64,000 nt of DNA from Owenia fusiformis (lineage: Eukaryota; Annelida; Polychaeta; Sabellida; Oweniidae). Shown here piece after piece: positions 1 through 64,000 of the stretch. Every line of letters starts with the position of its first letter. The stretch's first letter is position 1. The notes below the pieces were generated by a model that saw only the letters and a program-made list of their open reading frames with translations, did no database searches and had not been told where the DNA came from. The stretch is taken from assembly GCA_903813345.2 (NCBI GenBank), contig CAIIXF020000008.1, positions 33,442,867-33,506,866 on the forward strand, given 5' to 3'. The position numbers and the translations under genes are program-made.

Positions 1-3000
1 AATATTTCGAAACACTGTGCTTGTTTGTTCATTTTTCTCAACTTGATTGAGTTTTTAAAAACAGGAAAAATAAAAACAAATTTTCAAACAAATATTTGGC
101 GGGAAAAATGGCGGCACTAAATGACGACGGCAGTGATTTTTATTGAGAGCCTATTTGATAGTGATTCTGATCTCTCTGGTGTCCGAAGCAAGTCAGATGA
201 TGATGGGAATATTCCCATACCTTGTAATCAGTGAAGATGTGTCCCTGGTCCTCAGCAATCAAAGGAAAGATTACAATTTGATAAGGTAAATGGCCCGGGA
301 GGACCAGAAAAATTCCAGTCAAGATTTTTTTTGAGTTGTGTCAATTATAATCGACATTGTAAGTTATCAGCTGAATTATTTGAACTGAATTATTTTCATC
401 TAACTATTAGATGAATACTATTATCGAACATATTTTATTTAAAGTGTAAATAGAGCAAATAACATACTTGGAAAACTAAGTCACATGACTTGATCATGGT
501 GATCATGTGACATTCAAAATGGCGCCATCAAGGTTAAAAATGAACAAATTTGCTCTTCAATATATCGCATATTCTTGAGGGATCATTGTCTTTTTGCAAT
601 GTAATGACACAGAGAAAGGTACTGTATGTATATCTGATAACAAATATTTATTGATTTTATGATATTTATGGCTCTATAGTGTCTAAACCACTCATGAACT
701 GCAGAATTCATGAATTTTTTTTCAATTTTATTTTTGATTTTCTTATTGTTTCTTTATCATTTCATTGTACTATTTCATTGCACTGTTTCATTGCCATGGA
801 CAATGCAATACATATACTAGAATAGTATACCGAATACTCCTTTACATTGACGTGTATGTACAATATCCATGCATCTAGAGCTGATAGCAAACTTTTTCAA
901 AGACAAATACAGTTGGGAATTACCTTCTTCTAAGGCCACCACATGTATATCGTGAGAATTGGCTTGAGACTCGAGTGGACAGGTGGATTTTCTATCACCA
1001 ACCATGGCCATCTGAAAGCCCCTTACTTTCCAACATTTTTAACATTGGAAATCCTCACTTCATTAAATCCACCTGTCATTTATTTATGTTCCAATCTGTG
1101 TCAGATGTTTTTTAATTGAATTACAGTAATGTTGTATTTCAGTCCAGTTTTGCCTTAGTTGTCCCACCTCAATTTATTTTTTTAATCCCTGCTTTGACTA
1201 CAACATAGTCAGTCACTGAATAAAGTGAAGAGCTATACTGTTGTGAACTTCATGTATAGCTGACAATATATGTTTTAGGAACCAGACAGAGCAAACAATA
1301 CCAAATGCCGCATCAATGATATTTACTTTGATTAATACATGGATGGAGTTTGGGATCATATGACTGCTGAAAGTACAGTGTAATGTTATGCTGAACAACT
1401 GCAATGTACAGGTAGGCAATTAAACAGTGTTTCAGTGTTTACCAATATTACTAGAGTATAGTACATAATTGCAATTTATGTACATGTACAAGCTTTATGA
1501 TATTGATTATAATTAATGTAGTATAGTACAATACAATGTACTGTTTTACAATACATAACAACATGTACAAAAGTGTTTAACAGTATGTGTTCAGCATGAA
1601 GGTCATATTTGTATATCAAAAGGGATGTACCAATAATTTTTTATCTACTGTATTCATTCAGGTAGTTATACAGTACCTGTACCCGTAACATGGGTGAAGC
1701 CAAACTTGAGACAGGTGAGGCTTTTGCCTCACCACCATTTTTCAGGAAAACATTTATTTGGACAATATGTGTATATTAAGTCTGTGAAGATAAAGGAAAG
1801 CACATTATTCTAGTATTGCCCCAATAAAATCAATTTGATCTCTGGAAGAGGCAGATTTAAATTTAGGTAAACACTCTACTTCAGCTTCAGTATAAATATT
1901 TTTTTGAAATTTCCCTCATTTCCATTATGGCTACTTCCTTGTATATAGTAAATGTTATGTTATATAGAGATTATTAAATGGGAGAGATGGTATATGAATT
2001 TTATTCTGGGGGGAAATATTATATTGGCCAAGGAAAATATCATATTGACCGAGGCAATAGCCCAAGTGTCAAAGTGATATTCTTCGAGATCAATATCACA
2101 TTTTCTCAGGGAAAATACTAATACTCCAACACAACTGAAACTTATTTATAAGTTTTGAATGTCATCACCCAATGATGGTGTGATATAAAATGATACAATT
2201 GAATTCTTCTGATATCGGATCCAATATGGGATCTGATACAGGATTTTTCCTGATGCGAAATCTTATTTTTTTCCCAGGGAAAACATGCTATTATAATTAT
2301 GGAATAAATATTTATATACAATGATCTTTCCTTTACAGCACAAAGAGAAGAGGAGTTTCTCAAAGATTGCAGTAGGCTATACAGTGGGAAAATACAGTAC
2401 ATCCATCTCTGAATGAAAGCCTTCATTGAGATGCTGCTAAATATGTGTTTGATTCAGAAACAACACTGGAGTCATATTGGACAAAAACAAGGTAATGTTT
2501 GTTTTATCACTGATGGCCAAGGGGAAAGGCAGGTGTCATTCTCGGCCTAAAGGCTGAGAGGCCGTTTCTTTGTACTTTTCTTTGGCATTTTTGAAAAAAG
2601 TGGACCCAAAGCTCATTTATTTAAATTCAAGTCCCGCAAGTCAATTTCCAGAGCCAACCCTGAACATATGTGTATTGCCATTATTGTGACACTATAACCT
2701 TTTCATAAGATTAATTAGACTAATCAGAAGACTGATTATAGAGTATTTTATAGGTCATGTACAGAAACAGGTCACTAAATAAAATAAAAACATTTTGTAA
2801 TGTATGAATTCAAATCATGAAGTAAAATGATACAAAGTACTGTGTATGAAAAAATGAAAATTCGGCCTAAAATGAAAAATTTGGCCCAAAATGAAGATTT
2901 TTGAAGGAAAAAGAATTTAATTTTAGAAAAGAAAATTCGAAAAATGAAAAATCATGATCCTAGGAAAATAAACCCCACGTTCAATCCCTCCAAGTAAATA

Positions 3001-3025
3001 ACCTCTATGCATTTTCTCATTAAAG
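1..3025. other. non-coding flank, no confident gene
   Basis: No gene with recognisable homology was found. The only coding-like stretch is at about 147-232 on the plus strand, an acidic serine/aspartate-rich reading (SLFDSDSDLSG) ending in a stop. It resembles the acidic N-terminal tails of piggyBac-type transposases, and such a remnant does lie downstream at 3.0-4.6 kb, but the link is weak. The rest is AT-rich sequence with short open frames that look like chance. Confidence 0.5.
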
Positions 3026-4620
3026 ATGGAATCAGGCAACCCCCAGTTAGGAAAAAACTTTACGAGAGACCGATTTCAGCTACTTTTGCGGTTCTGGTAC
3101 ATGTACAATAATGAGGTTGCATTAGTTGAAGACAAGCCTGGCTGCAACCCCTATATCAAGGTCAGTTGCTTGATTTCTGCGTTCAACGGGAATTCTGCCA
3201 TAATACTCTCCATGAAAACATTGCTCTGATTGCGGGACTGGTCTCTATGAGCAAGAGGTAAAATTTTTACTTGATAACTTTCTGTGAAAATATGTAATAC
3301 AAGACCCTATTTTTACACTTTTATATTTTGCTTTCACATTTAAAACATATTCACACCACAGGAACAGTGCATAACTTTCCTGGTTAATGCCATATATCTT
3401 TAGACAAGTTACATGAAATAACTTTATTTCATTTTTTTCTTTGTTCCTCTCAGACATTTGATTTAGTTTACCCTGAAAACAGAAGAATGGTACTACTGAA
3501 ATTAAATCAACAAAAATAACAAGCAATATTCATCTGTCACAACTTAGTCCAGTGTAATTTTGATTGTATATATTCAGGGGTACATTGTTATGATTAATTA
3601 GACATCAATAGTTTGTCATTCCATATATGTGAGTGAGGAATATAACAGTGAATAATAAATAAATATTTAATTCTATTTTTGGTGAATGCTTGACACTTGA
3701 CGCTTTCACAAGATATTCCACTTGCACTTCGGGCTTCGTGAAATATCACTAGTGAAAGATGCACAGGTATTCAACCTCAATAGAAATAAATATTTGTATG
3801 TTATTTCTGACTGGTGTAGTAGAAAGAACACATTGAACAGACTCAGTGAAATACATGTCTCAAGAAAGGAATCGTGGTACATAGATTTGTACAAAATATT
3901 TATTGAACATATAGCGCATTTTCTGAAATTTGTTCATATGATAAGTAAAACTAATATTTGTTATACAAATGATAATCAGATAGCCTAATCATTTACATAT
4001 TGCAGGATAACAACCGATGGGGACAGTGGATAGCACAGATCAAATGATCACACAGTGATGGATGAACTCCAATACTGGCATAAAGTGGGCGTTGCAATAC
4101 TCAGTTGAATGCTGCTTAACTCTTACATTGTATATGGAGCACACAGATACAGAAAAGACAATGCAAAGGTATGTAGTTTGAGAATACTCATGTCAGCATG
4201 AGCTACAGGTATGGTCGAAACTGATCATTGAGAGGGTACTTTTGGTACATACATGTTCATATACTAGCTTATCTTTTCACTACAGTAGGTGTCGAGTTTG
4301 CAACTGTTCTCAACAGCTGCTCATATCATTAGCTAGCCCATTGACTGTCAAGTCTGATTATGAATTTCCATAACCCTCATATGGCAGTGTAATTATGTAA
4401 CAAATGTATTGTATCTTTTTTAAAGAAACTGATATAAAATGATTTTCTTTAATTTTCTTTTAATATCAATTACAATTTTGAATATACATCACAATATATA
4501 TATCGATTTCAATGTAAGTGAACATTTATAAATAATATTACTGATGTTTGTTTTCAGATACTCATTTATGATTGACCTGATTGAGGGCCTTGCAACTGCC
4601 CCCTGTCCTGCACTTTAGTT
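3026..4620 (+). pseudogene. decayed piggyBac-type transposase remnant
   Basis: Three separated blocks resemble piggyBac (PGBD) DDE transposases, which cut and paste DNA at TTAA sites. At 3026-3160 is an open frame with FTRDRFQLLLRFWYMYNN, like the family's RDRF..LLRF..F.DN segment. At 4017-4058 is MGTVDSTDQMITQ, matching the MGxVDxxDQM motif near the third catalytic Asp. At about 4076-4140, in another frame, is WHKVGVAILS, a stop, then MLLNSYIVY, matching the family's WW.KV...LL...LNSYILY helix. The blocks are in order but interrupted by stops, frame changes and about 800 bp of non-coding sequence, so the gene is dead. No TTAA-flanked termini were identified. It lies outside the segmental duplication. 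Confidence 0.7.
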
Positions 4621-5890
4621 AATGCACTAAGCCATTGGCCAGGGATATTACCTGACAACAAGAAAAGCAGTATGTTCTGTGTAGCCAGCTAGGGACCTGT
4701 CACCATTCCAGGACAGAATGTGGAAAGGGTTTCATTTGAAATGTTTCTTCTCAAAAGCAAGCAAGAGGAGAGGATATGAATTTGGGCAACTCCTGCTGGC
4801 AGACACATTGAACATGAATATATAGTAATACTATAGCACAGAATATATCTCATTCAATACCTTCTTCAACCAACAATCTGTAGGTTGAAATGTAAAAACG
4901 ATGGGAAAAAATTAAAGGAAAATACAAGGGGCATAAATCAATCAATCTAAATGTCCAATTTCTACGACTGTAACTTTTCAATATAAATAATGAATAAAAC
5001 AAACAAACAAACAAACAAACTAAGCATGACTTGTCAAGTTAAACCATAATCTGTTGCCATGGTAACATATATTCATTGCCATAATGCCAACAATAAGTTT
5101 AAACTTTGAGCAGATTTTTTTTGAGGATAGAATTGAAATCAATATGGACGCTAGTGAATTAATTGTACTGTAAATTGCAAATTCTTACAAAATGTTACAT
5201 CCACTTACTGTTGTCATGGTAACAGATATTGATATATGTATGTGTGAAATTCTCTTATCTTCTATACATGTATTGATCCAGAATGATTTAATTAACTTCA
5301 TATTTATATTATGTATTGATATCAGTAGACAAAATAAGATACAAATGTAATAATTAATTGTTTTTGTAATACCATCAATATTTTGGTAAAAAATCAAGGA
5401 TTTTAGTAGAAAATGAGCTTTGATAAGATTATAAACGTTATGGTCGGCCGACGGTGCTATGTATTGTTCCAGATATCATCTGCAAATGACAAATTCATGG
5501 GCAATTATATTTTTGTCTAGTTTTTTGTCCTATTTTATAATTTATATTTGATTGGATGTGATGTAGGGGCAAATGGATTAATTCATGATTACCTATGAAT
5601 TGTATTTTACAGCGTTATTTTTCTAATAAGTAAAATGGCGGCCATATTGATGACGTCATATATAATTTGCATATTTGAATAATTTATTCATCAAGATAAT
5701 CATTTTAGCTTTCCAACGATGTATCATACATGGTTCCATCGGAAATAATGACTAAGTTATGAAGTCAGATATACCGAGGCCTAATTTTCTCTATTTTACC
5801 ATGAAAAGTCTAGCACTGTGGCAAAAGCTCTTCATTCTTGAATTAGCAGCAAAATGAAATATTTGCCTTTTTTTGTAGCATTGATAGGGT
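4621..5890. other. intergenic stretch with short AAAC microsatellite
   Basis: No gene seen. An (AAAC)n tract of about six units lies near 4997-5020. The rest is AT-rich. The left edge of segmental duplication unit A begins at about 5891. Confidence 0.5.
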
Positions 5891-6359
5891 TAAGCCACAA
5901 AACCACTGTTTTTACTTTCCAATAAAAATAAGTAATACGCCCAATAATAGCCATCAAATGCATGCTTGGTACCTATCAATTCGGATAAAAAGTGTTGAAT
6001 TATGCTACCAGATTTGATCTTCTAAGGCAAACACATTGGAAGTTAGTTGGCCGAGTTGAAATTTTTAACTAAGATAGATTGGAGGACAACAAACGAAATA
6101 CCAGTTGAGTTAATTATGTAAAACCTGAGTCCCAGGCTTGAACTTGAAATTCAAATTCAACTTGTAATTCAATCATTGGCTTGTTCAACCCATTAATATG
6201 ATGATCTGCATGCATGTTTCTCCTGAGATTAACTGACCGATACCCGGCCTGTCATTCCTCGTGCACATTGGTGCTTTCAGCGTTTATATAAGTCAAAACC
6301 TTCTATCAGTTTTGTTAGTCACATTTTCATTTTTTGATTTGGCAAACGTCAAAATTATG

Positions 6360-9300
6360 CTAAGCCTCGTTCTGGTCTGACGACAATGAAGTGAGATATA
6401 AGTTCAGAGCAATATCACTTCCAGCCTCATTTACATCAAACGTTCCTGAACATTCTGGACACTTTGCATTAAGTAGTTTTCCAGAAAAATCAATCACTTT
6501 AGACACAGCTTTGCATATTGGGCAAGTGTAGTCAGCAGTATTTAGGCCTTTTAAGGTATCGAACAATTCGGTCGCGACACTGGCGCCGTTTTTAGCAAAT
6601 GCATCAATTTCAGACTTTGTAAGGTCATCTTCTTCCCAGAATACATCAACAAATTTGATATCGAATACACTGGCCTCCTGAACTCTAAAAAAGCCGCTGT
6701 CAGCCCAATCACTTCCATGTGAGCCCATAAATCGCAAGTACTCACTTGTGTAGCTCGTGAGAACCACGGCATGTTCATCTAGACTGTCATCTGATGAATG
6801 TGTTCTGATATCGATATCAGATCTAGTAAGGATTCCACGTGGACGATCATTGTAAAATTTAGTGAAAGCATTCCAATCGACTTCGGCAAGCTTAAACATT
6901 GCCAAGACTGGGCGTTTTGCGGAAACTGCTTTCATTGCTCCTAACTCATCAACCTGTTGGCAATGAAGACGGTATTCAGCACATGTTTTCTTAAGTATAT
7001 CCAAAGATGGCGCTCCACTGTCTTCATATTTTCTCAATATATAGTTGCGCAATTTAATGTAGTCAGGATATCCGCCATCACGGGAGAAGATGCGCTTCAT
7101 AGCAAGATGCATCACTGCAGATGAGGCATTAGCAAACGTGAAAAGGCGACTGTCTTTGACAGCGAGCCCTTGGTTGGCTCTATTGATGTATAAATCGAGT
7201 GACACAGAGGATAAAACATCCGATAGGGCATCCTGGCAACAAACAACATTCCTCACAAGGTCGCAAACGTCGTCAATGATATCGGGATGATTAACTTGGC
7301 AGAATAAACGTGTTTCGTTGTTTGTTGTATCTATAGTCCATCCCCGTTTAACAAAAAGAGTTCGTGGTATATCTTGGGTTGTTATCGTTGAGCTCCACTT
7401 AAACATCAACTTTGCTGCCCTTTCCCACTCACGGTCTTCAGGTAGCACACTATACAGACAGCGTGGGTTATGTATATCTGCACTATTCGTAATGAAACAG
7501 CATATTATTTTCACATCTAATTCATGAAGCTCTTTGGGTAGTTCTTTCCCATCAGCGGGCTCACCATCGGATATGATGAAGAGCACCTTCTTGTGCTTCT
7601 GAAATTGTGGTCTTCTAAATACCTTCACTGCATGGTGTGATGCCTTTATAAGTGGTGTACCACCATATATGAATGGTTCGACGATTTTCATGAGGTCAGA
7701 AACACGATCATTTTTAAGGTCGATTGCAGATTCACTACCATGTAGTATATTCGATGCCTCGTTGCCGCTATATGTAATCGTATGTTCTCCTGAAACACCT
7801 TTCAGTCCCCAGGCAAGTTTTATACCGCTTTCTATCATATTTCGTATTTCCAAATTTGTGGCTTCGGGAATTGAGGGCATTGCTACAAACAGGTTTATCA
7901 TCATGAATAAATATTCTCTCATTTTACCAAGTATTGAAGGGGGAGGGTGGCATTCACTTGGAAGACATTCATGTACAAATCTTGTTCTAAAATCACAATC
8001 TTCCTCGAGTGTGCTTAGAAGTACTGTTGTCTCAGAATCTTCGACATTTTCCAACAAAACGCTGATCTTCGCCCACATCCGAATTCTCGGTGCACCATTG
8101 TTTTCTAGTATCTTTAGTATTTTTTCGAACGTGTCTTTTGAGAAATATTCAAATCCTCTTTTCACTACATCTTTGATTTTGGCATTTTTAATTGACTGGT
8201 CCTCGGCGAGGCATTCCTGACCTTGAGATATAATGCCTTGGGGCTCTGTCCTACATATCTCAGGTAGAATTTCGTGAACAAATACCTTTCGAAAATCAAC
8301 CACGTTGCTAAGTTTGTCGAGTAAAGTGTAAGCTTCAAAGTTTGAAACTAATCCAATCAACTCATCTGCGTCTGCCCACTTTTGAACCCTGGGCGCTCCA
8401 TTTGATTTAAGAATCAATAATATTTTCTGCAACGTACTCTTATGAGCAAGTTTAAGTCCCTGGTTTACTGCGTCTTCGATATCTTTGTGTATTCCCACAC
8501 GGCATCGGATGGGCAGAACTTCTCCGACAAGCCTTTTTCCTAGTTCAGAGTTTTCCTGTTGTAGTTTTTCAAGAATTATCTTAGCCTCTGACTCATAGAA
8601 AGTATCAGGTAAACCACATCCTTTTGACAGCCATCTTACGTTTGCGCCATATTGTTCCAATTTTGACATGATTTCGTCCAAGGTTTCTAGTTTTATTTTT
8701 GTTCTAATTGTCCCACCATCTTTTTCAAAACCAGTATCTGTTCGATCCCTTGGTCGATCTCGTATCGATATCCTACGGACTTGTTCAATGAATACCTTTG
8801 TTAATTCTTCAATGAATATGAATTGTGCAAATGAATTCAGAATACTTCGAATATTACGTTGGTCGTCTACTTCAACATCATCTACGAGCAAGTTACGTTC
8901 TGACATTGTTTCAGCAAGATTTATCGCCGCATCTATAGTTTCACGTGGTTTAGAAATCTTGGGATCAGGATTAGAATGCATGAAGGCATTCCATACCTGA
9001 CTTATTGCACCAACCAAACTTTCCCGAGGCGTATGACAACTCTTGGGGAGACATTTTTCCACGAATTTTGTTCGGTAATGTTTGTTGTTTTTTAGGTTAG
9101 AAAGTAACACTACTACCTCAGTGATGTCAACGACTTGCACCAGGCCATCTATATTTGTCCAAGAGCGAATCTGGTTTGCACCATTCTCTTCGAGTAATGA
9201 TAACAATATCTTAATTTTTCTTTTTAGAATAGACTGGACCCATTCATACACGCAATGTTCGACATTCCTTATCGAGACTGGGTAAGTGGATTGATCATAA

Positions 9301-10729
9301 TTATCATATATCCTTCGGGTAAAGGGATGTACAAATATTCTCTCTTCAAATGCGGTATAACGACGTCCGAGCATATATAATATTTTAGTCGCGTGTAAAA
9401 ATGGAACAACACCTGGTGTCCGTTCGACACTACGCTCAAGAACAGATAAGATATCTGAGAGTATTTTAAAAAGGTAAAGCTCGACTTTCGTGTTTGAAAC
9501 TGGATGGGTGGATTGATCATATTTATCGTGTATCCTTCGGGTAAATCGATCTACAAATATTCGATCTTTTAGAGCAGTATTAGGACTTTCACCCCTTTGT
9601 AAGATGTCGATCTCGTCAAAAAGTGAAATAATATCTGGAATCCGAAGCACATTTCGCTCAAGAACAGATGAAATATTTGAGACTATCTTAAGAGCGAGGA
9701 GTCCTCGTTGATCCATACGGAATTCCTCAAGGGATTCCTCAGGCAACAACTTATCCAAATTCCTTTGTGCAGATAACAACTCATCCATAAAGCCTTTTCT
9801 GTATACTTCATTTTCTCTTAGAGAGTCAATCGCTTCAAAGGCCATGTCAGCATTGATTTCATGAAGTACATCTGTCATATACACACAGGGACGAATTTCT
9901 ACCCCGTTCTGTTCTGCTATCGAAAATATTTCATCCAACTGTTCCAGCAAAAATATTTTGCGTAGCATAAATGGAACATTGTTTTGTTCGATAGATTCTC
10001 CAACCATACAATGTACAAATATGTCCCTAACAAAACAGTTGTTTTCAAGAGTGTTCAAGAAATGAGTTGACTCAGATAATGATATCACATCAAGTAATGA
10101 CCGATCACGGCCCAGTTGATTTCGTACCACATTGACGCACTCTGTTTCTAGGATTGAAACTATCTTAGAAATGTCCAATTGAATTGCAAGTTCAATTCCC
10201 TTTCGAATCACATCTCGACTTTCTTCCTGTATTCCCTCACGACATTGTCGAGGCAGCGACTGAACGAACTCTTTTCTGAATTTAGTATCCTCTTCAAGTT
10301 TTGCGAGTAATTGTTGAGCGTTAAAAGTTGACACGATTTCAACCAAAGCATTCATAATTGAATATGAACAAATTTCTGGAGCACCGTTATCTTTTAAAAG
10401 CTCGCATATTTCCTTGAGGAGTTCACGTTTAGATTTGTATCGCTTGATGTGTGCCTCGTCCTTAAGTTTGTGTTTAGATTTGAACGAGGTTTGAACTTTC
10501 TCAACTGTGTTCAACAAGTCGAAAACGACTGGTTCATTTGGCGCTCCAAATCCCAATGCAAAAACTTGGTTGACTGAACTGACATCACGTTTAATTGTAT
10601 TGTCAATTGCAGTAAATGTTGATCTGGACCAGCTTTCTCCTTCACCGACCACCTTGTCCTCATCTACAGAAACCCTCATAGAACCAGACACATCAACGAG
10701 TATACCCGTCACGACATTTCTCCCCGTCT
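6360..10729 (-). CDS. large terminal exon: split VWA domain, helical repeats, papain-like domain, zinc ribbon
   Basis: One uninterrupted frame of about 1,456 codons. Numbering from the Val codon at 10712: MIDAS motif DVSGS at 7-11; about nine degenerate units of 50-60 residues (core NGAPxIRxW...LLxxLxxxxxFRxxFVxxxLPxxC) between about 100 and 930; the rest of the VWA fold with GGTPL at about 1017-1021 and ISDGEPAD at 1047-1054; a papain-like region at about 1175-1345; and a ribbon with cysteines 1397, 1400, 1418 and 1421. VWA domains bind ligands through a metal ion; the repeats are unknown to me. No ATG precedes the MIDAS motif in frame and a TGA lies at 10755-10757, so this is not the first exon. 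An acceptor AG at 10730-10731 would start the exon at 10729 in phase 1. No signal peptide or membrane segment is visible in this exon. Confidence 0.85.
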
Positions 10730-10754
10730 CTATAATTTTATAACTTATAATTAA

Positions 10755-11023
10755 TCAAACGTATATCCCTTTGTTCATTTTCTAATAGCGTTTGGATCTT
10801 TAAAATGTGATTCATTTCACTTAATTCATTTCATTTCATCTAATTTTATTAATTTGCGTCAGCTTCTTAAGCAGTTCCAGTTGGCTAATGATCGAGATTC
10901 TAAAACTCAAATATAAAGGCTAACAAAAGACCCTAAAAAATAATTGTGACCTTATATTTCTTTGTCAAGAAATTGTGGTATTTATAAAATGGAACTTCCT
11001 GAAAGTTAATGAAGGATGGCGAG
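10755..11023. other. intron/upstream sequence of the VWA gene
   Basis: This follows the acceptor of the large VWA exon on the minus strand. No coding potential was seen. The same sequence lies next to the unit B copy (about 38478-38737) with only small differences. Confidence 0.4.
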
Positions 11024-11117
11024 TAGCCTTGCCCGAGTCGGTATCTTTTACTTATCTTGATTCCTATAATAATTCCAGATCAGATAAGTAAAAATAATAC
11101 CGACTTGGGCAAGGCTA
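11024..11117. mobile_element. 94-bp MITE with TAGCCTTGCCC termini
   Basis: The ends TAGCCTTGCCCGAGTCGGT and ACCGACTTGGGCAAGGCTA are near-perfect inverted repeats. A perfect 9-bp direct repeat GATGGCGAG flanks it at 11015-11023 and 11118-11126. The same termini bound the 1.55 kb element at 13924-15477, so this is a short member of that family. It is also present in unit B at 38738-38838, so it predates the segmental duplication. An 8-9 bp target duplication would suit hAT or Mutator-like transposases; none is encoded here. Confidence 0.8.
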
Positions 11118-11484
11118 GATGGCGAGTTGTATGTAGAGAATTCTATTTCTCGAGTTGAACAGGGCTTGGAATCATTGTTACAAGGTCTTTGAATAACAAA
11201 AATGTTGTTTTAAATAGGTTTTACTTATGCGATTGCTTAAAGTCTCTCGGTGGTACAAAATCTAAAACCAATAGAACCCATAACCAATAAGGCCATAGTT
11301 TGGGGGAATCTTGGGGAAAAATATGTTAGCTTGCTGTCTGACCATCAAGTAAAATTGTTGCTAAATAAAGATGTCAGTCAAATCTGGTTAAATACAACAT
11401 TACCCAAAATGGCATAAGTACATAGTATGTTCCTCATACATGTTTTATGCATCAGGTATCAAGAATTGGGGGATTAACAGTTAC

Positions 11485-12012
11485 CCTACTATCACACCAA
11501 ACTAGTTTTCACTACGTTCTCGAAAACGGGCGTCAACTGTGTACGAACGGACTGGACGTACTTAGAACCGTTTGGGGTATATTTCCTAACTTCACCGAAC
11601 GTACTCGAACGGGTAGGTCCTCTAGAATTTAGAACATGCCAAAATGTTCTCGTTCTTCAAAACTGGTTTTAAACTGTGTGCGAATGGAATGAACGTAGCT
11701 ACAACGTTCTACGGTCTGTTTACGAATTTCATGGACTTTCCCAGACGATTCAAAATTCGAAGGCGACCATACCGTTCTGTTATCAGGTCATGATGACCTT
11801 CTAGACTAAGGGACGCGTTCTACGACGTTGCACACCGACGTGGTGCGACCTGAACGAACTGCGAACGAGATGGACGTATTGAAGACTGTTTAAGAACGAA
11901 GAAGCTAATTATTTCAGACATATTTCCCGACCACAGCCAGATTGAGCCCGTTTGACGACGTTTTCGTAGGACTGGCATGAACGGGTGAGAACTAGTTTGG
12001 TGTGATAGGGGG
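11485..12012. mobile_element. foldback MITE filled with ACGTTC-type motifs
   Basis: The ends CCTACTATCACACCAAACTA and TAGTTTGGTGTGATAGGGGG are inverted repeats, flanked by GTTAC at 11480-11484 and 12013-12017. The 528-bp interior has many dispersed ACGTTC/GAACGT-like motifs in both orientations and no coding frame of note. The unit B copy at 39176-39729 has the same ends and flanking GTTAC. A 5-bp target duplication is inferred. Confidence 0.65.
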
Positions 12013-12125
12013 GTTACACATAAACTGAACTGACATTGTGTATAGGCTATGTTTACAAGTCCAACTTCCATAGTTTAGAGAATTCAAAACTTACTGATAG
12101 CCATACTTTTTATTACATTGATATA

Positions 12126-13100
12126 CAGGGTGACCCAAAAAAAATGCAACCCTCCATTTCTTCAATACTTTTCATAAATGGAGGTAAATTGCTCTGATAT
12201 TTGGCACACATGGACTTCATTCAATGTGGGATCCTCTGGCAAAGTTTCAATAATAATAGTCTCATATTGATAGAGTTATGGTCGTTCCAAAATATGCTCC
12301 AAATGTCGCCCATTTCCAAGGTAAGGTTTTCGGATGAATCACATTCCCTTCTTTCTGAACATGTAAACTCAAGATATAATGTGTTCTGGGATCACAAATT
12401 CCAGATGAAGTGCTTCAAAGGCCCTTTCATTCTGTTAAATGCACAGCTTGGGCTGCCAATTTCCAAACATGAAATCATCAGCCCCTTTTGGTTTGAGGTT
12501 GATAATGGCAACACTGTTACTGTTAACACACAAAGCAATATTGGCGTTCCCAGGAAGTTCTAGGCAGTTCTAGAATGACATACAGGCTTCAATAGACAAG
12601 AACAGTGGTTCTAGAAGGATGGACCTACTCCTCACACTTCTAATGATAGCATAGCCTGGCTCACTAGTCATTTATATGAAAAGATTATCTCTCCTAGGAT
12701 GGAGAACCCATGGTCATCCCACAGTCTTGATCTCAATGCCCCTGACTTCTATATATGGGGGTTATTTAAAGGATAATGTGTATGAAAATAACCCTACTGC
12801 AATTGCAGAACTCCAACAAGCAATGGCTGCAAAAATTTGAGCCATACCCATGGGAAGAATGCATCCGTGTTATGAACAGTTTTCCTTGAACATTGCAAGT
12901 TTGTTTTCAGCGAAATTGACGACATATGGAGCATATTTTGAAACAACCATAACTCTATCAATATAAGACTATGGTTATTAAAACTTTGCCAGAGGATCCC
13001 ACATTGAATGAAGTCCTCGTGTGCCAAATCTCAGAGCAATTTACCTCCATATAAAAAAAATATTGAAGAAATGGAGGGTTGCATTTTTTGGGTCACCCTG
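12126..13100 (+). mobile_element. Tc1/mariner-type element with dead transposase
   Basis: The termini CAGGGTGACCCAAAAAAA and its complement at 13083-13100 are flanked by TA at 12124-12125 and 13101-13102. Inverted similarity extends inward for roughly 170-200 bp. The interior reads as a broken mariner-type DDE transposase: FSDES at about 12330, KDGPTPHT at about 12613, and LDLNAPDFYIWG at about 12730-12765, separated by stops and frame changes. Unit B has the clean empty site at about 39841. It therefore inserted in unit A after duplication, or was lost precisely from B. Confidence 0.88.
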
Positions 13101-13923
13101 TATTATAGCAATTCTGAATGGTAATACATTAAAAACAAGTATTTATTTACAAGAAAGTTGCAATGAATTGTATCAGTTACCTAATTTTTTATTCCATTGC
13201 CTGGACTACATTATGAAGAGAAATGGTAACGGAAGTGTCTTTTCAAAAGATCGAAAAAAATAAAGTGACCTATCATTTGTACACTACAGGTTGTCCTGTA
13301 TGTTCGGAATTTTGTATACACATTTCAGTTTTGCACAAAGACTACATTAATTATAAAAAATAGTACCGTGGCTACTGGGCTCACATGGTGTTGCTCAAAA
13401 GTGAATGATGGCTAAAATGACAGAAAATAAAAAACGGATATAATTTTTTGCTGTTTTTTGTAACAAAATTATTTCATACAACTACTCTTTACAGAGACGT
13501 GGCTTTTTACAATGCAGGACACCTGAAGTTATTTGTAAAGCTAGGAAATGGGCCAAAAGTGAACTTCACGAGACAAAAATTGCGTCCATTTTTAAAATAG
13601 GCGAGCTTTTGAAGCAGGAGTCACAGTTTTTTTTTGATTGATGTTGAACAAAAATATTTTAAAACGGGAATCCAATCGACAGTGGATTTAAAAAGAGCTA
13701 ATTGTTGACAGACAGAGGTTTTAAAACTTGCCTTTTTTGGACTGACTGAGAGACAGATGGACAAATCAATCATGTGAACTAAAATGGCTGAAAATAAAAA
13801 AAAAACGGATATAATTTTTTGCCGATTTTTTGTAACAAAATTATTTCATACAACTACTCTTAACAGTGACATGGCTTTTCACAATGCAGGACACCTGAAA
13901 TTATTTGTAAAGCTCTAGGAAAT

Positions 13924-15477
13924 TAGCCTTGCCCAAGTCGGTCTCTTTTACTATCTTGATTTCTATTATGACCGCCTTGTACCAAAGAGAAAGCAACGTG
14001 CTTTACCGACTCAATGTTTATGTCGGTAAAATTTGACCAATCAACGACGGCCCTGCAGCGTTAGCTCATTATTATTATGCACGGTCAAAAACAAGTACAC
14101 TTTTTACTTTTCGCCGGGACTTTTCACGAACAAACTTGCATGAATTCATCATGAAAATACAAATATTTTATCAGATAAATATCAATCAGAGTTTAGTGGA
14201 TGCCGGAGCATTGATCGGTAACCGGAGGCAGGGCTGTCAACTTGGGACCACCTAATATGAGTGACTTCAAAATGTTGGACACCTAAGTCCAAATCTGAAC
14301 ACTTTTGTCCAAATTTTGAACACCTTTGGCCAACTTTTAAACACCTTTGGCCAAAGTTTGAGCACCTTTGCCAAACTTTGAACACCTCAAATTTTTCGCG
14401 CTCGCTACGCTCGCGATATCGTCAACGGGGGGGGTGGGGGGGGGGGGGGGGGGGGGGGTGGGGGGGGGGGGGTAGGTACGAAAAATTTCCAATGAACATG
14501 CGTGACACATACGGGATTCGCGTGACAAATCCGAACAAATTGCGTTCGGTTTTTTCCGGCGTTCGTATTTTTACCGTATCGTAAACATATTTCGAAAAAA
14601 TTTCTACAGAAATATTTTTGCTTGACAATTACCAGGTAAAATGCGTATTTTGCGTGACATTTTCTGTCACGCAAAAAAAACTGGCGTGACTTCAAATTCT
14701 TCAGCAAATGCGTGACAAATACGCAAATTGCGGGACAGTTGACAGGCCTGCGGAGGTGAGAAGATTTCAACAACAAACGTTGAAACGATCGTTGAATTCA
14801 AATGAACATGAAGGCTGAGATTCAATCACTGATCGACTACATGACCCGTTACATTGGACTCGGTCTTGCATTTTCATCGCGAAATCAGTTTTAAATCTAT
14901 TGCATGATTTAATTTATATTAATGACTCTTACATTCCCTATGTACATTTAATTACATAATATATTGTAACTCTAAAGAAACGATCGATCAGATCATCGGC
15001 ATTGAATTTCAAATCGGGAAGATTGCTTTGCTTATGCAGGTCAACCTGATAACGTTTTTGATTGGTCAATCAGCCTGAAGTCACACGTCGTGTCCAGACT
15101 GTCCACGCGCAAGGAGGATTGGAAGCCAGGGTTCCAACTCGATATTCTTTAATCTCCACGCATGCGTCATTTGCTATTCGTGTCTGTATAATTTGTACGA
15201 CTGCATGGAGAATGACCCGATACTCTCCAACAAAGCTATCGCTAGGTGATTGTTTTGCAGAATATCGGTGTTGCATTCTGGGAGCCAATCCTCCTTGGTC
15301 CACGCGTATATCTGTTAATCAATAAGGTTTCGCGATACCCCCGATAGCGTAGGTATTATGGAAATCTCGAAACCGTTGAATAACTCTGCATAATATCAGC
15401 GCAGGTGTATTGGATTGTACAAGGCGGTAATAATTCAAGATCAGATAAGTAAAAAAATACCGACTTGGGCAAGGCTA
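13924..15477. mobile_element. 1,554-bp DNA element with 8-bp target duplication
   Basis: The ends TAGCCTTGCCCAAGTCGGT and ACCGACTTGGGCAAGGCTA are flanked by TAGGAAAT at 13916-13923 and 15478-15485. Unit B keeps the uninterrupted single TAGGAAAT at 40668-40675. The 8-bp duplication suggests a hAT- or Mutator-like transposase. The element is non-autonomous as far as I can see: no transposase frame. It carries a nested insert at 14229-14750 and a hairpin-forming region at about 15060-15310, where AAGGAGGATTGG is inverted near the other end. Confidence 0.85.
14229..14750. mobile_element. nested MITE with long G tract
   Basis: Left end CAGGGCTGTCAACT and right end AGTTGACAGGCCTG are inverted repeats, flanked by CGGAGG at 14223-14228 and 14751-14756. 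It sits inside the 1.55 kb element, so it jumped later or came along with it. The interior has about six tandem AACACCT(TTGG)CCAA-type units at 14276-14390, a palindromic CGCTCGCTACGCTCGCG-like stretch, and a run of almost pure G at about 14427-14472. Confidence 0.65.
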
Positions 15478-16013
15478 TAGGAAATGGGCCAAAAGTGAAT
15501 TTCGCGACACAAAAATGGCGACCATTCTGAAAATAGGCGAGCTTTTGAACCAGGAGTCATAGGGGATTTTTTTGTATTGATGTTGAACAAAAATAACTTA
15601 AAACGGGAATCCTATCGACAGAGGTTTCAAGGCAAATGGTCCAAAAGTGGATTTTGCGAGACAGATGGACAAATCAATGTTAACTAAAATGGAATCGTAT
15701 CGACAGAGGTTTTAAAACGTGCCACTATTGTTGACGGACGGACAGGCAGAAGGACAGACAGAATTTTCTATTTTTACTATACATTTTACAAACAACTACA
15801 GTACTATTTCTGGATACATTAGTGCACTCTGTGCAAAACTGAAAATTGTAGACAATGTGGGGAAGGAGTGTTTCATATTTGAAAAATAAAATGTGACTTA
15901 AATAACATTTACTTGATATTTTTCTTATTTTTGTACCTTGCTAATAACTGCTTTAAATGGCATACAAGATCAGGAAACAATTACCAACGTACCAAACGTA
16001 TTACCAAACGTAT

Positions 16014-16442
16014 TTATACCACTCTTAGTCAAATTATAGTTGTATAACAGGTGTCTATAACAACAATATATAGTGGAGAGTGGTATATCGTCATCGTATA
16101 CACTCCACCGTATACTACTCTAACGTATACCACTGTAGAAGTGCATTTTGGGAACTAATCAATATAGAAAAACTTTTACTGCTATTGGAAGATGGCGTGG
16201 TTGTGCATCATAGTGACAACTAGCCACAGTCTACCCATAAAGACTAGCGATCTGCGCAGGCGCATAGGTTAAAATGTACTAGAAGTTCACGGGATATCTC
16301 TGCCTGCATTGATCTTCTGCAAAAACAACAATGGCGGATGTCGTAGGAAAACATTTGACCAATGTAAACTGAAGTTGCTGATTTTCACAGTATACTATAA
16401 TATATGAGGCTACAAATATAATTGGACTAAGAGTGGCATAAT
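16014..16442. mobile_element. MITE with CCACTCTTAGTC termini
   Basis: Left TATACCACTCTTAGTC and right GACTAAGAGTGGCATA are inverted repeats. The interior carries repeated GTATACCACT-like motifs. The same element occurs in unit B at about 41388-41817, so it predates the duplication. It is followed in both units by a short palindrome (about 16449-16590 and 41827-41945) whose arms both read TCATTCTGTATATCGT. Confidence 0.5.
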
Positions 16443-16626
16443 AAGTTTATATAATGGTTCATTCTGTATATCGTGTTTTTTATACTCTCGTTAGTGTATG
16501 ATATATTCACTCGTTCGCTACGCTCACTTGTGAATATACATATACTCACTCGAGTATAAATACGATATACAGAATGACCCATTATATAACCTCATAATAT
16601 ACGATGGGCCTATTTACCTGACTTAC

Positions 16627-16722
16627 CATTATACTCCAGTGCATCTTCATATACATCATTAGCATCATCATCGCTAGATTCATCTTCAATTGCACAATAC
16701 GTCCACCTTGGATCTGCGGCAG
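16627..16722 (-). CDS. candidate 96-bp symmetric exon, copy A1
   Basis: On the minus strand a pyrimidine-rich tract ends in TTTTGCAAAG, then 96 open bases, then a perfect GTAAGT donor (16621-16626). The reading is acidic, with DPRWTYCAIEDES and a DDDA run, ending EYN. Both ends are in phase 1, so the exon can be skipped or duplicated without shifting the frame, and its donor phase fits the phase-1 start of the VWA exon at 10729. It may therefore be an upstream exon of the VWA gene. This is inferred from phase, strand and position, not from a transcript. Confidence 0.55.
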
Positions 16723-17643
16723 CTTTGCAAAACACAAGAAAATAGGAATCATGTCATACCATCCCAGTAAAAATGACCATCAAAAATATATATTTGTATA
16801 ATGCCTATGTATTGCCTCTATCATTGGACAATTGCAATATGTAATATGTAAAATTAGTCGTGTATTCATAAATTCAAATAGCGGCTCGCGGCTACAGTTT
16901 TTTTGCACTTTGAGTGCAAACTCCTTTAAGTATGTAAAATGCCTTGCATTCCGTTAGCTGCCACCTCTCGCTTCAAACCCAGTCGCTGACCTAAAAAACG
17001 GGTTAATCTGCCTATTTAGAAGCATGTAGCAGTGACCTACGATCTGTTTCTAATTCAACCGAGCGGCATTATTATCAAATCGATTCGTATTGGCATAAAA
17101 ATCTTGTGAATCAGGTTAATCCGGTAGCCGCTAGCCGCTATTTGCATTCGCGAATACAAGCTCAGATTCAGGAATCGATGGAAAAGTTAATTTTTGTTGT
17201 GAATTATGGGGAACTGTTTTGTTCTTAACCACCCCACCCCTCTTCCAGAGTTTACTTTCGACATCTGTGCACTTTTCGTGCATCTGTTCAACAAGACATG
17301 TAACCGACCATAACGTATATCAATAGTGAGGAACTAAAACCGTGAATTTACCGCTTCTGGATGATGCCACATGTATATCAATGACAGTATTTTATAATAT
17401 AGATCGTGGGCTAACTGCACGTGTATGGTTATCGTGAAACTCGTCCTAGAAAAGGGTTTAAATTTGGAAAACAAAATATCTTGCAAAATCTATCACCGGA
17501 AGCCTGGCAATCTTGATGCGACAACACTGTGTTGTTGCATCACGATACCCCCCCCCCCCCAGTGATTAACTTTTTTCAGTGGCGTCAGATTTAAAATAAA
17601 CTCGATTTTGAATATATACGATGGGCCTATTTACCTGACTTAC

Positions 17644-17739
17644 CACTATACTCCAGTGCATCTTCATATGCACCATCAGCATCATCATCGTTAGATTCAT
17701 CTTCAATTGCATAATAATTCCACCTTGGATCTGCTGTAG
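17644..17739 (-). CDS. candidate 96-bp symmetric exon, copy A2
   Basis: A second copy, 1,017 bp from A1, with the same length, acceptor (TTTTGCAAAG), donor (GTAAGT at 17638-17643) and phases. It differs by several residues: DPRWNYYAIEDES, then DDDADGAYEDALEYS. Flanking intronic sequence is duplicated too, so this is a tandem exon duplication. Whether both copies are used, or one per transcript, cannot be told. Confidence 0.55.
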
Positions 17740-17834
17740 CTTTGCAAAACATAAGAAAATAACAATCATGTCAAACCATGCCAGTAAAAATGACCATCAA
17801 AACATACTAGTAGACGTATATTTCCTATTGATTG

Positions 17835-19926
17835 CATACCTGCCAACCTACCGTATTTTTACGGGAATCTACCGTAAATTTTTCGTTTTTCCGTAAAAAA
17901 ATGACAAACTACCGTAAAAAAAATACCATTTTTTCCCGTAAAAACGCCCGTAAAAAAATCTACCGTATTTTTTTCGAAATCTACCGTAAATTTTTTTTTT
18001 AAAAACTCGTTTATTCCACGAGAACGGCCGTAAAATCGACCGTAAATTTGTGAAAATCTACCGTAAATTTTCGAAAATCTACCGTATTTCTGCTAAAATC
18101 AACAGTATTTTTGTTCAAACTACCGTAAAATTTCCCGTTATTGTTGGGAAATGCTGAAAAATTGAAGTCTTCCTGTACTGTCCCTGTAATATTCCTTCAC
18201 CAACCCGAATATAAATAGGTATCGGCAGGTCTGTGGTTATCAGGTTATTGCGCATTTATCTAAGTAAGCTTGCGTGTAATCAGTCCAAACACCAACTACC
18301 AAGGCTAGAAAGAATTCTTTCTGCCATGAGTTTTGTAGTTAACCAAACCCTTTTGTACACAGATCTTTATTCCGAATGCAACAAAAATATGATTTTAGTT
18401 GCTCTTCATCTAAATAAATGAGTGGAAATGACAAAAACTATTTGTTTTAGCGTATGAAATATGCGTAGTTTGATTTGTTATGATCAGTAATGAACGCCAA
18501 ATATACATTATACATAGTTTAATCAATTTGTTTACAGTACGATAAAATGTTGTATTTTTCCATCAGAACACATTATATCAGTAACAAATACATATTTAAA
18601 AAATAAAGCATTGAATTTTGGTTTATTATAAAAGTATTGTGGTATCCGAATCTGAACGATGTCTCAGGGGAAAGGTTTCAGCAAATGCTCATAACAGATT
18701 ATTTTTGAAAGACAATTTATCTGTACTTATTTTCTATTTGTGCCAGACAAACACATTGATATCATTAGAGACTTGCGAGTGAACAAATCAATATTTAATA
18801 CCATATGATTCCAATGTTATATGAACATTATGTCTGTCATTTCAATTCGTTAAAGTGATAGATCATCTAAGATGGTGAGTAAAAACTTGCAAAATCCATA
18901 TTTTGTATTTCAGTAAATGTTTCATTGGTATTTCCAAACATCCTGATATCTAAAAAAACTGGTTAGAAGGTGAATGAAAGTGGAGATATGAATATTGTGT
19001 TCGTATTTTGAATCAATCTAGATTTATTGTAAAAGAGTTGTAAAAGAGTTGTATTCATATACATGTACATTTTGCTGAAACATTAAAATCTGTCAGTCCA
19101 TTGTAGGCATGGTAAATGAAGAATAAAAAGTGTTAAGTCTCTATTTATTCTTGAAAATAGTATATATTTTTTCTTGAAAATAATAGTTTCGTATAATTCT
19201 CAGGTGGTAGTTCTGCTTTACAAACTGTAATTATCAAAAGCACTCTTGCAGTAAAATATGTATTCACAATAACAAAAACAATATGACCACGTAAACATTG
19301 TATTAATATAGAAAACCGCATTGTATAAAGGTTTAACTACCGCATTTTTCAAAATCTACCGAAAAATACCACATTTTGGCAAATCTTCCGCAAAAATACC
19401 AGTTTTTCAAAAAAATACCGTAAAAACTACCCCAATTTTCAAAATCTACCGTAAAACTACCGCATTTTTTCAAAATCTTCCGCAAAAGTACCGGTTTTTT
19501 AAAATATTACCGTAGAAACTACCGCAATTTTCAAAATCTACCGTAAAACTACCGCATTTTTTCAAAATCTTCCGCAAAACTACCGCATTTTTTCTAAATC
19601 TTCCGCAAAACTACCGTTTTTTTTCAAATTTCTACCGCAAAATTACACTTTTTTCAAAAATCTACCCCAAACCTCTGAAACTACAGTATATTTTAAAAAT
19701 CTACCGCAAAAACTACCGTATTTTTTTAAATCTACCGCAAAAACTACAGTTTTTTCGAAAATCTACCGCAAAAACTACCGTTTTTTCTAAAATCTACCGC
19801 AAAAACTACCGCAATTTTGTTGAAAAATACCGCAAAAACTACCGTATTTTGAAAAAATCTACCGCAAAAATACAGCAATTTTAAAAAAATCTACCGCAAA
19901 ATTTTGGTCTTAGGTTGGCAGGTATG
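17835..19926. mobile_element. 2.1 kb element filled with TACCG-type repeats
   Basis: The 16-bp inverted ends CATACCTGCCAACCTA (17835) and its complement (to 19926) are flanked by GATTG at 17830-17834 and 19927-19931. The interior has two arrays: CTACCGTAAATTTTT-like units at about 17855-18140, and about 30 variants of AAAATCTACCGCAAAAACTA at about 19330-19905, with about 1.2 kb of different AT-rich sequence between. No transposase was recognised. The element is absent from unit B near 44341-44365, where the local sequence is slightly rearranged rather than a clean empty site. Confidence 0.75.
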
Positions 19927-20282
19927 GATTGCCTCTATTCTTAAAGGATATGTACATGTAAATAAGTATTTTTCGCTTCTTAAAATTATAACTTTAGTAA
20001 CTCCAAGGCATAATTATGCAATGTTCACAACTGTTACTAAAATGCAGTAAACAATTAAAACATACTCATTTTTCATCCTATTCTTGACACATTTTTACTA
20101 AATGATGAAATCACATTTAATATTGTTTTCTGTTCTTTTATTCGAATCCAGACTTTTTCAGAGCGTGAAAAATTATTCAGATCCAGGAATCGATGGAAAA
20201 GATGGATTTTTTTATAAAGTAAAAAGACTTTTATTTAGTTATTGCATTCTGAAAAAGTAAATTATTTGAAAGTTTTACTCAC

Positions 20283-20334
20283 CCATATCTGCATATGAAA
20301 CCAGGTGCGTGTGGGCAAAATACAAATCCTGTCT
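20283..20334 (-). CDS. possible further upstream exon of the VWA gene
   Basis: On the minus strand a GTGAGT donor (20277-20282) follows an open stretch reading DLYFAHTHLVSYADM in the frame that ends in phase 1, as the 96-bp exons require. The unit B equivalent, with its donor at about 45202-45207, keeps donor and frame with one residue change (N for Y). The acceptor is poorly defined and a TGA lies just upstream in that frame, so the exon would be short. Weak candidate. Confidence 0.25.
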
Positions 20335-20509
20335 CTTTCTTCATCTACGATCCACTATGATCTACTATGCACTATGGGCCTCGACATGCATTTCGGCGTA
20401 TACGCAATGTTCTTATCTTTGATATTTTTCCTTGGAATGTTAACCTCATTTATATGCCACGAGGTTGTATACTCAAGTATTATAAATGTGTTTAGATGAT
20501 GTGAGACAG

Positions 20510-21638
20510 ATTTCGCAACTCACTTATAGCCATCCTCCGTTCGCAGGGTTTCAAAATCCAGAATCTAGTCTTCCTTTCTACACCCAAGAAGGAGGTACGA
20601 TTCTGGAAGCCTGCTAAGGAGGATGACTTATAGCATATTTATCATTCTCGTATAACGTATACCTTATGAATCGTTTGATTACGTCATTATTTATTGCGCA
20701 GCTCTATACGTCCATGCGTTTCTATTATGTTATCCAATTGCTTTACGATTAACGGTTCAGACCAAACGCGACTGTCATGATGTGCAATTCCTATTCAAAA
20801 TGGCCGTAATGTTTCTCTAGAATGTTCTACTTCTACTTGTACTAGGCCTACGACTTCTTCGAAATGTTATCTGGCGCTATATATAGGTAAAACATCTATG
20901 TCAATATGTTTTTTATCTAACGATAAACATATTAAACGGTCACAGAACTCAATATTTGTTTTATTATTTCCTCATTAAAGTAGCACACAGTATTAAAGTT
21001 AAAAAAACACGATATTGTTATGATGTGACGTTTTGTTTCAACGTATTTCCAAACGTTTGCCAATATTCTGTTATGAATTACAATCTCTGTCACACCATAA
21101 TATATAAAAAAATAGATTCGGATCTCACGGCATGGAAATTATAACATGGGTTAACAATAAATACATTACAGTGTCAGCTTTAAGGAGTTGGCCTTATTTT
21201 GGATGTTTGTAGGTTACAAAGTTAAAAGATAAAGCCTTTTATCATTAAGGGGTAAAATTAAGAATCAAATAATACTTTTCAAATCAAAAGGTTTTGTCAA
21301 TGATTTCATTTTTTCAATTTAATTGTTCATAATAACAGATATATACACGTAGTGTTTTAAGAAACATGCTAGTGTATAATTAAGACGTTTAACCTCGATG
21401 GTTATGTTAGCATTTTGTCTTTAAAGTTATCATCAAAAAATATATGAAAATAATGCCAACTTTCTTTTTAACATCTCATTATTTTTTCATCTGAAAATGT
21501 GAATACACTACAACAGTATAAATAATATATTTGTGTCAGTCTCTTTGACCAATCGTGTGACTATGCTTCTATATACTTACAGTCTGTAGTTCATATGAGG
21601 GTGGAATGTCGAATTGTCGAATAGAAGCTGTAAAATGG
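20510..21638. other. AT-rich spacer, possible promoter side of the divergent pair
   Basis: No gene seen. The block at about 20760-20845 (AAACGCGACTGTCATGAT) recurs in unit B at about 45720-45805, and a fragment recurs at 53989-54062. At 20903-20905 is the empty site (AAT) of an element present only in unit B. Confidence 0.4.
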
Positions 21639-21639
21639 T

Positions 21640-22367
21640 AAAAGACCACGTGCAGTATGGCAAGTGATTTTAGACGGTCGTATCTTTCACCATGGGTACT
21701 TTCTTGGCATAAATACAGTGGTTTTTATTAAAACAATCTGTCTCTTTCAAGTGTAGTACCCATGATGATAAAAATATAAATCAAACAATTCGAAAAATTA
21801 TGAATAGGGACCCCATGTCAACATTTTTTTCAAAATATTGAACCTATTTACTCAAAAGAGGATCTTCTTTTTCTGATTTTTATTGCATGAAAACATTATT
21901 CAACAAGGGGTCTAAGACATGTTAAAAAATAGAATGGTATTGAAAGTCCAGTTTTGAAGAAAATCAATTTTCGATAACCAAAATTATGCTGAAAACAATG
22001 GATAGCACGAGTTTTCCCTATGGGAAAATAACATGGAATATGTGGTTTTTAACTTTAACTCATTCCAATACCCATCCCCTTTTCAGAAATTACCAATATA
22101 GTGTTGAGGAGACTTTCGATATGTATAAATTCAGAAAAACAAGATCTTCTTTTTAGAAAATAAGCCTAACATTTTTCAAAAAATGCCAAGGTGGGGCCCT
22201 AATCCATAATTTTTCAGAGAGTTGAATTGATATTTTACTATCATAGGGACTTCACTTGAAAGAAAACATATTGTTTTAATAAAAGCCATTGTATTTATGG
22301 CCAGAAAGTACTCATGGTAAAATATATGACTGTCTAAAATCACTTGCCATACTGCACGCGGTCTTTT
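21640..22367. mobile_element. foldback element with about 115-bp inverted arms
   Basis: The left arm (AAAGACCACGTGCAGTATGG) and the right arm (its near-complement ending GCGGTCTTT) pair over about 115 bp, with TA at both borders. The interior is AT-rich and non-coding. Unit B keeps only the right arm (about 50193-50306), so B lost the left half or was rearranged there. Confidence 0.65.
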
Positions 22368-22783
22368 AAGGGAAATTGATTCAGTAAAATATTTTGATTT
22401 GACTTACATTTTGTCAATATTACTTCAATCTCTAAATAAATATATTTGGGTGACACAAATTGTGTAAAGTTAGAATATGGCTCACGACCAAACACTTTTT
22501 GATAGTATATTTCTACGGTACAACAAAGTATGCGACAAAACGTGTTGTTGGCATATCTCATGTACGTATTTAGTCAGTTATGATGATATCTATGGCCAGT
22601 TTTGGAAAATAGTTTTGAATTAAATGACGATTTTGATGCTGTTCTCATTTTTGAAGCCACCCTGTAAATGTAGCTGTATATAGTATCGAGTATATTTATA
22701 TTACATATCAATTACAAATCGATCGGAAAAGTAAAGGACATATCTGTCTTGACCAAAGCTTCTATAGGTATACCAATGAAACA

Positions 22784-23089
22784 TTATCTTTCAGAGAAGT
22801 GTTATAAAAGGCTGGTAATGTCGACTGAAATAGAAGTCAATTTTCTTAAACAGTCGCTGAAGCTTATTTATCTGAACAAGAGGATCAAGACTGCCATCTA
22901 TATCCCTATAGTCTTCTTTGTACACGTTCCTGTATGACTCAATGAATATAGTGACGTCACTATCCCCACAAGATATTGCAGACTATCTCGATATCGTAGA
23001 CCAGTGAGTGATTCATCGGAAGACTTCAGGGTATCAATCCAAATGAAAGAACAATAGCAAATAGTTTGTCCATCAGGTAAGGAATGTTA
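22784..23089 (-). pseudogene. inverted 3' fragment of a cGLR gene (unit A)
   Basis: On the minus strand this matches the last ~105 codons of the intact cGLR at 27297-28904, from NIPYLMDKL to the stop (22784-22786), including the IDTLKSSD region. It has frame changes and lacks the catalytic half. It is oriented opposite to the intact gene. The same fragment sits in the same place in unit B, so it arose before the segmental duplication. Confidence 0.85.
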
Positions 23090-23133
23090 TAATATATAAG
23101 GGCGGCTAAGCTACATTTTGAGAGATTTTGAAG

Positions 23134-26100
23134 GGGGGGGTGTATAGAGATATCGTATATCGTATAAGAGCGAGAAAATTTATTGTATATTGTATAAGAG
23201 GGGCCAAAATTTATTGTATATGGTATAAGAGAAGTAAAAAATATGGTATATGGTATAAGAGAAATATATGGTATATGGTATCTAAAGGAATCTGAAGTCT
23301 TAATATGTCACCAGTTACCTAAATATTTTATCTAAAACAATTAAACATGCCTAATATGAATAGCCATTAGCACCACAGCAGCTGTTTTACTCATTGCATT
23401 ACAATCATGCCCTGCACAGAATGACAGGTCCTTCACTTTGACTCTTCAAAAGAGGAGGAAAGTGTATTACTCAGCAAGAAATGGCTGAATTGCAGATATA
23501 TATTTTTATAATGTAACATAAGATATCTTTAGACTGTCCAGCCTCTCAATGTGAGGTATATTCCATGTTTGTCCATGAATGTTGTTAGTTGCATGGACAT
23601 TTTCCCACCAAAAAATATGATCAATTTGACAGTGGTTATGGATGCAAAATTCTGAGGGTGGTGGTCTCCTAAAATATTATTTTGGTGGCCTCTGAAAAAA
23701 TGTTTGTGGGTATTGAACCTGTATTGAATAGCATCCATACCCCTTTTTATGGGGGGAGGGGGTAATCCTCAATCCATACCCCTCCACCTGTCTTCTTTTT
23801 CAGTGGAGGAGGGTGCTGGGATCCTCATATTGCCCAATTTCTCCATACCCACCTCACTGTGAATCAGTGAGGTCTATTTAAAAATGTAAATTGAGGGTGG
23901 GGTGTGTGCCCTTTACCCTCTAATTCCCAAGAAATCTTTATGTCATTTTATTTGGAGGGCAGCTAGGGTTATTCTAGTGTAATGTAATTTTGAATATAAG
24001 GGGGGTATTTTACATTTAAACACACGAGGGGGGAGGAACATTTAATAAGCAAAAATAAATCTACACATGGCCACATGAACATCAGTATTGCCAGTATTTG
24101 TATCTGTATATCATATGCATGGGCAATGTCTCACCCCAATGGCCCCCAATGTATACTGCTGTACAAGACATGGTAACTGACCTGTCAACTCTGTATGTAT
24201 GGTTTAGATTTATTTGCCAGATGTGAGATTCATGGAAGCCTTGTGTCCCTTGTGCCAATGCTAAGTCCTATGCATAGCTTATGTGAACTGAGCATTTATT
24301 AACCTGTATATAGCTTGAAAAACACCTCATTCTCAAATTTTGATGTACATTATATATCTTCTTTGGTAATTGTATTGATGAAAGCACAATCATTTTTAAA
24401 TGTGATTCATTTTCCTGATATCGTATCATTTACTAGTATGGAATACAAATTACAATTAACATTCAAATCCAAATCAGAGTTTAGAATTGAAAATTCTAAC
24501 ACATAGCATTCTGATAATCTGATAATGCAGAAAGTAGAAAGTAAGAAGTATTTTTATCATGAGAGCAGGCAATCTGCCATTTATTTATCATACAAATGAA
24601 AAATACTACGAGCGAATGGCGTCTAATATACACATGACTCTTGATAAAATGCCCCAAATTCTCAAGCAGGAGCATAATCCTCTGGATCCTGGAGAAGTAC
24701 AACTCCTGCAAGACTATAGAAAATCATACCTTCAAGGTGTTCGGCAGCTGGCCATACGAAGTCAAACTACAAAAGACAAAGTTGGTACACTTCCGCTGTA
24801 TGCTTATTCTACACCAACAGTAAAGGAGGATCATGAATATGTCAATATGGAAATGGATGATATCTTCAAAGGTCAAAACACACCACAACTTATAGCTAGA
24901 TTCGCAAAAAAACTCAATATTATGTGTAAAAACACAAAGAGAGGTCCGTCTATGTGTTGTATCGATTGAGGTAACAGACGATGACAAACTGATTCAGGCC
25001 AAATGGCTTGAAAATACAGAAAGAGATGTTACATCATTTCATCAAGCTGAAAACACCATCATCCATTTGACGGAAGTTGTTGAAGTTCTTTCAGACATGA
25101 GGTTTAATGAAGAGGGTGTTTTGAACCTTACTATTGAGGAATATGAGAATTTATTCCAAACACCATCAGATGATGAAAATGATGAAATTGATGAACCTTT
25201 AGTGCAAAAAAGGGTGACAGGGGTATCTCGAGGAAATAGAAGGCAGACAAGGGTACCCTCATATCTTAATGATTATGTAAATTAATGATCATCATTCCTG
25301 AGTTACATCATACATGGTCACTTGATTTTAAACTTTATAAATACTATTTATTATAATTTATAACCTATCATATAGCATGTGAAAGCTGATTCAGTTGATC
25401 AGTGTTGCTAAACATCTCTACAAAAAGGTACCCATTTCTAAATACATAATCTAAATGCAACCTTTTCTCAAACACCAACACTGTACCTTGCTAAATGCAA
25501 CAGTTACTTCCAAACATAACTTCACAAATTATGTTCCCATTTATCGATCATGACGATACATGTGTATGTGACCCATAAATCGATACTGTATAAGGTTTTT
25601 TATGATATAAAGATTGTAAAGGTATATAACCTAGGATTGACTTTGGATGGGAGGACATTCATCATGAAACACCCTGAACATAATTATGAAATCAATTGAT
25701 ATTATACATGTTATATGTAGGCTAACTATTATTTATTATTGTTAAGGTAAGCCAGTATGTTTTTGGCAATCTTCATTGAAGTCATGCTACTTTCAATTAT
25801 TAATTACTTGATCCAACATTGTCCACAAAGAATACACTTTATAGACAAGACAAGAGTGTAGAGCGATGTTTAAAAATGAGAACTTTCAGTGATCTACTTT
25901 TAGTAGTTTCAAAAGAAGTAGGTCACCAATTTTTAAACATTTTATTGAAACTGGCAAACAAAACTTCTATGTGGAAATGAATTATTTAAGGAGTCAGTAA
26001 TATCTAGTTGAAAGCCCATGGTATTTTCAAACATTTAAAACATTTTTTATAGGTTAGTGGCTGCTTTGCCAAATTATTGTACATTTTGTATCTTCACTAT

Positions 26101-26727
26101 CTACCTGACAGATTTATTTGTACATACTTTGCCGCAATAAACTTTATTTTTTAAAAAATACAATGTCATGATGAATCATACAGTCTTTCATTCCACCATG
26201 GGCTTTCAACTTTCTAATTGAAAGCCCATGGTTCCACATTCTCATTTTTGAATCAATTGTGTTCCCAAGGAAAGAAGAATCATTTCCCTGACTCACTATG
26301 AAGGATGCAATTGACATTAGTCATAAGAAAGAAGTACATTAAGTTGTACAATTTGTCTACTTGACAATAATATGGAGTTACAGAATTTTTGACCATGGGG
26401 TTGTGTCCAAAATGAATATTGTTGATAATGTATAAAATGGAATTATTGTGGTCTAATTATGTGCACTGTGCAGTCTATTTGCCTCATAATAATATATTTG
26501 GTAGTACATGGATTATTTCCTTGTCTTATTTCCTTATAAATATCCAAACATTAATCAACAGCAGTTTCAAAATTATCGTATATTGTATTTCACCTAAAAT
26601 ATCGTATATGGTATAAGAGAGGCAAAAAATATTGTATATGGTGAAACAATATTGTATATGGTATAAGAGGGCTGAAAAATATTGTATATGGACTTCCAAG
26701 ACCCCCTATACACCCCCCCCCCCCCCC
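23134..26727 (+). mobile_element. 3.6 kb element with G-run/C-run ends and 7-bp target duplication
   Basis: The left end is seven Gs then TGTATAG; the right end is CTATACA then fifteen Cs. TTTGAAG flanks it at 23127-23133 and 26728-26734, and unit B has the single uninterrupted TTTGAAG at 51071-51077. Next to both ends lie arrays of TATTGTATATGGTATAAGAG-like units, in direct rather than inverted orientation. A coding remnant lies at 24559-25285. I cannot assign a superfamily: 7 bp does not clearly fit hAT (8) or Mutator (9). Confidence 0.85.
24559..25285 (+). pseudogene. unrecognised frameshifted gene carried by the 3.6 kb element
   Basis: The frame 24559-24969 gives 136 residues (start MRAGNLPFIYHTNEKYYERM) and stops. 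A second frame, open from about 24940 through 25067-25285, continues without a gap in sense (TDDDKLIQAKWLENTERD, later an acidic PSDDENDEIDEP stretch) and ends TRVPSYLNDYVN. The two parts together, about 240 residues, look like one protein broken by a frameshift near 24940-24970. The basic ending then PSYLxDYV faintly recalls C-terminal tails of retrotransposon polyproteins, but no catalytic motif is visible and I do not assign a function. Confidence 0.5.
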
Positions 26728-26734
26728 TTTGAAG

Positions 26735-27296
26735 TGAAACAGTTATATTATGACCCACATTGATTACTGTTCCACTCTCATTTGGGATTTCCCGACCTCA
26801 TTACGAGTTTTGTCTTCATGCTTTTAAATTTAACTGGGCAAGTAAATTATATTGGAAGGGGGGAGAATCGCTCAAAGAGGACCATAATTCTAAAATTTCA
26901 TTCACGTACAGTATCTCTTAAAATGGCCAGCGTAACCTCCCTTAATAAATAGTAGTTTCATTTTATCTAAGACGGAAGTTGTTATAATTTATACAGATTT
27001 ATGTTTGTTTTATATTGTTATCGGTTTCATTTCGAAGAAGAGACACATGCTTCAAACTTTTAAGAACTGTTTAGAATTCATTCTTGAATATACTCTAGTG
27101 TCAATCGGGGGATAAACATGTCACGTGGATTTATTTTGGAAACCAAGCGAAAAGTGAGCATATACAAGCATAATACCTGGAGAAAAAAGAGAATTACACG
27201 TTGAATCAATATCGTGACTCAAAACAGAAAAAGTCTTGCTAAACATTTTCCATACATTTGATAAAAACATAATACTTCAACAATTGGTAATGCAAA
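26735..27296 (+). promoter_or_regulatory. conserved 5' flank of cGLR-A
   Basis: This block and its unit B counterpart (51078-51646) are nearly identical, much more alike than most non-coding parts of the two units. It is the likely promoter and 5' untranslated region of the cGLR. No TATA box in a convincing position was picked out. It holds a 28-codon upstream open frame (27118-27204). In unit A the 3.6 kb element inserted directly upstream, moving the inverted cGLR fragment away. Confidence 0.4.
27118..27204 (+). other. short upstream open frame preceding cGLR-A
   Basis: ATG to TGA, 28 codons (start MSRGFILETKRKV), ending 92 bp before the cGLR ATG. In unit B (51468-51554) it is the same length, and the only difference is GAA to GAG, which is synonymous. 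It may be a translational control element, or simply recent copy identity. Confidence 0.35.
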
Positions 27297-28904
27297 ATGG
27301 ATCAAAAACATTGGGAAGAGGTTCTTTATGATTTGAATTCAGAGCCTAAATACGATGGCGGCCCTGACACAAATGCTCCACTTTTCAGCAAGTGCAAGGA
27401 GAAAAAACTATCCACCGCTGTCTTAGAGATCTGCAAAAACATAACGTTAACTTCTAGATACACTCCATGTCAACTGACAACACACACGAATTACATAGAG
27501 AAACGTGTCACGATGATATGTGATAAACTAGGTAGTTTGTACCCCATTTTCAAGGTTTTTGATGTTCTGCCAAACGGAAGCTACTATCACGGAATGAAGA
27601 TATGTGACCCGGATGAAAAAGATTACCTAGCCATATTGGAGCTTTCACATCACACAGCCATGGCGATTGTTGAATTGAACACGGATAAACCTCAAGTTGA
27701 AATTATTGACAAAAAATTGGCTGAAAACATAAATGACACGTGTAAGAAACTTGGTTGTAGTGTACTTTCGTACCCAATAAGAGGTAAATTCCTTCTCGGA
27801 GATATTAGGATCTATATACACAAAGCAGTACATAAGTGCTTGTCTAAGCTTAGTGAGGAGGGTAAAGTGATATACAAGGGGAGGAGAGACACAAAGAAGT
27901 CCAATATAGATGGCTCTGTATTATCCCTAGGTGAAATAGAAATGGAACATGAATGGAATAAACCATGCGTAAAGCTCAGAACTGGGGCTGAACTTTGTAC
28001 CGTAGATGTAGACATTGCTTTTTGCCTCGTTGTACCAGATGACCTTCACCGGTTGCAGCAGTCAGCTGAATCACAAAAACCCCAAAATGACACTCAAAAT
28101 TCGTCAAATGACCAATATGAGCTGGCAGGGAGCAGGCCAAGGCAGCCTTCTACCAAGTACGGATATCGTATCGTGCTCCCAGTAGTTCAAACTCGCTACT
28201 GGCGGAAATCCTTTTACGAATTCCCGGAGTCGGGATTACTTAACAAGCCCCATAGACAAATTGTTATGGTGGTGAAATATATAATGCTCCTCTGTAATAG
28301 AGAAGGCTTCTGTCGCACCCGTTTTAGCTCCTATAGTTTCCAAACCGTGGTTCGGCATCACCAGGCAACATGTCTACACCAAGAGCGACGTGCTCAATCT
28401 CAAATTGATCACCAAAAGGCACGTTGTTTTCCGTCAGGGGAAGGGACCTTGGGCTCGTGTTTGTTTGATGTAGCTCAACGCGTGATGAACCTTATAGACC
28501 TGTCAGAAAAGAATAACATAGTAACGGTCGGTAACAGATTGAAAAATCTTCCTGATGCTAATGTAGTGGAAAATAACGTGTTCAGCAATAACATTCCTTA
28601 CCTGATGGACAAACTATTTGCTATTTTTCTTTTCATTTGGATTGATACCCTGAAGTCTTCCGATGATTCGCTCACTGGTCCACAATATCTAGATAGTCTG
28701 CAATCTCTTGTGGGGAAAGTGACGTCACTATTCATTGAGTCATGCAGGAACGTGTACAAAGAAGACTATAGGGACATAGATGGTAGTCTTGATCCTCTTG
28801 TTCAGATAAATAAGCTTCAGCGACTGATATCTTATAAAGAAAACTTGCCTCCAAACATTCCAGTCGATATCACCAGTCTTTTAAAACAATTGTCTGAAAG
28901 ATAA
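27297..28904 (+). CDS. cGAS-like receptor (Mab21-family nucleotidyltransferase), copy A
   Basis: Intronless frame of 535 residues; the ATG sits in AAAATGG, a favourable context. Nucleotidyltransferase signatures are all present: GS at 94-95 in LPNGSYYHGM, then E107 and D109 in DPDEKDY, and the third acidic residue D239 in VDVDIAF. YWRKSF at 301-306 matches the WRxSF segment of the Mab21 C-terminal lobe. In the family (cGAS and animal cGLRs) this triad binds two metal ions and makes cyclic dinucleotides after nucleic-acid sensing, for STING signalling. No clear cGAS-type zinc thumb is seen; His and Cys residues at 354-388 could be a divergent one. No signal peptide or membrane segment is visible. 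The start and stop are the same as in copy B. The ligand and product are unknown. Confidence 0.9.
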   Translation: MDQKHWEEVLYDLNSEPKYDGGPDTNAPLFSKCKEKKLSTAVLEICKNITLTSRYTPCQLTTHTNYIEKRVTMICDKLGSLYPIFKVFDVLPNGSYYHGMKICDPDEKDYLAILELSHHTAMAIVELNTDKPQVEIIDKKLAENINDTCKKLGCSVLSYPIRGKFLLGDIRIYIHKAVHKCLSKLSEEGKVIYKGRRDTKKSNIDGSVLSLGEIEMEHEWNKPCVKLRTGAELCTVDVDIAFCLVVPDDLHRLQQSAESQKPQNDTQNSSNDQYELAGSRPRQPSTKYGYRIVLPVVQTRYWRKSFYEFPESGLLNKPHRQIVMVVKYIMLLCNREGFCRTRFSSYSFQTVVRHHQATCLHQERRAQSQIDHQKARCFPSGEGTLGSCLFDVAQRVMNLIDLSEKNNIVTVGNRLKNLPDANVVENNVFSNNIPYLMDKLFAIFLFIWIDTLKSSDDSLTGPQYLDSLQSLVGKVTSLFIESCRNVYKEDYRDIDGSLDPLVQINKLQRLISYKENLPPNIPVDITSLLKQLSER

Positions 28905-29330
28905 TATGAAATTGGCATACTTCCCAAAATACAAGTTTAGATCAAGATGGATATATTTTTACTACTCTGATCTGTACTTGGTATGTAATATGGTTTCTGG
29001 GCTTTTAACTAGGTGTTTTCTTCAAGCTTTAAAAGATATTTCATCCTTTAATGACCCAACTTACTCATTAATGACCCAATTTGTTCAAAAGTTAAATGTA
29101 TTTCAACTTGGGACTTTTCTACACTTTACACATCAATACCTCATAAAAAAATTAAAGAGGAAATATTTGGAATCATTAAACTGATAATGACAGGCTACAG
29201 GTCTACAATATGTAAATTGTAATTCAAACAGGGCTTTCTTTTCTAGTGATCAACACGATAAAATATATTTATCTCATTGCAATACAACTTTGTGAGTTTT
29301 AAGCTTGACAATATTATTTGTAAAGTTTAG
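28905..29330. other. 3' flank of cGLR-A and edge of unit A
   Basis: Similarity with unit B continues past the stop codon to about 29114 (CAACTTGGGAC), except that B has about 530 bp extra at 53340-53868. No gene was recognised in 29115-29330. Confidence 0.5.
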
Positions 29331-30296
29331 AAAAAACGCAACAGATTGCTATCTCGGAAAAGCACAAAACCAGTGATGACAACATTGATTTCATTCAATG
29401 CACCATTAAGCCACGTGTCTCCTCTTTAAAATGGTATATCATTCATTGATATTAGGTCATGGTTGGGCGAGTAATCATTCCATTTGCAAGGTGGGCCAAA
29501 ATTAGCTTGGGACCAAGTTATAAACATCGCAAAAGTCAGTGTTCGGAGCCCGATGCAATATTGGAAGAAAACATAAAACCAATGCTGACTGCATCCTTTT
29601 CATTCAATGTACCAAAAAGCCAAATTACTCCTCTTTGCAATGGAATATCATTCATTCACAGGGAGTCATGGCTGGCCGAATAATCATTAATTTTGCAAAG
29701 TGGGGCAAAATTCAGCTCGGACCCAAGTTTTAAACATTGCAAAAGTCAGTATAGGGGGCATAGGTGCTATTTGAAGAAGGTGTGACAGGTGTGGCATAGA
29801 AAGTAAAGTGTTCATACTCTGGCAAGAATACATCCTATACCCCTCCAAATTGCCACCACTTCCTTGCACATAAAGATTCGCTCATCTGTCTATGTCATGA
29901 ATGGTTCAGCCCTGAATCACCTGTGGGTTAAAGCAGAGAAAAGCAGTCCATGGGCAATTCTTTCTCGAGGTTTTGCAATATCTGGTGGAGGAATTGTGAC
30001 CAAAGATGCTCCTGAGATACCTCCAAAAGAAAAAGTCACAACAATTTAAGTCAGGGGAACTTCCATTGGTACTTAATAGCCCTTGCACTGATTTTTGCAA
30101 TATCTAAAACTCGGTCCAGAGCCGATTTTGACCCACTGTGCAAATGGAAGGATTTCTCACCCAATCATTACCACATGTGAATGAATGACATATCATTGCA
30201 AAGAGGAGAGACATGGCTTTACGGTACATTGAATGAAATTGATGTAGTCATCACTAGTTTTGTGATTTCACGAGGTAACTACTTGTTGCGTTTTTT
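29331..30296. mobile_element. foldback element with AAAAAACGCAACA ends
   Basis: The left end AAAAAACGCAACA and right end TGTTGCGTTTTTT begin inverted arms of about 70 bp (ACCAGTGATGACAACATTGA against its near-complement). Inside are two direct copies of a block of about 200 bp starting near 29455 and 29665 (GTCATGGYTGGSCGA-like), and an inverted partial copy toward the right end. No transposase was recognised. It lies between the two duplication units. Confidence 0.65.
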
Positions 30297-30811
30297 ATAC
30301 GCCCTGTATAGTTTTACGTCAAAATTTAGAAATAACAATGGGAACAGACTGTGCTCCCCTTAAGCAGACCCTTTTCTATTCTCTAACGAATATAGATTTT
30401 TACAAAAGATGACGAAAGATAAAACTATTCCAAAGAATATTACAGATATATATACAGGGTGGTCCATTGATGAAACCATGTCACATTATACACCAGTGGA
30501 TAGATATAGGGAATTTAGTTAAATCTTAATTTGCTATATCATAAGTTTAAATTTATTATAATGTGTGTCAACCAGCGCCTAAAATACAAATGACGTCATT
30601 TTCACCAATGATGCTATTGGCCGGTTTAGGCAAAGAGTGAGGGCTATAATTGATCAAAATGGTGGACATATTGAACATCTGTTTATGTAAATTAAAGGAA
30701 GAATCAGATCTATGGAGGTGACAAAATTACCAGCAACACAAACGATTGACCTACCAATCTATTCCTTATGATGTCAAATACAATATCTCCCAAAAAATTC
30801 ACGATATGTTA
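30297..30811. other. non-coding spacer
   Basis: Nothing firmly identified. TACAGGGTGGTCCATTGATG at about 30455 looks like a single mariner-type end, but no matching inverted end was found nearby. Confidence 0.4.
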
Positions 30812-32135
30812 CACTCCCCTCCATAAGTTTGGCAACCTTAGCTCCCCCATTGCACTACGTGTTAAAGCCTCTTTACGTTTGAATTTTTATTTACTCAACC
30901 GGCGATGAAATAACTTATAATATTGATGGAAACGTAACTTGACTTCATTTCCAATACCTCAAATTTTCTCAATTTTTTTCCTCAATTACAAAAGGTCGAA
31001 AATATATGATAAATTTGATGGATTTTTGAAAATCGTCATTCCCATGTAATGGAGACACACAACTATTAGATCGAATAGATGGCATTATAAAAACAAAAAT
31101 ATAGTCCAATTATTGTAATTACATTAGCATCATCAGTGGTTGGATTTTGGTAAGTACATGAATGAAAAAGTGTATGTGTGGACCAACTCTAACACATGAT
31201 TTGATGAGATTAAGGTGCATTTTCTTTAAAAAAAATTGACCTTTTTGACCTGCCTCCATCTGTCACAATCAGAATTACATTTTTTGACATTTTCTATAGA
31301 CGTCGTCTTCAACAGGTGAGATCTTTTGATTTTCGTGGGGAGTTTTGATTCAAACTTTTTTGACTGAAAGAGGACATACATGGGGTATGATGCAATGATA
31401 GCAAAACATGTCCACAAATCTTAGTTTTCTCTGGAAGACAGATCGTTTGTACGGGAATACGCATGTTATAACAATTAGTTGGGTTAACCCAATCCAATGG
31501 GAATTGGAGGGTTCGGGGCAAATCAGAAATCAGGATATCTTTTCAGTAAAAGATTCTGGAAAAATATTTTTATGTAGAAAATTGAATTGTCTAACTTTTT
31601 TGTACGCTAAGTGTTTAGTTTATTTGATGAATACTAAAGTTACAGCGCTTCAAAGTCATTTTTGAAAATAATTTTTCGCCTCCTGTGTTATTTCAATGGG
31701 AGAGGTTATTTGAAAAACAATTTTGACTTTAAAGCCCTATAACTTTGTTGAATCTGAAGAAACATATCAATTTCTTGTTAAATAAAGTTAGCAAATTCAA
31801 TTGCCTGACGTATCTAACGTGTATTTTTTGCAAGAACTCGGATGGATGGATATTCTGTCATATGACTTGCGGCAAACCTACCATTTCCCATTGGTTAACA
31901 TTGGAATGTCGATTTTCAAAAATTCATCAAATTTATAATCAATTTTCGACTTATTGTTATTGATTGAAAAAAATTAAGAAAATTTGGAGGTATTGGAAAT
32001 AAAGTCAAATTACGTTTCCATCAAGAGTATAAGTATTTTCATCGCAGGTTAAGTAAATAAAAATTCAAAGGTAAAGAGGCTTTAACACGTAGTTCAATGG
32101 GGGAGCTAAGGTTGCCAAACTTATGGAGGGGAGTG
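30812..32135. mobile_element. 1.3 kb element with about 170-bp inverted ends and TA borders
   Basis: Left CACTCCCCTCCATAAGTTTG and its complement at the right end are flanked by TA at 30810-30811 and 32136-32137. The inverted arms are long, about 170 bp, including TTAGCTCCCCCATTG and its complement. The interior has only short frames without recognisable motifs. TA duplication plus inverted ends suggests a non-autonomous Tc1/mariner-type element. Confidence 0.75.
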
Positions 32136-32137
32136 TA

Positions 32138-33520
32138 CAAGACCAACGTTACTGCTACTAGGGGATATTGGACCTGCAGGCCTTACTATTTATACATGTT
32201 TTTTTATGTTTTAAAAAGTTCGATATGTGATGTATATTTCTTTTCATCACTTTTCAAACGATTTACCTGGAAATATCAAGACGTCATACTATTCTCATAC
32301 TATTAGAACTTAATGTGACTGTCATTCACCATATGCATTTATTAAGCAGTAAAAATTAATTTGCTTCATAGGTTACCAAATGTTTCTATTTTCCTGGTGA
32401 ATGTCGAGTCTTGCATCATACGAAATATTTTTAGGCGATCTAAAAAATTGGAACAATGTACGCAAAACCTTTATTTTTCATCTAAAATGCGTTCTTTATT
32501 TCAAAGCTATATACATTCTATGGTTTATTGTGTTAATGCCAAATTAAAGAATACCCAAAATGATTATGTTTATTTAAGAGAAGAGCGGTTGTAAAACCCA
32601 CACAGCTACTAAGCCACAAAACAACTGTTTTTACTTTCCAATAAATGCAAAACTGACCAGTTATTCACAAGGCTTTAAAAGGCCAACTCAAAGCACATAT
32701 AATGTATCATACATTTGTGTTCTGAGAGACTCCTTTTTATAATATTGATATACATGTTTTGACATATGCATATCAGAACAACAAAGGGGAAGGGACTTTA
32801 TATATCAGCTAAAAGAGACTTTCTTGGCCTCTTTCTGGAGAATATTCCATCAGTAATACGCCCAATAATAGCCATCAAATACATGCTTGGTACCTATCAA
32901 TTCTCGAAATCGTTGTTCCCTCTTCAAAAGAGGAGACGCGAAAATCTTTCCTTATAAGGTCAAAATATTTCCCATGATGCAGTTGACTAGTCGCCATATT
33001 GGAAAAACAATTCCATTCGACTTTCAATACTTTCATGCCAATCTTACCGCACTACAAACTGCAACATCGATGCAACAACTGAATAAAAGTATTCATCTTC
33101 AAATTACATTATAGAGTTACGTTGAAAGCCCACAAACAACTGAGCAGTAGACCAAAGAAGACGCGTCGCTATTATCTAGGTCAATCTGTTCAGTGGTCCG
33201 AAAGCAAATCTATAGTACTCGTTTCCGAATTTTGTTGTTCATTGTACAATCTTTTATTGATTAAACTCGGTATACTGACTATTAAAGCAATGACAAAGAA
33301 GAATACTTCAGATGGTGTCATTGTTTTACTTAGCGTGCGGGTGTAAAAACAAAATTGCGTAATTAGTTTGATTTAGAACTTTCGGGTCACGCAAATAGCT
33401 ACGCGAAATGCACAGTGGGAAAATATTGACCAATCAAATTTTGTCCTTTTTGAGTGCCTTTTCAGAACATATTTGCGAACGTTCTGATTCAAAGAGCGAA
33501 CCGCGAAAGGGAGAATTCGG
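32138..33520. other. non-coding stretch and broken left edge of unit B
   Basis: No gene seen. The duplication begins at about 32610 (TAAGCCACAAAAC) but its first part is split: blocks matching 5891-5932 and 5932-5984 are separated by unit B-specific inserts at about 32660-32850 and 32905-33510. Confidence 0.45.
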
Positions 33521-33776
33521 ATAAAAAGTGTTGAATTATGCTACCAGATTTGATCTTCTAAGGCAAACACATTGGAAGTTAGTTGGCCGAGCTGAAAATT
33601 TTAATTAAGATAGATTGGAAGACAACAAACGAAAGCCAGTTGAGTTAATTATGTAAAACCCGAGTCCCAGGCTTGAACTTGAAATTCAACTTGTAATTCA
33701 ATCATTGGCTTGTTCAACCCATTAATATGACGATCTGCATGTATGTTTCTACTGAGATTAACTGACCGATACCCGG

Positions 33777-33951
33777 TGTGAAAGAAATGATGGTCGGTCC
33801 CCCAGGGATTATGGAACAAGTTTCCCTTCTTAACGGCCCTTACTGGCCCTGATTACGTATAAGATATTGAGGGAAAGAATTGTATTGGGGTCACTATATA
33901 AATCAATGGAGGGTAGGACCATAATTTGATAGGAACGCCTACCCTTTTACA
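33777..33951. mobile_element. 175-bp LTR-like insert
   Basis: It begins TGTGAAAG and ends CTTTTACA, so TG...CA with imperfect inverted termini, and contains TATATAA. It is absent at the equivalent site in unit A (about 6247). This suggests a short solo LTR, but no clean target duplication is visible. Confidence 0.4.
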
Positions 33952-34067
33952 CTGTCATTCCTCATGCACATTGGTGCTTTCAGCGTTTATATAAGCCAAA
34001 ACTTAACCTACTATCAGTTTTGTTTGTCACATTTTCATTTTTTGATTTGGCAAACGTCAAAATTATG

Positions 34068-37000
34068 CTAAGCCTCGTTCTGGTCCGACGACAGTGAAGT
34101 GAGATATAAGTTCAGAGCAATATCACTTCCCGCCTCATTTACATCAAACGTTCCTGAACATTCTGGATACTTTGCATTAAGTAGTCTTCCAGAAAAATCA
34201 ATCACTTTAGACACAGCTTCGCATATTGGGCAAGTGTAGTCAGCAGTATTAAGGCCTTTTAAGGTATCGAACAATTTTGTCGCGACACTGGCGCCGTTTT
34301 TAGCAAATGCATCAATTTCAGACTTTGTAAGGTCATCTTCTTCCCAGAATACATCAACAAATTTGATATCGAAGACACTGGCCTCCTGAACTCTAAAAAA
34401 GCCGCTGTCAGCCCAATCACTTCCATATGAGCCCATAAATCGCAAGTACTCACTGGTGTAGCTCGTGAGAACCACGGCATGTTCATCTAGACTGTCATCT
34501 GATGAATGTGTTCTGATATCGATATCAGATCTAGTAAGGATTCCACGTGGACGATCTTTGTAAAATTTAGTGAAAGCATTCCAATCGACTTCGGTAAGCT
34601 TAAACATTGCCAAGACTGGGCGTTTTGCGGAAACTGCTTTCATTGCCCCTAACTCATCAACCTGTTGGCAATGAAGACGGTATTCAGCACAGGTTTTCTT
34701 AAGTATATCCAAAGATGGCGCTCCACTGTCTTCATATTTTCTCAATATATCGTTGCGCAATTCAATGTAGTCAGGATATCCGCCATCACGGGAGAAGATG
34801 CGCTTCATAGCAAGATGCATCACTGCAGATGAGGCATTAGCAAACGTGAAAAGGCGACTGTCTTTGAAAGCGAGCCCTTGGTTGGCTCTATTGATGTATA
34901 AATCGAGTGAAACAGAGGATAAAACATCCGATAGGGCATCTTGGCAACAAACAACATTCCTCACAAGGTCGCAAACATCGTCAATGATATCGGGATGATT
35001 AACTTGGCAGAACAAACGTGTTTCGTTGTTTGTGGTATCTATAGTCCATCCCCTTTTAACAAACAGAGTTCGTGGTATATCTTGTGTTGTTATCGTTGAG
35101 CTCCACTTAAACATCAACTTTGCTGCCCTTTCCCACTCACGGTCTTCAGGTAGCACACTATACAGACAGCGTGGGTTATGTATATCTGCACTATTCGTAA
35201 TGAAACAGCACACTATTTTCACATCTAATTCATGAAGCTCTTTGGGTAATTCTTTCCCATCAGCAGGCTCACCATCGGATATGATGAAGAGCACCTTCTT
35301 GTGCTTCTGAAATTGTGGTCTTCTAAATACCCTCACTGCATGGTGTGATGCCTTTATAAGTGGTGTATCACCATATATGAATGGTTCAACGATTTTCATG
35401 AGGTCAGAAACACGATCATTTGTTAGGTCGATTGCAGATTCACTACCATGTAGTATATTCGATGCCTCGTTGCCGCTATATGTAATCGTATGTTCTCCTG
35501 AAACACATTTCAGTCCCCAGGCAAGTTTTATGCCGCTTTCTATCATATTTCGTATTTCCGAATTTGTGGCTTCGGGAATTGAGGGCATTGCTACAAACAG
35601 GTTTATCATCATGAATAAATATTCTCTCATTTTACCAAGTATTGTAGGGGGAGGGTGGCATTCACTTGGAAGACATTCATGTACAAATCTTGTTCTAAAA
35701 TCACAATCTTCCTCGAGTGTGCTGAGAAGCACTGTTGCCTCAGAATCTTCGACATTTTCCAACAAAACGCTGATCTTCGCCCACATCCGAATTCTCGGTG
35801 CACCATTGTTTTCTAGTATCTTTAGTATTTTTTCGAACGTGTCTTTTGAGAAATATTCAAATCCTCTTTTCACTACATCTTTGATTTTGGCATTTTTAAT
35901 TGACTGGTCCTCGGCGAGGCATTCCTGACCTTGAGATACTATGCCTTGGGGCTCTGTCCTACATATCTCAGGCAGAATTTCGTGAACAAATACCTTTCGA
36001 AAATCAACCACGTTGCTAAGTTTGTCGAGTAAAGTGTTAGCTTCAAAGTTTGAAACTAATCCAATCAACTCATCTGCGTCTGCCCACTTTTGAACCCTGG
36101 GCGCTCCATTTGATTTAAGAATCAATAATATTTTCTGCAACGTAATCTTATGAGCAAGTTTAAGTCCCTGGTTTACTGCGTCTTCGATATCTTTGTGTAC
36201 TCCCTCACGGCATCGGATGGGCAGAACTTCTTCGACAAGCCTTTTTCCTAGTTCAGAGTTTTCCTGTTGTAGTTTTTCAAGAATTATCTTAGCCTCTGAC
36301 TCATAGAAAGTATCAGGTAAACCACATCCTTTTGGCAGCCATCTTACGTTTGCGCCATATTGTTCCAATTTTGACATGATTTCGTCCAAGGTTTCTAGTT
36401 TTATTTTTGTTCTAATTGTCCCACCATCTTTTTCAAAACCAGTATCTGTTCGATCTCTTGGTCGATCTCGTATCGATATCCTACGGACTTGTTCAATGAA
36501 TACCTTTGTTAATTCTTCAATGAATATGAGTTGTGCAAATGAATTCAGAGTCCTTCGAATATTACGTTGGTCGTCTTCATCTACGGGCAAGTTACGTTCT
36601 GACATTGTTTCAGCAAGATTTATCGCCGCATTTATAGTTTCACGTGGTTTAGAAATCTCGGGATCAGGATTAGAATGCATGAAGGCATTCCATACCTGAC
36701 TTATTGCACCAACCAAACTATCCCGAGGCGTATGACAACTCTTGGGGAGACATTTTTCCACGAATTTTGTTCGGTAATGTTTGTTGTTTTTTAGGTTAGA
36801 AAGTAACACTACTACCTCAGTGATGTCAACGACTTGCATCAGTTCATCTATATTTGTCCAAGAGCGAATCTGGTTTGCACCATTCTCTTCGAGTAATGAT
36901 AACAATATCTCAATTTTTTCTTCTAGAATAGACTGGACCCATTCATACACGCAATGTTCGACTTTCATTATTGAGACTGGATAAGTGGATTGACCATATC

Positions 37001-38452
37001 TATCATATATCCTTTGGGTAAAGGGATGTACAAATGTTCGCTTTTCAAATGCAGTATAACGACGTCCGAGCATAACGAGCATATATAATATTTTAGTCGC
37101 GTCGAAAAATGGAACAACACCTGGTGTCCGATCGACACTACGCTCAAGAACAGATAAGATATCTGAGAGTATTTTAAGAACGTAAAGTTCGACCTTCGTG
37201 GTTGAAACTAGATGGGTGGATTGATCATATGTATCGTGTATCCTTCGGGTAAATCGATCTATAAATATTTGATCTCCAAGAGCAGTATTACGACTTTCAC
37301 GACTATGTAAGATGTCGATCTCGTCAAAAAGTGAAACATGACCTGGAATTAGATTCACATTTTGCTCAAGAACAGATGAGATATTTTAGAGTATCTTAAG
37401 AGCGACGAGTCCTCGTTGATCATTTTTGTATTTTTCTTGTATTTCCATACGGAATTCCTCAAGGGATTCCTCAGGCAACAAATTCCTTTGTGCAGATAAC
37501 AACTCATCCATAAAGCCTTTTCTGTATACTTCATTTTCTCTTAGAGAGTCAATCGCTTCAAAGGCCATATTAGCATTGATTTCATGAAGTACATCTGTCA
37601 TATCCACACAGGGACGAATTTCTACCCCGTCCTGTTCTGCTATCGAAAATATTTCATCCAACTGTTCCAGCCAAAATATTTTGCGTAGCATAAATGGAAC
37701 ATTGTTTTGTTCGATAGATTCTCCAACCATACAATGTACAAATATGTCCCTAACAAAGCAGTTGTTTTCAAGAGAGTTCAAGAAATGAGTTGACTCAGAT
37801 AATGATATCACATCAAGTAATGGCCGATCACGGTCCAGTCGATTTCGTACCACATTGACGCCTCCTGTTTCTAGGATTGAAATTATCTTAGAAATGTCCG
37901 ATTGAATTGCAAGTTCAATTCCCTTTCGAACCACATCTCGACTTTCTTCCTGTATTCCCTCACGACATTGTCGAGGCAGCAACTGAACGAACTCTTTTCT
38001 GAATTTTGCATCCTCTTTAAGGTTTGCGAGTAATTGTTGAGCGTTAAAAGTTGACACAACTTCAACCAAAGCATTCATAATTGAATATGAACAAATTTCT
38101 GGAGCACCGTTATCTTTTAAAAGCTCGCATATTTCCTTGAGGAGTTCACGTTTAGATTTGTATCGCTTGATGGGTGCCTCGTCCTTAGGTTTGTGTTTAG
38201 ATTTGAACGATGTTTGAACTTTCTCAACTGTGTTCAACAAGTCGAAAACGACTGGTTCATTTGGCGCTCCAAATCCCAATGCAAAAACTTGGTTGACTGA
38301 ACTGACATCACGTTTAATAGTATTGTCAATTGCAGTAAATGTTGATCTGGACCAGCTTTCTGCTTCACCGACCACCTTGTCCTCATCTACAGAAACCCTC
38401 ATAGAACCAGACACATCAACGAGTATACCCGTCACGACATTTCTCCCCGTCT
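34068..38452 (-). pseudogene. VWA/repeat/papain-like gene, copy B, with one in-frame stop
   Basis: The counterpart of the unit A exon, with the same acceptor position (exon start 38452), domain order, MIDAS DVSGS, ISDGEPAD and terminal ribbon. A single TAA at 37386-37388 replaces a Ser codon (TCA in copy A) about 350 codons in, within the fourth repeat. Everything after stays in frame for about 1,100 codons. All indels against copy A are multiples of three: +8 codons after EEFRM, -3 (DKL) near RNL, +3 (VML) near LYML, and -2 near VDE. One ribbon cysteine is Tyr (KYPECS for KCPECS), so the zinc site may be weakened. It may be a recent pseudogene, a truncated N-terminal product, or an assembly/allelic error. 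Confidence 0.8.
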
Positions 38453-38737
38453 CTATAATTGTATAACTTATAATTAATCAAACGTATATCCCTTTTGTTC
38501 ATTTTCTAATAGCATTTGGATCTTTAAAATGTGATTCATTTCACTTAATTCATTTCATCTAATTTTATTAATTTGCGTCAGCTTTTTAGCAGTTAGTGGT
38601 TAATGATCGAGATTCTAAAACTCAAATATAAAGGCTAACAACAGACCCTAAGAACAATTGGGAATTTATATTTCTTTGTCAAGAAATTGTGGTATTTATA
38701 AAATGGCACAACCTGAAAGTCAAGGAAGGATGGTGAG

Positions 38738-38838
38738 TAGCCTTGCCCAAGTCGGTCTCTTTTACTTATCTTGATCATTTGTATTGTAACTCAAGATCAG
38801 ATATGTAAAAATAATACCGACTTGCATGGGCAAGGCTA
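38738..38838. mobile_element. small MITE, unit B copy
   Basis: The same TAGCCTTGCCC...GGGCAAGGCTA element as at 11024-11117, with a small internal difference (GACTTGCATGGGCAAGG). The left flanking repeat has one mutation (GGTGAG for GGCGAG). Confidence 0.75.
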
Positions 38839-39175
38839 GATGGCGAGTTGTATTCTCGAGTTGAACAGGGCTTGGAATCCCTGTTACAAGGTCTTTGAAT
38901 AACAAAAATGTTGTTTTAAATAGGTTTTACCTATGCGATTGCTTAAAGTCTCTCGGTGGTACAAAATCTAAACCCAATAGAACCCATAACCAATAAGGCC
39001 ATAGTTTGGGGGAATCTTGGGGGAAAATATGTTAGCTTGCTGTCTGATCATCAAGTAAGATTGTTGCTAAATAAAGATGTCAGTCAAATCTGGTTAGATA
39101 CAACATTACCCAAAATGGCATAAGTACATATTATGTCCCTCATACATGTTTTATGCATCAGGGATTAACAGTTAC

Positions 39176-39729
39176 CCTACTATCACACCAAACTAGTGCT
39201 CACTACGTTCTCGAAAACGGGCTTCAACTGTGTACAAACGAACTGGACGTACTTAGAACCGTTTGGTGTCTATTTACCAACTTCACCGAACGTACTCGAA
39301 CGGGTAGGTCCTCTAGAATTTAGAACATGCTAAAAATGTTCTCGTTCTTCAAAACTGGTTTTAAACTGTGTGCGAACGGAATGAAAGTAGCTACAACGTT
39401 CTACGGTCTGTTTACGAATTTGATTGACTTTCCCAGACGGGGAACGTGATTTAGAATTTTGAATCGATTCAAAATTCGATGGCGACCATACCGTTCTGTT
39501 ATCAGGTCATGATGACCTTCTAGACTAAGGGACGCGTTATACGACGTTGCACAATGCACACCGACGTGGTGCGACCTGAACGAACTGCGAATGAGATGGA
39601 CGTATTGAAGACTGTTTATGAACGAAGTAGCAAATTATTTAAGACATATTCCCCGACCACAGCCCCGTTTTACGACGTTTTCGTAGGACTGGCAAGAACG
39701 CATGAGAACTAGTTTGGTGTGATAGGGGG
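39176..39729. mobile_element. foldback MITE with ACGTTC motifs, unit B copy
   Basis: Counterpart of 11485-12012, flanked by GTTAC on both sides (39171-39175 and 39730-39734). The interior has small indels relative to unit A. Confidence 0.6.
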
Positions 39730-40144
39730 GTTACCCATAAACTGAACTGACATTATGTATAGGCTATGTTTACAAGTCCAACTTCCATGGTTTAGAGAAT
39801 TCAAAACTTACTGATAGCCATACTTTTTATTACATTGATATATTATAGCAATTCTGAATGGTAATACATTAAAAACAAGTATTTATTTACTAGAAAGTTG
39901 CAATGAATTGTATCAGTTACCTAAATTTTTATTCCATTGCCTTGATCCATGGACTACATTATGAAGAGAAATGGTAACGGAAGTGTCTTTTCAAAAGATC
40001 GAAAAAAATAAAGTGACCTATCATTTGAACACTTAAGGTTGTCCTGTATGTTCGGAATTTTGTATACACATTTCAGTTTTGCACAAAGACTACATTAATT
40101 ATAAAAAAAATAGTACCATGGCTACTGGGCTCACATGGTGTTGC

Positions 40145-41125
40145 TCAAAAGTGAATGATGGCTAAAATGACAGAAAATAAAAAAAAAACGGATATAATTT
40201 TTTGCCGATTTTTTGTAACAAAATTATTTCATACAACTACTCTTTACAGAGACGTGGCTTTTTACAATGCAGGACACCTGAAGTTATTTGTAAAGCTAGG
40301 TAATGGACCAAAAGTGAAATTCACGAGACAAAAATGGCGTCCATTTTTAAAATAGGCGAGCTTTTGAAGCATGAGTCACAGTTTTTTTTATTGATGTTGA
40401 ACAAAAATATTTTAAAACGGGAATCTAATCGACTGCAGTGGATTTAAAAAGAGCTAATTGTTGACAGACAGAGGTTTTAAAACTTGCCTTTTTGGACTGA
40501 CTGAGAGACAGATGGACAAATCAATCATGTTAACTAAAATGGCTGAAAATAAAAAAACGGATATAATTTTTTGCCGATTTTTTGTAACAAAATTATTTCA
40601 TACAACTACTCTTTACAGTGACATGGCTTTTCACAATGCAGGACACCTGATATTATTTGTAAAGCTCTAGGAAATGGGCCAAAGGTGAATTTCGCGACAC
40701 AAAAATGGCGACCATTTTGAAAATAGGCGAGCTTTTGAACTAGGAGTCATAGGGGAGTTTTTTGGTATTGATGTTGAACAAAAATAACTTAAAACGGGAA
40801 TCCTATCGACAACGGTTTTAAGGCAAATGGTCCAAATGTGGATTTCGCGAGACAGATGGACAAATCAATGTTAACTAAATTTTTCTCCACATTGACATGG
40901 ATTTTTACAATGCAGAACACCTGACATTATTTGTAAAGCTAGGAAATGGGCCAAAAGTGATTTTCGCGAGACAAAATTGGCGGCCATAGGCGAGCTTTTG
41001 AGCCAGGAGTCATAGGGGAGTTTTCTGTATTGATGTTGAACAGAAATAACTTAAAACAGGAATCGTATCGATAGAGGTTTTAAAAAGTGCCACTATTGTT
41101 GACGGACGGACAGGCAAAAGGACAG
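40145..41125. repeat. imperfect tandem intronic repeats, unit B
   Basis: Counterpart of the interrupted repeats at 13390-15770. The empty target TAGGAAAT of the 1.55 kb element is at 40668-40675. One additional partial repeat (about 40880-41060) is absent from unit A. Confidence 0.55.
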
Positions 41126-41966
41126 ACAGAATTTTCTATTTTTTACTATACATTTTACAAACAACTACAGTACTATTTCTAGATACATTAGTGCACTCTG
41201 TGCAAAACTGAAAAAATGTAGACAATGTGGGGAAGGAGTGTTTCATATTTTGAAAAATAAAATGTGACTCATATAACATTTACTTGATCTTTTTCTTATT
41301 TTTGTACCTTGCTAATAACTGCTTTAAATGGCATACAAGTTCGGGAAACAATTACCAACGTACCAAACGTATTACCAAACGTATTTATACCACTCTAAGT
41401 CAAATTATAGTTGTATAACAGGTGTCTATAACAACAATATGTAGTGGAGAGTGGTATATCGTCATCGTATACACTCCACCGTATACCACTCTAGCGTATA
41501 TCACTGTAGAAGTGCATTTTGGGAACTAATCAATATAGAAAAACTTTTATTGCTATTGGAAGATGGCGTGGTTGTGCATCACAGTGACAACTAGCCACAC
41601 TCTACCCATGAAGACTAGCGATCTGCGCAGGCGCATCGGTTAAATGTACTAGAAGTTCACGGGATATCTCTGCCTGCATTGATCTTCTGCAAAAACAGCA
41701 ATGGCGGATGTCGTAGGAAAACTTTTGACCTAAAGGTAAACTGAAGTTGCCGATTTTCACAGTATACTATAATATATGAGGCTACAACTATAATTGGACT
41801 AAGAGTGGCATAATAAGTTTATATATAATGGTTCATTCTGTATATCGTGTTTTTTATACTCTTGTGAGTATATGATGTATTCACAAGTGAGCGTAGCTCA
41901 TACTCATTCGAGTATAAATACGATATACAGAATGACCCATTATATAACCTGACTTACCTGACTTAC

Positions 41967-42062
41967 CACTATACTCCAGTGCATCTTCATATGCATCATC
42001 AGCATCATCATCGTTAGATTCATCTTCAACTGCATAATAATTCCACCTTGGATCTGCGGTAG
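41967..42062 (-). CDS. candidate 96-bp symmetric exon, copy B1
   Basis: Same length, phase and splice signals as A1 and A2: donor GTAAGT at 41961-41966 and acceptor after TTTTGCAAAG. It reads DPRWNYYAVEDES, then DDDADDAYEDALEYS. A second GTAAGT lies 9 bp further on (41952-41957), giving an alternative donor that would add exactly three codons. Confidence 0.55.
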
Positions 42063-42528
42063 CTTTGCAAAACACAAGAAAATAGGAATCATGTCTTACC
42101 ATCCCAGTAAAAATGACCATCAAAAACATATATTTGTATAATGCCTATGTATTGCCTCTATCATTGGACAATTGCAATATGTAATTTTCGACTCTTTAAA
42201 TTATTAGCAGCACTGGAAAAAAAGCATATACAATGTTCACAACTGTTACCAAAATGCAGTTAAAAATTAAAATATACTCATTTTTTTATCCTATTCCTGA
42301 CACGTTTTTACTAAATTATAATAAATTCAAAAATATTGTTTTTATCCGATTCTGATTATTTCAGAGTGTGAAAAATTAGTCGTGTATTCGTGAATTCAAA
42401 TAGCGACTCGCGGCTACAGTTTTTTGCACTTTGAGGGCAAACTCATTTAAGTATGTAAAATGCCGTGCATTCCGTTAGCTGCCACCTCTCGCTTCAAACC
42501 CAGTCGCTGACCTAAATAATGTGTTAAT

Positions 42529-43457
42529 CAGGGGGCCATTAACCACCCTATGCAGACAGAGCCTGTGGGAAATATTGGGTGCGGCGCAAATGAGCGGAGG
42601 GTGCGGAGCTAACGGTCATTTTTGAATTTAAAATTGGGATATTTCTGAAACTAAGCCGTTTTGGGACTTCAAATATACCAAGATATGTGTTTTTGACACC
42701 AAATATCAATAAAATTGTGAAAATAGTAGTGCAATTCATTTTATAGCGACGCAGTATGCCTTAAACATTTCCCAGACCTATATATTTTGAGACTATCCTT
42801 TTAATACTGCGTCCCCAGCATTCATAAAAAATGGTGTTCAAGATACACTACCAATGCGAATTATTTTTGCATCTTGGACGCCAGGCAGTATCTGTGTGAT
42901 TTTATAAAAATTCCGCACCCAATATTTAGAGGGGCTCATATCTGAAGAACATTTCCGAATTTTTATAAAATCACACAGATACTGCTGGCTTCCAAGATGC
43001 AAAAATAATTTGTATAGATAGTGCACCTTGAACACCATTTTTTATGAATGCTGGGGACTCAGTATTAAAAGGATAATTTCAAAATATATAGGTCTGGGAA
43101 CGGTTTAAGGCACAATGCGTCGCTATAGAATGAATTGCGCTACTATTTTCACAATTGTATTGATATTTGGTGTCAAATACACATATCTTGGTATATTTGA
43201 AGTCCCAAAACGGCTTAGTTTCAGAAATATCCCAAATTTAAATTCAAAAATAACCGTTAGCTCCGCACCCTCCGCTCATTTGCTCCGCACCCAATATTTC
43301 CCACAGGCTCTGTCTGCATAGGGTGTTAACAGAAGCTTCATAAAGTTAAGAATTCGTAAAACCCATTGTTCTCTAACTGTGACGTCATAATATCCATGGT
43401 TACAACAATTAATTTAGAAATTCGTAACTTTACTAAGTTTCTGTTAATGATCCCCTG
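42529..43457. mobile_element. giant-hairpin foldback element, unit B only
   Basis: The ends CAGGGGGCCATTAAC and GTTAATGATCCCCTG are inverted. Between them are inverted arms of roughly 370 bp (about 42550-42920 against 42950-43322), for example AGACAGAGCCTGTGGGAAAT and its complement near 43300. This leaves almost no loop. The site in unit A (about 17003-17010) is uninterrupted, though the exact target duplication is unclear. Short frames on both strands are mirror images of the same arm. Confidence 0.75.
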
Positions 43458-44154
43458 CCTATTTAGAAGCATGTAGCAGTGACCTACGATCTGTTTAATT
43501 TCTAATTCAACCGAGCGGCATTATTATCAAATCGATTCATATTGGCATAAAAATCTTGTGATCCTGATCCGGTTAATCCAGATCAGGTTAATCAGGTTAA
43601 TCCGGTAGCCGCTAGCCGCTATTTGCATGCGCGAATACAAGCCCAGATTCAGGAATCGACGGAAAAGTTAATTTTTATTGTGAATTATGGGGAACTGTTT
43701 TGTTCTTAACCACCCCATACCTCTTCCAGAGTTTACTTTCGACATCTGTGCACTTTTCGTATCTGTTCATCAAGACATGTTACCGACCATCTGATATGAC
43801 ATTTTTAACGTTCTTTCAGAAACGTATATCAATAGTGAGGAACTAAAACCGTGAATTTATCGCTTCTGGATGATGCTACATGTATATCATTGATAGTATT
43901 TTATTATATAGATTGTGCGCTAACTGCACGTGTATGATTATCGTGAAACCCGTCCTAGAAAAGGGTTTAAAGGAAAACAAAATATCTTGCGAAAATCTAT
44001 CACCGGAAGCCTGGCAATCTTGATGCGACAACACGGTGTTGTTGCATCACGATACCCCCCCCCCCCCCCCCCGTGATTAACTTTTTTCAGTGGCGTCAGA
44101 TTTAGAATAAACTCGATTATGAATATATACGATGGGCCTATTTACCTGACTTAC

Positions 44155-44250
44155 CACTATACTCCAGTGCATCTTCATATACATCATCAGCATCATCATC
44201 GTTAGATTCATCTTCAATTGCATAATACTTCCACCTTGGATCTGCTGTAG
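44155..44250 (-). CDS. candidate 96-bp symmetric exon, copy B2
   Basis: Donor GTAAGT at 44149-44154, acceptor after TTTTGCAAAG, phases 1-1. It reads DPRWKYYAIEDES, then DDDADDVYEDALEYS. With B1 it shows that the exon pair predates the segmental duplication. Confidence 0.55.
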
Positions 44251-44472
44251 CTTTGCAAAACATAAGAAAATAGGAATCATGTCAAACCATGCAGTAAAAA
44301 TGACCATCAAAAACATACTAGCAGACGTATATTTCCTATTGATTGAGGCAATCAATAAAGGATCTTAAAGGATATGTAAATAAGTATTTTTCGCTTCTTA
44401 AAATTATAACTTTAGTAACCCAAAGGCATAATTATGCAATGTTCACAACTGTTACTTAAATGCAGTAAACAA

Positions 44473-44974
44473 TAGAGGAGTTTCTAAATAGCTTTAAAAT
44501 CTCGCTAATTCTCGTTTTTACATGAGATTTTAAGAGATTTGCACTTTTTTCCTCTAATGAATTACTTTTCTTTATTTTTGATAGCATATTTGGATTCAGT
44601 GACACATTTTCTCCAATTATAGCTTTGATTTAAACAGTATTGTCATTTAAATCACTTTCCATGACATTTTTAAAAAAACTTGGGTCAAATTTCCATTGGT
44701 GCAATGCTGAAATTCATTAAAACCTTGGTTTATTCGTATGACAACCAATATTTTCATGGTTAATCACAACGTGTACATGGACAGGGTCATCCAATAGTAT
44801 GCCATTCAAGTTTCAGACAGATTCAACCAACACTCTTTGATAAATCATGGAATTAAGTGACTGTTGCAGGTTTCTAACATTGGAGTGAGTGGAGGTCTGG
44901 CCCTAGAAAATCAAAGACAAACAAGGGTGACATCTATTATGTCAGCATTTTTCAGCTATTTAGAAACTATACTA
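44473..44974. mobile_element. 502-bp insert with AGTTTCTAAATAGCT inverted ends
   Basis: Left TAGAGGAGTTTCTAAATAGCT-type and right AGCTATTTAGAAACTATACTA-type ends pair over 15 perfect bases. Unit A reads straight through this site (about 20051-20056), but no target duplication is visible. The interior has no recognised gene. Confidence 0.6.
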
Positions 44975-45867
44975 TTAAAACATACTCATTTTTATCCTAT
45001 TCTTGACATATTTTTACTAAATGATGAAATCACATTTAATATTGTTTTCTGTTCTTTTATTCGAATCCAGACTTTTTCAGAGCGTGGAAAATTATTCAGA
45101 TCCAGGAATCGATGGAAAGATGGATTTTTTTTATTAAGTTAAAATACTTTTATTTAGTTATTGCATTAAAGTAAATTATTTGAAAATTTTGCTATTTTTA
45201 ACTCACCCATATCTGCATATGAAACCAGGTGCGTGTGGGCAAAATTCAAATCCTGTCTCTTTCTTCATTCGATTTGGGCAGTGATTAAAAGTTAAAAAAT
45301 GCCATGATGGCCTTAATGGCCTTAAACTCAAAAGTACGATCCACTTTCGGCATTTGGGCGTAATGTTCTTATCTTTGATATTTTTCCTTGGAATGGTTAA
45401 CCTCACTTATATGCCACGCACTTGTATACTCCAGTATTATAAATGTGTTTAGATGATACGAGACAGATTTCGCAACTCACTTATAGCATATTTATTATTC
45501 TCGTATAACGTATAACTTATGAATCGTTTGATTACGTCATTATTTATTCCGCAGCTCTATACGTCCATACGTGTGATAATCTTATAAATCGTCGTCTATA
45601 CGTAAGATGACGTAATCAAACGCTTCATAAGATATACGTAAAACGGGATTAATACACATGCTATAAGTTAGTTGCGAAAGTTTCTATTATGTTATCCAAT
45701 TGATTTACGATTAACGGTTCAGACCAAACGCGACTGTCATGATGTGCAATTCCTATTCAAAATGGCCGTAATGTTTCTCTAGAATGTTCTACTTCTACTT
45801 GTACTAGGCCTACGACTTCTTCGAAATGTTATCTGGCGCTATATATAGGTAAAATATCTATGTCAAT

Positions 45868-46715
45868 AGAGAGATTTCGCACATAAGTGAAAGTACAACT
45901 TATACGTATAGTTTAAAGGGTCATGTCGAACTATTATATTTACTAAAATCAATTTTAAATTGTACTTAATGGAACATAACTATTCCCGTTATAGAAAAGC
46001 TCCATCAACTAGAGACTGTGAATGCACTGTCATCTGCACGTGTAGATTATGCACATTATAATTAAATGCTTGCTTCCGTGTCCTTGTTGTTGTAGAGTAT
46101 TATAAACACGATCCTTTAAAGTGAATCATGATTCTTTAAAGTGAGTCATTACATAAACAAGTTGATTATTTCAATGTTTTCATGATCAGTATAAGTTCAG
46201 TGAACTTACAAAACGGTATATTTACGTAGATGATAACGTATACAGTTGGATCTCCGTATAAAGATTTGCCTACATGTGTGTGGAACAATTGACCGCAAGC
46301 ATTTTTTGAAATTAATTGGCTGAGTGGGAACAGTATCCAATCAAATAGTTTAACCATCAATTTGAAACACCAATCAAACCAGTAGGTTCTAGCAATTCCT
46401 GGAAACGACCCATTCAGTAGCTCAACATATGACATACAGGGTGTTTCATAACGAGCATCTCCAAAAGTCAATTTGAGAAGAGATGGTTCTATAACATATG
46501 TACTATATATGAGCCTATTTTATTCTAGACAAACACATTTGGATCAACTAAACATGCTACAATTCAAGAAAGTACAAATGGCATCCCTTTGACCTGTATT
46601 TATTACAGTCCGAGAAGATCTTTCCTAACGAAAAGCCCACATTATGAAACACCTTGTACGTTTACCTATAAGTATACGTTATAAGTTGTACTTTCACTAG
46701 GTGCGAAAACTCTCT
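45868..46715. mobile_element. 848-bp element with AGAGAG ends and 3-bp target duplication
   Basis: The ends AGAGAGATTTCGCACATAAG and, inverted, AGAGAGTTTTCGCACCTAG continue into GTGAAAGTACAACTTATA. AAT flanks it at 45865-45867 and 46716-46718; unit A has the single AAT at 20903-20905. A 3-bp duplication suggests a PIF/Harbinger-like family; the encoded frame at 46166-46471 is not recognisable as a transposase. A smaller element is nested at 46437-46656. Confidence 0.75.
46437..46656. mobile_element. nested 220-bp mariner-type MITE
   Basis: CAGGGTGTTTCATAA and its near-complement TTATGAAACACCTTG are flanked by TA at 46435-46436 and 46657-46658. It lies inside the 848-bp element. Confidence 0.65.
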
Positions 46716-46829
46716 AATATGTTTTTTATCTAACGATAAACATATTAAACTATCACAGAATTCAATATTTGTTTTATTATTTCCTCATTAAAGTAGCACA
46801 CAGTATCAAAGTTAGAAGTACACAATAGT

Positions 46830-49800
46830 GGAGAGGTTAAGCAAATACGGGTTTTCAAAACGTATACGTAAACGCAAAGTACATTGAATCAACATAGGAT
46901 CGCATCGCTTAGCACTGGTGATCCACTCGATTACGCTGGTTACCAAAACGGTTCGTTTTGGTAACAAAATGTCGGAACATCCGGAAGGTACGATTTTTCT
47001 CGTTTCCTTATTTTACACTGTTGTAGGCAGAATTCCCACGACATTTTTAACACAAACGTGTATCAGTATCATATGTTTAAGAATCAGGTTTAATCTAGGT
47101 CAAAGGTCATGAACTAGGTCAAATCCAGTACTTTGTCATTTTTTTCAATTTTCTCGGTCGTCCTTCAATATTTTTGCTCCGTTTTTTTAATTATGTTCCT
47201 TGGAAAAAAAGCTAATCCCTACAGGCAAGTTGTTTTTGATCACTCTTACCGTTTTTGAGATATGGCATCCGAAAAGTAGGTCACAATAAAAACTTCTTGC
47301 AATTCAATGTATGAGTTATGAAATATGTGTAGAATTGTCCAAAGAATCCGAATCTGCAAACCAGATTTTGATCCGACTTCCGGTTCGGAAGTTATTGCAT
47401 TTTGAAATCTCAAAAATCGCTATTTTGGTACCCCTAGAAGCCGTCCTCAAAATCTACTTTCCTTCAAAATTTGGACACTAAAAGGCCTAGGTCAAAATCT
47501 AGGTCAAATTCATAGTTTTTCCTTTGACTACAACAAATCATATCTGAACCAACAACAAACGACTAATCTTTCATAAATCTCATATTTACCAATACTTTTG
47601 TTTGAAAATCAGGATATACATTCCTCTGAAGGTTCTACACTGTGTGAGCAGGACCGTGTGTCCTTTATTTCATCTGTAATGGCATTTTCCAGTTGATACT
47701 CAATCGGCCGGGCGCCGTAATGAAAATCGGAGCAAATGTTACCAAGTCATAACTGATGAAAAATCAAATGAGAACATGAACATGGATAATAGGGGAACTA
47801 TTACGCTGCGTGCAGAGTCTAATTATAAACTACGAGAAGACGAAACTCTCATTAGAGAAGTGAAGTCGAACGAATGCAAAGGGTATGGTACTATAGAAGG
47901 GGATCATATAAAAGCATGATCTATTTCACAACGCCTTTAACTTTTGTTCTTCAACTGTTGCCCTTTGTGCAATCCAAAAATAAAATATCTTAATCCGATT
48001 TGTTCCACCTTTCTTTTCGCTCAGTTCTGCACTATTATTTCCATATGTTGTTTAGGATTATGTCATTTGCGAAGTAAGACATTATGAGAATGAATATGGG
48101 AGTTTCCACGATAATGTTGTTCACATGATTTTATACACATACCTGCATAACAATCGGAGACAGAAGTCTTAATATTGTCCAATAAAAAATGAGAATCTAA
48201 CATTTAATGATTACAAAAGGATTAATTGCTATATAGTCTTTGTTTTAGTCTTTGTTTTCTTAAATGCGGAAATGTACCAACATCACCTAGATTACATAAG
48301 AGATCATCTAACAGTCTAAAATTGCTTTTAATTGCAAGTTAATGCATTCCGACCAAAATTTGTATACCTGTTATTTGGGGGGGGGGGCGATGTTACATCA
48401 CATAACTACAACGTTCATATAGAAATATACAATAAGCATGTCCGTATAAAAGCTAAAATTATAAAAACTCATTTCAAAGTCATTCTGTTCATGGAAGCGT
48501 CAAGTTATGAAAAACAATGCTAAACACTCAAACAAATCGACTTGATTACCTTTGAAAACTTCTTGAGAGGAAATGGACAAATGTATTTTTCTAACTCATT
48601 AGAACGTCTGTCTGATTGAAATACTATTTTTAAATACAAACATAAATGATTTAATCTTGGTCAGAAGTCTGAACATTGTCCAACAAAATAATAAGAATCT
48701 AACATTTAATGATTACAAAAGGATTAATTGCTATATAGTCTTTGTCTTAGTCTTTGTTTTTCTAACGGCGGAAGTGTACCAACATCACCTTGATTACAGA
48801 AGAGATCATCTAACAGTCTAAAATTGCTTTTAATTCCCGGGTTTTAATTACATTTTATGTAAAGACTTTTCTGCCTCTATTCTCATTTTAAACCTGTTTC
48901 TGTTTGCTTATTTAACAATTGTGATAAATTATTCAGTTAGCGTCGAAATCAAAACAATTTTCTACATTATAGTCCCCTCCTCTTGCACTGACTAAATATT
49001 AAAATAAGCTAGTCTGATTGCGAATTTACAAATCCTGTAAAAGTAGCTTCAAACCGCCTTTTAATCAGAGAAAACAATAAGTTAATTCATCTGATTGCGA
49101 AAATACGAATCAATCTGATTATCTGATCTCCATGCTATTTGATTCGTGCATTATCTACAAGTCAGTCGGGCAAGGGTGAAATTATTTCATTTGAAAACAG
49201 AAATAAATATCAGAACCCCTCTAGCATAACTATTCGGAAGAAATTCATACAAAAAATAAGGTACACAACTGATGAAGGGTCGCACACAATGCACGCACCC
49301 CTCTCCTCTTCCTCCGTGTTTGCCCACACACGACCATATTTGACAATTTTTCTAAAAGCGTTTTCCCCGGGAATATAGGTGTAGCGGTTGCCAGAAGTCG
49401 CACAGCTTGGGAGTCAGGGTATCCTGATCCATGCCTCACCGCCTGACGGGTCTGATATTTAGAGGGGGCGCAAGAATTATTAGGGGGCGGGGTAAACGTG
49501 AAAGTTGCCAAAATATCCATAGGCGTAGCCAGGAGGGGGGGGGGGGGCGTGCGATGGGTGCGATAACAATAGGCTTTATATATGCTTTAATGTTTTATTT
49601 ATCATGATGCTTTTATGTAGGCTATTAATTACAGTTCTTTTTGCAATATAAAACTGGTATGTTTATGCAAATTCCGATTGGACCAATTTAAAGGGATATT
49701 GTTTCATGGGTTTATATATAGTATTTTCAATTTTTCATGAGGGTGTCTTTAGACTACTTGTAATGGGGGTGGCTAATTACTTTAATGAATAAGGAATGTT

Positions 49801-50190
49801 TATCCGAACACTGTATACAAAGAAAATCTGGCCAGTTGTCCATCAGTAAATAAATCATCATGATAAAAGTATAATTTATTAAAGCATCCATTTGTTACCG
49901 TTCTGAATCCAAATGATACATAGGTGCATCCATTTTATACATATATGTTGACGTTTACGAAATGTTTTTCAAATATCTTCCCTATAACAGGAATATTTCA
50001 CACATTGTCAGACTATGTATATTGAATATGTATGCAAGATTTCAAGTCACAATGTTAAGTAGAAAATCTGAGATCACTTACCTCGATTTGCTGTCATATT
50101 TTTGCAATGATCCCATTCCCTATAATGTACGCGAGCACCCACGATACATTACATATAAATGACTGCATCCACATAGATCGACTAGCCACA
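46830..50190. other. unit B-specific divergent tract
   Basis: This stretch has no match in unit A. No gene was recognised. It contains a direct repeat of about 170 bp (48169-48341 and 48663-48836, sharing GATTACAAAAGGATTAATTG), G tracts near 48377 and 49536, and several short frames without motifs. Confidence 0.45.
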
Positions 50191-50192
50191 GT

Positions 50193-50306
50193 GTTGAAAG
50201 AAAACATATTGTTTTAATAAAAGCCATTGTATTTATGGCCAGAAAGTACTCATGGTAAAAGATGTGACTGTCTAAAATCACTTGCCATACTGCACGCGGT
50301 CTTTTA
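50193..50306. repeat. orphan right arm of a foldback element, unit B
   Basis: Matches the right arm of the element at 21640-22367 but has no left arm nearby. The divergent tract 46830-50190 ends here, so this is a rearrangement breakpoint. Confidence 0.6.
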
Positions 50307-50732
50307 TGGGAAATTGATTCAGTAAAATATTTTGATTTGACTTACATTTTGTCAATATTACTTCAATCTCTAAATAAATATATTTGGGTGTCACAAATTG
50401 TGTAAAGTTAAAATATGGCTCATGAGCAAACACTTTTTGATAGTATATTTCTACGGTACAACAAAGTATGCGACAAAACGTGTGTTTGGTACTATATCTC
50501 ATGTACGTATTTAGTCAGTTATGATGATATCCATGGCCAGTTTTGGAAATAGTTTTGAAATGACGATTTTGATGCTGTTCTCATTTTTGAAGCCACTCTG
50601 TAAATGTAGCTATATATAGTATCGAGTATATTTATATTACATAGTACTATCAATTACAAATCGATCGGAAAAGTAAAGGACATATCTGTCTTGATCAAAG
50701 CTTCTATATAGCCTAGGTATACCAATGAAACA

Positions 50733-51034
50733 TTATCTTTCAGAGAAGTGTTATAAAAGGCTGGTAATGTCGACTGAAATAGAAGTCAGTTTTCTTTAAC
50801 AGTCGCTGAAGCCTATTTATCTGAACAAGAGGATCAAGACTACTATGTCCCTATAGTCATCTTTGTACACGTTCCTGCATGACTCAATAAAAAGTGACGT
50901 CACTCTTCCTACGAGAGTTTGCAGACTATCTCGACATTGTGGACCAGTGAGCGATTCATCGGAAGACTTCAGGGTATCAATCCAAATTGAAGAAAAAAAT
51001 GCAAAAAGTTTGTCCATCAGATAAGGAATGTTAT
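50733..51034 (-). pseudogene. inverted 3' fragment of a cGLR gene (unit B)
   Basis: Same as the fragment at 22784-23089: residues from NIPYLMDKL to the stop on the minus strand, with IDTLKSSDESLTGPQ readable and frame shifts later. Here it lies only about 610 bp from the start of the intact cGLR, pointing away from it, because the 3.6 kb insert of unit A is absent. Confidence 0.85.
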
Positions 51035-51467
51035 AATATATAAGGGCGGCTAAACTACATTTTGAGAGATTTTGAAGTGAAACCGTTATATTATAACCCA
51101 CATTGATTACTGTTCCACTCTCAATTGGGATTTCCAGGACCTAATTACGAGTTATGTCTTCATGCTTTTAAATTCAACTGGGCAAGTGAATTATATTGGA
51201 AGGGGGGAGAATCGCTCAAAGAGGACCATAATGCTACAAGTTCATTCACGTACAGTACATGTATCTCTTAAAATGGCCAGCGTAACCTCCCTTAATAAAT
51301 AGTAGTATCATTTTATCTAAGACGGAAGTTGTAATAATTTATACAGATTTATGTTTGTTTTATATTGTTATCGGTTTCATTTCGAAGAAGAGACACATGC
51401 TTCAAACTTCTAAGAACTGTTTAGAATTCATTCTTGAATATACTCTAGTGTCAATCGGGGGACAAAC

Positions 51468-51554
51468 ATGTCACGTGGATTTATTTTGGAGACCAAGCGA
51501 AAAGTGAGCATATACAAGCATAATACCTGGAGAAAAAAGAGAATTACACGTTGA
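51468..51554 (+). other. short upstream open frame preceding cGLR-B
   Basis: 28 codons, the same peptide as in unit A with one synonymous change. Confidence 0.35.
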
Positions 51555-51646
51555 ATCAATATCGTGACTCAAAACAGAAAAAGTCTTGCTAAACATTTTG
51601 CATACATTTGATGAATACATAATACTTCAACAATTGGTAATGTAAA

Positions 51647-53251
51647 ATGGATCAAGAGTATGGGGAAGAGGTTCTTTATGATTTGAATTCAGAGCCTAAA
51701 TACGATGGTGGCCCTGACAGAAATGCTCGACTTACCAGCAAGTGCAAGGAGAAAAAACTATCCGCTGTCTTAGAGATCTGCAAAAACATAACGTTAACTT
51801 CTAGATACACTCCATGTCAACTGACAACACACGAGAATTACATAGAGGAACGTGTCAACATGATACGTGATAAACTAGGTACCTTGTACCCCTTTTTCAA
51901 GGTTTTTAAAGTTCTGCCAAACGGAAGTTATTATCACGGAATGAAGATTTGTGACCCGGATGAAAAAGATTACCTAGCCATATTGGGGCTTTCACAAAAC
52001 AAAGCCATGGCGATTGTTGAATTGAACAGGGATAAACCTCAAGTTGAAATTATTGACAAACAATTGGCGGAAAACATAAATGACACGTGTAAGAAGCTTG
52101 GTTGTAGTGTACTTTCGTACCCAATAAGAGGTAAATTCCTTCTTGGAGATATTAGGATATATCTACACAAAGCAGTACATGCGTGCTTGTCTAAGCTTAG
52201 CGAGGAGGGCAAAGTGATATACAAGGGGAGGAGAGACACAAAGAAGTCAAATATAGATGGCTCTGTATTATCCCCAGATGAAATAGAAATGGAACATGAA
52301 TGGAATAAACCATGCGTGAAGCTGAGAATGGGGGCTGAACTTTGTACCGTAGATGTAGACATTGCTTTTTGCCTCGTTGTACCAGATGACCTTCACCGGT
52401 TGCAGCAGTCAGCTGAATCACAAAAACCTCAAAGTGACACTCAAAATTCGTCAAATGACCAACATGAGCTGGCAGGGAGCAGGCCCAAGGAGCCTTCTTC
52501 CAAGTACGGATGTCGTATCGTGCTCCCAGTAGTTCAAACTCGCTACTGGCGGAAATCCTTTTACGAATTCCCGGAGCCGGGATTACTTAACAAGCCCCAT
52601 AGACACATCGTTATGGTGGTGAAATATATAATGCTCCTCTGTAATAGAGAAGGCTTCTGTCGCACCCGTTTTAGCTCCTATAGTTTCCAAACCGTGGTTC
52701 GGCATCACCAGGCAACATGTCTACATCAAGAGCGACGTGCTCGATCTCAAATTGATCACCAAAAGGCACGTTGTTTTCCGTCAGGGGAAGGGACCTTGGG
52801 CTCGTGTTTGTTTGATGTAGCTCAACGCGTGATGAACCTTATAGACCTGTCAGAAAAGGATAACATAGTAACGGTTGGTAACAGATTGACAAATCTTCCT
52901 GATGCAAATGTAGTGGAAAATAACGTGTTAAGCAATAACATTCCTTACCTGATGGACAAACTATTTGCTATTGTTCTTTTCATTTGGATTGATACCCTGA
53001 AGTCTTCCGATGAATGGCTCACTGGTCCACAATATCGAGATAGTCTGCAATCTCTTGTGGGGATAGTGACGTCACTATTCATTGAGTCATGCAGGAACGT
53101 GTACAAAGAAGAATATAGGGATATAGATGGAAGTCTTGATCCTCTTGTTCAGATAAATAAGCTTCAGCGACTGATATCTAATAAAGAAAACGTGCCTCCA
53201 AACATTCCAGTCGATATCACCAGTCTTTTAAAACAATTGTCTGAAAGATAA
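51647..53251 (+). CDS. cGAS-like receptor (Mab21-family nucleotidyltransferase), copy B
   Basis: Intronless frame of 534 residues, one shorter than copy A near residue 40. GSYYHGM, DPDEKDY and VDVDIAF are unchanged, so the E/D/D triad is complete and catalysis is expected. By eye there are about 45 substitutions against copy A (roughly 91-92% identity), clustered in the N-terminal 120 residues and near 280-290, and absent from the catalytic motifs. That pattern fits functional constraint on the core with divergence at surfaces that might contact ligand. No membrane segment or extra domain is visible. The gene is divergent to the VWA gene of unit B. Confidence 0.9.
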   Translation: MDQEYGEEVLYDLNSEPKYDGGPDRNARLTSKCKEKKLSAVLEICKNITLTSRYTPCQLTTHENYIEERVNMIRDKLGTLYPFFKVFKVLPNGSYYHGMKICDPDEKDYLAILGLSQNKAMAIVELNRDKPQVEIIDKQLAENINDTCKKLGCSVLSYPIRGKFLLGDIRIYLHKAVHACLSKLSEEGKVIYKGRRDTKKSNIDGSVLSPDEIEMEHEWNKPCVKLRMGAELCTVDVDIAFCLVVPDDLHRLQQSAESQKPQSDTQNSSNDQHELAGSRPKEPSSKYGCRIVLPVVQTRYWRKSFYEFPEPGLLNKPHRHIVMVVKYIMLLCNREGFCRTRFSSYSFQTVVRHHQATCLHQERRARSQIDHQKARCFPSGEGTLGSCLFDVAQRVMNLIDLSEKDNIVTVGNRLTNLPDANVVENNVLSNNIPYLMDKLFAIVLFIWIDTLKSSDEWLTGPQYRDSLQSLVGIVTSLFIESCRNVYKEEYRDIDGSLDPLVQINKLQRLISNKENVPPNIPVDITSLLKQLSER

Positions 53252-53339
53252 TATGGGATTGGCATACTTCCTTTAAATACAAGTTTAGATCAAGATGGAT
53301 ATATTTTTACTACTCGGATTAGTACTTGGTATGTAATAT

Positions 53340-53868
53340 ACTCATTTATAGCTACATGTACAGGGTAGCTACAAAAATGAGAACACCATCAAGTTGTCAT
53401 TTTTAAACTATTGTTCAAGTAATACAGCTGGTATAAATTTTTTATTAGTTGGACCGTAGTTCCATAATATCAGTTTTAAAGGTAGAAAACAGCATTTGAA
53501 GTTCAGAGATCAAAAGAAGTGAATTACCACTTTTCACTTTAGTGTATGTTTTAAATAACTCTTGGATTAAAAGATGGCGTATGGTTGAAAATCCTATCAA
53601 AAATGAATGGATAATTAATGCAAACTAATGCCATCTTTCAATGGCATGGCTAAAAACTTGAAATATATAAATTGATATGACGAAAATATTTTTTCATGAT
53701 CTAGTGTCAACTCTGATGTAATCTGTTCGAGCTGTTTAAAGCTCAGGTACTTAATAGTCCATCGGAAATACTATGAAGATCATAATTGAGACTTCATTTA
53801 CGCATTTTGTTTTTTTAAACCAACAGAAAAAGAAGAGCATTTGCCTAAAAAGCAAAATTTATTGCTGG
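53340..53868. other. unit B-specific insert downstream of cGLR-B
   Basis: Unit A reads straight from GGTATGTAATAT to GGTTTCTGGGC; unit B has about 530 bp between. TGTACAGGGTAGCTACAAAA near 53356 may be an element end, but no matching inverted end was found. Confidence 0.45.
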
Positions 53869-53989
53869 TTTCTGGGCTTTTAACTAGGTGTTTTCTTCAA
53901 GCTGTAAAATATATTTCATTCTTTAATGACCCAACTTATTCATTAATGACCCTATTAATTCAAAAGTTAAATGTATTTCAACTTGGGAC

Positions 53990-55480
53990 AAACGCGACTG
54001 CCATGATTTGCAATTCCTATTCAAAATGGCCGTAATGTTTCTCTATAATGTTCTACTTGTACAACAACCATCAAGACTTGGTCGAATTCATGAATAATTG
54101 AGAAAAATCGTTATCATTATCTTCCTAAAATTTTATTATATCCAGCGGTAAGGTCAAAGAAGAAACAACCATCAGAAAACTTGATGATAGCCAGCAGTAA
54201 CGTCGAGGAAGAATTGTAAGGCGTTTGATTGCATATGACTCTAATTGATTATTAGACATGTCCTTGGAATATATGAACATTCCAATACCTCTGTAACATT
54301 TGATTAGATACAAATCTTACCTATTTGTTATTGTATTATGTTTTATAAAACATGAACAATAATTTGTTGTTTGACCCTTTGCGATTGTATGGAAAAATTC
54401 TGGTAATAAAATGTTTTAAATGGTAAGAACACTAATATGTTCCGAATCATAAATTACCTCAATATTCCACACAATTTTGTTGAATCTGCTTGGCTCATAT
54501 TTAAAAAATCAAACAAAATCTGGAAAAACACACTTGCGTAATTACACTAATTAAACACCGACATCTACATTTTACATTATGATAATCTATTTTTGTTCAT
54601 ATGCTTAGAATAACGGTCTGTGTCTTATAAAATGTATAAAAGTTCGAATCAAAATATTTACGTTTTTTACCCCTTGTGATGAAAGACATTTTTCGACCCG
54701 AAAGCCGGAAGTTTTTTTCAGCAAATGGTATTTTGAAATATTCAAGACATATGCACCTCCATAAATATTGCTTCAAATGTTGCTGCGCTATAGTGTGCTA
54801 CGGATCCTTCATATTCGGAAGTCATACCATGGACTAGTAGGTCAACACAAAAGTTCTCAAATTTTAACATGTGAGAAATCAAAATGATAGTAAAGGAGTT
54901 GGGTATACTAGCAACAGAGAGTGCCCCAATTGAAGTGTGAAAAAACTTTTTTTAAGAATAGGAGAAAAAACATCAGAAATGCATAGATTGAAGTCTATAT
55001 TTTTGGGTAGTATTTTTAAAAAAATTTAGAAAAAAATGTTACGGTGTATGGAGACCTTCAAAGAGGGTGGGGGCCAGAAGGAAAAAAATTCACATATTTT
55101 GCAACCCTCTTGATGAATTCCAATTTACTCAGCTATGAATGAATGTTTTTGATTTTTCTGTCCAGGATTATGTAAATATATATTTATTTGATCCATACAT
55201 ACAATTGATTTAAACAATATGTACAATTTAGAGGTAAGTAAAGCTTTGAAAGGACATTTCATGCTGAGTCTGGGTGACATTTTTATTCACTGGAGGTAGT
55301 AATCCTTTGAGTGTTTTCACATAGAGCATAACAAGTCTCCACTCTAATAAGTGCTTCTTTAGTTACATAAATGTTATATTGTTGCATACAAAGAATAATT
55401 TTGGTGGAGACTTATTATGCTCGATGTGAATTTTAGAACTTTATAGAAAATTTTGCCTGCCATTTTTGTTGATTATTCAA
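53990..55480. other. non-coding stretch beyond unit B
   Basis: No gene seen. The first about 70 bp repeat the 20760-20845 / 45720-45805 block (AACGCGACTG, AAAATGGCCGTAATGTTTCT). The rest is AT-rich. Confidence 0.45.
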
Positions 55481-55481
55481 A

Positions 55482-55790
55482 ATGGCCAAATGCTATTCAT
55501 GCTGCATATGTAGGAAGCAGGTAAATTCTCCTAGAAAACGGAGAAAGGTTACAGAAGATTTAGCTTCACAAGTCAAGAATGCCAAAGTGGTTATATGTGC
55601 ACAACATCTGAATCAGGTAGTTCAAGTGATGATGAGGAAAACTAATCAGAAAATGTTTCATTGTTATTTCATTAACAAGCCAATGATGAAATGTGTTGAG
55701 ATTTTTGATGTTTTTCACCTTTTAGGTGGCCTTGTTTACCCAACTCCTTTTCTCAGGATTCAGAATCTGCATCGGATCCGGTTTATATAT
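55482..55790 (+). other. weak open frame with CxxC-like start
   Basis: The frame beginning MAKCYSCCICRKQ then PRKRRKVTED runs on into the cGLR pseudogene, so its far end is spurious. A second frame around 55602-55649 ends in SGSSSDDEEN and a stop. This may be a broken small basic/acidic protein. No family recognised. Confidence 0.2.
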
Positions 55791-56887
55791 CAGTCGCTGA
55801 AGCTTATTTATCTGAACAAGAGGCTCAAGACTTCCATCTATGCCCCTACACTCTTCTTTCTACACACTCTTACATGATTCGATAAATCGTGACGTCACTG
55901 TCCACACAATATATTGTGGACCAATTAGACGTCAGGGTATCAATCCAAATGAAAAGAACAATTGCAAACAGTTTGTCCATCAGATAAGGAATGTTATTGC
56001 TGAACACGTTATTTTCCATTATATTAGCACCAGGAAGCTTTTTCAATCTGTTACCAACCGTTACAATGTCATCTTTTTCTGATATGTCTATAAGGTTGAT
56101 CGCGCGTTGAGCTACATCAAACAAACATCGGCCTGAAGTCCTTTCCAGTGTCGGAATACAACCTGCCTCTTGTTGGTCGACTCAAGATTGAGCATGTCTC
56201 TCTTGATGAAGTCATGTCTGGTGATGTCGAACCACGGTTCGGAAACTATTTCTGAAACGGGTGCGACAGAGGAGCATTATGTATTTCACAACCATAGCGA
56301 TTTGTCTATGGAACTGGTCAAGTAATCCCGGCTCCGGAAATCCGTAGACAGATTAACGCCAATGGCGACTGCTGGGAGCACGATACGATATTTTGTGATT
56401 CTGCTGACTGCAACCGGTGACGTTCATCTGGTACAACGAGGCAAAAAGCAAAGTCTACATCTTCAAAGTTCAGTCCCAATTCTGAGCTTTACGCATGGCT
56501 TATTCCATTCATCTTCTATATCTATTTCTCATAGGATAATACAGAGTCTAGACAAGCACGCCTGTACTTCTTTGTGTAGATATACAGGTATCCTGACATC
56601 GCCAAGAAGGAATTTACCTATAATTGGGTACGAAAGTACACTGCAACCAAGATTCTTACATGTTCCATTTATATTTTCTACCAATTGTTTGTCAATAATT
56701 TCAACTTGAGGTTCATCCGTGTTCAATTCAACTATCTTCAGGGCTGTTTTTGTGAAGCCTCCAATATGGCCAGGTAATCTTTTTCACCCGGGTCACAAAT
56801 CTTCATCTCGTGATAATAACTTCCATTTGGCAGAACATCAAAAACTTTGAAAATGGGATACAATGTACCTAATTTAATTACATAATG
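55791..56887 (-). pseudogene. third cGLR copy, truncated and broken
   Basis: Read on the minus strand from 56887 down, this matches cGLR residues from about 75 to about 510: VLPNGSYYHEMK, DPGEKDYLAIL, an internal deletion around residues 185-230, a degraded Mab21 C-lobe, and the NIPYLMDKL region near 55985. Several frame shifts and stops kill it. The sequence homologous to the N-terminal ~75 codons is missing because the copy ends at the foldback element at 56888. It is more diverged than the A and B copies. Confidence 0.85.
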
Positions 56888-58307
56888 GTACGTTCACACC
56901 AACGGCGCTTTGATGGCGCTTTAAAGCGGCTTGTAAAGCGGCACCAAAGCGTAACAAAGCTTAATTAAAGCGTCGGGGTCGTAATAGGTCGTAGAAAAGC
57001 TCGGGGGTAAAGCGGGATATTCGGCAAGAGCGCTAAAAATTTTTAACTGTTTAAGCGTTCGCACCCTGCGCTTTGATGGCGCTTTAAAGTGGATTGTAAA
57101 GCGGCACCAAAGCGTAACAAAGCTTGATTAAAGCGTCGGGATCGTAATAGGTCGTAGAAAAGTTCGGAGTAAAGCGGGATATTCGGCAAGAGCGCCAAAA
57201 AATGTTAAACTGTTTAAAAATTTTGGGCGCTCTGTTACGAATTGATTGAAGCGCCGAGAGCGTATCAAAGCTTAACAAACCGTAACAAAGCTCAACAAAG
57301 CTTGACTCAAAGCGTAGGAAAGCTTAACACAGCTTGGTTCAAAGCGGGGACCCCAGTCTATTCACGTTCTGTTACCACTTGACACGCTTCGTTAAGATGT
57401 CTCAAGATTTGCTACGATCTGGCATGAAGATCTGACACGAGGTCAGACGCTTTCATCAATATCTGACACTCTTTGTTACACTTTCCTGAGGGACTCTCAA
57501 GCTTTCCAACGAATTGAGACGCTTTAATCAAGGATTGAAACGCTTTGCTAGGCTTTGTTACGCTTGAAAGTTTTCACACGCTATATCACGCCGTGCGACA
57601 AACGTCATGTCTTCTTCAGATAGGTCATGCTCTGGTCCATCTGGAATTTCTGGATCTCGTTGTTCTGCCATCGTGTTCTCGAGTCAAAGATGCAATGGTT
57701 TTATGGATCTACTGCATCTTTATATAGTCATTGGATCAAAAGCGGCATGGAATCGGCGATCTCGACATTTTCCAATGCGTGACAGAGCTTAACAGAGCGT
57801 AACAATGCACAACAGAGTTTTGCAATCGTATCAGAGCCTGATTTAAAGCGTCATAATCGCATCAAAGCGTAATAATGCTTATCAAAGCTTTTCAAAGCGT
57901 GATTTCAAGCGTAACAAAGCCTGATCAAAGCGGGATCAAAGCGTGAGGAACCTTTTAGAGCTATGTTAAGCTTTCCTACGCTTTGGATCAAGTTTTTCTG
58001 AGCTTTGTTACGGTTTGTTAAGCTTTGATACGCTTCGGCGCTTAATCGATTCGTAACAGAGCGCCCAAATTTTTTTAAGAGTTTAAAATTTTTTGGCGCT
58101 CTTGCCGAATATCCCGTTTTACTCTGAGCTTTTCTACGACCTATTACGACCCCGACGCTTTAATCAAACTTTGTTACGCTTTGGTGCCGCTTTACAAGCC
58201 GCTTTAAAGTGCCATCAAAGCGCCGTTGGTATGAAGAAAAATGACAAAAATGACGGCGCTTTGCTCGCCGATTTAAAGCGTGGCATTCGCCGTTGGTGTG
58301 AACGTAC
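56888..58307. mobile_element. 1.42 kb foldback element built of AAAGCG repeats
   Basis: Perfect 20-bp inverted ends, GTACGTTCACACCAACGGCG at 56888-56907 and its complement at 58288-58307. Long inverted arms (about 56900-57330 and about 57960-58290) consist of variants of AAAGCGTAACAAAGCTT and complements; the left arm holds a direct duplication (about 56900-57010 and 57065-57190). The interior (57360-57960) has the same motifs in mixed orientation. No transposase. The GTAC border is palindromic, so TA and GTAC target duplications cannot be told apart. Confidence 0.85.
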
Positions 58308-58705
58308 TGTAACAAAATTTTGAATTTTTGATTTTTGATTTAGTGCTGTGTACTCGTTATTGTACATTTATTACACTCGAGATCATAATGATCTTAAATT
58401 GTAGTATCGTTTGCAGTACTTTAGTTGTAGTTACAGGGGTGAAATAACGTTTTCCTGTTATCGAATTAAGATTAAGTTTATGTTGATCGGGTAGTCGATC
58501 GGGTACTTTAAATGGAGGTTGCTATTTTTAGAACTTACTTCCTGCTTTTGATTCTATCAAACCGAAGTAAAACTAGAGTAAGTAGCGATCAATTAATGTT
58601 AGATTTGTTGAGTCCTAATTATAATCTTGTTGTGTGATCAATATTAAAGCGGGATATGGCGTCAATAACTTGTTATTTAACTTTGAATTCTTGTTCGAAA
58701 AGTGA

Positions 58706-58727
58706 TGACGTCACCAAGCCTATATAA
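58706..58727 (+). promoter_or_regulatory. CRE-like palindrome and TATA box of the LTR
   Basis: TGACGTCA at 58706-58713 is followed 7 bp later by TATATAA at 58721-58727. This is a compact core-promoter arrangement that could start retrotransposon transcription around 58750-58760. Confidence 0.45.
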
Positions 58728-59340
58728 GTATTTCGCCAATGTAAACTCGGCAGATTACAGCTAGATTTTAACCAGAGCAGAGCTCCGTTCAATTTCACAA
58801 TTGTGAATTGTGAAGTTGGACTTAGTCGTTTTTAGGGAGAAATATTCTGGACTTTGTCAATTTTCAGAAGAAAATTGTCGAGACTTAGAATATTTCTATA
58901 GGATACAAGGCTGCACATCGTTACTGTGGATGATAACTTGGACATCTACCTGAAGTGAAGGATACCCACAAAGGAAGACTGATACACCCGGCTTTAATAG
59001 ATGATAACTTGGCATCTATCTGTGTAGAGGAGACCTAAGCGGGAATATTCAACACTGTGTTCGGAGGCGGCGCGCATCAAGTCTATACCACATTTGAGCT
59101 CTGCCAGTCACAATTTCATGTATACATGAAGTTGGACTTTGGTGATTTTTGAAGTAGGAATTCGTGAACTTTGTCAATATTTAGAGAATAATTATTTCGA
59201 CTTTGTTTATTTTTGGAGAAAGACATATTGAACTTTAAAGATTTCAACAGTAGCATTTTGAGGGCAAATATTTTAACTTATATATTTTGTCTGCCTTTGT
59301 GTACATGCTATATTTGTAGGTAGCTAGATTATTTGTGAAG

Positions 59341-60600
59341 GAAGTTCTAGGACTTAGCAGTTTATTCAACGAGATATTTTGACTTTGGTGATTTCGCATC
59401 ATTAAAGTTAGAATATACATCTACAGAGAGGAAGTTCCAAGACTTAGCAGTTTATTCAACGAGATATTTTGACTTTGGTGATTTCGCATCATTAAAGTTA
59501 AGATATACATCTACAGAGAGGAAGTCCCAGGACTTAGCAGTTTATTCAACGAGTTATTTTTACTTTGGTGATTTCGCATCATTAAAGTTAGAATATACAT
59601 CTACAGAGAGGAAGTTCTTGGACTTAGCAGTTTATTCAACGAGATATTTTTACTTTGGTGATTTCGCATCATTAAAGTTAAGATATACATCTACAGAGAG
59701 GAAGTTCCAGGACTTAGCAGTTTATTCAACGAGATATTTTTACTTTGGTGATTTCGCATCATTAAAGTTAGAATATACATCTACAGAGAGGAAGTTCTTG
59801 GACTTAGCAGTTTATTCAACGAGATATTTTTACTTTGGTGATTTCGCATCATTTAAGTTAAGATATACATCTACAGAGAGGAAGTTCCAGGACTTAGCAG
59901 ATTATCCAGCGAGATATTTTTACTTTGGTGATTTCGCATCATTAAAGTTAAAATATACATCTACAGAGGAGACGTTCCAGGATTTAGCAGATGAACCAGC
60001 GAGATATTTTTACTTTGGTGATTTCGCATCATTAAAGTTAAGATATACATCTACAGAGAAGAAGTTCCAGGACTTAGCAGATTAACCAGCGAGATATTTT
60101 TACTTTGGTGATTTCGCATCATTAAAGTTAAAATATACATCTACAGAGGAGACGTTCCAGGATTTAGCAGATGAACCAGCGAGATATTTTTACTTTGGTG
60201 ATTTCGCATCATTAAAGTTAAGATATACATCTACAGAGAAGAAGTTCCAGGACTTAGCAGATTATCCAGCGAGATATTTTTACTTTGGTGATTTCGCATC
60301 ATTAAAGTTAAAATATACATCTACAGAGGAGACGTTCCAGGATTTGGCAGATTAACCAGCGAGATATTTTTACTTTGGTGATTTCGCATCATTAACGTTA
60401 GAATATACATCTACAGAGAGGAAGTTCTTGGACTTAGCAGTTTATTCAACGAGATATTTTTACTTTGGTGATTTCGCATCATTAAAGTTAAAATATACAT
60501 CTACAGAGAAGACGTTCCAGGACTTAGCAGATTATCCAACGAGATATTTTTACTTTGGTGATTTCGCATCATTAAAGTTAAGATATACATCTACAGAGAG
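59341..60600 (+). repeat. 14 tandem 90-bp repeats
   Basis: The unit is exactly 90 bp (GACTTAGCAGTTTATTCAAC, then GAGATATTTT, ACTTTGGTGATTTCGCATCA, and ending CTACAGAGAG). About 14 copies run without length variation. One frame stays open for about 245 codons from just after 59350 to 60085 and again at 60428-60640, reading DLAVYSTRYFYFGDFASLKL in 30-residue repeats. There is no ATG in that stretch. Two copies carry GATTAA stops. Variants alternate (TTTATTCAAC against GATTATCCAGC), suggesting growth by pairs of units. Confidence 0.9.
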
Positions 60601-61179
60601 AAGACAATATAGGAGAATTCAGATTCCAGAGAATCATTGACTTATCATTGAAGTTAGAATATACCACAACACAAAGAAGAGGTTCAGGAGATGACAGCAT
60701 AATTGAATATTTTGCATCCTTGAAGATTGAATATACATCTGCCAAAGATTGGTAAACTGGGACTTAGTTATTTTTGAGGGTTATTTTTGAGGAAGAAATC
60801 ATTTTTCTTTGTCAGTTTGATGTGAATGATAACTGGAACTTAGAATATTTCTACATTTATTCAAGAAACTTGGACTTAGTTATTTTTGAGGAAGAAATGA
60901 TTTTACTTTGTCATTTTGAAGTGAAAGATAACTGGGACTTAGAATGTCCTTACTTTTCGAGAATAGCAGAACTTAGTCATTTTTAAGGGAGAAATAATTT
61001 GATTTTGACACTTTGTGAAGTATAACTGACTTAGAATATTTTTATACACTTGCATTTAATGTTTTGGGTTAGTTTTGTAGAACATTAATCTGAAGAAGAC
61101 ATCTGAAGTTGGAGACTTGGCTGATTTGCAGTTTGAGCTGACAGTGACAACTACCAGAGAAGATACAAGTCAGCAGATT

Positions 61180-61690
61180 ACAAAGCCTGTTGTTTTGACT
61201 TTGGTGATTTCACATCACTGAAGTTTAAACATACACCGGTTGGAGAACCAGAGCCGAGGATACAGGACTTAGGAGTTTTACAGAGCCTGTTGTTTTGACT
61301 TTGGTGATTTCATATCACTGAAGTTTAAACATACACAAGTTGGAGAACCAGAGCAGAGGATACAGGACTTAGGAGTTTACAGAGCCTGTTGTTTTGACTT
61401 TGGTGATTTCACATCACTGAAGTTTAAACATACATCCGTTGAAGAACCAGAGCCGAGGATACAGGACTTAGGAGTTTACAGAGCCTGTTGTTTTGACTTT
61501 GGTGATTTCACATCACTGAAGTTTAAACATACACCAGTTGGAGAACCAGAGCCGAGGATACAGGACTTAGGAGTTTACAGAGCCTGTTGTTTTGATTTTG
61601 GTGATTTCACATCACGGAAGTTTAAACAGACACCAGTTGGAGAACCAGAGCCGAGGATACAGGACTTAGAAGTTTACAAAGCCCGTTGTT
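61180..61690 (+). repeat. about five tandem 99-100 bp repeats
   Basis: The CAGGACTTAGGAGTT motif recurs at 61263, 61363, 61462, 61561 and 61660 (spacing 100, 99, 99, 99). Each unit shares TTTGACTTTGGTGATTTC with the 90-bp array, so the two arrays are related. Confidence 0.85.
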
Positions 61691-62464
61691 TTGTTTTGAT
61701 ACAAGTGTATCGCTCAAGGGCATCAGTGTTTGAGAGCAAGACCCAAGACAGTTGCTGAGTTTAAGGTTTATGGAATTGGATGTTCCTTTTATCATATTGG
61801 TCTTGGGTGGAATATTATTTGTAATTATATGCTTTATGATCGTCATATGTTCCCGTGTGTGTATGAGAATAAGGGACGAAGAAGCCTCCGTTTCATCAGT
61901 TCAAATACCACCTACAACAGTTCCTGGTTTAGAATCTACCCTAGGCTTCAGCATGAACACTATGAATTTTGTGTAAAGATAGCTGTTTCCTACAATTAGA
62001 AGATACAAGACTTACAATCATATATGAACATTTTATATGGCGGATAACAATGGTGTGAACAAGTTTCAACAGTGATCGTCAATAATACATGGACTTTTGA
62101 GTTATGACAAGTGATGATGCAGAGAATTGTTCTTTGATTATATGAACTCTGGATATTATTATATACAGCATTAGTGATAGTGATAATTCATTTCGTTATA
62201 TGGACTCTGGAGTTTTTGGGATAGAATCAAGAAAATAACTTCATTACATACTTGAAATTAAATGTACTTTTATTTGGGCTTATAAACGCCACAATATATT
62301 GTTTTGTATTATATATATAAAATTATATATTCTGTTTAATTCTTTAGGGACAAAGCACATTTAACGTGTGCCGTGCAATCCACAAGTAAACACCGTTTAC
62401 TAAACAGTGGTCTTTTTATTAGCCACACTACCACATATCCACAAAAAAGGCCAAACTGTTACAC

Positions 62465-62482
62465 TGGTGGCAGCGGTGGGAT
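62465..62482 (+). other. primer-binding site complementary to tRNA-Leu
   Basis: TGGTGGCAGCGGTGGGAT is the exact complement of the 3' end of animal tRNA-Leu (AAG/TAG type: ATCCCACCGCTGCCA plus CCA), recalled from general knowledge of that tRNA. It lies one base after the putative LTR end and 48 bp before the gag ATG, the expected place for priming reverse transcription. Confidence 0.8.
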
Positions 62483-62530
62483 TGATTGTTTCTGAAGATT
62501 TAAACCAGAGGTACATTATACAGTTTCAAG

Positions 62531-64000
62531 ATGGATCCAGAGCCCAGTCTCCCATATCCGAAGCGTGGAGATTATGTAGATTTTGAAGGGGAGACTCCTG
62601 TATATATGAAGACATATTCTGGGGAATTTAGGAATCCTGGAGTTAAGGATCCAATGAGAGAAACTGTGGAGAGAGGATTGCCTAGTAGTTTCGGTACAGG
62701 ATATTGGTCTAGAGGAGGATTGACCAATCTAGAGACGCCAGCAAATCCCTTTAGTAAGGATAAGATGAATCCTTCTGTGAGAAGACAGAGTCCAAGGACA
62801 GCTACCATGATTGATCCGCCTTTGACTAAGAACCAGTCAGAGGATAAAGTGAAACAAGAGTTAACTATGGTGGAAGGTCAGCTTCGAGATCAGTTGTCTG
62901 TTTTTGGGAATATTGAAGAGGCACAAAAGAAACAGTTCGATAATATTAGAGAGACCCAACAAAGACAAACTCATAGTATGAGTCGAATGGCAGAGCAAAT
63001 GGAAGAGAACAGACATATGCAACAAATAAGAGAAGAAAAACGACAGATAAGAGGTGAGAAAAAAGAGTATTTGTTGCAGGCGATCCTCGAAGAATTACAG
63101 AGTAATACGGAAGCAGCTAGTACAGAGACCAAGTCCAATGGTGTTTTGTATGCAGGGAAGGCTACTGATAATGACTTGTATGTAACTCCAAGTGGAGCTC
63201 AAAGGGGAGCACAATGGTCGCCTCCATTGTCTATTAGTCGGGATAAGCCTAAAGACGAGTGTTTGACACCTACTCCAGAAAGGAGGCCATGGAAGTTGGA
63301 GAGACAAGACAGAATGTACACAACTCCGACACACAAGCCTGCTAGTAGAGACCATGGAGATACTAAGTTCATGCAGAGTAACCAAGTGAAATTATGTGCT
63401 TCAGAAAGCCAGTATGCTGCACAGGAAATTGTAGGCCCAAGGAAGGGGCATATTCATAGGAACCATGATTCTGAGAAACAATTTCCTCTTGATGAACATG
63501 AATTTGAGACTAGAGTTCCATGTGGCGATTCTGCTACTGAGAAGAGTGGAAAATTTCATACCAATTCCTCCGGTGAGTCAATGGACTTAATGAGGATGTT
63601 AAGTCAGATGTCCAAGCCTAGGAACAGGATCAAGCCTGAGACTTACAATGGAACAATTCCTTGGCAAGAGTACCGAGCTCACTTTGAAATATGTGCTAGA
63701 GCCAATGGCTGGACTTCCGAAGAAAAAAATGAGTACTTAGCTACCAGTCTGCGAGGTACCGCCCAACACATTGTGTTGGAAATGGAAGCTGGGTACACGT
63801 ATGACCAATTGGTTTTAGCCTTGGAGAAAAGATATGGGCCTGGTGGAAAAGCTGAGATATATGAGGCCGAATTACTTGGGCGAGTGAGGAAGCCAAAGGA
63901 ATCATTACAAACTTTAGGACAGGATATCAGGCGACTTACAGCATTGGCATATCCTGAGATGAGTAGGTCAGAACAGGACCGATTAGCAAGGCGTAGTTTT
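62531..64000 (+). CDS. Ty3/Gypsy gag (5' part, runs off the window)
   Basis: Open from ATG 62531 to the window end, 490 codons without a stop. The N-terminal third starts MDPEPSLPYPKRGDYVDF; about 115-180 is a charged, coiled-coil-like stretch rich in E, K, Q and R. From about residue 368 it reads as a retrotransposon gag/capsid domain: ETYNGTIPWQEYRAHFEICA, then EYLATSLRGTA, then LEKRYGP, typical of metazoan Gypsy gag. A zinc knuckle, protease, reverse transcriptase and integrase would lie beyond the window. The intact frame suggests a recent, possibly active, insertion. Confidence 0.85.
   Translation, partial: MDPEPSLPYPKRGDYVDFEGETPVYMKTYSGEFRNPGVKDPMRETVERGLPSSFGTGYWSRGGLTNLETPANPFSKDKMNPSVRRQSPRTATMIDPPLTKNQSEDKVKQELTMVEGQLRDQLSVFGNIEEAQKKQFDNIRETQQRQTHSMSRMAEQMEENRHMQQIREEKRQIRGEKKEYLLQAILEELQSNTEAASTETKSNGVLYAGKATDNDLYVTPSGAQRGAQWSPPLSISRDKPKDECLTPTPERRPWKLERQDRMYTTPTHKPASRDHGDTKFMQSNQVKLCASESQYAAQEIVGPRKGHIHRNHDSEKQFPLDEHEFETRVPCGDSATEKSGKFHTNSSGESMDLMRMLSQMSKPRNRIKPETYNGTIPWQEYRAHFEICARANGWTSEEKNEYLATSLRGTAQHIVLEMEAGYTYDQLVLALEKRYGPGGKAEIYEAELLGRVRKPKESLQTLGQDIRRLTALAYPEMSRSEQDRLARRSF

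Follow-up and report, generated by a model that had tools for sequence, protein, structure and literature searches.

A probably split VWA domain interrupted by helical repeats, followed by a papain-like domain and a zinc ribbon, in a gene family of Owenia fusiformis

The stretch analysed in this study (the window, 64,000 nucleotides of Owenia fusiformis DNA) carries on its minus strand an open frame of 1464 residues (6360..10754; copy 1, hereafter W1) and a second copy of the same gene, and their features are collected in Table 1. In W1, DVSGSM begins at residue 21, the MIDAS Thr (in GGTPL) is residue 1033, and the MIDAS Asp (in ISDGEPAD) is residue 1063, giving spacings of 1012 residues from the first Asp to the Thr, 1042 from the first Asp to the last Asp, and 30 from the Thr to the Asp. 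These values agree with the original prediction, made from the DNA letters, that a DxSxS motif at the start of the exon is followed by the Thr and Asp motifs only about 1,010 residues later. The same prediction held that the motifs of ordinary VWA domains lie close together, and 18 ordinary VWA sequences from 18 loci of this genome (locus L008 contributing two and L015 none) bore this out, with 71–114 residues between the first Asp and the first [DE]G and 100–114 in 16 of them; the two low values (71 and 87) were taken as an earlier DG or EG picked up by our crude rule. The whole insert spans residues 85–1013 by our own cut, and its 929 residues match the roughly 900 expected.

Table 1. Features of copy 1 and location of the second gene copy in the window (residue numbers of copy 1 in brackets)
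Feature	Positions	Strand	Basis
VWA part 1 (13–84): beta1, MIDAS DVSGS (21–25), presumed alpha1, beta2, beta3	10503..10718	-	equivalent piece in the three short paralogs; names of elements inferred by alignment
Helical repeat R1 (105–172)	10239..10442	-	paralog-only HMM, 47.1 bits
Helical repeat R2 (195–249)	10008..10172	-	paralog-only HMM, 12.7 bits
Helical repeat R3 (271–327), weakest of seven	9774..9944	-	paralog-only HMM, 5.7 bits (top score among 200 shuffles, 4.6)
Diverged unit R4 (352–418), likely repeat	9501..9701	-	49% identity to R5, E 3e-20; missed by HMM
Diverged unit R5 (426–492), likely repeat	9279..9479	-	likeness to R4; short HMM stretch 430–442 (13 residues), E 0.03
Helical repeat R6 (511–574; 515–574 in first HMM pass)	9033..9224	-	54.2 bits
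Helical repeat R7 (684–752)	8499..8705	-	27.0 bits
Helical repeat R8 (768–835)	8250..8453	-	54.4 bits
Helical repeat R9 (873–936)	7947..8138	-	89.2 bits; 50–55% identity to the single repeats of the paralogs, closest of all; fold model pLDDT 89.8
Linker behind array (937–1013), partly hydrophobic, length varies among paralogs	7716..7946	-	alignment; Gly-zipper-like in the C6 paralog
VWA part 2 (1014–1132): presumed alpha2, Thr1033 (GGTPL), Asp1063 (ISDGEPAD), remaining fold	7359..7715	-	Pfam VWA matches under curated cut-offs
Papain-like C1 domain (approximate limits), catalytically dead as judged from the sequence: TFANAS in place of CYANAS, His1328 kept, MGSHG in place of MNSWG	6570..7334	-	alignment; PF00112 in paralogs; PDB papain-family profile matches
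C-terminal zinc ribbon, CPIC (1411) ... CPEC (1432)	6450..6524	-	weak Pfam Zn_ribbon_TFIIB; 4 Cys in 5/5 alignment rows
Second gene copy, protein 94% identical, one in-frame TAA at its own codon 364; C1432Y (zinc ribbon), G1032D (beside MIDAS Thr)	34068..38477	-	comparison of copies

Helical repeats, separated by spacers of very unequal length, occupy the interval from the first MIDAS motif to the remaining two. An HMM trained exclusively on the lone repeats found in four paralogous frames identified seven stretches in W1 with E<=7e-4 (calculated for a single sequence; limits given after iteration), the weakest scoring 5.7 bits and the remaining six 12.7–89.2, while 200 protein shuffles yielded six matches at E<=0.05, the best at 4.6 bits. 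Of the approximately nine repeats originally proposed, seven were thus recovered, the weakest barely above the shuffles, and two more are likely only. R9 was predicted as a small helical bundle, the other four models reaching a pLDDT of 69–76. Foldseek found no significant structural match to the repeat model (lowest E 3.8 against PDB, 2.5 against BFVD), and the best VIA-align Z of 5.6, to MntR, is of a kind common for helical bundles. Pfam searches with 14 repeat rows gave no match stronger than E 0.001, the weak ones being scattered across 17 families with at most two rows each, and a PDB sequence search gave a best E of 0.09; both were judged to be chance, and neither search revealed a recognisable binding motif. 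A CARD or death-like fold, suspected from the sequence pattern, was not among the matches listed.

Three full-length paralogs, C9, C5, and C6, were found on other contigs in frames of 688–750 aa. Each has the same N-terminal piece, then a single helical repeat with its linker, and then the same remainder, with 241, 241, and 279 residues from the first Asp to the Thr. The distance from the Thr to the Asp is 30 residues in all four genes measured, and the first MIDAS motif, the Thr, and the Asp are kept in all five full copies (W1, copy 2, C9, C5, and C6), with small variations (DVSESM in C5, GDTPL in copy 2, and DVSST in the fragment L006). Since three sisters carry the one-repeat form, the layout is that of a genuine family and not an artefact of the assembly or the reading frame: a helical module of about 70 residues and a linker lie between the MIDAS motifs, in one copy in the sisters and as an array of seven to nine here. 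Each short frame has its first ATG immediately before beta1, so that any signal peptide would have to come from an upstream exon, and the proteins are probably intracellular.

Behind the VWA, the family carries a papain-like C1 domain and a zinc ribbon; these two, together with the second window copy and the one-repeat sisters, were absent from the original prediction. The motifs CYANAS, HAVVL, and MNSWG are intact in the three paralogs, with the Cys, His, and Asn present, and in both window copies the alignment shows the catalytic Cys and Asn to be absent and the His kept. The C1 domain of W1 would therefore be catalytically dead, judging by these residues, and those of the sisters appear intact. 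The Pfam C1 model matched the fragment L007 with 22.5 bits (cut-off 20.7), C5 just below it with 20.3, and C9 and C6 with 16 bits. Profile matches of the domain in PDB comprised dipeptidyl peptidase I, mexicain, papain, and cathepsin B, with a best E of 8e-4. W1 on its own gave no Pfam C1 match at E<=1 and is tied to the family by alignment.

Several known systems share parts of this layout. The VWA loops of RrgA (the S. pneumoniae pilus adhesin) and PilB (the S. sanguinis type IV pilin) bear added arms, which is their likeness to the present family; however, they are bacterial pilus adhesins whose arms flank the MIDAS, the consulted portion of the source describes neither a helical repeat array nor a papain domain (PMC8179133), and our profile of the short paralogs found no PDB VWA chain. 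The VWA of TFIIH p34 is likewise intracellular; a link of variable length joins its beta3 to the following helix, and a C4 zinc motif is present at the C-terminus, but its linker is disordered and without a repeat array, its MIDAS is disrupted, and the available part of that account mentions no protease domain (PMC4094531). Bacterial vWA proteins can have catalytically inactive peptidase domains as effectors, and the MoxR-vWA ternary conflict systems, as far as excerpts of the report go, combine a vWA with a C-terminal peptidase-type domain that is often inactive (PMC7159879). These systems differ in their MoxR ATPase, in peptidase folds that are mostly of the trypsin or caspase type and, in the sections consulted, in a helical linker behind the vWA instead of one splitting it (PMC8195603). 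The likeness to peptidase family C1 itself lies in the paralogs' motifs and profile matches, whereas here the domain is fused behind a VWA, has no apparent signal peptide, and lacks the Cys and Asn in the window copies.

No relatives were confirmed in viral contigs or genome contigs, in scans seeded by two to six short peptides that give weak negatives, and none matched in phages; a plasmid search gave one papain-domain match of 44 residues. A COX1 search of the genome gave no match, and EGF-VWA exons marked it as that of an animal. The NCBIfam/PADLOC matches were judged meaningless, namely TIGR04509 (23 residues of W1) and CARF3 in W1, and LeoBC, PDC-M09A, and YiaD on the Gly-rich linker of C6. 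No title or abstract opening in the open-licence PMC literature describes the layout, among the matches listed.

We consider it very probable that residues 13–84 and 1014–1132 form one split VWA architecture, with the loop between beta3 and alpha2 as the most likely insertion site. A profile of the 18 ordinary VWAs scored 29.4 for the C part alone, 40.2 for the parts joined in order, and 29.0 for the permuted parts, and none of 200 joined profiles with shuffled N-part columns reached 40.2 (maximum 35.1). Shuffling the N-part columns only after the first motif left the score unchanged (91 of 150 reached it), and therefore the gain on joining is due only to the first motif at the right distance. 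The insertion point is likewise not fixed by the profile, since in a deletion scan of the short paralogs the cut presumed to be correct (start 70, length 200) scored 35.2 and other cuts up to 40.5. An hhalign comparison of the joined profile gave a probability of 85%. The natural, uncut frames stay under the Pfam VWA cut-offs, C5 and C6 being without a VWA match at E<=1; the joined halves of C9 (25.0) and C6 (24.0) pass the PF00092 cut-off of 23.8 bits, W1 (19.5) does not, and the C part of C6 alone has no Pfam match listed at E<=10. For W1, to which the permuted control was confined, the gain in VWA_2 from 15.3 to 22.3 bits was dropped as proof of order, as the permuted control reached 22.1.

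Thus, the proposal that the repeats are inserted within a VWA fold stood as far as their place between the motifs and the one-repeat sisters are concerned; for the packing of both pieces as one Rossmann fold, AlphaFold2 on residues 9–1135, with an alignment of only the two window copies (3 rows), gave an unusable model of mean pLDDT 31.1, and the profile speaks only for the first motif and its spacing. As a further point against the split VWA, a joint profile of the short paralogs C9, C5, and C6 across the entire interrupted domain found no PDB VWA chain at E<=1. The AlphaFold2 outcome, in which no structure has the pieces packed, and the lack of a detectable VWA profile signal behind the first motif would suit two separate domains, an N-terminal DxSxS piece and a C-terminal half-VWA independent of it. 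However, a stretch of about 72 residues is too short to make up a VWA by itself, the C part has neither beta1 nor the first MIDAS motif, both pieces are kept together with their MIDAS residues in every full copy, and the two are similarly constrained. We therefore regard two independent domains as improbable.

The comparison of the window copies gave dN/dS values of 0.15 for the N-terminal VWA part, 0.16 for the C-terminal part, 0.19 for the C1 domain with the zinc ribbon, and 1.11 for the insert (residues 93–955). Overall, the value outside the insert was 0.19 (bootstrap 0.10–0.38) and that of the insert 1.1 (bootstrap 0.72–1.9), with Nd/Sd of 17.5/24.5 and 77.5/19.5, respectively (Fisher p 4.6e-5 on rounded counts). 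These data demonstrate that purifying selection acts on the frame on either side of the insert and that the insert itself is unconstrained and fast-changing, a value of 1.1 being also expected from relaxed constraint. Thirty of the 72 changes in the insert fall in residues 351–505, and the avoidance of conserved repeat columns (7/211 against 18/234, p 0.06) is a trend only.

Such a value near 1 is also what a pseudogene in the making would show, in which the array had grown by slippage or unequal exchange and was now unconstrained, the protease was dead, the start codon was out of frame, and only the one-repeat sisters worked. Both long copies are without an in-frame ATG ahead of the VWA, their start region is 4 nt shorter than that of the C6 paralog by sequence comparison, and copy 2 contains a stop; the long form may therefore be decaying, and the loss of a zinc Cys in copy 2 and of the catalytic Cys and Asn in both fits this reading. 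Nevertheless, the constraint outside the insert is unexpected for a long-dead pair, the copies differ by 17 gap codons without a frameshift, and the frame of copy 1 is open throughout its codons. Decay of the long form thus remains a serious but not the favoured possibility.

The explanation that we favour as a whole, inferred roles included, is a probably intracellular family with an interrupted VWA and helical module followed by a C1 domain and a zinc ribbon, to which we assign a probability of approximately 0.5. As to mechanism, the MIDAS face might bind an acidic partner, the helical arm would leave the VWA from a loop and bind a variable ligand, and the C1 domain would be the output. Upon binding, an active protease could be released or positioned in the sisters, and in the window copies the dead protease could act as a peptide-binding or dominant-negative regulator. 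This sensing-arm mechanism is put forward tentatively. The proteins may be immune proteins, with the insert perhaps as their binding arm.

Alternatively, the array may serve an intracellular adaptor or scaffold as a structural spacer or spring, its fast change reflecting the weak sequence demands of a helical spacer. The absence of a recognised binding motif and the unequal distances between repeats are consistent with this, as are charge changes that are not in excess (33/72 in the insert and 8/18 elsewhere) and a linker that is loose in the short paralogs too (dN/dS 0.56 between C9 and C5). However, the single repeat is constrained in the same C9/C5 comparison (0.32), which indicates that the demand on the module goes beyond filling space, and we consider a mere spacer rather unlikely.

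Returning to the sensing-arm reading, its most far-reaching form is speculative: the array would be a rapidly diversifying recognition arm built in the VWA of an intracellular animal receptor, in which helical repeats from a VWA loop sense and the MIDAS fold signals, with an active papain-type output in the sisters and a dead, decoy-like one in the window copies, the latter in one duplicated block with Mab21/cGLR-like genes. In this family, a repeat array probably grew inside a globular fold while the remaining frame stayed constrained, and the one-repeat layout survives in the same genome, so that the steps of expansion are directly comparable. The three short paralogs are of a size tractable for structure work. 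Should the array bind something, it would represent a novel kind of intracellular recognition arm among animals, coupled to a papain-like domain that retains its catalytic residues in the sisters and has lost the Cys and Asn here.

In the 1464-residue window protein, the first MIDAS motif, DVSGSM, starts at residue 21, and the MIDAS Thr and Asp fall at positions 1033 (in GGTPL) and 1063 (in ISDGEPAD). The numbers of the original prediction, which named no strand, are correct; the frame lies on the minus strand. By a crude rule, the distance from the first Asp to the first DG/EG in 18 ordinary VWA sequences from 18 selected loci of the same genome (L008 gave two, L015 none) was 71–114 residues, with 16 of the 18 at 100–114.

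Searching the genome that the window comes from (498 Mb in 525 contigs) revealed three more full-length family members, on C9, C5, and C6, with open frames of 688, 712, and 750 residues, respectively, and additional family fragments on C8; a second search, with the C6 protein, gave no extra locus. Each of the three has an N-terminal DVS[G/E]SM piece, after which come a single helical module (NGAPRVR-W, FRRRFV-ECLP), a linker, and finally G[G/R]TPL and SDG. From the first Asp to the Thr there are 241, 241, and 279 residues in C9, C5, and C6; Thr and Asp lie 30 apart in each of the four genes measured. The alignment of the window protein with C9 matched residues 13–101 and resumed only at 876–1458. 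Since all three full paralogs carry a single module between the MIDAS motifs, this is the usual layout in the genome, from which the window locus departs with its many modules; we infer that the single-repeat state is older than the array. The observation made from sequence alone, of MIDAS motifs set apart by repeats, was right, and the comparison with family members strengthens it.

AlphaFold2 on residues 9–1135 gave no usable model of the two parts as one fold, and the question was addressed with profiles. The joined parts of five copies scored 40.2 (probability 85%) against the 18 ordinary VWAs by hhalign, compared with 29.4 for the C part alone and 29.0 for the permuted order. Column-shuffling the N part before joining gave a mean of 29.2 and a maximum of 35.1, with 0 of 200 reaching 40.2; when the shuffle was confined to columns behind the first motif, the score did not change (mean 40.4, with 91 of 150 reaching the joined score). 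In a deletion scan of the three short paralogs (177 deletions), the score was 25.5 for the undeleted profile, 35.2 for the cut presumed to be the true one, and 40.5 for the best ones, and many placements restored the VWA match provided that the first motif kept the right distance. The uncut short-paralog profile found no VWA chain in PDB at E ≤ 1. These controls, shuffles, and deletions indicate that, at the profile level, the first MIDAS motif agrees with the rest of the VWA in order and spacing. The profile does not fix the exact insertion point. The printed alignment suggests a point between beta3 and alpha2, a loop that lies opposite the MIDAS in VWA folds. The insert as we cut it spans residues 85–1013. 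In the VWA of TFIIH p34, beta3 is followed by a variable linker (PMC4094531).

Features of the window
Feature	Position	Strand	Remarks
Single open frame, 1464 residues	6360-10754	minus	
Second gene copy	34068-38477		94% identical; one in-frame stop
Tandem block duplication	6249-28991 vs 33952-53339		several collinear pieces, 91-95% identical (self-comparison)
Long ORF, 537 aa	27291-28904	plus	
Long ORF, 536 aa	51641-53251	plus	
Minisatellite, 90 bp	59339-60600		14 copies
Minisatellite, 99 bp	61178-61693		5.2 copies

A repeat HMM built from four single repeats of paralogous frames (C9, C5, C6, and the C8 fragment L006) recovered seven repeats in the window protein (one-sequence E 6e-30 to 7e-4); the weakest scored 5.7 bits and the others 12.7–89.2, against a best of 4.6 in 200 shuffles of the protein. 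The predicted count of about nine is reached only with two more units, R4 and R5 (352–418 and 426–492), which are 49% identical to each other but scarcely resemble the rest. R9, which adjoins the second VWA part, is 50–55% identical to the single repeats, against 23–46% for the other six, and being closest to them it fits an array grown from its position. From an alignment of 14 window repeat rows, R9 was predicted to consist of a long helix plus three short helices (mean pLDDT 89.8, pTM 0.76 in the best of five models; 69–76 in the other four), and Foldseek with this model returned nothing below E 3.8 (PDB) or 2.5 (BFVD).

The C-terminal 320 or so residues comprise a papain-like domain and a zinc ribbon. 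The five-row profile, window copy included, matched dipeptidyl peptidase I, mexicain, papain, and cathepsin B in PDB (best E 8e-4); the Pfam C1 model passed its cut-off only in the C8 fragment L007, and the window frame alone gave no C1 match at E ≤ 1. C9, C5, and C6 have CYANAS, HAVVL, and MNSWG all intact. Because the corresponding motifs in the window copy read TFANAS, HAVVL, and MGSHG, and no Cys occurs between residues 1173 and 1258, this copy is, by its sequence, a pseudo-enzyme.

L006 and L007 (G000:C8:21.035-21.056 Mb) are pieces of one more family member scattered across about 20 kb, with stops within some matches, and are either broken or intron-interrupted. Residues about 185–219 of the C6 paralog (L005), in the post-repeat linker, include a hydrophobic stretch resembling a glycine zipper (Pfam Gly-zipper_Omp, E 0.0012, below cut-off) that could touch a membrane. 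Contig C1 (G000:C1:37796585-37866938) holds a dense cluster of VWA exon matches, many with near-identical scores.

The duplicated block carries the VWA gene and the neighbouring Mab21-like gene. Between the two VWA copies, which differ by 17 gap codons and no frameshift, the Nei–Gojobori dN/dS was 0.15 and 0.16 for the two VWA parts, 0.19 for the peptidase C1 and zinc part, but 1.11 for residues 93–955 (codon bootstrap 0.72–1.9, versus 0.10–0.38 for the rest). Nonsynonymous/synonymous counts were 77.5/19.5 in these residues and 17.5/24.5 elsewhere (Fisher p 4.6e-5, rounded counts). R1–R3, R4–R5, and R6–R9 (19/5, 34/9, and 23.5/5.5) each gave 1.0–1.2, and therefore the contrast is not due to one segment, though residues 351–505 account for 30 of the insert's 72 amino-acid changes. 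Between C9 and C5, dN/dS was 0.32 in the single repeat, 0.56 in the linker, 0.14 and 0.21 in the VWA parts, and 0.18 in the C1 and zinc part. These data show that a constrained frame surrounds an unconstrained array. The pattern is compatible with relaxed and diversifying selection alike and does not separate them. In the seven repeat cores, 7 of 211 residues in conserved columns differed, versus 18 of 234 in variable columns (p 0.06), and charge changes showed no excess (33 of 72 vs 8 of 18).

Some features speak against an intact long form. Both window copies lack an in-frame ATG upstream of the VWA. From the ancestral start to the shared TGACGGGT stretch they are 4 nt shorter than C6, which puts that start out of frame. 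Two substitutions in copy 2 add to this: C1432Y in its zinc ribbon, and G1032D adjoining the MIDAS Thr. Given that constraint persists in the flanks, the start may come from an exon further upstream, or the constraint may have ended recently.

The 537- and 536-aa ORFs are 92% identical, belong to a genome family with at least 103 matches, and by GSYYH, DVDIAF, and WRKSFYE resemble Mab21/cGLR-type nucleotidyltransferases. Pfam gave them no Mab-21 match at E ≤ 10, and one of two relatives scanned (L027) a weak one (E 0.08). Just outside the window, on its upstream side (G000:C8:33420983-33423349), there are further matches to the Mab21-like protein. Some bivalves and cnidarians show a great expansion of cGLRs (PMC9980059). 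Both minisatellite units are multiples of three, with one frame open across part of each array, and their peptide units (YFGDF / CFDFGDF) are related. At about 11480–12010, upstream of the first gene copy, 19-base inverted ends (CTATCACACCAAACTAGTT ... AACTAGTTTGGTGTGATAG), found by eye, mark what is perhaps a MITE.

VWAs with added arms and vWA–peptidase fusions are both already known kinds. The whole combination, with about nine repeats where its sisters have one, matched no model in Pfam, NCBIfam, or PADLOC. In each short paralog frame the VWA directly follows the first ATG, so the proteins are probably intracellular, upstream coding exons aside. VWAs bind acidic partners through the MIDAS, and CbbO is proposed to bind rubisco in this way (PMC4660213). 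About 9% of one class of bacterial MoxR-vWA conflict systems have a fused peptidase domain at the effector position, where about 70% of caspases and nearly all trypsins are inactive (PMC7159879). By analogy with these systems, the VWA protein would serve as a scaffold, with sensing by the helical arm and output by the papain-like domain, dead in the window copies, through a ligand-to-output chain that we infer in its entirety.
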